This document shows positions 1 through 64,000 of a stretch of 64,000 nucleotides of DNA, in pieces. Each line of letters starts with the position of its first letter. Position 1 is the first letter of the stretch. Position numbers and translations under genes: made by a program. Below the pieces are notes generated by a model that made no database searches, was not told the DNA's origin, and saw nothing but the letters and a program-made list of their open reading frames with translations. The DNA is from Chrysomallon squamiferum (taxonomy: Eukaryota; Mollusca; Gastropoda; Neomphalida; Peltospiridae), in contig CM022668.1 in assembly GCA_012295275.1 (NCBI GenBank), forward strand, positions 387,157 to 451,156. The letters run 5' to 3'.

Positions 1-884
1 AATGTTTTTTGCATAAAACCAGAACATGAATAAAGTGATTTGTCTATTTCTAATAAATATTACAAACTATTAAAAAATATATATATTTTATAATATCAGT
101 GCTGGGAAAATGTTCTCTTTTTACCAGTCTTGACCAATTTGTGATCACTGGGGCTGATGTTATTTTTGAAAAACATTGTTTACTGGTAATATTTTAAAAA
201 TATTTTTGATCAAAAGCATGCCATCATTTCTGTAATTAAAATAATTTTATTTGTAAACAGTCTCACAACAAATTAAACACTTTGAACAACTCCGACATTT
301 ACTGCATACATCTGTCAGTAGTGTTTTCTTTGTTAACATGAAATGAACATTGTATTAACGGAGTTAACATTTTGAATTAAGACTGACTCTGATGTATTCA
401 AGTCAACACTCTCAGGTATTTCCTACAATGGTGATTACAAGTCATGTGGAAAAAAAATAAAATAAAATAAAAAGAATTCACTAAGATAGGCACCAGTTTA
501 TCTGCTTTATATTTCTTTTTGGAGCAGGAATTAGCCTAAACCTTGATTTCTTAAAACATGTAGATGATACTGCTGCTCACAGTCATTAATGGTTTGAGAT
601 AAGATATTTAATAACACTAAAAATTAATGTCATATATTTAAGTAAGAATTTATCATCATCCAGTCATTGTTCATGTTATTAGTAGTTGTGCCATCAGTTT
701 CTGTCAAATCCACTTAACCATTCAACCAACAAAACATTTGACATTTATTAACATTCAACATGATGTCTGTTTACATGCACACAAATAGATATATAGACAG
801 ACAAACAGAGATCAATAGACAGACTGACAGACAGATAAAAAATAAAAAAGAGAGATAACAAAAGGTAAAGAAGTTTGATATTAC

Positions 885-3404
885 CAGATACTGATGGCTT
901 TCTGGTTGTCCTGAAGAAGAAAAAGAAAAAAAAAATGTCAGTCAACAAATTCTAAAATATTTACTATGAAAATGGTATTTTTCAGTATCTTAATCACATG
1001 TCTGTATGTAAATTAACTATCTTAACAGACATTACATACATAAACTATGTACAAACCTATACCTACAGAAACAATGTTCACATTAATTCTATCACTTCAT
1101 CTACAACAAAATATGTACATATTCATGCATGCATAAACACACACATACAAAAAACAACAACAAACCTTTCAGTCTCTGCTGTTGATTTTTCAGCTGTTTT
1201 TTCAGTTGTTGTAGTATCAAGAACACAGTGAAAACCTTTAAATAAACAAAAACCAAATTCAAAAACCAGTACATGTTAAAATTGGTTTTATTTTATTTAT
1301 TTATTTTTGTACAACTAATGTCAAACTATAAACATTTTCAAGTTGATAACAGAAATTAATAAAACAGTAATGTATACATATAAAAATGTTTTTAATTAAA
1401 GTTAATAACACCACAATAATACAACAAGCCAGTTATTTAAAAGAAAATGTATTTAGACTATTTATTACATCACATTTATGTGTCACACATTATTATTTTA
1501 TTTCAGTAAAGGTTAATAATATCAGTGTAAATCTTTTTCCAGTACAGAACTTTGTCTTCAACATGGAGTTTGCCTATTTTTAATAATCAGGTTTTACAAG
1601 ATAAAACTCACTTGAATTGAGTTTCCCTTCACAATTACTTTTTAAGCACTTGCATGGTTCATTGAAGGTAAAACAGTGACAGTTTTCTGGTGATGGGGCA
1701 TACTGTTGTTGATAGTCACAGCTACACTTTGTGTCCTCTATAGGTGTACCCTCCTTACACATCTTTTTGCCCTTCGTTTCACATGTCCTGTGTCGGTGGC
1801 TGCACACAGGAAAGATAAACGAGTATGATGCTCTCCCCACTGGCTGATAGGACCCGGCAGGACACAATTCACACTTAATAGTCCCATCTGGATAGAGTCT
1901 AGCATACAATCCTGCAAATAAAATAGTAAAAACATATATCTGTGTATGTGTGTGTTATGACAGTAAACTGTTTTTATCTCACACAGTAGGGCCCTTAACC
2001 ATACCCTAATAGGGCCTTGATCAAGCTATGGAAAGTTTTCACAGTGATAGTTAGAGATACTGTTTGCTATGTTTATTTAACTTAGAAAATTGATCCTAAC
2101 TTATTAAACCACAGATCACAATTTAGTTTATACCTCTTGTAGAATTCGCAGGCAGCTATTTTTGGTTTGTTTTGTTTATTATAATAAATTATATTATTGT
2201 GCTATTAAGGAACAGTTTTGGAAAATACCGGTAACATACTGATTATTAACCTAAATAGCTTACTTCAGTACCATCCAACATCTCATAATTAACTGGTATG
2301 CATAATTAAAGTCAGTAAATATGTACCCATTCATTTCTGTGTATATATATGTGTATATGTGTAATATTAAACTCTGATATAATATTGTACACTTTGTTAA
2401 GCAAAATCAAGTGGCTAAGTGATGCTATATATTAATATGCATGTATGTAACACTATTGCTTGAATAAACTGTATTTTCAAAAGTACTTTAATACCAGGTA
2501 ATTATCAAAGCAACTATACAGAAAAAAAACCATAAGGTGCCATTTTTTCCAAATCTGCACAGTGTCATTTCTTCCGGGTGCCATTTTTTCCTACAACCAT
2601 TACCATATTAGGCAACTATATTTTGTGTTATTTTTGTTTAAGTCTGAAGGAGGGACAAATGGTTATTTTGTTTCTGTATGCTCTATTTTATATGTAGGTA
2701 CGTGACAAAATTTTCAAAATTATTAATTTCCTCAAACATTATACATCATTAGAAAGAGCAAAAAAATTACTTTTAAAATGACACCAGAATCTCTTTGATA
2801 GTATTGATATGAAAAAAGTTACGAATTGTTATCAGAATAAAATCTGCAGTTATTTGGACAAAGTGTGATTTATTTCTGTCATTTTGCAGGATAAACACTG
2901 AATATGTCTTATACCTTCAGTCCACTATACATGTATTATGTATCAAAATGAAGCATTTTATGAGTTCTAAACCTGTACTGTATTTCTAAACAAGTTGCTA
3001 AAACTCATGAATTTTAATTAATTAATTAACCAGACTAATTTATTGTATGCCAATATTTCTCAGCACCCATCTGAGTTAGTCAGTCACATAACCTAAAGTG
3101 ACTTGTTATTATCGATACTTTGACAAAAAGAAGTAGATATACACTACTGACCTGGAGCACACTCTCGTGGCTGGTGACAAAATGAAATAACGCTGGAATC
3201 ACCAGATTCCTGACAATGCAGTCTCTCAGTCTTCTGACAAAATTTCCACTCCAGACTCTTGTACTCTTGTGTTCCTACAGCTGGGCAGTAGTCTAAACCT
3301 AACACATTAACACAATCCAAGTTCTCAACACACAAAACTACTACAACAAACAATACACAGACTATTTCACGTGTACAACTATTCCATTTTGTCTGGACAA
3401 ACAT
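885..3404 (-). CDS. Gene A: TNFR-like receptor, 5' part only (runs off left edge)
   Basis: Exons read on the minus strand: 3152-3404 (ATG, signal peptide, first cysteines), 1612-1911 (300 nt, cysteine-rich), 1166-1235 (70 nt, end of cysteine-rich part and Thr-rich stalk), 885-910 (26 nt, RTTRKPSVSG stalk). Donors are GTCAGT, GTGAGT, GTTTGT and GTAATA; acceptors end in AG; phases 1-1-2-1 agree. The ectodomain has paired cysteines in TNFR style: KCELCPAGSYQP, a stretch of C-x2-H-x-H-R-x-C form, then KMCKEGTPIEDTKCSCD. By comparison with gene C the membrane exon lies about 220 bases left of base 1. The ATG used by genes B and C is followed at once by TAA here (3411-3416), so I start at the next in-frame ATG, 4 codons on; the hydrophobic signal core IVCVLFVVVVLCV is kept. 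Intron 1 carries about 1.1 kb of extra DNA absent from B and C. Family assignment is by cysteine pattern and architecture. Confidence 0.8.
1945..3125. other. Extra DNA in intron 1 of gene A
   Basis: Introns 1 of genes B and C are short, mostly ATGT microsatellite, while gene A has about 1.1 kb of unrelated AT-rich DNA between 'aacatat' and 'gacaaaaagaagtag'. It includes a doubled phrase around 2540-2590 (GGTGCCATTTTTTCC). I see no coding frame and no clear terminal repeats, so I only call it an insertion. Confidence 0.5.
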
Positions 3405-3470
3405 CACTGTTTACATGTATAGTTGTCACTTTTTACACAATCAGTTGTAACTTTTTACATGTACATATAC
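3405..3470 (-). promoter_or_regulatory. Upstream region of gene A: start-stop codon pair and repeated leader motif
   Basis: On the minus strand ATG-TAA lies at 3411-3416, 12 nt before the ATG taken as the start and in frame with it. Further upstream are two imperfect copies (about 3443-3464 and 3421-3438) of a 17-20 nt motif with core GTAAAAAGTGACAACT or GTAAAAAGTTACAACT. The same pair precedes genes B and C. Whether this is 5' UTR or promoter cannot be told without transcript data. Confidence 0.45.
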
Positions 3471-4359
3471 AAATTAAATATTTTTGTTTTTTCTTTTTGT
3501 TCTGTGTGTTGTCAGATGACAGTATTCTGGAAACACAAGAATATATTCTTCAGTCAGTTATTCCTACAAGAAAATAATAATAAATATTATGTCATGATTA
3601 ATATTAAGAATCAAATTTAATTATATTGGTATTTTAGCAATTATTTTTGACAGAAAGGATTATTTTGTTAAAATAGATATGTTGTCCTTCCAGTTCATCA
3701 TGCAGAGACTTCTTTGTTAACTGCTGTACACACACACTCAATGTGATGGGTGAATGATCACTATAAAAACAGGAAGATTTTATAAAATAAGAAACAAAAC
3801 TGCAATTTGGGTTGCAGATTTGGCTTAAATATATTTCATTAAAATGAGTAGACTATGACTACTACTACTACAACTACTGTTTAGTTACATATATATTAAC
3901 AGTAAATTACAAACCTGTTCAAAATATGTCGTCTGATTAGAAGTTAAGGAAATATTTCAAAATGACTAGTAACTTCCAGTACTAAGCCAAAGTAATTACC
4001 AGGAAATATATTTAAAAATAAACATGATTACTACATTGGGTCATTGTCAGGAACACAGACAATATTATTTCTGTTCAGATGGTGACACTGATTGTGTGGG
4101 GTGTTACTGACATCACTACTTACAACATTGTACATTTTTTATATTTATGTGTATTTGTTAATTTACATGTGTTGGTATTTGTATCTTCATAATAACATTA
4201 ATTTTCTTCTTTAGAAATTAGTGTCTCAGTGATGATATGTCTTTAATATAACCAAAATAATAATAATAATTACAGGAAGTTCATGTGTATATGTAATGAA
4301 AAGGCTTATGGATCAATTATTATTAATGTGTTATGTATATATAAAGGATTTTAACAGAG

Positions 4360-5270
4360 ACTTTAATACCAGGTAATTAGTTGAAAAAGTATTTAAATAT
4401 TAATTAAAAATGTTTTCAAATTTACCAGCAACATAAATAATAATTAAAAAATGTTTTCAAATTTACCTGCAATATAAATAATAATTAAAAAATGTAATAT
4501 CAAATTCATGTAAATCATGAACTGAAAAAGAACTGAATGTGAATTTTCACTCTAAAAGAAGAACACGAGGAAACTGATTTGTTTATTTCTAATAAGCATT
4601 AGAAACTATTAAAAATATATATATATTTTATAATATCAGTGCTGGGAAAATGTATTTTTTTTTTTTACCGGTCTTGACCCTTTTGTGATCTTTGGGGCTA
4701 AGGTTATTTTTAAAAAACATTGTTTATAAAAAAAAAGAAAAAAAGAGATATAACAAAAGTTACAGAAGTTTTGTGTTACCAGATATGAATGGCTTTCTGG
4801 TTGTCTTGAAAAATAATATTAAGAAAAACATAATTGTCAGTCAACACATTTTAGAATATTTTCCAGCATCTTAATTACATCTCCGTATGTAAATTAACTA
4901 TCTTACATACACATTACATATACAAACACAAACACATACTATGTACAAAGCTATACATACACGATGTACACATTAATGCTATCACTTTATCTATAATAAA
5001 ATAGATACATGTTCATGCATGCATACAAACATAAGTAGTCTCTGTTGTTGATTTTTCAGTTGTTGGTTTGTCAGTGGTTGTAGTATCAAGAACACAGTGA
5101 AAGCCTTGAAATCAACAAAAACTAAATTTAAAAACCAGTACATGTTAAAATTAGTGTTATTTTATTTATTTACTTTTTAACAACTAACATCAAACTATAA
5201 ACATTTTTAGTTGATAACTGAAATGAATAAAGCAGTAATATATACATATAAAAATGTTTTTAATTTATGT
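4360..5270 (-). pseudogene. Dead partial copy of the TNFR-like gene (stalk exons only)
   Basis: Minus-strand sequence resembles the introns and stalk exons of genes A-C. An exon-4-like piece at 4780-4804 reads TTRKPFIS, but its acceptor region has lost the first G, which shifts the frame. An exon-3-like piece at about 5036-5104 reads FHCVLDTTTTDKPTTEKSTT, but its donor is gone (ACTTATG instead of AAGGTTTG). No cysteine-rich or signal exons are present to the right. It sits 5' of gene A and is a fragment left by unequal duplication. A roughly 60-bp piece near 4393-4500 is doubled here compared with the second copy. Confidence 0.65.
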
Positions 5271-6179
5271 TTTATACCATGTAATTAGTTCTTGTTAACA
5301 CAATCAGTAGAAATGATAACGGGCAGATATATTAGTATTAGTATGCAAGGTGTCCAAGTGCCTGAAATAAACATGAGATCACATCCATTAATCTGTTGTC
5401 AACTAGGTGTTTATGTGTTCAAAGACAACAGAACCCCTGCTATTTAATAAACAATGAACTTAAAATTCCAAAATGAAGTTAATTACATTTGTTAATGATT
5501 ACTTTTAACACATGGGTTTGGGTGAAACTGATATCAGTTAAAACTGAATGAACTGCAAGATGTTCTTAAGTGATTTAATAATCACCTATTTTATATTGAT
5601 AGACTATTTCATTAGTATCAAACTGAGTAGAACTATATTAATGGCATTACCAGTTTCATATTATGTTACTTCTACTTGAACATATGATAACAGTATGGAT
5701 AGAGAATGATATCATGTATAATAATATGGATAGGAGTTTTACTTATGGATAACTCCTCAAAGAGGACATGACTAATGAACTTTGGCTGTTGATATAAATA
5801 TTTAAATGAATGTAATAGACGGGTTCCAAGTGATGTCACAAAAAGGAAATTGGCTATCTTTGGCACAATGAAAGTGTTTGTTACTTATCAATCACAGTGA
5901 GGCATGGCATACAAGAGAAGTTGTACAATGCCAAAGAAAAAATAATGTTATTGTAACGTTGAGGAGGTTACAACAGATCAGTGTGATGTAGAAAAAATCC
6001 ACTATTATGTCATTCCAGCTATAAAAAAACATCAAGGTGAAAAAATTGAGGAACTGAGCAGTGATTATGGCTGCAAAGTTGAATTAAAACATGGTTTACA
6101 AAAATCTAGCAAATGTTCAAATTTGTTCAGAACATTTTATAAACAGCATATATTTTTCAGTAGTAGTAGCATCATTACA

Positions 6180-6180
<1 letters not shown>
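5271..6180. other. AT-rich intergenic DNA with a possible exon remnant
   Basis: Mostly featureless. On the plus strand about 5948-6170 stays open and reads like protein (KIHYYVIPAIKKHQGEKIEE, then LSSDYGCKVELKHG), with a stop just upstream and a microsatellite downstream. The Ile-Glu-Glu-Leu-x4-Gly-x-Lys-Val pattern is faintly KH-domain-like, but I do not recognise the gene and see no partner exons. The second copy is at about 43680-43910. Confidence 0.25.

Positions 6181-6216
<36 letters not shown>
6181..6216. repeat. (TG)n(TA)n microsatellite
   Basis: Alternating TG then TA dinucleotides. The second copy at about 43914-43945 differs in length. Confidence 0.9.
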
Positions 6217-6218
<2 letters not shown>

Positions 6219-6624
6219 CATACATACTTTTTTGCATTTGTTTAAACAATTGTTTTCCATGATAAGCAATAATTAAAATCTTGTGTGTGTGTATATAAAC
6301 ATATATAAACAAAAAGGAGAACAAAAAGATATTTCACATTTATAGTTTGAGGATACTTTTCAGAAGTAATTTATGTCATGATTATGAATATGAAGACTTT
6401 AGTCAGTTGGCCAGAATGTGAAAATTGAGAAAAACAATGCCAATGCAGTTTTGCAAAAGTAGCCATAATTATACACTATTTTGAGATTTTATTAAAAGAC
6501 CCTCAAACATACTGACAAGGGCACATATGTTTTATGATTGTATAATGTATTATCAAGTCATCTGAATATCATAATTAAATAATTAACATGAAATATAACT
6601 TGTGTTGTGTTTATTTCTCTAGTG

Positions 6625-7014
6625 CAGTGATTCTCAACCGCCGTGTCGCGAAACTTTGTGACGAACACCTGAAAAAACGGACAATGTGCATAAATCTCCG
6701 TTTCATGTTCTACTAATATGCCTTGGAGGAAGGAACTTCCTTTCTCCAGTGAATATGCACACATTCAAAGTCCACCAATCAGTGGCCGCCACCAACCTTT
6801 GCACCTTTCGCTCAAGGTCGATCAGTTGCCCATGAGACGTCAGTGTGATAGGTTGTGTGTGTGGTGTTGTTCCGCACTGGTCGTGTGTGCGCGTGCGTAA
6901 TGCCGATTGCCGAATTAACGATCTCATCATATAATATTTAAAATTATTACTGTGTCGCGACAGTTTCATGCGCTCGTAGGTATGTCGAGAGTAAAAAAAG
7001 GTTGAGAAACACTG
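6625..7014. mobile_element. hAT-type MITE with 8-bp target duplication, 390 bp
   Basis: The element starts CAGTGATTCTCAACC and ends GGTTGAGAAACACTG, imperfect inverted repeats of the type seen in hAT (Charlie-like) elements. Both sides carry the same 8 bp, CTCTAGTG (6617-6624 and 7015-7022), the size expected for hAT. It has no transposase frame. It is more GC- and CpG-rich than its surroundings. Confidence 0.88.
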
Positions 7015-7022
7015 CTCTAGTG

Positions 7023-8220
7023 GATAGACAGACTTATTGATTTATATAGATTTAGCGTTAATATTCCTTGTTAGCTGGCCCTTAAAGCACCTTGTTACCC
7101 TAGGCTGAGCCTTAATAAAATATCTAAGATGTTTAATGGTGTGGGCCCCATGACAACAGCATATAGGGGTTTGGCATATCGGACACATTGGGAAGTGTAT
7201 CATACACTGTATGTGCTAGGACAGTGATTTTGTGAGCGACATATTTATAAATATAAATATAATATAATGAGTAACTAATGATAACTAATAATATAAATAT
7301 TACCTACAATTTCACATTATCCAGAATTCCTCCCGTTACAATAGTAACAAATAATAAACAATAAATAGCTATACAGAGAGAATTCGGGTTATTTCTGATA
7401 TTTTCATATTCTATCTTCATGTTTACCCAGTTGGGGATTTCCCTTATCTTATACTTGCTTATCGCACGTCAGTCCTCTCAAATAAATAGTTTCCGGTCTC
7501 AGTAACTGGATAAACTTCTAACATATAAAACTGTTATTATAAAATAAAACATGTGTTTCAGAACTGTAGCAGAAATAAAATTTCGGTTATATAATTGAAT
7601 TTATTTAAGAAAAATAATATTTGTTATATATAATATTATAACACATCGGACATGTTTGTTCGCTAGCTCAGCAGATGCATGAAAATCAAATTTTTGATAT
7701 CTGTTTATTCCGTTGTAGTCATCTCAAATTTGATATTTTATAATTAATCTCAATTTTAGAATTTGTTTTCTTGTTAATAGTAAATTTTGAAATATTAGGC
7801 CAAATCACTATTTTAAAAAAAAAAAAAAAAAAATCACATCCGCAGTATCGGATGTATTTACTTCTGTCATGACGAGCAAATTTGTGTTATTTTCAGATTC
7901 GAGTCGTTCATGTTTGAGACCGGTTATTGGCAGCACAAATCTGTTAACAATTAAAATCTAGATAAAAAATCAAACCCTTTCATGTAAGTTTAAAGTTATT
8001 CCTGTTTGAAATAGTATATCATAATCTTATGCTTGGCTATTGAAAATCAAAATATTAATGCCACATACTTCCCTAGTACAGAGTAGAATTTGCAGGCACA
8101 GGCTTTATTATTATAAAAATATATTTAAGAACACGGGTTCTTAACTGTTAGGGTACTAAAAATGGACTATATAAACCACTTATGTCTGACCTATAGACAA
8201 CTAAATGCTGTGACATAAAT
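7023..8220. other. Intergenic DNA without a recognised gene
   Basis: Mostly AT-rich, with an A-run at about 7816-7833. A stretch around 7375-7500 (ATTCGGGTTATTTCTGATAT and then AGTTGGGGAT) resembles 28070-28140 and may be a dispersed repeat. The second copy is at about 45891-47060. Confidence 0.4.
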
Positions 8221-8229
8221 AACATTGGC

Positions 8230-11200
8230 AACATTAACCTTATTCTTTCAGAGAGAACAAAATGCTGTGACATCAATCACTATGTTTGGTCTAAACTGTT
8301 GGTTTTCAGACCTTTTTATATTCTTACATGTGTCAGTAATTCAATTACACTTTGTGTGTATATTTCTCACTAATTGTTATATTAAAACTGCCAGAAACTA
8401 TTATTTCTACTATGGGTTAGTTGTTTTCAACAGCAGACAATAGCGCATTCTTAATTTCACTTTTGCTTTTCAGGTTTCATAATTTTACAAGTTCTCATAT
8501 TTCTTCACTTTATTTTTGCAGTGTATTAAAAGTGGAAAATGTCTATCGTTTCTTGAAATGCCTTATCCAGCGTTGAATTGTGGTGTGACCTTTGTATGGG
8601 ATGACACAATTAAGGTATTTGTATTTAACATTTTATTTTTTATTTTTTTATAAGATCAGTGTATATATATTTTGTTGTGATTTGAGATATTTTTTGTCAT
8701 ATCCTGCGTTTTTTAACAGTACTAACAAAACATTTCAGATTGATATGTCACAAGAGGATCGGATTTGTGAGGAGGAGTAAGCATATGAGGGCAATGTTTG
8801 TGATGTAGGTACACCACAAGATGATAGCTCTTATGATTACAGTAATAATTTCTCATTATGAGAAAAAAAATGAAGACAAAATCTCAAGTAAGATGTATTT
8901 GTGCTACTTTCGTGTGTGATCTACGCTCTTATTTTAATTATTATCTTGTTTATTCTTGGTTTTTTATTATTATTTTTCATGTCATAAATGAAACAAATTT
9001 TCCTTTTATTATATATTTATAATTTAACGAAATAAGGGATTAAAAAGTATACAAATTTGAATAATATCATCGATAAACTAGGCAAACATCTGCTAGAAAC
9101 TAGAAAAAAAAGATCTTCAGAATTCTTCCTGATCTGTAACCAACAGAAATAATCAAGGTGTGATTGGAAGGTTCAGTCCTCTCATCTTTTTCAAAATACA
9201 AATTTTCTAATCCAAGAAGGTTCTTTCAATTGCTTGAGTGTTGGCTTCAGTGTTTGGATCATCATAATTTCTGATCCAAGCTATGTCGAATCTGTTGTAT
9301 TACTTTACCTGCCTGCTACACATGGTCTTATCTTACAGAAATTTCCAAGATGTTTAGCTGCTGTGGATTGCCCTTTATGTTATAGACCCCACACACAAGT
9401 TGTTTCATCATGTGTAGATCACAAGCCAAAGTAGCACCAATGTATTCATGTTTTTTTCCCACTCACACATACATATACGTAATTACATTCAGTTAAAAAC
9501 TACTTCAAACTCTTTATTACATCTATAAGTCATATATAATTTGAAAGGTATAATGTTTGACACACATTTCTGCTTTCAGTTCTTTTGAGATAAACATTTG
9601 TCTATCAAAAGAAACCAGTAATAAAAGATGTAATGCTTCAAAAGGGGTAATAAAATAATTAAGCCACAGTCATGCAAAATGATGTAGTTACAAGACACAA
9701 CTGAAGTGTCCTTTGGTGATATGAACACAATTTTCATATATATCTTACATTCTTACAAATGATATTTTATTTTTAATTCATTTGTTTCTTAATTATTTTT
9801 ATTATTATTATTATTATACTTTTTTTTTTGCCAGCAAGTCAAAGTTAATAATAAAGTTTAACAAAGAGATTGAAGATGGCTAATAGTTTGAAGAATAGAA
9901 AGAAACTGCAAATAATCTTGATGGAAAATCTGGGTAATGTTCATGGTATTTGTGGCTACCATGAAGTAGGAAGAAATAATTTTAGACATAATACTAAAGT
10001 AATAGGTAAGTATTTAAAATGTGCATGCACAATAGAAAATGTAAAGAATATTAAACCAATTTGTCCTTATGGTATGGTTGTAGAAAATCTTGGATGGCGG
10101 AATAATGAAAAAAAATAAAAAAACGTATGTGTTATATGGTTACAGAATAGATGAAATGTCAAGCAGTTTGTTTTAGCAGCATGTTTAAAGATAATAGATA
10201 CATCAGATGTCAAAATGAAGGACAGAAGCAGTGAAGAACACCATATCTGCAAGAAGCCATGACATGTTACAAAGTGCAATGATTCAGTGTGAAGTGTTTA
10301 CTTTGGTACCTTGTGTGTTGTTTGAATATTCAGTGCTTCTCTAAAGGAACAAGAGCTGAGGAGATCACTTCCATTTGTGGAAGAAATAAATGTGATAAAA
10401 AGATATATATAACATTAAAGGGAACTAATTTTTGTATAGTCCATTTTAATGTATTAGATAAAATAATTGTTTGGCAGTTAAGTTATTCTCAGTTAAGGAA
10501 AATACTGTAAATAACAAATCAGTTTGAAGAGAAAAAATTATGAGGGAAATCCAGCTAAAAATGTATTTTATCAAGAAAAGGTTAATCATAGCACCTCACA
10601 TAGTTTTTACATGATGATCATAAATGGAAAAATGGCAAGAAATACTGTAGTAAAGAAAATGTTGAGCTCAATTATGATACAACACTGGGGATATTGATGA
10701 ATTCACTAAAGTAGAAAATACAGAAAAAATTTGCTCGGTGAATAGTAATGTTGTAGAACAAGATAATGTTTATGGATAAAATCACTGATGAAATTATATC
10801 CACCCCATCTTAAGATAGGCTTATAGTAGGAGAATTGTTTGGGTGTTCTGTATCTGATAAGTACTTTACATATAAACTTCCAATGCAGATAACATTTGAA
10901 TTGGAAGCTGGACAGTGGCAAAATTTACTTAAATTATGAAATGGCAGGCCATCTGAATATGTGAAAATCAAGCACTGTCAACAGTGTTAGATTGGATGAA
11001 TCAATGGTTTTATCTTAGCAGCACTTTCACATAAAGCAAAAATCATGAATCAGCAGTCTGTGTTTTCAAATGCCAAAAGAACTACTGTTCACATATATTT
11101 AGTCATTTAATGAATAAGTTGAAACAAAGTTGCCAGAAAAATGTAAGCAAAAAACCAGCTGCAGAATATTTCTTTATATGGTAAGTCTGATGATGAATAG

Positions 11201-11890
11201 TAATGATATGAAAGAAATAACAAAATTCCTACATAGACAGACTCTTTTTAAAACACTGGTTTCAGAAGAATATTCTGATTTTGATGAATGTAATTTTGAA
11301 CAAGTAGACATGAAAATGTTGCAACCTGGTTTCTATACAGAAGAAGAATTTCTTAATTTAGCTGAAGACTCTCCTTTTTAGTAATTTTCTCAAGTTATCT
11401 TAGAAAATGTTATGAAAATTTACTTGTCATATAAATTTGAAGAAGTAGTTCTTAAATATTTAAAACAAATAAATAAATAAAATTAAAAAAATATTGCTCA
11501 TTTGGTCATTATGGTCCAATATACCTTTGAGAAATATAACAGACTGAAAAAACAGCATCAGAAATTCACAGTAATAAAAACTTTATTCACAAAGAGATGA
11601 AAACAACTAGCACAATTGAAAATAGATTTAGAATTCTAAAATATACTGGACTGCAAGGCAGAACCCAAACAGACTGGATGATTTTTCAGAAAACAATTGT
11701 TTCAGTACAAAAATTGGCAGCTGCAGTTTGTGTGAAAGAATAGTGAAAGAATATTTAAGGAAGATAAAGAAACCATATAGTAAAAAAATGAACATAACAA
11801 CAGCAAAAGCTGTTTTAACTAGTAAGTGCATTCCTAAGTATCCAGTCTCATTTTTATACAGGCCAGAAATGTTAAAGAAATACTGAATTA
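8230..11890 (+). pseudogene. Decayed unrecognised gene or transposon, plus strand
   Basis: Several protein-like segments lie in order on the plus strand, broken by stops and frame changes. Examples are an exon-like piece at about 8521-8613 (CIKSGKCLSFLEMPYPALNC, donor GTATTT), a second after an AG acceptor at about 8740-8780 (IDMSQEDRICEEE, a stop, then the frame goes on as AYEGNVCDVGTPQDDSSYDY), 9873-10118 (MANSLKNRKKLQ...), 10689-10780 (GDIDEFTKVENTEKICSVNS), 11208-11381 (MKEITKFLHRQ...FYTEEEFLNLAEDSPF) and 11595-11750 (STIENRFRILKYTGLQGRTQ, then KTIVSVQKLAAAVCV). The last piece faintly recalls the C-terminus of PIF/Harbinger transposases. I do not recognise the rest. The region carries about 290 bp (10118-10405) missing in the second copy. 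Confidence 0.4.
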
Positions 11891-12030
11891 TCTTAACAAA
11901 ACAAAATTAATAAAAAAACAACAACATAACAATAGCAAAAGCTGTTTTAACTAGTAAGTATATTCCTAAGTATCCAGTCTCATTTTTATACAGGCCAGAA
12001 ATGTTAAAGATATACAGAATTATCAATTTT
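11791..12030. repeat. Tandem duplication of about 132 bp
   Basis: A unit containing AGCAAAAGCTGTTTTAACTA and CCTAAGTATCCAGTCTCATT occurs twice in a row with few differences. The second copy of this pair is at about 50368-50600. Confidence 0.8.
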
Positions 12031-12060
12031 TTTTTTCTTTATAAAAATGAAATAAAGTTA

Positions 12061-12496
12061 CAGTTGAACCTCGGGTTATGAACTTACTTCGTTCCAGAAC
12101 TCGCTTCGTAAACCGAAACGATGTCAGCCATATTGGATAGGGTATAATAATTTTAAAAAAGCAATAACATTTTATGATTTTAAAAAATGCGAGCGCTCAA
12201 TCTCAGTGCAAAAGCTTTTTGAGCTGCAACTGCTTATCGAAGACTAAAGGCCCTAATTCATGATATATTTTTGCTATAGGGCATACCTATAATTATTACT
12301 TTGACGGCGGTTTTGACGTAAGCATCTATTCTTATCTTTACTAGATGTTGGCGTCAAAAGACAGCTTGTCGTGGCGCGTCGCTGTAGTTCGTAACGCGGA
12401 ACATTATTCGTAAACCGAGACAGAAATTACCCAAGATCACGGTTCGTTATCCGATTTGTTCGTGTTTCGAGAGTTTCGTAACCCGAGATTCCACTG
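12061..12496. mobile_element. Mariner/pogo-type MITE, 436 bp, TA target
   Basis: It begins CAGTTGAACCTCGGGTTATG and ends CGTAACCCGAGATTCCACTG, imperfect inverted repeats of about 24 bp, flanked by TA on both sides. This fits the Tc1/mariner superfamily, probably pogo/Tigger-like. There is no transposase frame. Confidence 0.8.
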
Positions 12497-12498
12497 TA

Positions 12499-13394
12499 GC
12501 TGCATAAGTGAAAGATTTATCATCACATGAATCAGATTCAACCTGGAAATTTCATGGTGACATGCATTACATTTTAGAAAAAAATTTCAAATATATTTTG
12601 TCATAATATCTGTATTGAGGTACTCCAACTTTGGGGTTCTTTTCATATGAGCCTGTCAATTCAAGGTAGAAAACAGATCCTGTCATTATTTAATACTGAA
12701 ATATCATGATATTGGTTGAAATAAACATATCTGCAGAATTAGCAAATTACTAGTAACTAAAGCATAATTTTACGTGTATGCAAAAGCTTTAAAATACCCA
12801 TTAATTGGAGTCATTGTTTCAGAAGTTAGTGTCTTGCATTACAGATCTGTATTTTTGACTACTAAATCATTAATATGTGATATTTCTGTTTCCTGATGCA
12901 CTTGAAAATGCTTTGCATTTTATCTGAAATTCTTTAAGGTAGATGAAGGATTTATCTGGAACACTCATTGTTTTTTAAATAACTTTTTTATATTGAATAA
13001 CATGATACATTGGTAACTAGGTTACAACTATCCAAATTATTCTCTGCTTTGTTTCATAATTCTGTTCAAAATGCTTAGCATTACATGTTAAACTGAGTAA
13101 ACTAGGACGAGCACAACCAGAAATGATCAGTTATATTTTGGAATTGTTTAAATTTGCAGCACTGGTAAATTTGTCTAAATACAGTAACCCCAAATGATGA
13201 GCCATTCTGGTAATTTTAAAGTTTGATTTATTGATTCATTTACTGATTGATTGATTTATTTATTTGATTACAGTTCATTAAAATGCACTTAACAATTCAT
13301 TTTGTTTTTATTGTTGTTTGTTGTCGGAATTTTTATTTCTATTATTTTGTGTGGGAGGTTTGGTGGGGGAGATTTGGGACATGTTCTTTATGGA

Positions 13395-13425
<31 letters not shown>

Positions 13426-14733
13426 CTTGTCTGTTATTATTATTTTTTTTTTTTCTCAACACATTTTGGACAGTGTAACTACTATGTTGCAAATGTTTAT
13501 TGGGATGAGGTGTTGTGTTTTTCACTTTCTGGATGTTCTTTTAAGAATGATAACTTGAATATATGTAATTATGTTTTAATGCTTGTAAACTGTTTGATCT
13601 GCATAACAGACAGTTGAAGATCATTATGAATTCCAGATGACCTCATTATTAGTAAGACACAGAACACTCAGACAGTTTCTGTGTTTGAAAGGTTTGTTGA
13701 AGGCCATGATTAATACTTTGTTTCTGAATTAATTTCCAATATCATTTACATAGTCTGTGTTAAGAATCTTTTGATACAAAAATGTTCCCACTGATTGTAT
13801 ATAACAAAAAATAACTAGTTAGTGATTTCACACTCTTGAGTGATTGTATTTACATTTGCATTTATAAAAGGACTGTCTAAAAGAATATAACAACAAACCC
13901 AACCTTTTGTCTTGACAGAACTTGTTTTACTCATATATTATAGTTTTAAGAAGCAATATTTTCCAATACAAATATGTTATAACTTTGTTGAAATAATTTT
14001 ATACTACATTTATTAAATATAAATTTTGTAAATTCAAATGTTTAAACTATATTTTTATGAGAAATTAATAAATAGTTTTAAAACAGATTTCTGAGTTACC
14101 TTCATAGGATTTTATAATCGATGTAGACATTCTGAATTATTATATTACGGTGTGCATTATGCATGGTCAAACTAACCAATTTTGATATGCTGGAGTTGGA
14201 TTTACCGTGTGTATTATTCTTAGATGGTGTCATGAAACTTCCTTGAAGGACCTGATTACAGTTAAGCTTTTTCAGCTTGGTAACATAACACAAATCCTAA
14301 TTTATTGGGTGTCCAATTTTGAGGGGTTTGTTTTGGAGACACTTTTAGTTTGTAGTATAACATTGGTTTAGGAAAGAAATCATACAGTAATCAGGTCCAC
14401 CAAGGAGATTTGATCATGGAAACCAAGTTCATCAGGTGATCTAAATTCCACTCCAATATATCAAATAACATGCCTGTTTGTATATCTTAACATATAACTA
14501 CTTATCACTAAATGTATATCAAATTTCATTACAGAATGGGTCCTTTTTCTTCTGTTTTTTGATTTTTATATTTTTCATTCAGTTTTTAATTTTTGTTTTT
14601 ACAGAATTGGTATTTATTTACTTTTATTTCAAATTGTTAACCATATTTAACAAGTTCGCTGGAGGTCAGACATTAACTGTGTGTTATTAATTATCACATT
14701 GATATTTGTATTTTGGAACAAAATCTTAATGCA
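12499..14733. other. AT-rich DNA without a recognised gene
   Basis: Contains a (TTA)n tract at about 13398-13430 followed by a T-run. I see no exon with protein-like content. The second copy is at about 51076-53280. Confidence 0.5.
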
Positions 14734-17630
14734 GAATTAAGTAAAAATCTATGTTAACATAACTATGATTTGAACACATGGCCCTGGAGATTCAAGGTAT
14801 TGAAAAAAATGTGTAGTGAAGCCTATATAATTGTAAACAGAAGAAAAAAATGATACAAACACTACATATTTTGTTATGCTTTCAACAAATCACTAACATA
14901 ACAATTCTTTTTAACTGGAGGCATCTCTCAAATTTTCAGCCGTTCATCTGAGATATAGTTGATGCTGTTCAGGAAGCAGGACAATTTATAAACGACATTC
15001 TGAAACAGATGTCTGTTCTTCCAGAGTCAGTTAAAAAAAAAAAAAAAAACTTCTAAATTAAAATTATCTTTTGTTTTTAACTATTAAGTCTTTCTTGCAC
15101 AACCTCTACAGGAAATGCAATAAACTTTCAGAGATTTCCAAACAGAATGTCTAATGTCATTTTTACCTTCACTGAAAGTAAAATATCTTGGACATAGAAT
15201 AGTATCATGACGCTGAACACTATTTTGTCCAGTATTCCATTTTCTCTTAACTTAGTGTTTTTCTTTCCACATTCAGTTTTTCTGGCTGGTTGATCTCTGA
15301 TGAACAGTTATGTGAATGGTAGTCAAAGGATGCTTGTGATCTTCATAATAAAAAGAATTTCCTTTCCATAATGGAGGTTGACACATGTTTATTGTCTTTA
15401 ATAGAATCCATCATATCAAAAATAAACTAATTATTTTTTAAAATATTAAATAAATAAAAAATGTTAACAATTTAAAAAAATATTTTTTGACATAGCTATT
15501 TCTTTCATTTTTATTTCGTTAAAAAACGAAAAAGAAAGAAAATGAAATGATTTGAACATTTTTTGTTTATAAAAATAACCACCAAAAATTAATTATCAAA
15601 ATTCTTTATTAACTAATAACTCCTACAAAATTTAGTCCTAGTTATTCAAATCAACTGATAATAAATTTTCAATGAAGACTTGACAAAAATGGAATGATGA
15701 TGATGATAACAATAACAATAATAATAATAATAATAAATTAATAAGATATGCTTTTTCAAAAGAAATAAAACAAAGTGAAATGACGATAGTAAATAAAGTT
15801 TAGACAAAAATTCTTAGTTCTATATTTCTTTTGCATCATAATGCATGAGAAAAAAAAAAAAAAAAAAATCATTGACTTTAGCACTACAAAGTTTGCAAGC
15901 GGTCCACTTTTTTTTTTTTTTTTTTTTTTAGTACTTCATTTTATTATTATTTTGTTTTATCGGGAGTAGATACGCCTACTGGTTATTACAGATTAATACT
16001 GGAATTAAAAAGGAAAAACAATAGCAAATACTTCGTTATAGAGTTATCGCCTATGATAACTTGTTCCGTTAACCAGTCGATAAAAGTTCCAAACGTTCGT
16101 TTGAAATGTTCGCTGGCTTCACTTAGCTATGACAATCACGACACGTCCGCATTGGACGGAAGTAAAGGTTTTAATGAATATCGTACCAGTAAATTGAGTA
16201 ATACTTTGTGAATATTCAAGTAAACGATACTTATATGTATATTTATTGTTTATTCCCCCCACCACTTCTTTGGCATTATCAGCTTTGAATTTCTCTTAAG
16301 CGATTCATACAAGCGACCTGAAGTTAATACCATATATGATATACTATATAATAATTATCTCGGCACAACCCAGCTCAATGGTATAATTATATAATATCTA
16401 TTACCTATTAAAATAATATATTTATACAAGATTATATTATATTTAATTATTTTTCATGATTATTAAATTCTTAGTTACAAGCAAATAAATAAGTTTCCTA
16501 TACGATTTGTGTATGAGAAGGAACAAATAAATATATATGAAAAACAAATTACTTCCACTGCAGTTTATTTAAAATTGGTTCTGCATAAGCTGTCATTGGT
16601 TCTGTGCCAGTTTCAGATAAATAAATCATTCATATTCAGAATTTATAGATTCATGATTTAAAAACTCCAACTTCCATTCCCACTGTATCTTGTTACTGTC
16701 TTTCTGAGAACACATACAGCAAATTTGATAAAATAAACAAAAAAATAAAACAATAATTAAAAAGATTTCATTTTAAAAGATTAATTTGTTCGTGCTTCCT
16801 TTCACTTTTCCAGACTTTTCTTTGATGTACAATATTAATTATGGATATTTTAACTTCCTTAGAGATTAAATTTATTCTTAACACAATACTGTTTTAGTGT
16901 TTATTTGTGTTATTAGATTTTTTTTAAACTTTTATATACTGCAGTCTTTTTCACCCAGTCTAGATGAGTTCTATGAATACAAAACTGGAAATGTATTAAT
17001 ATTCACAGAAATTAGCAAAAACATAACACTGATATCGTGAGATTTCAAAATCCTTTCTGAATCCATGTGTCCTTTTTTCCTACACATGTTGTTGATATCT
17101 GTTATTTAAATTAGATGAACAGCTCATTACATATCATAAATATTTTTTCTTGTTTCAACTTCTGCCTACTAATTGTTCCTCTTCCTTTCCTTCTCTGCAT
17201 CTTTAATTTGCAGTAAAAACAAAACAATTTTCCATTGCCTCAATATGACATAACAAAAAACCCACAATGTATATTTCTTTTTCCATAAAGCATGCATTTT
17301 TTTATATCAGTCATTTAAAGTTTTATCTGGGCTTAATGAATAGTAACAGTATGATAGGTGTGTCTAAATTCCAATTAATCATAAATGAAGTGATTATGTA
17401 CTTCAGTACTTAAGGATTCTAATATAAAAATATGTTATTTCAGTTGAAAAAAGCATGGCCTTACAGAATTTTATAGTGGTAAGGCCTTTGTTACATATTT
17501 CCATTATTTACAAAAATTATAACAGTTCATATAAAATATGATAAATTGTTATATCTAATTTAGAGTGCATTATAGACACATATAATGATATATTAATACT
17601 TTCTCATTTTAAACAAATCTTAATTATCTT
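14734..17630. other. Single-copy AT-rich intergenic DNA
   Basis: This follows copy 1 of the long repeat without a gap. It holds an A-run (about 15850-15868) and a T-run (about 15911-15929) facing each other across 42 bp, an (AAT)n tract near 15715-15736, and a more GC/CpG-rich stretch at about 16030-16180. I see no supportable gene. Confidence 0.45.
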
Positions 17631-17930
17631 TGTTTTTGAGTTGGTCCTTATGTCTGAAAGCCAGATCAACATTCAGTTAGCTATTTCTATTGATCAACAT
17701 TATGAAAAGAATTCTCAATACTAAACTAATTTATATGAAAAAAAGAAAACTACCAAATAACTGGAAGATAACTGTTCTTTTATAATCAAATATAAACATA
17801 TATCAACATATACAGAGTAAGTGAAACTGATATCTAATTACTTAGAGGATCTGGTGTTTTACTTCCCTCTTTCCTAATATATATATGTATATGTATGTCA
17901 AACTTCAGTACATTAAGATGGAAGGGGTCA

Positions 17931-18130
17931 GCACAAACAGCTTGAATTTTATGATTTGTACCCATAACGCAGAGGTCATGTTGAAATTAAAAATATCATC
18001 ATTTTTCTCTTAACCTTTCAACAGATTAATTCCTTGCATAGATCAGAAGTTACGAAAAAATTAAAATTGCACAAGGACTTTGTAACAAAGTTTTATATTG
18101 ATACACATTACTAGATTTGATAACAAATGT
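17931..18130. repeat. Dispersed repeat, copy 1 of 3
   Basis: Starts near CAGCTTGAATTTTATGATTT and contains CATAGATCAGAAGTTA. Related copies lie at 27010-27190 and, split by about 190 bp, at 31017-31380. Confidence 0.65.
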
Positions 18131-18339
18131 AACTGATGTTTACACCTTACAGATTTATGTCCCCTTATGTCTGATGTGAAAATTATTTTCCCAAGTTTAT
18201 CTGACACTTTAAAGTATTGTACAATTGCATGATACTGACAGTTTCATTCAGTTTATGAGTAATTTCAAATCATTTAATTGTCATTGATCTGAATGCTTTT
18301 ATTGAGACGTGAACTAATAAGCAAAACCAAATACTTTGA

Positions 18340-18354
18340 TGTGTGTGTGTGTGT

Positions 18355-18386
<32 letters not shown>
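18340..18386. repeat. (TG)n microsatellite
   Basis: Near-perfect TG run with one TA interruption, in the 3' flank of gene B. Confidence 0.9.
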
Positions 18387-18891
18387 TTGAGTGCATGTAT
18401 GTTATAATCACACAAAATAATAAACAATTTGGATTTCAGATGCGGAAGTTAACTCAAGATCTAATCCACTGAACAGCCAACAACACATAAGAAAGAACAA
18501 ATGACTTTGGTTGATGTTTTGTCAGATACTGAATGAGTGAAGGTACAACTTCTCTTCAGACATTGATGACTTTCTATTCCACAAGGTCCACTCTAACAAC
18601 ATTCCATTTGATGACTTATCTTCAGACATTAATAATTTTCTGCTTGGTTTCTTTTCATCGGACCTTGACAATTTCCTTATCAAGTATATATATTTACAGT
18701 AAAGAATTTGTAAACAAAAAACACAATGAATCTGATGAGGAAATTTATACGAGACAAATGTGTGTGACAACTTCCTGCTTTATCAGGAATTTTAAATGAG
18801 ATAAATATATATAGTATATTTATATATTTACAGTAAATAATATATATTTTTTTTATTTCACTGTAAAACATGTAATCCTGCAGTCAAAGAC

Positions 18892-26944
<8,053 letters not shown>

Positions 26945-26948
26945 GTAT

Positions 26949-27234
26949 AGTTGTCACTTTTTACACAATCAGTTGTAACTTTTTACATGTACACTAATTT
27001 TAACATACAAAAACAGCTTGAATTTTATGATTTGTACCCATAATGCAGTGGTCGTGTTGAAAATTAGAAAGCTCAGCATTTTTCTCTTATACTTTTAACA
27101 GATTAATTATATCATGCATAGATCAGAAGTTATGAAAAAATTAAAGTGGAGAAGGAATTTATAACAACTCTTTTTGTTAGTACTCATTACTGTTGTCACT
27201 TTTTACACGTACAGTTGTCACTTTTTACATGTAC
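26949..27234 (-). promoter_or_regulatory. Four copies of a leader motif upstream of gene B
   Basis: The motif TGTAAAAAGTGACAACT (minus strand) occurs at 26949-26966, 26971-26992 (with GTTACAAC), 27191-27212 and 27213-27234, the last ones extended by GTAC-ATG-type bases. The inner pair matches the pair upstream of genes A and C. The outer pair is separated by an inserted repeat at about 27000-27190. Proximity to the start codon and conservation suggest a regulatory or UTR role; this is inference. Confidence 0.35.
27010..27190. repeat. Dispersed repeat, copy 2 of 3, upstream of gene B
   Basis: Matches 17931-18130 (CAGCTTGAATTTTATGATTT ... CATAGATCAGAAGTTATGAA). It interrupts the upstream region that is continuous in genes A and C, so it was placed here after the copies separated. 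Confidence 0.65.
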
Positions 27235-27849
27235 ATTTTTAATCTGTACAAATATTATTTTGTACGTGTACAACTGTCATAGTTCAACCTGACTCCTGAT
27301 TAACAGAACAAATTAAATCTTTCTGTTCTGTGTTGTCAGATGACAGCTTTCTGGAAAAAGCGAACAAGAATACATTCTTCAGTCAGTTTTTTCTACAAGA
27401 AAATAACAATAAATATTATGTCATGATTAATTTTAAGAATCAAATTTAATTATATTGGTATTTTAGCAATTATTTTTGACAGAAAGGATTATTTTGTAGA
27501 AATAGATATGTTGTCCTTCCAGTTCATCATGCAGAGACTTCTTTGTTAACTGCTGTACACACACACTCAATGTGATGGGAGAATGACCACTATAAAAACA
27601 GGAAGATTTTATAAAATAAGAAACAAAACTGCAATTTGGGTTGCAGATTTGGCTTAAATATATTTCATTAAAATGAGTAGACTATGACTACTACTACTAC
27701 AACTACTGTTTAGTTACATATATATTAATAGTAAATAATAAACCTGTTTAAAATATGAATCTTGTCTGATTAGAAAAATATTTCAAAATGAAAATGAACC
27801 TGCATTAGTAAGCCAACGTTAAAACATATTAATAATAATATATATATTT

Positions 27850-27871
27850 AAAAAAAAAAAAAAAAAAAAGG

Positions 27872-27903
<32 letters not shown>

Positions 27904-29304
27904 TTTTTGGCTTTGTTTTGGCTATATTTATCATTCATGTAAACTATTTAAAACGCTCAGTGAAATTATGATTTATTTCTTCTTATTTTGCTAACAGTGG
28001 AAAAAATTGTATTAATAATAATAATAAAAAAATATAATAAGTAGTAAAGAAACCAATAAATAAATACCTGCACATTCGGAATTCAGGTTATTTCTGGTAT
28101 TTTCGTGTTTTGGTTTCCCCGATGGGGATTCCCCTAATGATTACCAACCAAAGAAAAGTCATAGCGGTCGTCGTCAGTATTTGTAAAAGTTTACTTCAAA
28201 CAATTTGCGAACCAGCAATTACGAATATATTATTAATTAATTTTATACTAATGTACCGCGGTTAATTTTTACCGAAACCAGCAAGAACTGCAAAGGACCA
28301 AGTGAATTTATATTACGAATTTGTAACAAATTTGTTTGCTGCAATATACTTTAATTCCGATTTACTGATCATTATACCAGCAATACATTGTCTATCAGGT
28401 AACGTTACTGAAGATGATCATCATTACAGTCAATCACAATTAATAATATCTTTCAATGTATCGAACAGTCAGATGTGAAAAACAACAACAACAACAAACA
28501 ACAAACAACAACAACAACAAAATATATTTACAAATATATATATATATAAAATAAACAAACAAAATATACAACAACAAATATATTGCTGGTTGGTTATATA
28601 TATATATATATAGACAGTTATACAGTAAAAATAAACAAACATGACACGAAAGAAAACTGTTTTAAGTCCGTTTGAAATACAAACACAATGGCCAGGTCTC
28701 GCACTAAAACTAGGTCGATTTTTTATTTGTCAAAAGAAATTTTTTTAGCCGACAGTCATTTTCATGACACGAAAGTAACGTTTTTAAGTCCGTTTTGTCC
28801 ACTGCGTTGGCTTTGCAGTCTTGGTACGTAAGTTTCTGCGATGTTATTTTGTGTGACTGATATTATATTGTTTTAAAACCGAAATTATAGATATGTAATT
28901 TAAACTGGTAATGTTTCCTTACAGGAATGTTACTTTTGATGTGAGAGTACTTGACAGGGGAATGTGTTATATAAAAACACACAGTGATAACATGAAAGAT
29001 GGTTACAAATATAAAGACAGAACCAGATGCAGTGATCAGTCATAAAGACTGAATCGAAGTGTATATGTGTAATATATCAGAACATATTTAGTATGTGACA
29101 CTAGAGACTGAACTTAGAATTGTAGTTTTATATACTAGTCGATTAGGACGTAATTATGTTTGATGTTATCAACAACTGATATTATCATTATTGGTTTCAT
29201 TAGCATAATATCAATCAACAGAGCCTAAAATAAAAAGATAAAACAATAAAGAAAATATTTGAGAGCAACACTTCTTTTCAATAGTTTAATTAATTAATTA
29301 ATTA

Positions 29305-29371
<67 letters not shown>

Positions 29372-30240
29372 TGTGGATGTTTGTTCCAGTGCGGTTTTCC
29401 TGTGCAGGTTTACTGATGTCCAGATAACAGAGTGCTATAGCATCTGGTTCAACGTGGTGGGTGGGGGGGAAGCATTAACACATTAAGTTTATCTGTGCGC
29501 TGCAATTTTACCGCGCCGCTTCTTTTATTCCCTTTTGTGGTTCTCAGGTTTTTTTTCTCATGTTTTAGGACATCTCAACTTAGAGTCAACGTTAAAAGTA
29601 AAACTGCTGGTGTGATTAGCGATATACTATATAACATTCTGTCTAAAATAAGATATAGGGCACTTGAAGCAATATCACACACACGCGCGCGCGCGCGTAC
29701 TACAGTATATATATGCATGCACAGACCCATACATACATACACACATACATTCGTTTTGGATTAACTTAGTACGTGGTGTAATGACAAGTTTGACTACAAA
29801 ACGGAACAGTCTTATTAAGGTTTCTCAGTTTTGGCGGAAAGGCGTATGCAGCGTTTTAAAAATTCCTCTTGGGGAGAGAAATGCATTTTAAGCAGATCAT
29901 CGCAGCATATTAACCACAGAAGAATGACATTCTAGTCACTTTGTTTATCCTGTCTATCATATTGGTAATTTTACTCAACCACATTTGCATGACAAACCAG
30001 CCTGCAGATTAAAAATCAATTTATTTACGACTCGATGGTATCGAATATCAGCATATACCCAGTTAGATAGATTACCGTCGTCTAGCAAACTTGACAGCGC
30101 GTGCTCTTTATAAACATAATTTATGGTTCTGTCGTCTCTTCCCAAGGCATAAAATAGATTTAAGAAATTTTACAAAACGAGTTTTCAAAATCCAGGTACG
30201 TTCATGACATTCCATTTAACTTGATTCTTGTTAATTGTTA
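27850..30240. other. Intergenic DNA between genes B and C
   Basis: Holds an A-run and (AAT)n at about 27851-27902, (AAC)n at about 28480-28520, a long (TTA)n at about 29305-29371, and CACGCGCGCGCG at about 29683-29698. A stretch at about 28690-28850 is more CpG-rich than its surroundings. No gene is supportable here, except that 29782-29891 stays open and weakly protein-like on the plus strand. Confidence 0.4.
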
Positions 30241-30292
30241 GAGATTTACACTTATAGTATGGATGTATGTGTGTGTTTATATTTATGCATTT

Positions 30293-30454
30293 AGGAATAA
30301 ATATCCTGTTGCCGTATGTACTGGAGATAGACAATATTCGGGAGAGCAAAGTCCAGTGACGACGAAACTCGAAGGCACGGAACCATTCGCTCGCATTGCA
30401 GATGCGGACGACAAAACCTCTTGGACAGAAACAACAATAAATTTAACTTCTTAG
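30293..30454 (+). CDS. Possible orphan terminal exon, unrecognised
   Basis: After a plausible acceptor (tttatgcatttag) the plus strand stays open for 53 codons ending TAG. It has a composition much less AT-rich than its surroundings and a coding-like amino-acid mix: PVAVCTGDRQYSGEQSPVTT, then KLEGTEPFARIADADDKTSW. GTAAAA follows directly on the TAG. I do not recognise the family and found no partner exons, so it may be a relic exon of a lost gene or part of a transposon. Confidence 0.3.
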   Translation, partial: RNKYPVAVCTGDRQYSGEQSPVTTKLEGTEPFARIADADDKTSWTETTINLTS

Positions 30455-31016
30455 GTAAAAGCCGTCGTGAAGTATATCAAATGTGAACAAGATCATTCTC
30501 ACTTAGCACTGTTTTAACTGTGTGACGCGTTTGTTGTACGTCACTCACAAAATATTTCATTATTAATATTGTACTCATTACTGTGTTTATTCTTTACTGT
30601 TATTATTATTATGAGTTGAAGATTCCTTAACCGGAATTCCGAAATCAGAAACTTTTCCGAGCACCTGAAATTATTTTAAACCAAACTTAATTATCTTTCT
30701 TTTTGTTTTTGAGTTGGTCCTTATGTCTGAAAAGCAGATCAACAGTCATTTAGCTATTTCTAAAGACCAACATTATGAAAAGACAATTCTCAGTACTAAA
30801 TTGTAATTTATATCCGAACTCCCCCCAAAACAAGAAGAAGAAAACAAAAACACACAAAAACATATATCAACATATACAAAATGAGTGAAACTGATAGGCA
30901 ATTACCTAGACGATCTGGTGTTTTACTTACTTCTTTCCTAATGTGTGTGTGTATGTGTGTGTGTGTGTGTACGCGCGTTAAACTTCGATAATTTCAGATG
31001 GAAGGGGTCTGAAAAA

Positions 31017-31380
31017 GCAGCTTGAATTTCTTGATTTGTAGCCATAATGCAGTAGTCATGTTTGTTATGTTTTAACATTAAAACATAAAGTTCATTTCAG
31101 TTTTCAGTTTTCAAACGTTTAAAAAATGGTTACGAACAAAAACTAACGCATGCTCCCGGTGACGTCATATAATATTATCTCCCTTATTCCGGTTCCCCTA
31201 AACATTGTAAACTGTAACAATGTTAACCATAGCACCATTTATATACAACAATGTTGAAATTAAAAATCTCAATTTTTCTCTTATTCTTTTAACAAATTAA
31301 TTCTAGCATACATAGATCACGAGTTATGAAAAAAATGAAAATTACACAAGGACTTTATAAAAAATCTTTACATTAGTACA
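31017..31380. repeat. Dispersed repeat, copy 3 of 3, split
   Basis: The two ends match 17931-18130, but about 190 bp (roughly 31062-31250) of unrelated DNA lies between them, including CATGCTCCCGGTGACGTCAT. The insert begins and ends close to AATGTTGAAAT/GTTATGTTTTAA sequence; I could not fix a clean target duplication. Confidence 0.5.
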
Positions 31381-31555
31381 CATTACTACATCTGATAACG
31401 AATGTAACTGATGTTTACACCTTACAGATTTATTTCCCCTTATGTCTGATGTGAAATTCATTTTCTCATTTAAAAAGAATTCTGGATGCTAGGAATCACC
31501 ATCTCTCTTGATCATCAAGTAAGACATTGTAGGCCTACATGTATGCATAAAGTTC

Positions 31556-31798
31556 ACATATAAAAGTTTCCTGGGTATAATATTTTTTGTTTAGCCATAA
31601 TAGAGATTTAAAAAAATGCATACCTGCATGGATGATTGATACAATGCATTACAATGTACATTTTTTCTGAATTGATCATTCAGGTTTTAGTTAATCAGAT
31701 GTTAATGGCTGAAAAGGTGTTATTTTCATGTATGTGCATTTTTTAAATCTATATTGTGGCTAAACAAAAAATATTACACCCAGGAAACTTTTATATGT
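31556..31798. mobile_element. Palindromic MITE-like element, 243 bp
   Basis: Inverted repeats of about 68 bp with few mismatches: the left arm begins ACATATAAAAGTTTCCTGGG, the right arm is its reverse complement and ends TTTATATGT. Both arms contain ATATTTTTTGTTTAGCCA. The central part is unique and there is no frame. The superfamily is unclear because I see no confident target duplication. Confidence 0.7.
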
Positions 31799-31799
31799 T

Positions 31800-32212
31800 T
31801 TAGCTAACATGTGGGAGATTAAATTTCAATAAAGGTCATCTGAAGATCACGTGGTCCACACGGTCAGTTTCAAGGTCATAGCAAAGGTCAAAAGGTCAAG
31901 GTACTCCAGTATTTTCCAAGCTAAACAAAAATGGCAGATTTGGTATCCTTGTCATTTTGCCTTTCTAACAATACCAATTTTATGAAGATTGGCCCAGTAG
32001 TTCCTGAGATATGAGGGTTCTAAGGTTGGTGGTCACACCCATTTTTGGCAAAAATCTCAAAATTCGGTGGGCCGTATCTCCCACACCACTGGTCTGATTG
32101 AGCTAAAATTTCAGATTTGGTGCTGTGGGATCCCAGTCAACAAGTATACCATAAAAATCTGAGAAGGTCGGGTTTAAACCATTGGGTGATTTGACACGGA
32201 ATAACCCTAAAT
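31800..32212. repeat. Probable interspersed repeat, 3' of gene C
   Basis: A less AT-rich block (AAGGTCAAAAGGTCAAGGTA ... GTGATTTGACACGGAATAAC) that interrupts the 3' flank shared by B and C: homology to the gene B side resumes only after it, at about 32216. It has no open frame. It looks like a non-autonomous element but I could not identify its ends. Confidence 0.4.
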
Positions 32213-32431
32213 CATTTGGATTTCATATGTGAAAGTTAATTTAAGATCCAATCCATTGAATAAGAAGAACACGACTTTGGTTGATGATGTTTTGTCAGAT
32301 GCTGAATGAGACACTGATGACTTTCTGTTTCACAGTGTTTCATCTAACAAGTTCTCTTGAGACATTTATTTAACTTCTCATTTGGTGAGGAAATATAGTA
32401 TAATAGAATAACTAATCCTATACTCAAAGCC

Positions 32432-32628
32432 TCAAGTAATAAATGCATTTTCTCCAAATGTAGGAACCTGAAATAATATTATTAAGTTCATGTGTCAGAC
32501 ACTAAACAAAATTTAAAAATCTAATTAACTGACATGTATGAATGTATGTATATTTAATCATTGTGTGTGTTTGTGTGTCCATATTACATATAAACTGAAT
32601 TAATTTTTATTTATAATAATGCTATATT

Positions 32629-32661
<33 letters not shown>

Positions 32662-33112
32662 ATATTACATATAAACTGAATTAATTTTTATTTACAATAA
32701 TGCTATATTGGTGTGTGTGTTTAGAAAAAATATTTATCAATTTGTAAACTGCTAAGTATCAGTGAAAATAAAATATAAATTAATATACCTTTAATGATGT
32801 TTGCTCCTTTATGTCACCATCACAAGTCTGAAGTTTGAAACAGTTATAAAGTTAGTAAATATATCAATAAACATGTAGTGAGTTATAGTATCTGTAGTAT
32901 CTGTGTGTTTTTATGTGTGAAAACCTGGTCAATTTATTTGTGTATCTATGACACCTGTGTTTTTAGAAACGTTTTGTATGTGTATGTGTGTATGTATACT
33001 GGTAATAGGTGGAAAAAATGGGTAACTAGTTCTAAAATTAATTTTACAAATAAGAACAAATATTTCTTGACTGTGTTAATTGTTTATGTTTCTTTGCCAG
33101 TGTTTGCATGTA

Positions 33113-33166
<54 letters not shown>

Positions 33167-36100
33167 TTTACTAAAAATTATTTAATAATTTGTAAACTGG
33201 AAAGTATCAGTGACAATAAAATATAAATAAAAATACCTTTAATAATGTTTGCTCATTAGTGTCACCATCACAAGTCTGAAGTTTAAAACAGTTATAAAGT
33301 TAGTAAATATATCAGTAAACATGTAGTGAGTTATAGTATCTGTGTGTTTTCAATGTGTGATAACCTGGTCAATTTATATTTGTATCTATGGCACCTGTGT
33401 TTCTAGAAATGTTAGGCATGTATATGTGTGTATGTATACCAGTAATCGATGGAAAACATGGATAAATAGTTCTAAAATTAACTTTACAAATCAGAACATA
33501 TATTTCTAGGCTGTGTTGTTTATGCCTCTTTGTTGTTGTCTGCAGTCAAAATGAAACAATTGCTGTCATACCACAAAATTAATGCGATGAGTTTATTGTT
33601 ACTTTGTGATCCTCAAAGTGCAGTATTTTGCTGGATATTGCTAGTAATCATCCCTGTAATTTGACTTCACTCAGACTGCCCATGTTTTGGAAGTCATAGG
33701 CAATGTTAACAACTGAGTTACATACAACTCTAACACCTGAGTCACATACAACTCTAACACCTGAGTCACATACAACTCTAACACCTGAGTCACATACAAC
33801 TCTAACACCTGAGTCACATACAACTCTAACACCTGAGTCACATACAACTCTAACACCTGAGTCACATACAATTCTAACACCTGAGTCACATACAACTCTA
33901 ACACCTGAGTCACATACAACTCTAACACCTGAGTTACATACAACTCTAACACCTGAGTCACATACAACTCTAACACCTGAGTTACATACAACTCTAACAC
34001 CTGAGTCACATACAACTCTAACACCTGAGTCACATACAACTCTAACACCTGAGTCACATACAACTCTAACACCTGAGTCACATACAACTCTAACACCTGA
34101 GTCACATACAACTCTAACAACTGAGTCACATACAACTCTAACACCTGAGTCACATACAACTCTAACAACTGAGTCACATACAACTCTAACACCTGAGTAA
34201 CATACAACTCTAACACCTGAGTAACATACAACTCTAACACCTATGTAACATACAACTCTAACACCTGTGTAACATACAACTCTAACAACTGAGTAACATA
34301 CAACTCTAACACCTGAGTAACATACAACTCTAACACCTGAGTAACATACAACTCTAACACCTGAGTAACATACAACTCTAACACCTGAGTTACATACAAC
34401 TCTAACAACTGAGTAACATACAACTCTAACAACTGAGTAACATACAACTCTAACACCTGAGTAACATACAACTCTAACACCTGAGTAACATACAACTCTA
34501 ACAACTGAGTTACATACAACTCTAATAACTGAGTAACATACAACTCTAATAACTGAGTAACATACAACTCTAACAACTGAGTAACATACAATCTAACACC
34601 TGAGTAACATACAACTCTAACAACTGAGTAACATACAACTCTAACAACTGAGTAACATACAATCTAACACCTGAGTAACATACAACTCTAACAACTGAGT
34701 CACATGCAACTCCACCAGCTGAGTTACATACAACTCTAACACCTGAGTTACATACAACTCTAACAACTGAGTAACATACAACTCTAACAACTGAGTAACA
34801 TACAACTCTAACACCTGAGTAACATACAACTCTAACAACTGAGTTACATACAACTCTAACACCTGAGTTACATACAACTCTAACAACTGAGTAACATACA
34901 ACTCTAACAACTGAGTAACATACAACTCTAACACCTGAGTAACATACAACTCTAACACCTGAGTAACATACAACTCTAACACCTGAGTTACATACAACTC
35001 TAACAACTGAGTTACATACAACTCTAATAACTGAGTAACATACAACTCTAACACCTGAGTAACACACAACTCACACAACTATAACAACTGAGTAACACAC
35101 AACTCTAACAACTGAGTAACATACAACTCTAACACCTGAGTAACACACAACTCACACAACTATAACAACTGAGTAACACACAACTCTAACAACTGAGTAA
35201 CATACAACTCACACAACTCTAACAACTGAGTCACACACAACTCACACAACTCTAACAACTGAGTAACATACAACTCTAACAAGTGAGTAACACACAACTC
35301 ACACAACTCTAACAACTGAGTCACACACAACTCTAACAAGTGAGTAACACACAACTCACACAACTATAACAACTGAGTAACATACGTCAGTAACTCTCGA
35401 ACTGTGATGGATGTAAGATGAAACTGATTTTGAGCAAACGGTGATGTCTGTTCTGAGTGAACTCATAACATGGTATTTTGAGTAATAGATCAGAAACTAT
35501 TTCAGTGCTCATTAATATGAAATATTATTTTTACAATCAGTAATAAGCACATGAAAAATATATCGAATAGCAGTACATTAAAAAAATAGTATTCAGAGCA
35601 ATATTTCATGTAATAGATAAAGTACTATTTTTATTAACTCAGTAATTTACTATTAAATAATATTCTGAGTAATGACTAAATTTTGGTTTCAGTAATGATA
35701 AACAGCATTTAGAACATCTGATAAAAAAATAATTACTTGAATAACTGATAACAAGTATTTTGATTATCTAACAAATAGTATTTTGACTAATTAATAAACA
35801 GTATATTGATTACCTGATAGTATCTGTTTTGAGTAACTGACAGTGCTATTTCAGTGATTAATTAATAACATTTTGAGTAAGTGATAAACAGTATTTAATG
35901 TAACTCATAAACAATATTCTGAGTATCTGGTAACACTATTTTGAGTTTTCTTACTTGAAAACTTACTGTGCTTGTCTGTTTATCATGATCAACACACAGC
36001 AAAGGCTGAAAAATAAATTAAAGTGATTTAAGTAAATAAAAATATAAGCCTGCATGTATAAACTGAATTTATTTTTAACTATGATAATGATATATAGGTG

Positions 36101-36361
36101 TCTCTCTGTGTGTATGTATGGGTATGTAAATGTTTATTTACCAACAAATTATTTAACAATTTGTAAACTGGAAAGTATCAGTAACAGTAAAATATGAATT
36201 AAAATACCTCAGATAATGTTTGCTCCTTAGTGTCACCATCACAAGTCTGAAGTTTGAAACAGTTATAAAATTAGTAAATATATCAGTAAATGTGTAGGCA
36301 ATGAAAAAAGTGAGTTGTAGTATCTGTAGTATCTGTGTTTTTATGTATAAATAGTTTACAT

Positions 36362-36408
<47 letters not shown>

Positions 36409-39400
36409 CACTGATAATTATCTGTACAATTGTCATTATCATTATTTTTATCATAATAATCAACATTAAATAAGTTATTATCGCTAAACTATCCAAAGCA
36501 AACTTAAAAAAGACAACTAAAAAGAAAAAGAAAAGAAGAACAAAGAAACAAATTCCTCTGATACCGTAATTCTAATTTGTGAGTAGTTTCCTAACTGAAC
36601 ACACTGTGTTCCGCTACTGTTCACTATGTTGATCACTGTCTCTTGATCTGAATATCAAAATTACAACAACTGTTAATTATATTTTCCTCTTAAATAAGAA
36701 AAAAGAAAAATAACATCCACATTTTTTCAATATCCTAGAAATGTTTCGTTACAAATTAACAATACTTTACAATCTTTTTAATAGAGAATTTTTATGGCAA
36801 CACTATATTTTAAGATATTTATACTAAAATACATTTTTGGTGTCAAACACTGACTTACACTCAGAGACACACCAGTTCATATATATAAATGTATAATATG
36901 GTAATATCAATATATACATAAATACAGCATCTTTAGTTTCCACTTATTTCCTTACCATTATCCTTCTTACCTTTTCTAGAATCAGATGCTTTGTCTGTCT
37001 TGAAACCTCCTGAAATTTGAAACATAAATATTTTAACATTATGCATATTCTGATATTTAAAAAAACATGCTGACGGAAGCCATTAAACTGGAAGTACACT
37101 ATTTATATAAATTCAAAATGGCTGCCAGCAAGTCCTGTAGAGACCATTATCTCTTAAACAGCCTGCTCTAGACCCCATAAATGTATTACTGGCAGATAGG
37201 ACAGTGTCATTAAAGAACAAAAATGTTCCTTCAAAATTTTTGTGTGGCATCGCAGACAGCAGATAAGATGCAGGTGACATGAAACACACAATTTATGGTG
37301 ACAAATGATCCGAGATTTTATTTTTGGGTGCCAGAGATCAAAATATCAGTATACCAGCTGGATATGTTATAATATCTGAATTTTTACTTATTTCCTTACC
37401 TTTATCCTTCTTATCTTTTTTAGCACAAAATGTTTTAATCCTCTTGAAACCTCCTGAAATTTAAAAAGTAAATATTTTTACATTATATCTACTCTGATAT
37501 TTTAAAAATGTGTTGATGGAAGTGTTTCAACTGCAAGTACAAAATTTGTATAAATTCAAAATGGCTGCCACCAAGTCCTGCAGAGGCCATAAATGAATTA
37601 CTGGCAGATAGGAAAGTGAAATTAAAGAACCAAAATATGCTTTCCAAATTTTTGTGTGGCACTGCTGACAGCAGTAATTGACATGAATGACACAATTTAT
37701 CTGGACAAATGATCACCACTGTAATGTATGAACTTAGGTCAACTTTCTTTCCTGCCTCTGTTCAGATCATCTCTTATCTCAGTGCTGTTATTCAATCATT
37801 TACATGTTAGAACACAAGCAGTTTCATTCACTTTTACATATACAATGCTGACCCATCATTAGAGGCACAGAGGGGGATGGCATAAATGCTTATATTTTCA
37901 AGGACCTCTTGTTACACTTATTCCGAATCTTCATGTTCAGCATCAACAGTAACACAAGCAGTATTACTCCATAATGAACCAGTTGTGTAGAGTATCACAG
38001 TCTTCAATTTTATTCATGAGATACTTTCGTATCCATATTTGTCAGACACAGACATGTATTCAGTATTTATTTCTGAACCCATTCAAACCTGGTTTGAAAA
38101 GAAAACCTTTGTAAGTGATGTTTCTCTGAATCTAAACAAACTTCACACAGGTGGCCATTTTTTCTTAAACCTTCTGAAAAAACAACTTTGAGATCTGAGA
38201 AAAGGTACCAAAGGGATTCAGGCAGAAACCTTAAATTAAATTCAAGTGATCTTAACTGAAATGAGAGTGTTGAGTATTCAATTTGTGCAGTAATTTTAAT
38301 CATCCTTTGCTTTTTAGCATGCTCATTGTCTCTCTGGAACATCATAATTATGTCATTCTGAAGGCACATTTTTGTTCACCAATAATACATTTTATGCACT
38401 TTTTTTTACCCAAAATCATCAGAACTTTATGTAGATATTCAGATTGCCCTGCTCTCAAGTCTAACCAGAAGCAGCCATTTTGTTACAGGATATGCCATTT
38501 TTGGCATACATCTAATGGACTAGTTACAAAATAAATGTTTAATTAAGAAGTTAGATATTCTTACCTTTTTTATAACATATTACTCCAAAAGTGATAAATG
38601 CAACAACAATAACAGTGATGATACCAGCAATCAGACCAACAGTATTAGTTCTTTCTTCTGTTTCTAAATAAAATTGAAGAAGTATTTAAATATTAATTGA
38701 AAAATGTTTTCAACATAAATAATAAATAATTAAAAAAGGTAATTATCAAATTCCTGTTAAAAAATGAACTGAAAAGAACTGAATGTTTTTTGCATAAAAC
38801 CAGAACATGAATAAAGTGATTTGTCTATTTCTAATAAATATTACAAACTATTAAAAAATATATATATTTTATAATATCAGTGCTGGGAAAATGTTCTCTT
38901 TTTACCAGTCTTGACCAATTTGTGATCATTGGGCTGATGTTATTTTTGAAAAACATTGTTTACTGGTAATATTTTAAAAATATTTTTGATCAAAAGCATG
39001 CCATCATTTCTGTAATTAAAATAATTTTATTTCTAAACAGTCACAACAAATTAAACACTTTGAACAACTCCCACATTTACTGCATACATCTGTCAGTAGT
39101 GTTTTCTTTGTTAACATGAAATGAACATTGTATTAACGGAGTTAACATTTTGAATTAAGACTGACTCTGATGTATTCAAGTCAACACTCTCAGGTATTTC
39201 CTACAATGGTGATTACAAGCTGTGTGGAAAAAAAATAAAATAAAATAAAAAGAATTCACTAAGATAGGCACCAGTTTATCTGCTTTATATTTCTTTTTGG
39301 AGCAGGAATTAGCCTAAACCTTGATTTCTTAAAACATGTAGATGATACTGCTGCTCACAGTCATTAAGGGTTTGAGATAAGATATTTAATAACACTAAAA

Positions 39401-40777
39401 ATTAATGTCATATATTTAAGTAAGAATTTATCATCATCCAGTCATTGTTCATGTTATTAGTAGTTGTGCCATCAGTTTCTGTCAAATCCACTTAACCATT
39501 CAACCAACAAAACATTTGACATTTATTAACATTCAACATGATGTCTCTTTACATGCACACAAATAGATATATAGACAGACAAACAGAGATCAATAGACAG
39601 ACTGACAGACAGATAAAAAATAAAAAAGAGAGATAACAAAAGGTAAAGAAGTTTGATATTACCAGATACTGATGGCTTTCTGGTTGTCCTGAAGAAGAAA
39701 AAGAAAAAAAAAATGTCAGTCAACAAATTCTAAAATATTTACTATGAAAATGGTATTTTTCAGTATCTTAATCACATGTCTGTATGTAAATTAACTATCT
39801 TAACAGACATTACATACATAAACTATGTACAAACCTATACCTACAGAAACAATGTTCACATTAATTCTATCACTTCATCTACAACAAAATATGTACATAT
39901 TCATGCATGCATAAACACACACATACAAAAAACAACAACAAACCCTTCAGTCTCTGCTGTTGATTTTTCAGCTGTTTTTTCAGTTGTTGTAGTATCAAGA
40001 ACACAGTGAAAACCTTTAAATAAACAAAAACCAAATTCAAAAACCAGTACATGTTAAAATTGGTTTTATTTTATTTATTTATTTTTGTACAACTAATGTC
40101 AAACTATAAACATTTTCAAGTTGATAACAGAAATTAATAAAACAGTAATGTATACATATAAATATGTTTTTAATTAAAGTTAATAACACCACAATAATAC
40201 AACAAGCCAGTCATTTGAACAAAAATGTATTTAGACTACTTATTACATTACATTTATGTGTCACACATTATTATTTTATTTCAGTAAAGGTTAATAATAT
40301 CAGTGTAAATCTTTTTCCAGTACAGAACTTTGTCTTCAACATGGAGTTTGCCTATTTTTAATAATCAGGTTTTACAAGATAAAACTCACTTGAATTGAGT
40401 TTCCCTTCACAATTACTTTTTAAGCACTGGCATGGTTCATTGAAGGTAAAACAGTGACAGTTTTCTGGTGATGGGGCATACTGTTGTTGATAGTCACAGC
40501 TACACTTTGTGTCCTCTATAGGTGTACCCTCCTTACACATCTTTTTGCCATTCGTTTCACATGTCCTGTGTCGGTGGCTGCACACAGGAAAGATAAACGA
40601 GTATGATGCTCTCCCCACTGGCTGATAGGACCCGGCAGGACACAATTCACACTTAATAGCCTCATCTGGATAGAGTCTAGCATACGATCCTGAAAATAAA
40701 ATAGTAAAAACATATTTTAAATACATGTTTATGTGCATGTGCATATGTATGTATGTCTGTATGTGTGTGTATGTATG

Positions 40778-40811
<34 letters not shown>

Positions 40812-41150
40812 TGTGTGTATGTATGTATGTATAGACAGATTGACAGACAGGCAGACACAAAAAGAAGTAGATATACACTACTAACCTGGAGCACACTCTC
40901 GTGGCTGGTGACAAAATGAAATAACGCTGGAATCACCAGACTCCTGACAATGCAGTCTGTCAGTCTTCTGACAAAATTTCCACTCCAGACTCTTGTACTG
41001 TTGTGTTCCTACAGCTGGGCAGTAGTCTAAACCTAACACATTAACACAATCCAAGTTCTCAACACACAAAACTACTACAAGAAACAATACACAGACTATT
41101 TCACCTGAACAACTCTTCCATTTTGTCTGGACAAACATCACTGATTGCAT
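32432..41150 (-). CDS. Gene C: TNFR-like receptor with intracellular RHIM, 380 aa
   Basis: Thirteen coding exons on the minus strand: 40886-41150 (ATG, signal peptide), 40390-40689 (cysteine-rich), 39944-40013, 39663-39688 (stalk), 38565-38663 (membrane, GLIAGIITVIVVAFITFGVI), 37400-37453 and 36956-37009 (two 54-nt basic exons, each beginning GGFK), 36565-36647 (RHIM), 36208-36246, 35967-36005, 33237-33275, 32789-32827 (39-nt cassettes TCDGDTKEQTLSE, PLLCVDHDKQTST, TCDGDTNEQTLLK, TCDGDIKEQTSLK), 32432-32467 (VPTFGENAFIT, stop TGA). Total 1143 nt; every junction has GT/AG and phases close exactly. Signal core IVCVLFLVVVLCV. TNFR-type cysteines dominate exons 1-3. The tail has no death domain; it has a RHIM core VQLG with NYSQI after it. 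RHIMs are known in RIPK1, RIPK3, TRIF and ZBP1, and in cryptic form in fly PGRP-LC/LE and IMD; the link to amyloid signalling here is inferred. AATAAA on the minus strand at 32365-32370 could be the poly(A) signal. Confidence 0.85.
32550..32735. repeat. TG microsatellite in a duplicated block of about 80 bp
   Basis: A phrase with CATATTACATATAAACTGAA and ATGCTATATTGG followed by TG runs occurs twice in tandem, in the last intron of gene C. Confidence 0.8.
33117..33164. repeat. (TG)n microsatellite
   Basis: Pure TG run between two cassette exons of gene C. Confidence 0.95.
33708..35385. repeat. Intronic minisatellite of gene C, 24-bp unit
   Basis: About 1.7 kb of 24-bp units (TACAACTCTAACACCTGAGT plus CACA), with variants in blocks: CACCTGAGTCAC to the left, CACCTGAGTAAC in the middle, and CAACTGAGTAAC with CACACAACTC units to the right. 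The 24-bp length keeps both strands open, so spurious frames arise (LELYVTQV and TPESHTTL repeats). It occupies the same intron region as the array in gene B. Confidence 0.97.
36360..36405. repeat. (TA)n microsatellite
   Basis: CATA then pure TA run, next to the RHIM exon of gene C. Confidence 0.95.
36565..36647 (-). other. RHIM-encoding exon of gene C
   Basis: This 83-nt exon (phase 1 in, phase 0 out; acceptor gatattcag, donor GTATCA) encodes 28 residues. Its middle reads INIVNSSGTQ then CVQLGNYSQI. The RHIM consensus is [IV]-Q-[ILV]-G-x-x-[N]-x-[LIM]; here V-Q-L-G-N-Y-S-Q-I fits at every fixed position except Ser for Asn. The upstream I-x-N-S-S-G matches the I-Y-N-S-[ST]-G that precedes the core in RIPK1. 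The homologous exon of gene B has the same length and the same VINIVN and GTQ-x-VQ but lacks Leu-Gly. Confidence 0.7.
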
Positions 41151-41154
41151 GTAT

Positions 41155-41198
41155 AGTTGTCACTTTTTACACAATCAATTGTAACTTTTTACATGTGC
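41155..41198 (-). promoter_or_regulatory. Leader motif pair upstream of gene C
   Basis: Two copies of the same leader motif (41155-41172 and 41177-41198) lie directly 5' of the gene C start codon, spaced as in gene A. Confidence 0.35.
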
Positions 41199-42114
41199 AT
41201 ATACAAATTAAATATTTTTGTTTTTTCTTTTTGTTCTGTGTGTTGTCAGATGACAGTATTCTGGAAACACAAGAATATATTCTTCAGTCAGTTATTCCTA
41301 CAAGAAAATAATAATAAATATTATGTTATGATTAATATTAAGAATCAAATTTAATTATATTGGTATTTTAGAAATTATTTTTGACAGAAAGGATTATTTT
41401 GTTAAAATAGATATGTTGTCCTTCCAGTTCATCATGCAGAGACTTCTTTGTTAACTGCTGTACACACACACTCAATGTGATGGGAGAATGATCACTATAA
41501 AAACAGGAAGATAATATACAATAAGAAACAAAACTGCAATTTGGGTTGCAGATTTGGCTTAAATATATTTCATTAAAATGAGTAGACTATGACTACTACT
41601 ACTACAACTACTGTTTAGTTACATATATATTAACAGTAAATTACAAACCTGTTCAAAATATAAGTCGTCTGATTAGAAGTTAAGGAAATATTTCAAAATG
41701 ACTAGTAACTTCCATTACTAAGCCAAAGTAATTACCAGGAAATATATTTAAAAATAAACATGATTACTACATTGGGTCATTGTCAGGAACACAGACAATA
41801 TTATTTCTGTTCAGATGGTGACACTGATTGTGTGGGGTGTTACTGACATCACTACTTACAACATTGTACATTTTTTATATTTATGTGTATTTGTTAATTT
41901 ACATGTGTTGGTATTTGTATCTTCATAATAACATTAATTTTCTTCTTTAGAAATTAGTGTCTCAGTGATGATATGTCTTTAATATAACCAAAATAATAAT
42001 AATAATTACAGGAAGTTCATGTGTATATGTAATGAAAAGGCTTATGGTTCAATTATTATTAATGTGTTATGTATATATAAAGGATTTTAACAGAGACTTT
42101 AATACCAGGTAATT

Positions 42115-43010
42115 AGTTGAAAAAGTATTTAAATATTAATTAAAAATGTTTTCAAATTTACCAGCAACATAAATAATAATTAAAAAATGTAATACCAAAT
42201 TCATGTAAATCATGAACTGAAAAAGAACTGAATGTGAATTTTCACTCTAAAAGAAGAACACGAGGAAACTGATTTGTTTATTTCTAATAAGCATTAGAAA
42301 CTATTAAAAAAATATATATATTTTATAATATCAGTGCTGGGAAAATGTATTTTTTTTTACCGATCTTGACCCTTTTGTGATCTTTGGGGCTAAGGTTATT
42401 TTTAAAAAACATTGTTTACTTGTCATATTACTGGAGAGAGAGAGAGAGAGAGAGAGAGATCAAAAAAAAAAAAAAAAGAGATATAACAAAAGTTACAGAA
42501 GTTTTGTGTTACCAGATATGAATGGCTTTCTGGTTGTCTTGAAAAATAATATTAAGAAAAACATAATTGTCAGTCAACACATTTTAGAATATTTTCAGCA
42601 TCTTAATTATATCTCTGTATGTAAATTAACTATCTTACACACACATTACATATACAAACACATACACATACTATGTACAAAGCTATACATACACAATATA
42701 CACATTAATGCTATCACTTTATCTATAATAAAATAGATACATGTTCATGCATGCATACAAACATAAGTAGTCTCTGTTGTTGATTTTTCAGTTGTTGGTT
42801 TGTCAGTGGTTGTAGTATCAAGAACACAGTGAAAGCCTTGAAATAAACAAAAACTAAATTTAAAAACCAGTACATGTTAAAATTAGTGTTATTTTATTTA
42901 TTTACTTTTTAACAACTAACATCAAACTATAAACATTTTTAGTTGATAACTGAAATGAATAAAGCAGTAATATATACATATAAAAATGTTTTTAATTTAT
43001 GTTTTATACC
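42115..43010 (-). pseudogene. Dead partial TNFR-like copy (second copy of 4360-5270)
   Basis: Same fragment as at 4360-5270, carried by the long repeat. The exon-4-like piece is at 42513-42537 and the exon-3-like piece at about 42770-42837, with the same lost donor. It differs by a (GA)n tract at 42434-42460 followed by an A-run that is absent from the first copy. Confidence 0.65.
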
Positions 43011-43911
43011 ATGTAATTAGTTCTTGTTAACACAATCAGTAGAAATGATAACGGGCAGATATATTAGTATTAGTATGCAAGGTGTCCAAGTGCCTGAAAT
43101 AAACATGAGATCACATCCATTAATCTGTTGTCAACTAGGTGTTTATGTGTTCAAAGACAACAGAACCCCTGCTATTTAATAAACAATGAACTTAAAATTC
43201 CAAAATGAAGTTAATTACATTTGTTAATGATTACTTTTAACACATGGGTTTGGGTGAAACTGATATCAATTAAAACTGAATGAACTGCAAGATGTTCTTA
43301 AGTGATTTAATAATCACCTATTTTATATTGATAGACTATTTCATTAGTATCAAACTGAGTAGAACTATATTAATGGCATTACCAGTTTCATATTATGTTA
43401 CTTCTACTTGAACATATGATAACAGTATGGATAGAGAATGATATCATGTATAATAATATGGATAGGAGTTTTACTTATGGATAACTCCTCAAAGAGGACA
43501 TGACTAATGAACTTTGGCTGTTGATATAAATATTTAAATGAATGTAATAGACGGGTTCCAAGTGATGTCACAAAAAGGAAGTTGGCTATCTTTGGCACAA
43601 TGAAAGTGTTTGTTACTTATCAATCACAGTGAGGCATGGCATACAAGAGAAGTTGTACAATGCCAAAGAAAAAATAATGTTATTGTAACGTTGAGGAGGT
43701 TACAACAGATCAGTGTGATGTAGAAAAAATCCACTATTATGTCATTCCAGCTATAAAAAAACATCAAGGTGAAAAAATTGAGGAACTGAGCAGTGATTAT
43801 GGCTACAAAGTTGAATTAAAACATAGTTTACAAAAATCTAGCAAATGTTCAAATTTGTTCAGAACATTTTATAAACAGCATATATTTTTCAGCAGTAGTA
43901 GCATCATTACA

Positions 43912-43945
<34 letters not shown>

Positions 43946-44213
43946 ATACATACATACTTTTTTGCATGTTTAAACAATTGTTTTCCATGATAAGCAATAA
44001 TTAAAGTCTTGTGTGTGTGTATATAAACAAAAAGATATTTCACATTTACAGTTTGAGGATACTTTTCAGAAGTAATTTATGTCATGATTATGAATATGAA
44101 GACTTTGAACAATTGAGAAAAACAATGCCAATGCAGTTTTGCAAAAGTAGCCATAATTATACACTATTTTGAGATTTTCATTAAAAGACCCTCAAACATA
44201 CTGACAAGGGCAC

Positions 44214-45390
44214 AAAGTTGATCGAGTGAGAAACACCACAACACAGCTAAATATCTGACTGGCATTATCCCTCAAGCATCTATTGCTTTCACATCTCTAG
44301 GGTGGGTAGGGCATGTTAGTGACAAATATATTACTGAGCATTGTTCCTTTCTATCAGACATCATACCTGGTGATATTATTTCGGCTGTCACTGAATTCAA
44401 ATTGCCTAACAAATTGTTACTACAATCACATCCACGCTTTTTATTTTTATGCCATGGAATTGAAATTGCATAACTAATTGTAACTAGAATGGAATGGAAT
44501 GGAAAAAAATTAACGTGCTAATCAGAGCTAGCTGTTGTGAAGCATGTCTGCGACGGGCACGCTTTCTGACAGGTCAGCGGGCGTGTCCGTCGCTTAACTA
44601 GAATCACATCCACGGTCTTTTATTGTAGCTGCCAATTTTTTCTAACTCCATGGTGTTGTTATAAAAAGGGCTGGCGTTTGGCAATTAAGCAGCGAAGGAA
44701 AAGGGCAACACATTTTTTTGTTTTGTTTTTTGACACAAAAACAAACAACAATTCTATGAATTTATTGACTTACAGATTGATCGGTTGAACAGCCGGTGGA
44801 TCTACGGATGGAATGGCTGATTGACGGATCAATTTGAGTGGCCAATTAAATTAATAATTAAAAACAAAACTATACGTGCTGTACTTTCAGACCATACTAA
44901 CTCGTATTTTTTTTTTTTTAATTCTTCTCTTGTACATAATAAATATAAATAAGTTCATGTTCTTATTCCTAGCTGCAAATATTTATAACATCTTTTAAAT
45001 TAAAACAGAAAAATAAAATAAAATAAAATAAAATGTAAATAAGTTAACTATACTCTTGTTATTCTTTTTAGTTACAGGTGTTCACAGCATCCTTTTAATC
45101 AATAAAAAGACCATTGGCAACAAAAAAAAAAGAGAAAAAAAGTTGGAATTGTTGGACCAGAAGAAGGCAGCCAAAAAGAACAAAGAAATATCAGCACCAG
45201 CCGACAAGAGGACAAACAAACAGGACACAACCAACACAGACCCGGTGATGACTAGGAGAGCTTCAACGAGCCAGACAAGTACTTGAAACAAGGAGCGGAT
45301 AACGTGTACGAAACCTCGGAACCAGTTCATTACGATCCGATATGCTGGACACTCCCTTGTGTCCTGCAATCGTAACGAGAACCCACTCAA
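44214..45390. mobile_element. 1.18-kb segment present only in copy 2
   Basis: The flanks join directly in copy 1 at about 6523. The segment carries a transposase fragment (44228-44473), a TATAAAAAGG box-like site near 44660, a repeated phrase AACTAGAATCACATCCACG, and a Lys-rich frame 45056-45286 that I do not recognise. It has no obvious inverted ends; only a short AC(A) microhomology is seen at the junction. It could be an insertion here or a deletion in copy 1. Confidence 0.6.
44228..44473 (+). pseudogene. DDE_Tnp_4 (PIF/Harbinger, ISL2EU-type) transposase fragment
   Basis: The 81-codon open stretch reads EKHHNTAKYLTGIIPQAS, then IAFTSLGWVGHVSDKYITEH and CSFLSDIIPGDIISA. This matches the middle of DDE_Tnp_4 transposases: KHHNT-x-K, PxG-x-I-x-F-x-S-x-G-W-G-G, SD-K-x-I-T-E and PGD. 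The next motif, which should bring a catalytic Asp (L-A-D-x-G-F), reads SAVTEF, so the Asp is lost. The N-terminal part is absent. It is a dead relic. Confidence 0.75.
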
Positions 45391-45492
45391 ACATATGTTT
45401 TATGATTGTATAATGTATTATCAAGTCATCTGAATATCATAATTAAATAATTAACATGAAATATAACTTGTGTTGTGTTTATTTCTCTAGTG

Positions 45493-45882
45493 CAGTGATT
45501 CTCAACCGCCGTGTCGCGAAACTTTGTGACGAACACCTGAAAACACGGACAATGTGCACAAATCTCCGTTTCATGTTCTACTAATATGCCTTGGAGGAAG
45601 GAACTTCCTTTCTCCAGTGAATATGCACACATTCAAAGTGCACCAATCAGTGGCGGCCACCAACCTTTGCACCTTTCGCTCAAGGTCGATCAGTTGCCCA
45701 TGAGACGTCAGTGTGATAGGTTGTGTGTGTGGTGTTGTTCCGCACTGGTCGTGTGTGAGCGTGCGTAATGCCGATTGCCGAATTAACGATCTCATCATAT
45801 AATATTTAAAATTATTACTGTGTCGCGACAGTTTCATGCGTTCGTAGGTATGTCGAGAGTAAAAAAAGGTTGAGAAACACTG
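45493..45882. mobile_element. hAT-type MITE, second copy, 390 bp
   Basis: Same length, same ends and the same flanking CTCTAGTG (45485-45492 and 45883-45890) as at 6625-7014. It therefore inserted before the long duplication or haplotype split. Confidence 0.88.
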
Positions 45883-47064
45883 CTCTAGTGGATAGACAGA
45901 CTTATTGATTTATATAGATTTAGCGTTAATATTCCTTGTTAGCTGGCCCTTAAAGCACCTTGTTACCCTAGGCTGAGCCTTAATAAAATATCTAAGATGT
46001 TTAATGGTGTGGGCCCCATGACAACAGCATATAGGGGTTTGGCATATCGGACACATTGGGAAGTGTATCATACACTGTATGTGCTAGGACAGTGATTTTG
46101 TGAGCGACATATTTATAAATATAAATATAATATAATGAGTAACTAATGATAACTAATAATATAAATATTACCTACAATTTCACATTATCCAGATTTCCTC
46201 CCGTTACAATAGTAACAAATAATAAACAATAAATAGCTATACAGAGAGAATTCGGGTTATTTCTGATATTTTCATATTCTGTCTTCCCAGTTGGGGATTA
46301 CCCTTATCTTATATTCGTTTATCGCACGTCAGTCCTTTCAAATAAATAGTTTCCGGTCTCAGTAAAACTGTTATTATAAAATAAAACATGTGTTTCAGAA
46401 CTGTAGCAGAAATAAAATTTCGGTTATATAATTGAATTTATTTAAGAAAAATAATATTTGTTATATATAATATTATAACACATCGGACATGTTTGTTCGC
46501 TAGCTCAGCAGATGCATGAAAATCAAATTTTTGATATCTGTTTATTCCGTTGTAGTCATCTCAAATTTGATATTTTATAATTAATCTCAATTTTAGAATT
46601 TGTTTTCTTGTTAATAGTAAATTTTGAAATATTAGGCCTAATCACTATTTAAAAAAAAAAAAAAAAAAAATCACATCCGCAGTATCGGATGTATTTACTT
46701 CTGTCATGACGAGCAAATTTGTGTTATTTTCAGATTCGAGTCGTTCATGTTTGAGACCGGTTATTGGCAGCACAAATCTGTTAACAATTAAAATCTAGAT
46801 AAAAAATCAAACCCTTTCATGTAAGTTTAAAGTTATTCCTGTTTGAAATAGTATATCATAATCTTATGCTTGGCTATTGAAAATCAAAATATTAATGCCA
46901 CATACTTCCCTAGTACAGAGTAGAATTTGCAGGCACAGGCTTTATTATTATAAAAATATATTTAAGAACACGGGTTCTTAACTGTTAGGGTACTAAAAAT
47001 GGACTATATAAACCACTTATGTCTGACCTATAGACAACTAAATGCTGTGACATAAATAACATTG

Positions 47065-50000
47065 GCAACATTAACCTTATTCTTTCAGAGAGAACAAAAT
47101 GCTGTGACATCAATCACTATGTTTGGTCTAAACTGTTGGTTTTCAAACCTTTTTATATTTTTACATGTGTCAGTAATTCAATTACACTTTGTGTGTATAT
47201 TTCTCACTAATTGTTATATTAAAACTGCCAGAAACTATTATTTCTACTATGGGTTAGTTGTTTTCAACAGCAGACAACAATAAGCATTCTTAATTTCACT
47301 TTTGCTTTTCAGGTTTCATAATTTTACAAGTTCTCATATTTCTTCACTTTATTTTTGCAGTGTATTAAAAGTGGAAAATGTCTATCATTTCTTGAAATGC
47401 CGTATCCAGCGTTGAATTGTGGTGTGACCTTTGTATGGGATGACACAATTAAGGTATTTGTATTTAACATTTTATTTTTTATTTTTTTATAAGATCAGTG
47501 TATATATATTTTGTTGTGATTTGAGATATTTTTTGTCATATCCTGCGTTTTTTTAACAGTACTAACAAAACATTTCAGATTGATATGTCACAAGAGGATC
47601 GGATTTGTGAGGAGGAGTAAGCATATGAGGGCAATGTTTGTGATGTAGGTACACCACAAGATGATAGCTCTTATGATTACAGTAATAATTTCTCATTATG
47701 AGAAAAAAAATGAAGACAAAATCTCAAGTAAGATGTATTTGTGCTACTTTGGTGTGTGATCTACGCTCTTATTTTAATTATTATCTTGTTTATTCTTGGT
47801 TTTTTATTATTATTTTTCATGTCATAAATGAAACAAATTTTCCTTTTATTATATATTTATAATTTAACGAAATAAGGGATTAAAAAGTATACAAATTTGA
47901 ATAATATCATCGATAAATTAGGCAAACATCTGCTAGAAACTAAAAAAAAAAGATCTTCAGAATTCTTCCTGATCTGTAACCAACAGAAATAATCAAGGTG
48001 TGATTGGAAGGTTCAGTCCTCTCATCTTTTTCAAAATACAAATTTTCTAATCCAAGAAGGTTCTTTCAGTTGCTTGAGTGTTGGCTTCAGTGTTTGGATC
48101 ATCATAATTTCTGATCCAAGCTATGTCGAATGTGTTGTATTACTTTACCTGCCTGCTACACATGGTCTTATCTTACAGAAATTTCCAAGATGTTTAGCTG
48201 CTGTGGATTGCCCTTTATGTTATAGACCCCACACACAAGTTGTTTCATCATGTGTAGATCACAAGCCGAAGTAGCACCAATGTATTCATGTTTTTTTCCC
48301 ACTCACACATACATATACGTAATTACATTCAGTTAAAAACTACTTCAAACTCGTTATTACATCTATAAGTCATATATAATTTGAAAGGTATAATGTTTGA
48401 CACACATTTCTGCTTTCAGTTCTTTTGAGATAAACATTTGTCTATCAAAAGAAACCAGTAATAAAAGATGTAATGCTTCAAAAGGGGTAATAAAATAATT
48501 AAGCCACAGAGTCATGCAAAATGATGTAGTTACAAAACACAACTGAAGTGTCCTTTGGTGATATGAACACAATTTTCATATATATATCTTACATTCTTAC
48601 AAACGATATTTTATTTTTAATTCATTTGTTTCTTAATTATTTTTATTATTATTATTATTATTATTTTTTTTTTTGCCAGCAAGTCAAAGTTAATAATAAA
48701 GTTTAACAAAGAGATTGAAGATGGCTAATAGTTTGAAGAATAGAAAGAAACTGCAAATAATCTTGATGGAAAATCTAGGTAATGTTCATGGTATTTGTGG
48801 CTACCGTGAAGTAGGAAGAAATAATTTTAGACATAACTATAAAGTAATAGGTAAGTATTTAAAATGTGCATGCACAATAGAAAATGTAAAGAATATTAAA
48901 CCAATTTGTCCTTATGGTATGGTTGTAGAAAATCTTGGATGGCAGAATAATGAAAAAAATAATAAAATGATATATATAACATTAAAGGGAACTCATTTTT
49001 GTATAGTCCATTTTAATGTATTAGATAAAATAATTGTTTGGCAGTTAAGGAAAATACTGTAAATAACAAATCAGTTTGAAGAGAAAAAATTATGAGGGAA
49101 ATCCAGCTAAAAATGTGTTTTATCAAGAAAAGGTTAATCATAGCACCTCACATAGTTTTTACATGATGATCATAAATGGAAAAATGGCAAGAAATACTGT
49201 AGTAAAGAAAATGTTGAGCTCAGTTATGATACAACACTGGGGATATTGATGAATTCACTAAAGTAGAAAATACAGAAAAAATTTGCTCGGTGAATAGTAA
49301 TGTTGTAGAACAAGATAATGTTTATGGATAAAATCACTAATGAAATTATATCCACCCCATCTTAAGATAGGCTTACAGTAGGAGAATTGTTTGGGTGTTC
49401 TGTATCTGATAAGTACTTTACATATAAACTTCCAATGCAGATAACATTTGAATTGGAAGCTGGACAGTGGCAAAATTTACTTAAATTATGAAAAGGCAGG
49501 CCATCTGAATACGGCAAATGGCAAGATCTGTGAAAATCAAGCACTGTCAACAGTGTTAGATTGGATGAATCAATGGTTTTATCTTAGCAGCACTTTCACA
49601 TAAAGTAATCATGCAAAAATCATGAATCAGCAGTCTGTGTTTTCAAATGCCAAAAGAACTACTGTTCACATATATTTAGTCATTTAATGAATAAGGTGAA
49701 ACAAAGTTGCCAGAAAAATGTAAGCAAAAAACCAGCTGCAGAATATTTCTTTATATGGTAAGTCTGATGATGAATAGTAATGATATGAAAGAAATAACAA
49801 AATTCCTACATAGACAGACTCTTTTTAAAACACTGGTTTCAGAAGAATATTCTGATTTTGATGAATGTAATTTTGAACAAGTAGACATGAAAATGTTGCA
49901 ACCTGGTTTCTATACAGAAGAAGAATTTCTTAATTTAGCTGAAGACTCTCCTTTTTAGTAATTTTCTCAAGTTATCTTAGAAAATGTTATGAAAATTTAC

Positions 50001-50470
50001 TTGTCATATAAATTTGAAGAAGTAGTTCTTAAATATTTAAAACAAATAAATAAATAAAATAAAAAAAATATTGCTCATTTGGTCATTATGGTCCAATATA
50101 CCTTTGAGAAATATAACAGACTGAAAAAACAGCATCAGAAATTCACAGTAATAAAAACTTTATTCACAAAGAGATGAAAACAACTAGCACAATTGAAAAT
50201 AGATTTAGAATTCTAAAATATACTGGACTGCAAGGCAGAACCCAAACAGACTGGATGATTTTTCAGAAAACAATTGTTTCAGTACAAAAATTGGCAGCTG
50301 CAGTTTGTGTGAAAGAAGAGTGAAAGAATATTTAAGGAAGATAAAGAAACCATATAGTAAAAAAATGAACATAACAACAGCAAAAGCTGTTTTAACTAGT
50401 AAGTGCATTCCTAAGTATCCAGTCTCATTTTTATACAGGCCAGAAATGTTAAAGAAATACTGAATTATCT
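47065..50470 (+). pseudogene. Decayed unrecognised gene or transposon, second copy
   Basis: Near-identical to 8230-11890, with the same internal stops. The 290-bp difference joins two pieces here, so one frame runs 48718-49062 (115 residues, MANSLKNRKKLQ ... KGTHFCIVHFNVLDKIIVWQ). Shared stops show that decay predates the duplication. Confidence 0.4.
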
Positions 50471-50637
50471 TAACAAAACAAAATTAATAAAAAAACAACA
50501 ACTTAACAATAGCAAAAGCTGTTTTAACTAGTAAGTATATTCCTAAGTATCCAGTCTCATTTTTATACAGGCCAGAAATGTTAAAGATATACAGAATTAT
50601 CAATTTTTTTTTTCTTTATAAAAATGAAATAAAGTTA

Positions 50638-51073
50638 CAGTTGAACCTCGGGTTACGAACTTACTTCGTTCCAGAACTCGCTTCGTAAACCGAAACGATG
50701 TCAGCCATATTGGATAGGGTATAATAATTTTAAAAAAGCAATAACATTTTATGATTTTAAAAAATGCGAGCGCTCAATCTCAGTGCAAAAGCTTTTTGAG
50801 CTGCAACTGCTTATCGAAGACTAAAGGCCCTAATTCATGATATATTTTTGCTATAGGGCATACCTATAATTCTTACTTTGACGGCGGTTTTGACGTAAGC
50901 ATCTATTCTTATCTTTACTAGATGTTGGCGTCAAAAGACAGCTTGTCGTGGCGCGTCGCTGTAGTTCGTAACGCGGAACATTATTCGTAAACCGAGACAG
51001 AAATTACCCAAGATCACGGTTCGTTATCCGATTTGTTCGCGTTTCGAGAGTTTCGTAACCCGAGATTCCACTG
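50638..51073. mobile_element. Mariner/pogo-type MITE, second copy, 436 bp
   Basis: Same ends, length and TA flanks as at 12061-12496. It keeps TTACGAAC at the left end where copy 1 has TTATGAAC. Confidence 0.8.
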
Positions 51074-51939
51074 TAGCTGCATAAGTGAAAGATTTATCAT
51101 CACATGAATCAGATTCAACCTGGAAATTTCATGGTGACATGCATTACATTTTAGAAAAAATTTTCAAATATATTTTGTCATAATATCTGTATTGAGGTAC
51201 TCCAACTTTGGGGTTCTTTTCATATGAGCCTGTCAATTCAAGGTAGAAAACAGATCCTGTCATTATTTAATACTGAAATATCATGATATTGGTTGAAATA
51301 AACACATCTGCAGAATTAGCAAATTACTAGTAACTAAAGCATAATTTTACGTGTATGCAAAAGCTTTAAAAAATACCCATTAATTGAGTCATTGTTTCAG
51401 AAGTTAGTGTCTTGCATTACAGATCTGTATTTTTGACTACTAAATCATTAATATGTGATATTTCTGTTTCCTGATGCACTTGAAAATGCTTTGCATTTTA
51501 TCTGAAATTCTTTAAGGTAGATGAAGGATTTATCTGGAACACTCATTGTTTTTTAAATAACTTTTTTATATTGAATAACATGATACATTGGTAACTAGGT
51601 TACAACTATCCAAATTATTCTCTGCTTTGTTTCATAATTCTGTTCAAAATGCTTAGCATTACATGTTAAACTGAGTAAACTAGGACGAGCACAACCAGAA
51701 ATGATCAGTTATATTTTGGAATTGTTTAAATTTGCAGCACTGGTAAATTTGTCTAAATACAGTAACCCCAAATGATGAGCCATTCTGGTAATTTTAAAGT
51801 TTGATTTATTGATTGATTTATTTGATTACAGTTCATTAAATTCATTTTGTTTTTATTGTTGTTTGTTGTCGGAATTTTTATTTCTATTATTTTGTGTGGG
51901 AGGTTTGGTGGGGGAGATTTGGGACATGTTCTTTATGGA

Positions 51940-51970
<31 letters not shown>

Positions 51971-53280
51971 CTTGTCTGTTATTATTATTTTTTTTTTTTT
52001 CTCAACACATTTTGGACAGTGTAACTACTATGTTGCAAATGTTTATTGGGATGAGGTGTTGTGTTTTTCACTTTCTGGATGTTCTTTTAAGAATGATAAC
52101 TTGAATATATGTAATTATGTTTTAATGCTTGTAAACTGTTTGATCTGCATAACAGACAGTTGAAGATCATTATGAATTCCAGATGACCTCATTATTAGTA
52201 AGACACAGAACACTCAGACAGTTTCTGTGTTTGAAAGGTTTGTTGAAGGCCATGATTAATACTTTGTTTCTGAATTAATTTCCAATATCATTTACATAGT
52301 CTGTGTTAAGAATCTTTTGATACAAAAAAATGTTCCCACTGATTGTATATAACAAAAATAACTAGTTAGTGATTTCACACTCTTGAGTGATTGTATTTAC
52401 ATTTGCATTTATAAAAGGACTGTCTAAAAAGAATATAACAACAAACCCAACCTTTTGTCTTGACAGAACTTGTTTTACTCATATATTATAGTTTTAAGAA
52501 GCAATATTTTCCAATACAAATATGTTATAACTTTGTTGAAATAATTTTATACTACATTTATTAAATATAAATTTTGTAAATTCAAATGTTTAAACTATAT
52601 TTTTATGAGAAATTAATAAATAGTTTTAAAACAGATTTCTGAGTTACCTTCATAGGATTTTATAATCGATGTAGACATTCTGAATTATTATATTACGGTG
52701 TGCATTATGCATGGTCAAACTAACCAATTTTGATATGCTGGAGTTGGATTTACCGTGTGTATTATTCTTAGATGGTGTCATGAAACTTCCTTGAAGGACC
52801 TGATTACAGTTAAGCTTTTTCAGCTTGGTAACAACACAAATCCTAATTTATTGGGTGTCCAATTTTGAGGGGTTTGTTTTGGAGACACTTTTAGTTTGTA
52901 GTATAACATTGGTTTAGGAAAGAAATCATACAGTAATCAGGTCCATTAAGGAGATTTGATCATGGAAACCAAGTTCATCAGGTGATCTAAATTCCACTCC
53001 AATATATCAAATAACATGCCTGTTTGTATATCTTAACATATAACTACTTATCACTAAATGTATATCAAATTTCATTACAGAGTGGGTCCTTTTTCTTCCA
53101 TTTTTTGATTTTTATATTTTTCATTCAGTTTTTAATTTTTGTTTTTACAGAATTGGTATTTATTTACTTTTATTTCAAATTGTTAACCATATTTAACAAG
53201 TTCGCTGGAGGTCAGACATTAACTGTGTGTTATTAATTATCACATTGATATTTGTATTTTGGAACAAAATCTTAATGCAG

Positions 53281-53480
53281 NNNNNNNNNNNNNNNNNNNN
53301 NNNNNNNNNNNNNNNNNNNNNNNNNNNNNNNNNNNNNNNNNNNNNNNNNNNNNNNNNNNNNNNNNNNNNNNNNNNNNNNNNNNNNNNNNNNNNNNNNNNN
53401 NNNNNNNNNNNNNNNNNNNNNNNNNNNNNNNNNNNNNNNNNNNNNNNNNNNNNNNNNNNNNNNNNNNNNNNNNNNNNNNN
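53281..53480. other. Assembly gap, 200 N
   Basis: Exactly 200 undetermined bases, a conventional placeholder size. It separates the end of the long repeat from satellite DNA, so the two sides may not be neighbours in the genome. Confidence 0.99.
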
Positions 53481-56400
53481 CGAAAGTTTCAATCGGATAC
53501 ACATATAACATACCGCATTGAATGCGTTCTGTTTTCAACCAGGTCTTTAAACGCTGTTAAGGGTTAATCATTACCTCTGATTTCCATGATGTTGTGCGTG
53601 ATTCTGTTTATTGAGAAGAGACGAAGACACGTCGGAGCCGCTCGCACTCCGAAACTTTCAATCGGATACACACATAACAGACAGCATTGAATGCGTTCAG
53701 TTCTCAACCATCTCTTTAAACGCTTTTAAGGGTTAATCATTACATCTGATTTCCATGATGTTGTGCGTGATTCTGTTTATTCAGAAAAGAAGTACACATC
53801 TCGCTACCGCTCGCACTCCGAAACTTCCAATCGTATGCACGCGTAACAGACCACATTGAATGCGTTCAGTTCTCAACCAGCTCTGTAGACGCTGTTAAGG
53901 GTTAATCATTACCTCTGATTTCCATGATGTTGTGCGTGTTTCTGTTTGTTGAGATGAGACGAACACACCTCGAAACCGCTCGCACTCAGAAACTTCCAAT
54001 CGTATGGACACGTAACAGACAGCATTGAATGCGTTCTGTTTTCAAGCAGTTCTTTAAACGCTGTTAAGGGTTAATCGTTTCCTCTGATTTTCATGATGCT
54101 GTGCGTGATACTGTTTATTGACAAGAGACGAACACACGTCGGAGCCGCTCGCACTGCGAAACTTTCAATCGGATTCACACATAAGAGACAGCATTGAATG
54201 CGTTCTGTTTTCAAGCAGGTCTTTAAACGCTGTAAAGGGTTAATCATTAGATCTGATTTTGATGAGCTGGTGGGTACGTTCGTTTGTTGAAAAGAGAGGA
54301 ACACATCTCGCAACCGCTCGCTCTCCGAAACTTCCAATCGTATGCACACGTAAGAGACAGCATTGAATGCGTTCTGTTTTCAAGCAGGTCTTTAAACGCT
54401 TTTAAGGGTTAATCATTACCTCTGACTTCCATGATGTTGTGCGTGATTCTGTTTATTGAGAAGAGACGAAGACACCTCGCAGCCGCTCGCACTCCGAAAC
54501 TTTCAATCGGATACACACATAACAGACAGCATTGAATGCGTTCAGTTCTCAACCATCTCTTTAAACGCTGTTAAGGGTTAATCATTACATCTGATTTCGA
54601 TGAGGTAGTGCGTGTTTCCGTTTATTGTGATGAGACGAACACACCTCGCAACCGCTCGGACTCCGAAACTTTCAATGTTATACCCACGTAACAGACAGCA
54701 TTGAATGCGTTCTGTTTTCAAGCAGGTCTTTAAACGCTGTTAAGGGTTAATCATTACATATGATTTCCATGATGCTGTGCGTGATACTGTTTATTGACAA
54801 GAGACGAACACACGTCGGAGCTGCTCGCACTCCGAAACTTTCAATCGGATACACATATAACAGACAGCATTGAATGCGTTCTGTTTTCAACCAGGTCTTT
54901 AAACGCTGTTAAGGGTTAATCATTACCTCTGACTTCAATGATGTTGTGCGTGATTCTGTTTATTGAGAAGAGACGAACACACGTCGGAGCCGCTCGCACT
55001 CCGAAACTTTCAATCGGATGCACACGTAACAGACAGCATTGAATGCGTTCTGTTTTCAAGCAGGTCTTTAAACGCTTTTAAGGGTTAATCATTACATCTG
55101 ATTTCCATGATGTTGTGCGTGATTCTGTTTATTGAGAAGAGACGAACACACCTCGCAACCGCTCGCACTCCGAAACTTTCAATCGGATGCACACGTAACA
55201 GACAGCATTGAATGCGTTCTGTTTTCAAGCAGGTCTTTAAACGCTGTTAAGGGTTAATCATTACCTCTGATTGCCATGATGTTGTGCGTGATTCTGTTTA
55301 TTGAGAACAGACGAACACACCTCGCTAACCGCTCGCAAACTTTCAATCGAAACTTTGAATCGTTCTGTTTTCAACCACTTTAAACGCGTAACAGACAGCA
55401 TTGAATGCGTTCAGTTCTCAACCAACCGCTCGCACTCCGAAACTTCCAATCGTATGCACTGTAACCAGCTGCGTTCAAACGCTGTTAACGGGTTAAATCA
55501 TTACCTCTGATTTCCATGATGTTGTGCGTGTTTCTGTTTGTTGAGATGAGACGAACACACCTCGAAACCGCTCGCACTCAGAAACTTCCAATCGTATGGA
55601 CACGTAACAGACAGCATTGAATGCGTTCTGTTTTCAACCAGGTCTTTAAACGCTGTTAAGGGTTAATCATTACCTCTGATTTCCATGATGTTGTGCGTGA
55701 TTCTGTTTATTGAGAAGAGACGAACACACGTCGGAGCCGCTCGCACTCCGAAACTTTCAATCGGATACACACATAACAGACAGCATTGAATGCGTTCTGT
55801 TTTCAAGCAGGTCTTTAAACGCTTTTAAGGGTTAATCATTACATCTGATTTCCATGATGTTGTGCGTGATTCTGTTTATTGAGAAGAGACGAACACACGT
55901 CGCAGCCGCTCGCACTCCGAAACTTTCAATCGTTGATACACACGTAACAGACAGCATTGAATGCGTTCTGTTTTCAACCAGCTCTTTAAACCAGGTCTTT
56001 AAACGCTGTTAAGGGTTAATCATTACATCTGATTTCCATGATGTTGTGCGTGATTCTGTTTATTGAGAAGAGACGAACACACCTCGCAACCGCTCGCACT
56101 CCGAAACTTCCAATCGTATGCACACGTAACAGACAGCATTGAATGCGTTCTGTTTTCAAGCAGGTCTTTAAACGCTGTTAAGGGTTAATCATTACCTCTG
56201 ATTTCCATGATGTTGTGCGTGATTCTGTTTATTGAGAAGAGACGAACACACGTCGCAGCCTGCTCGCACTCCGAAACTTTCAATCGGATACACACATAAC
56301 AGACAGCATTGAATGCGTTCTGTTTTCAAGCAGGTCTTTAAACGCTGTTAAGGGTTAATCATTACATCTGATTTCCATGATGTTGTGCGTGATTCTGTTT

Positions 56401-59400
56401 ATTGAGAAGAGACGAACACACCTCGCAACCGCTCGCACTCCGAAACTTTCCATCGTATACACACGTAACAGACAGCATTGAATGCGTTCTGTTTTCAAGC
56501 AGGTCTTTAAACGCTGTTAAGGGTTAATCATTACATCTGATTTCCATGATGTTGTGCGTGATTGTGTTTATTCAGAATAGAAGTACACATCTCGCTACCG
56601 CTCGCACTCCGAAACTTCCAATCGTATGCACACGTAACAGACAGCATTGAATGCGTTCAGTTCTCAACCAGCTCTTTAAACGCTGTTAAGGGTTAATCAT
56701 TACCTCTGATTTCCATGATGTTGTGCGTGTTTCTGTTTATTGAGATGAGACGAACACACCTCGCAAGCGCTCGCACTCCGAAACTTCCAATCGTATGCAC
56801 ACGTAACAGACAGCATTGAATGCGTTCTGTTCTCAACCAGCTCTTTAAACGCTGTTAAGGGTTAATCATTACCTCTGATTTCCATGATGTTGTGCGTGAT
56901 ACTGTTTATTGAGAAGAGACGAACACACGTCGGAGCCGCTCGCACTGCGAAACTTTCAATCGGATTCACACATAACAGACAGCATTGAATGCGTTCTGTT
57001 TTCAAGCAGGTCTTTAAACGCTGTAAAGGGTTAATCATTAGATCTGATTTTGATGAGCTGGTGGGTACGTTCGTTTGTTGAAAAGAGAGGAACACATCTC
57101 GCAACCGCTCGCTCTCCGAAACTTCCAATCGTATGCACACGTAAGAGACAGCATTGAATGCGTTCTGTTTTCAAGCAGGTCTTTAAACGCTTTTAAGGGT
57201 TAATCATTACCTCTGACTTCCATGATGTTGTGCGTGATTCTGTTTATTGAGAAGAGACGAAGACACCTCGCAGCCGCTCGCACTCCGAAACTTTCAATCG
57301 GATACACACATAACAGACAGCATTGAATGCGTTCAGTTCTCAACCATCTCTTTAAACGCTGTTAAGGGTTAATCATTACATCTGATTTCGATGAGGTAGT
57401 GCGTGTTTCCGTTTATTGTGATGAGACGAACACACCTCGCAACCGCTCGGACTCCGAAACTTTCAATGTTATACCCACGTAACAGACAGCATTGAATGCG
57501 TTCTGTTTTCAAGCAGGTCTTTAAACGCTGTTAAGGGTTAATCATTACATATGATATCCATGATGCTGTGCGTGATACTGTTTATTGACAAGAGACGAAC
57601 ACACGTCGGAGCTGCTCGCACTCCGAAAGTTTCAATCGGATACACATATAACAAACAGCATTGAATGCGTTCTGTTTTCAATCAGGTCTTCAAACGCTGT
57701 TAAGGGTTAATCATTACTCTGATTTCCATGATGTTGTCCGTGATTCTGTTTATTGACAACAGACGAAGACACGTCGGAGCCGCTCGCACTCCGAAACTTT
57801 CAATCGGATTCACACATAACAGACAGCATTGAATGCGTTCTGTTTTCAAGCAGGTCTTTAAACGCTTTTAAGGGTTAATCATTACATCTGATTTCCATGA
57901 TGTTGTGCGTGATTGTGTTTATTCAGAATAGAAGTACACATCTCGCTACCGCTCGCACTCCGAAACTTCCAATCGTATGCACGCGTAACAGACCACATTG
58001 AATGCGTTCAGTTCTCAACCAGCTCTGTAGACGCTGTTAAGGGTTAATCATTACCTCTGATTTCCATGATGTTGTGCGTGTTTCTGTTTGTTGAGATGAG
58101 ACGAACACACCTCGAAACCGCTCGCACTCAGAAACTTCCAATCGTATGGACACGTAACAGACAGCATTGAATGCGTTCAGTTCTCAACCAGCTCTGTAGA
58201 CGCTGTTAAGGGTTAATCATTACCTCTGATTTCCATGATGTTGTGCGTGTTTCTGTTTGTTGAGATGAGACGAACACACCTCGAAACCGCTCGCACTCAG
58301 AAACTTCCAATCGTATGGACACGTAACAGACAGCATTGAATGCGTTCTGTTTTCAAGCAGTTCTTTAAACGCTGTTAAGGGTTAATCGTTACCTCTGATT
58401 TCCATGATGCTGTGCGTGATACTGCTTATTGACAAGAAAGGAACACACGTCGAAACCGCTCGCACTCGGAAACTTTCAATCGGATACGCACATAACAGAC
58501 ACCATTGCATAAGTTCAGTTCTCAAGCAGCCCTTTAAACGCTTTTAAGGGTTAATCATTACATCTGTTTTCCATGATGTTGTGCGTGTTTCTGCTGATTG
58601 AGATGAGACGAACACACCTCGCAGCCGCTGGCACTCCGAAACTTTCCATGTTATACCCACGTAACAGACAGCATTAAATGCGTTCTGTTTTCAAGCAGGT
58701 CTTTAAACGCTGTTAATGGTTAATCATTACATCTGATTTCCATGATGTTGTGCGTGATTGTGTTTATTCAGAAGAGAAGTACACACGTCGCAACCGCTCG
58801 CACTCCGAAACTTCCAATCGTATGCACACGTAACAGACAGCATTGAATGCGTTCAGTTCTCAACCAGCTGTTTAAACCCTGTTAAGGGTTAATCATTACC
58901 TCTGATTTCCATGATGTTGTGCGTGTTTCTGTTTATTGAGATGAGACGAACACACCTCGCAAGCGCTCGCACTCCGAAACTTCCAATCGTATGCACACGT
59001 AACAGTCAGCATTGAATGCGTTCTGTTCCCAACCAGCTGTTAAGGGTTAATCATTACCTCTGATATCCATGATGTTGTGCGTGATACTGTTTATTGAGAA
59101 GAGACGAACACACGTCGGAGCCGCTCGCACTGCGAAACTTTCAATCGGATTCACATTGAGAAGAGACATAACAATCGACAGCATTGAATGCGTTCTGTTT
59201 TCAAGCAGGTCTTTAAACGCTTTTAAGGGTTAATCATTACATCTGATTTCCATGATGTTGTGCGTGATTGTGTTTATTCAGAATAGAAGTACACATCTCG
59301 CTACCGCTCGCACTCCGAAACTTCCAATCGTATGCACGCGTAACAGACCACATTGAATGCGTTCAATTCTCAACCAGCTCTGTAGACGCTGTTAAGGGTT

Positions 59401-62400
59401 AATCATTACCTCTGATTTCCATGATGTTGTGCGTGTTTCTGTTTGTTGAGATGAGACGAACACACCTCGAAACCGCTCGCACTCAGAAACTTCCAATCGT
59501 ATGGACACGTAACAGACAGCATTGAATGCGTTCTGTTTTCAAGCAGTTCTTTAAACGCTGTTAAGGGTTAATCGTTACCTCTGATTTCCATGATGCTGTG
59601 CGTGATACTGCTTATTGACAAGAAAGGAACACACGTCGAAACCGCTCGCACTCGGAAACTTTCAATCGGATACACACATAACAGACACCATTGCATAAGT
59701 TCAGTTCTCAAGCAGCCCTTTAAACGCTTTTAAGGGTTAATCATTACATCTGTTTTCCATGATGTTGTGCGTGTTTCTGCTGATTGAGATGAGACGAACA
59801 CACCTCGCAGCCGCTGGCACTCCGAAACTTTCCATGTTATACCCACGTAACAGACAGCATTAAATGCGTTCTGTTTTCAAGCAGGTCTTTAAAGGCTGTT
59901 AATGGTTAATCATTACATCTGATTTCCATGATGTTGTGCGTGATTGTGTTTATTCAGAAGAGAAGTACACATATCGCAACCGATCGCACTCCGAAACTTC
60001 CAATCGTATGCACACGTAACAGATAGCATTGAATGCGTTCAGTTCTCAACCAGCTGTTTAAACCCTGTTAAGGGTTAATCATTACCTCTGATTTCCATGA
60101 TGTTGTGCGTGTTTCTGTTTATTGAGATGAGACGAACACACCTCGCAAGCGCTCGCACTCCGAAACTTCCAATCGTATGCACACGTAACAGTCAGCATTG
60201 AATGCGTTCTGTTCCCAACCAGCTGTTAAGGGTTAATCATTACCTCTGATATCCATGATGTTGTGCGTGATACTGTTTATTGAGAAGAGACGAACACACG
60301 TCGGAGCCGCTCGCACTGCGAAACTTTCAATCGGATTCACACATAACAGACAGCATTGAATGCGTTCTGTTTTCAAGCAGGTCTTTAAACGCTGTAAAGG
60401 GTTAATCATTAGATCTGATTTTGATGAGCTGGTGGGTACGTTCGTTTGTTGAAAAGAGAGGAACACATCTCGCAACCGCTCGCTCTCCGAAACTTCCAAT
60501 CGTATGCACACGTAAGAGACAGCATTGAATGCGTTCTGTTTTCAAGCAGGTCTTTAAACGCTTTTAAGGGTTAATCATTACCTCTGACTTCCATGATGTT
60601 GTGCGTGATTCTGTTTATTGAGAAGAGACGAAGACACCTCGCAGCCGCTCGCACTCCGAAACTTTCAATCGGATACACACATAACAGACAGCATTGAATG
60701 CGTTCAGTTCTCAACCATCTCTTTAAACGCTGTTAAGGGTTAATCATTACATCTGATTTCGATGAGGTAGTGCGTGTTTCCGTTTATTGTGATGAGACGA
60801 ACACACCTCGCAACCGCTCGGACTCCGAAACTTTCAATATTATACCCACGTAACAGACAGCATTGAATGCGTTCTGTTTTCAAGCAGGTCTTTAAACGCT
60901 GTTAAGGGTTAATCATTACATATGATTTCCATGATGCTGTGCGTGATACTGTTTATTGACAAGAGACGAACACACGTCGGAGCTGCTCGCACTCCGAAAC
61001 TTTCAATCGGATACACATATAACAGACAGCATTGAATGCGTTCTGTTTTCAAGCAGGTCTTTAAACGCTTTTAAGGGTTAATCATTACATCTGATTTCCA
61101 TGATGTTGTGCGTGATTCTGTTTATTGAGAAGAGACGAACACACGTCGGAGCCGCTCGCACTCCGAAACTTTCAATCGGATTCACACATAACAGACAGCA
61201 TTGAATGCGTTCTGTTTTCAAGCAGGTCTTTAAACGCTTTTAAGGGTTAATCATTACATCTGATTTCCATGATGTTGTGCGTGATTGTGTTTATTCAGAA
61301 TAGAAGTACACATCTCGCTACCGCTCGCACTCCGAAACTTCCAATCGTATGCACGCGTAACAGACCACATTGAATGCGTTCAGTTCTCAACCAGCTCTGT
61401 AGACGCTGTTAAGGGTTAATCATTACCTCTGATTTCCATGATGTTGTGCGTGTTTCTGTTTGTTGAGATGAGACGAACACACCTCGAAACCGCTCGCACT
61501 CAGAAACTTCCAATCGTATGGACACGTAACAGACAGCATTGAATGCGTTCAGTTCTCAACCAGCTCTTTAAACGCTGTTAAGGGTTAATCATTACCTCTG
61601 ATTTCCATGATGTTGTGCGTGTTTCTGTTTATTGAGATGAGACGAACACACACTCGAAACCGCTCGCACTCCGAAACTTTCAATCGGATACACACATAAC
61701 AGACAGACAGCATTGAATGCGTTCTGTTTTCAACCAGGTCTTTAAACGCTGTTAAGGGTTAATCATTACCTCTGATTTCCATGATGTTGTGCGTGATTCT
61801 GTTTATTGAGATGAGACGAACACACCTCGAAACAACCGCTCGCACTCCGAAAAACTTCAATCGGATGGACACGTAACAGACAGCATTGAATGCGTTCTGT
61901 TTTCAAGCAGGTCTTTAAACGCTGTTAAGGGTTAATCATTACATCTGATTTCCATGATGCGTGTTTCTGTTTATTGAGCGTGATTATCTCGCTGCTCGCT
62001 CCGAAACTTTCAATGTTTCTGTTGAGAAGAGAAACGAAGGGTTAATCATTACATTTCCATGATGTTGTGCGTGATTCTGTTTATTGAGAAAGAGACGAAC
62101 ACCTCGCAGCCGCTCGCACTCCGAAACTTTCAATCGGATACACACATAACAGACAGCATTGAATGCGTTCTGTTTTCAAGCAGGTCTTTAAACGCTGTTA
62201 AGGGTTAATCATTACCTCTGATTGCCATGATGTTGTGCGTGATTCTGTTTATTGAGAACAGACGAACACACCTCGGAGACCGCTCGCACTCCGAAACTTT
62301 CAATCGGATGGACACGTAACAGACAGCATTGAATGCGTTCTGTTTTCAAGCAGGTCTTTAAACGCTGTTAAGGGTTTAATCATTACATATGATTTCCATG

Positions 62401-64000
62401 ATGCTGTGCGTGATACTGTTTATTGACAAGAGACGAACACACGTCGAAGCCGCTCGCACTCTGAAACTTTCAATCGGATACACATATAACAGACAGCATT
62501 GAATGCGTTCTGTTTTCAAGCAGGTCTTTAAACGCTTTTAAGGGTTAATCATTACCTCTGATTTCCATGATGTTGTGCGTGATTCTGTTTATTGAGAAGA
62601 GACGAAGACACCTCGCAGCCGCTCGCACTCCGAAACTTTCAATCGGATACACACATAACAGACAGCATTGAATGCGTTCAGTTCTCAACCATCTCTTTAA
62701 ACGCTGTTAAGGGTTAATCATTACATCTGATTTCCATGATGTTGTGCGTGTTTCTGTTTATTGAGATGAGACGAACACACCTCGCAACCGCTCGGACTCC
62801 GAAACTTTCAATGTTATACCCACGTAACAGACAGCATTGAATGCGTTCTGTTTTCAAGCAGGTCTTTAAACGCTGTTAAGGGTTAATCATTACATATGAT
62901 ATCCATGATGCTGTGCGTGATACTGTTTATTGACAAGAGACGAACACACGTCGTGGCTGCTCGCACTCCGAAACTTTCAATCGGATACACATATAACATA
63001 CCGCATTGAATGCGTTCTGTTTTCAAGCAGGTCTTTAAACGCTGTTAAGGGTTAATCATTACCTCTGATTTCCATGATGTTGTGCGTGATTCTGTTTATT
63101 GAGAAGAGACGAACACACGTCGGAGCCGCTCGCACTCCGAAACTTTCAATCGGATACACACATAACAGACAGCATTGAATGCGTTCAGTTCTCAACCATC
63201 TCTTTAAACGCTTTTAAGGGTTAATCATTACATCTGATTTCCATGATGTTGTGCGTGATTCTGTTTATTCAGAAAAGAAGTACACATCTCGCTACCGCTC
63301 GCACTCCGAAACTTCCAATCGTATGCACGCGTAACAGACCACATTGAATGCGTTCAGTTCTCAACCAGCTCTGTAGACGCTGTTAAGGGTTAATCATTAC
63401 CTCTGATTTCCATGATGTTGTGCGTGTTTCTGTTTGTTGAGATGAGACGAACACACCTCGAAACCGCTCGCACTCAGAAACTTCCAATCGTATGGACACG
63501 TAACAGACAGCATTGAATGCGTTCTGTTTTCAAGCAGTTCTTTAAACGCTGTTAAGGGTTAATCGTTTCCTCTGATTTTCATGATGCTGTGCGTGATACT
63601 GTTTATTGACAAGAGACGAACACACGTCGGAGCCGCTCGCACTGCGAAACTTTCAATCGGATTCACACATAACAGACAGCATTGAATGCGTTCTGTTTTC
63701 AAGCAGGTCTTTAAACGCTGTAAAGGGTTAATCATTAGATCTGATTTTGATGAGCTGGTGGGTACGTTCGTTTGTTGAAAAGAGAGGAACACATCTCGCA
63801 ACCGCTCGCTCTCCGAAACTTCCAATCGTATGCACACGTAAGAGACAGCATTGAATGCGTTCTGTTTTCAAGCAGGTCTTTAAACGCTTTTAAGGGTTAA
63901 TCATTACCTCTGACTTCCATGATGTTGTGCGTGATTCTGTTTATTGAGAAGAGACGAAGACACCTCGCAGCCGCTCGCACTCCGAAACTTTCAATCGGAT
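53481..64000. repeat. 169-bp satellite array with higher-order structure
   Basis: The phrase AAGGGTTAATCATTACCTCT recurs at 169-base steps (GGG at 53561, 53730, 53899, 54068, 54237 and on), giving about 62 monomers to the window end. Other landmarks in each monomer are CATTGAATGCGTTCTGTTTT, CCGCTCGCACTCCGAAACTT and GATGTTGTGCGTG. Composition is markedly richer in GC and CpG than the rest of the window. Blocks recur: 57.98-59.15 kb repeats at 59.16-60.35 kb with an offset of 1186 bp (seven monomers), and a block with GAGCTGGTGGGTACGTTCGT recurs near 54.26, 57.05, 60.43 and 63.75 kb. Confidence 0.97.

Follow-up and report, generated by a model that had tools for sequence, protein, structure and literature searches.

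PGRP-LC is a membrane receptor of type II topology that carries a cytoplasmic amyloid motif and recruits a death-domain adaptor. Vertebrate TNF receptors reach the RHIM kinases via death-domain adaptors. An amyloid motif is described in flies on both PGRP receptors and IMD (accessible part of PMC7885112), and fungal NLRs with a PP motif and bacterial NLRs with a BASS motif are reported to signal from receptor to effector through a short shared amyloid motif (accessible part of PMC7889193). The consensus of the RHIM core tetrad is given as (V/I)Q(V/I/L/C)G (excerpts of PMC9444067 and PMC9182532), and the tetrad of TRIF itself as VQLG (PMC9182532, same excerpt). The accessible excerpt of a nemertean study reports IMD, whereas a RHIM was detected neither in the transcriptome examined nor in the genome of Notospermus (PMC9835746).

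Here we analyze five related genes (A to E) whose closest working likeness is PGRP-LC/IMD signalling, in which a receptor itself bears the cytoplasmic amyloid motif. Their predicted topology, however, is opposite to that of PGRP-LC, and they have a Cys-rich ectodomain instead of a PGRP domain (no PGRP ectodomain was found by Pfam in the joined gene C protein). With the TNF receptor superfamily they share a type I single-pass layout and a Cys-rich ectodomain, which in genes A-E has a C..GTPIEDTKCSC-like end, but they lack a TNFR_c6 match and no death domain was found in the tail. Compared with TRIF, RIPK1, RIPK3 and ZBP1, the core tetrad is the same (VQLG in TRIF as in A and C) and changing flanks surround a kept tetrad, as in primate RIPK3; those proteins are adaptors, a sensor or kinases, whereas genes A-E would be membrane receptors, and exon 8, which carries the motif, is unscored by the Pfam RHIM profile and has a longer stretch before the tetrad. 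We give even chances to the reading that genes A-E are a diversifying receptor family with a RHIM-like tail able to nucleate amyloid.

A five-copy gene family on one contig

The window (the whole stretch of DNA analyzed) is a 64-kb piece of contig C4, and the genome searched comprised 404.6 Mb in 22 contigs. Its receptor genes with introns, together with Death-domain and nSTAND3-ankyrin genes on other contigs, point most probably to an animal source. The peptide of exons 8 to 10 gave nine genome matches at E<=10, all on contig C4 and all inside genes A-E. Ectodomain exon 2 identified five places at E<1e-60 and one unrelated weak place. An ectodomain match on contig C14 (31% identity, E 0.15) was rejected, as no receptor-like frame was present there. 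Genes A, B and C are encoded on the minus strand; the plus strand of the same contig carries D and E, ∼0.25 Mb from C. Gene A extends across the left boundary of the window. Open models were obtained for all five genes, with ten exons in C and E and nine in A, B and D, GT donors throughout, an AG acceptor at each exon past the first, and no stops. The parts of A and B in the window are:

885..3404, minus strand: gene A, exons 1-4 (3404-3152, 1911-1612, 1235-1166, 910-885); the remainder lies left of the window, and exon 8 reads VIYIVNNIVNNIVNNSGGTQCVQLGENSEIINK
20874..26932, minus strand: gene B, open nine-exon paralogue model; the exon at the RHIM position (21555-21473) lacks a RHIM tetrad

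In gene A (C4:385828-385757), exon 6 is cut short by a deletion, so that its first part runs directly into the last part of the following intron; this fusion has no stop and continues the frame into exon 7, and either acceptor may serve.

Genes C and A are carried by a tandem duplication (38782-53280 vs. 1-14734, spacing ∼38.5 kb) whose blocks are 96-99% identical apart from several large indels. The duplicated block stops at 53281-53480, the one gap that the assembly has in the window; a long satellite array (53481-64000), its copies offset by ∼169-base steps, adjoins this gap. Minisatellite arrays lie downstream of exon 10 in gene C (33707-35385) and gene B (19261-20285), and past these arrays come degenerate exon 9 copies.

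Exon anatomy of gene C and its ectodomain

The gene C model has ten exons bounded by GT donors and, from exon 2 onward, AG acceptors; joined, they give an uninterrupted frame of at least 339 residues:

40886..41138, minus strand: exon 1, signal-peptide-like N-terminus and first cysteines
40390..40689, minus strand: exon 2, Cys-rich ectodomain, TNFR-like, without Pfam match
39944..40013, minus strand: exon 3, Thr-rich stalk
39663..39688, minus strand: exon 4, stalk
38565..38663, minus strand: exon 5, transmembrane segment
37400..37453, minus strand: exon 6, basic juxtamembrane exon
36956..37009, minus strand: exon 7, basic juxtamembrane exon
36565..36647, minus strand: exon 8, RHIM-like cytoplasmic exon, (G)DQETVINIVNSSGTQCVQLGNYSQIRIT
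36208..36246, minus strand: exon 9, 13 residues; DNA identical in all five copies
35967..36005, minus strand: exon 10, spliced on at GTAAGT, or read through 23 more residues to a stop

Exon 8 has AG/GT borders and is entered in phase 1 and left in phase 0, the first residue of DQETVINIVNSSGTQCVQLGNYSQIRIT being divided by the junction. Both endings of exon 10 (splice at GTAAGT or read-through to the stop) are present in all five copies. By mean hydropathy, every copy shows a pair of pronounced hydrophobic maxima (mean >2.5), at residues 14-32 and about 221-246, the third peak staying <0.7; the membrane segment of gene C reaches a mean Kyte-Doolittle value of 2.87 at residues 227-245. Given this signal-peptide-like peak and one membrane segment, genes A-E are predicted to be type I single-pass membrane receptors with a Cys-rich ectodomain.

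The tail was searched for recognised domains. Pfam detected no Death domain in the joined protein of gene C; the three-frame translation of 28000-36000 likewise lacked one and gave sub-threshold matches only. No TRAF-binding motif was seen when the tail was compared by eye with consensus motifs. A Protocadherin match to gene C (8e-5, below the cut-off) covers the membrane segment and was put down to composition. The joined protein gave no match at E<=10 among 659 candidates and no relative from another species, and PDB searches, by sequence and by profile, returned one weak irrelevant match or none.

The ectodomain was compared with TNF receptors in several ways. At E<=10, the Pfam TNFR_c6 profile (PF00020) matched neither the joined protein of gene C nor, taken separately, the ectodomains of C and D and a piece of C; none of the 70 places found by this profile in the genome lies in genes A-E; and a strict TNFR pattern is absent from all five copies. 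When six TNFR_c6 exons of the same species were used, the gene C ectodomain showed 30% identity over 88 residues to one of them, and hhalign profile-profile comparison gave a probability of 13.7%. None of 1,000 shuffles with fixed cysteines attained the 34.3-bit TNFR alignment score; of 1,000 full shuffles one did, but so did one of three Cys-rich GCC2-like non-TNFR controls. AlphaFold2 on exon 2 alone (3 sequences, those of the window copies) yielded a mean pLDDT of 34, unusable for a fold. "TNFR-like" is therefore a fair description of the gene C ectodomain, as far as the alignments go, rather than a statement of membership. Elsewhere on the contig (C4 1.15-1.21 Mb), a cluster of Cys-rich repeats is weakly matched by TNFR_c6; its assignment as TNFR was rejected, as three short stretches look GCC2/GCC3-like by eye.

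An earlier note on this DNA had joined three of the gene C exons (38663-38565, 37009-36956 and 36647-36565) into a receptor with TNFR-type cysteines. These exons agree with our model in coordinates, strand, AG/GT borders, frame and peptide, and the signal peptide and one membrane segment that it proposed are in keeping with the hydrophobic, signal-peptide-like N-terminus and the one further strong hydropathy peak. The in-frame tail exon also stands; the exon at 37453-37400 was absent from the note, and there are four further copies. The TNFR assignment was not borne out by profile: 19 cysteines are present downstream of the signal peptide, but the TNFR_c6 search of the joined protein that it had proposed gave no match.

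RHIM likeness of exon 8

The earlier note had read exon 8 of gene C as a RHIM and proposed a Pfam search as its check. The Pfam RHIM profile (PF12721) had no match at E<=10 to the joined gene C protein or to the C, B, E or A peptides, and the window is not among the 11 places found genome-wide at E<=10; HMMER filters discard most weak matches, which bears on this result. When a profile was built from seven RHIM peptides of the same species (contigs C10 and C3), the open reading frame of exon 8 ranked second of the 2,883 in the window (6.7 bits, E=1), and of the four isolated peptides added to the same search E scored 9.9 bits and C 7.5 bits. The number of shuffled peptides reaching the real score was 5 for E, 27 for C, 405 for A and 1,047 for B (per 5,000 each). 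The E peptide also drew a CDtoxinA match below the cut-off (E 0.089), which was attributed to chance. These scores are suggestive of a RHIM likeness beyond chance for C and E taken singly, are uninformative for A, and point to its absence in B and D; RHIM membership of exon 8 is not secured by them.

The exon 8 peptide reads VINIVNSSGTQCVQLGNYSQI in C, MINIVNSSGTQCVQIGNYSQI in E and VIYIVNNIVNNIVNNSGGTQCVQLGENSEI in A. The tetrad is VQLG in A and C, VQIG in E, and VQTE in B and D, so that the RHIM consensus is matched in three of the five copies (A, C, E) and unmatched in B and D. In the six-frame translation of the window, [VI]Q[VILC]G occurs 11 times per 119,177 residues, with 7 of the 11 in one satellite; at this rate a match in one given exon of 28 residues is a ∼0.2-0.3% event. 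Over the four distinct variants of exon 8 the invariant positions are I-x-IVN--GTQ-VQ.

The sequence around the tetrad bears on a competing explanation, namely that exon 8 is a real, fast-evolving tail under diversifying selection in which VQ[LI]G is fortuitous, the tail docking another partner or being moulded by a pathogen antagonist, with no amyloid step. We consider this quite possible, though at somewhat less than even chances. It is favoured by the marginal profile scores, by the two copies without a tetrad, and by conserved residues that are not centred on the tetrad (7 of 9 invariant residues precede it); the stretch from the INIVN part to the tetrad, longer than in the RHIMs of contig C10, also counts against a RHIM. 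On the other hand, a canonical tetrad is retained in three copies amid changing neighbours, and the G-x-x-S-x-I that follows it parallels the G-x-x-N-x-[LFM] of the RHIM exons of the same species, which counts for a RHIM. Thus, of the earlier proposal, the position in the tail and the canonical tetrad stood, whereas the missing Pfam match, the longer stretch before the tetrad and its absence from two of five paralogues spoke against it.

Candidate partners elsewhere in the genome

Two of the 11 places found with the Pfam RHIM profile are above the Pfam cut-off. On contig C10 (16.19 and 17.23-17.63 Mb) there are five RHIM exons with VQIG or FQIG, reading like KPTVNIHHCGNVQIGAENKLI. In the one copy scanned, the RHIM (weak, E 0.067) is followed on the same strand by nSTAND3 (3e-24) and many ankyrin repeats. 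A first exon starting MDD(K/Q)N lies upstream of the RHIM exon in all five copies, and an open frame with a STAND-type P-loop lies no more than 6 kb downstream in four; for the fifth, no STAND-type frame of at least 150 residues was found within the ∼5 kb examined. The scanned copy has a stop within the STAND frame, and the 16.19-Mb copy is open for 1,634 residues. The C10 genes would be animal STAND receptors with an N-terminal RHIM and the architecture of fungal amyloid NLRs, and are possibly more interesting than the finding in the window.

Contig C3 (1.602-1.626 Mb) carries three tandem RHIM exons (IQIGNNNEM, VQFGNNNVM and TQIGNNNLM), each followed within ∼1.5 kb by Death-domain-like frames. 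The stretch scanned with Pfam covers two of the copies, and a Death domain (3e-10) is recognised following one of them; the remaining Death-domain-like frames were identified by eye, and one frame is broken. Human RIPK3 with TQIG is reported not to activate NF-kappaB (accessible part of PMC12119088). With their exons joined by prediction from the genome, the C3 genes may be IMD- or RIPK1-like adaptors.

Among the remaining places, LQLGHNNHL at C1:46003606-46003647 has the best single-place RHIM profile score (20 bits). The match at C7 12.059 Mb was rejected, as its open frame spans 16 residues and a Pfam scan of one strand stretch gave no domain, and for that at C7 30.229 Mb the motif filter returned nothing.

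The strongest support for reading the gene C tail as RHIM-like comes from this genomic context of RHIM exons beside Death-domain and nSTAND3-ankyrin exons.

Divergence of exon 8 among the copies

To compare the copies, exon 8 was set against its flanking intron. Between A and C, exon 8 differs at 10 of 83 bases and by a 27-base in-frame insertion, and the flanks at 2 of 574 (0 of 256 compared bases upstream and 2 of 318 downstream; Fisher p=3.4e-8). Between A and E the values are 13 of 83 vs. 3 of 566 (p=4.2e-10), and between C and E 3 of 83 vs. 3 of 601 (p=0.026); these pairwise comparisons share ancestry and are not independent. Exon 8 is identical in B and D, and when B or D is compared with A, C or E it shows no excess over the flanks (p 0.11-0.27).

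The exon 8 changes between A and C are 9.5 nonsynonymous per 66.8 sites and 0.5 synonymous per 17.2 sites, and those between C and E are 3 and 0. In the ectodomain (exons 1 and 2) the nonsynonymous to synonymous changes are 11 to 1 (A-C), 16 to 2 (C-E), 24 to 4 (B-D) and 13 to 3 (A-E), a per-site nonsynonymous excess that is modest, and nil in A-E (0.029 vs. 0.027). Exon 10, which is not RHIM-like, differs between A and C at 4 of 39 bases, all nonsynonymous. Nonsynonymous change is hence not special to exon 8, because exon 10 changes likewise; together with the ectodomain exons it adds to the case for a fortuitous tetrad, in that selection need not concern a RHIM. These data suggest, as the simplest reading, diversifying selection on exon 8 and perhaps on other parts. 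For primate RIPK3, rapid evolution is reported at positions within the RHIM and beside it, with the tetrad exempt (accessible part of PMC12119088). The A-C pair is similar, its flanks changing around a kept tetrad; C and E differ by one tetrad change, L to I.

Alternatively, the exon 8 difference among A, C and E could be a short tract of gene conversion or an allelic tract, with the copy number partly a haplotype duplication in the assembly. We regard this as unlikely. In its favour, A, C and E share exons 4, 5, 7 and 9 without a single difference yet diverge in other parts, the kind of mosaic that conversion typically leaves, and the assembly gap (53281-53480) marks the limit of the duplicated block. 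Nevertheless, divergence is confined to exon 8, with the 256 upstream and 318 downstream intron bases nearly identical, and the genome search gave no further donor exon; moreover, A and C lie on one stretch with no N gap between them and differ by several large indels. That exon 8 is never spliced into the receptor mRNA, through a gene-model artefact or a dead gene, is very improbable: although the exon has only 28 residues and the models were predicted from the genome, there are five open models with conserved splice borders, a frame-keeping insertion, and an A-C change limited to exon 8.

Discussion

Under the favoured reading, a diversifying receptor family with a RHIM-like tail, we infer for genes A-E the splicing, amyloid formation, partner binding, ligand and outcome as follows. 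Each receptor would have a short cytoplasmic tail that lacks any recognised domain and bears a single short motif of amyloid type, akin in form to the RHIM. A ligand would cluster the receptors and bring the tails close enough to build or seed a cross-beta assembly, and partners with a RHIM would then be recruited to it: (i) most likely the RHIM-Death-domain proteins of contig C3; and (ii) possibly the RHIM-nSTAND3-ankyrin proteins of contig C10. By joining the tail stack, the RHIM-Death-domain proteins would lead to NF-kappaB-type or death signalling. Rapid change of exon 8 in A, C and E with the RHIM-type tetrad kept may tune the choice of partner or allow escape from antagonists, and B and D, without the tetrad, may represent a second specificity or decoy or inhibitory receptors.

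The earlier note had supposed that the receptor nucleates RHIM signalling directly, bypassing the death-domain adaptor. Such a bypass is conceivable; as the C3 RHIM exons adjoin Death-domain exons, recruitment of an adaptor would be at least as likely. The fungal and bacterial amyloid NLRs resemble the C10 genes in architecture; the NLRs are cytosolic, whereas genes A-E are predicted membrane receptors. In the literature covered (titles and abstract beginnings among the matches listed, with subscription papers mostly outside this scope), we found neither a TNFR bearing a RHIM of its own nor a RHIM-nSTAND gene from an animal.

A further reading is that the A/C/E-type and B/D-type tails form a specificity code, seeding different assemblies with the RHIM-Death-domain adaptors and the RHIM-nSTAND3-ankyrin proteins, such that membrane and cytosolic sensors converge on one RHIM amyloid. 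This we hold to be rather doubtful; if true, it would be an animal counterpart of the fungal amyloid NLR signalosomes.

With a motif that varies between otherwise nearly identical receptors, RHIM specificity could be put to a direct test by means of peptides. If a Cys-rich receptor bears such a motif of its own, alongside RHIM-Death-domain and RHIM-nSTAND3-ankyrin genes in one genome, it would reveal how amyloid signalling from a receptor is put together beyond flies and mammals.
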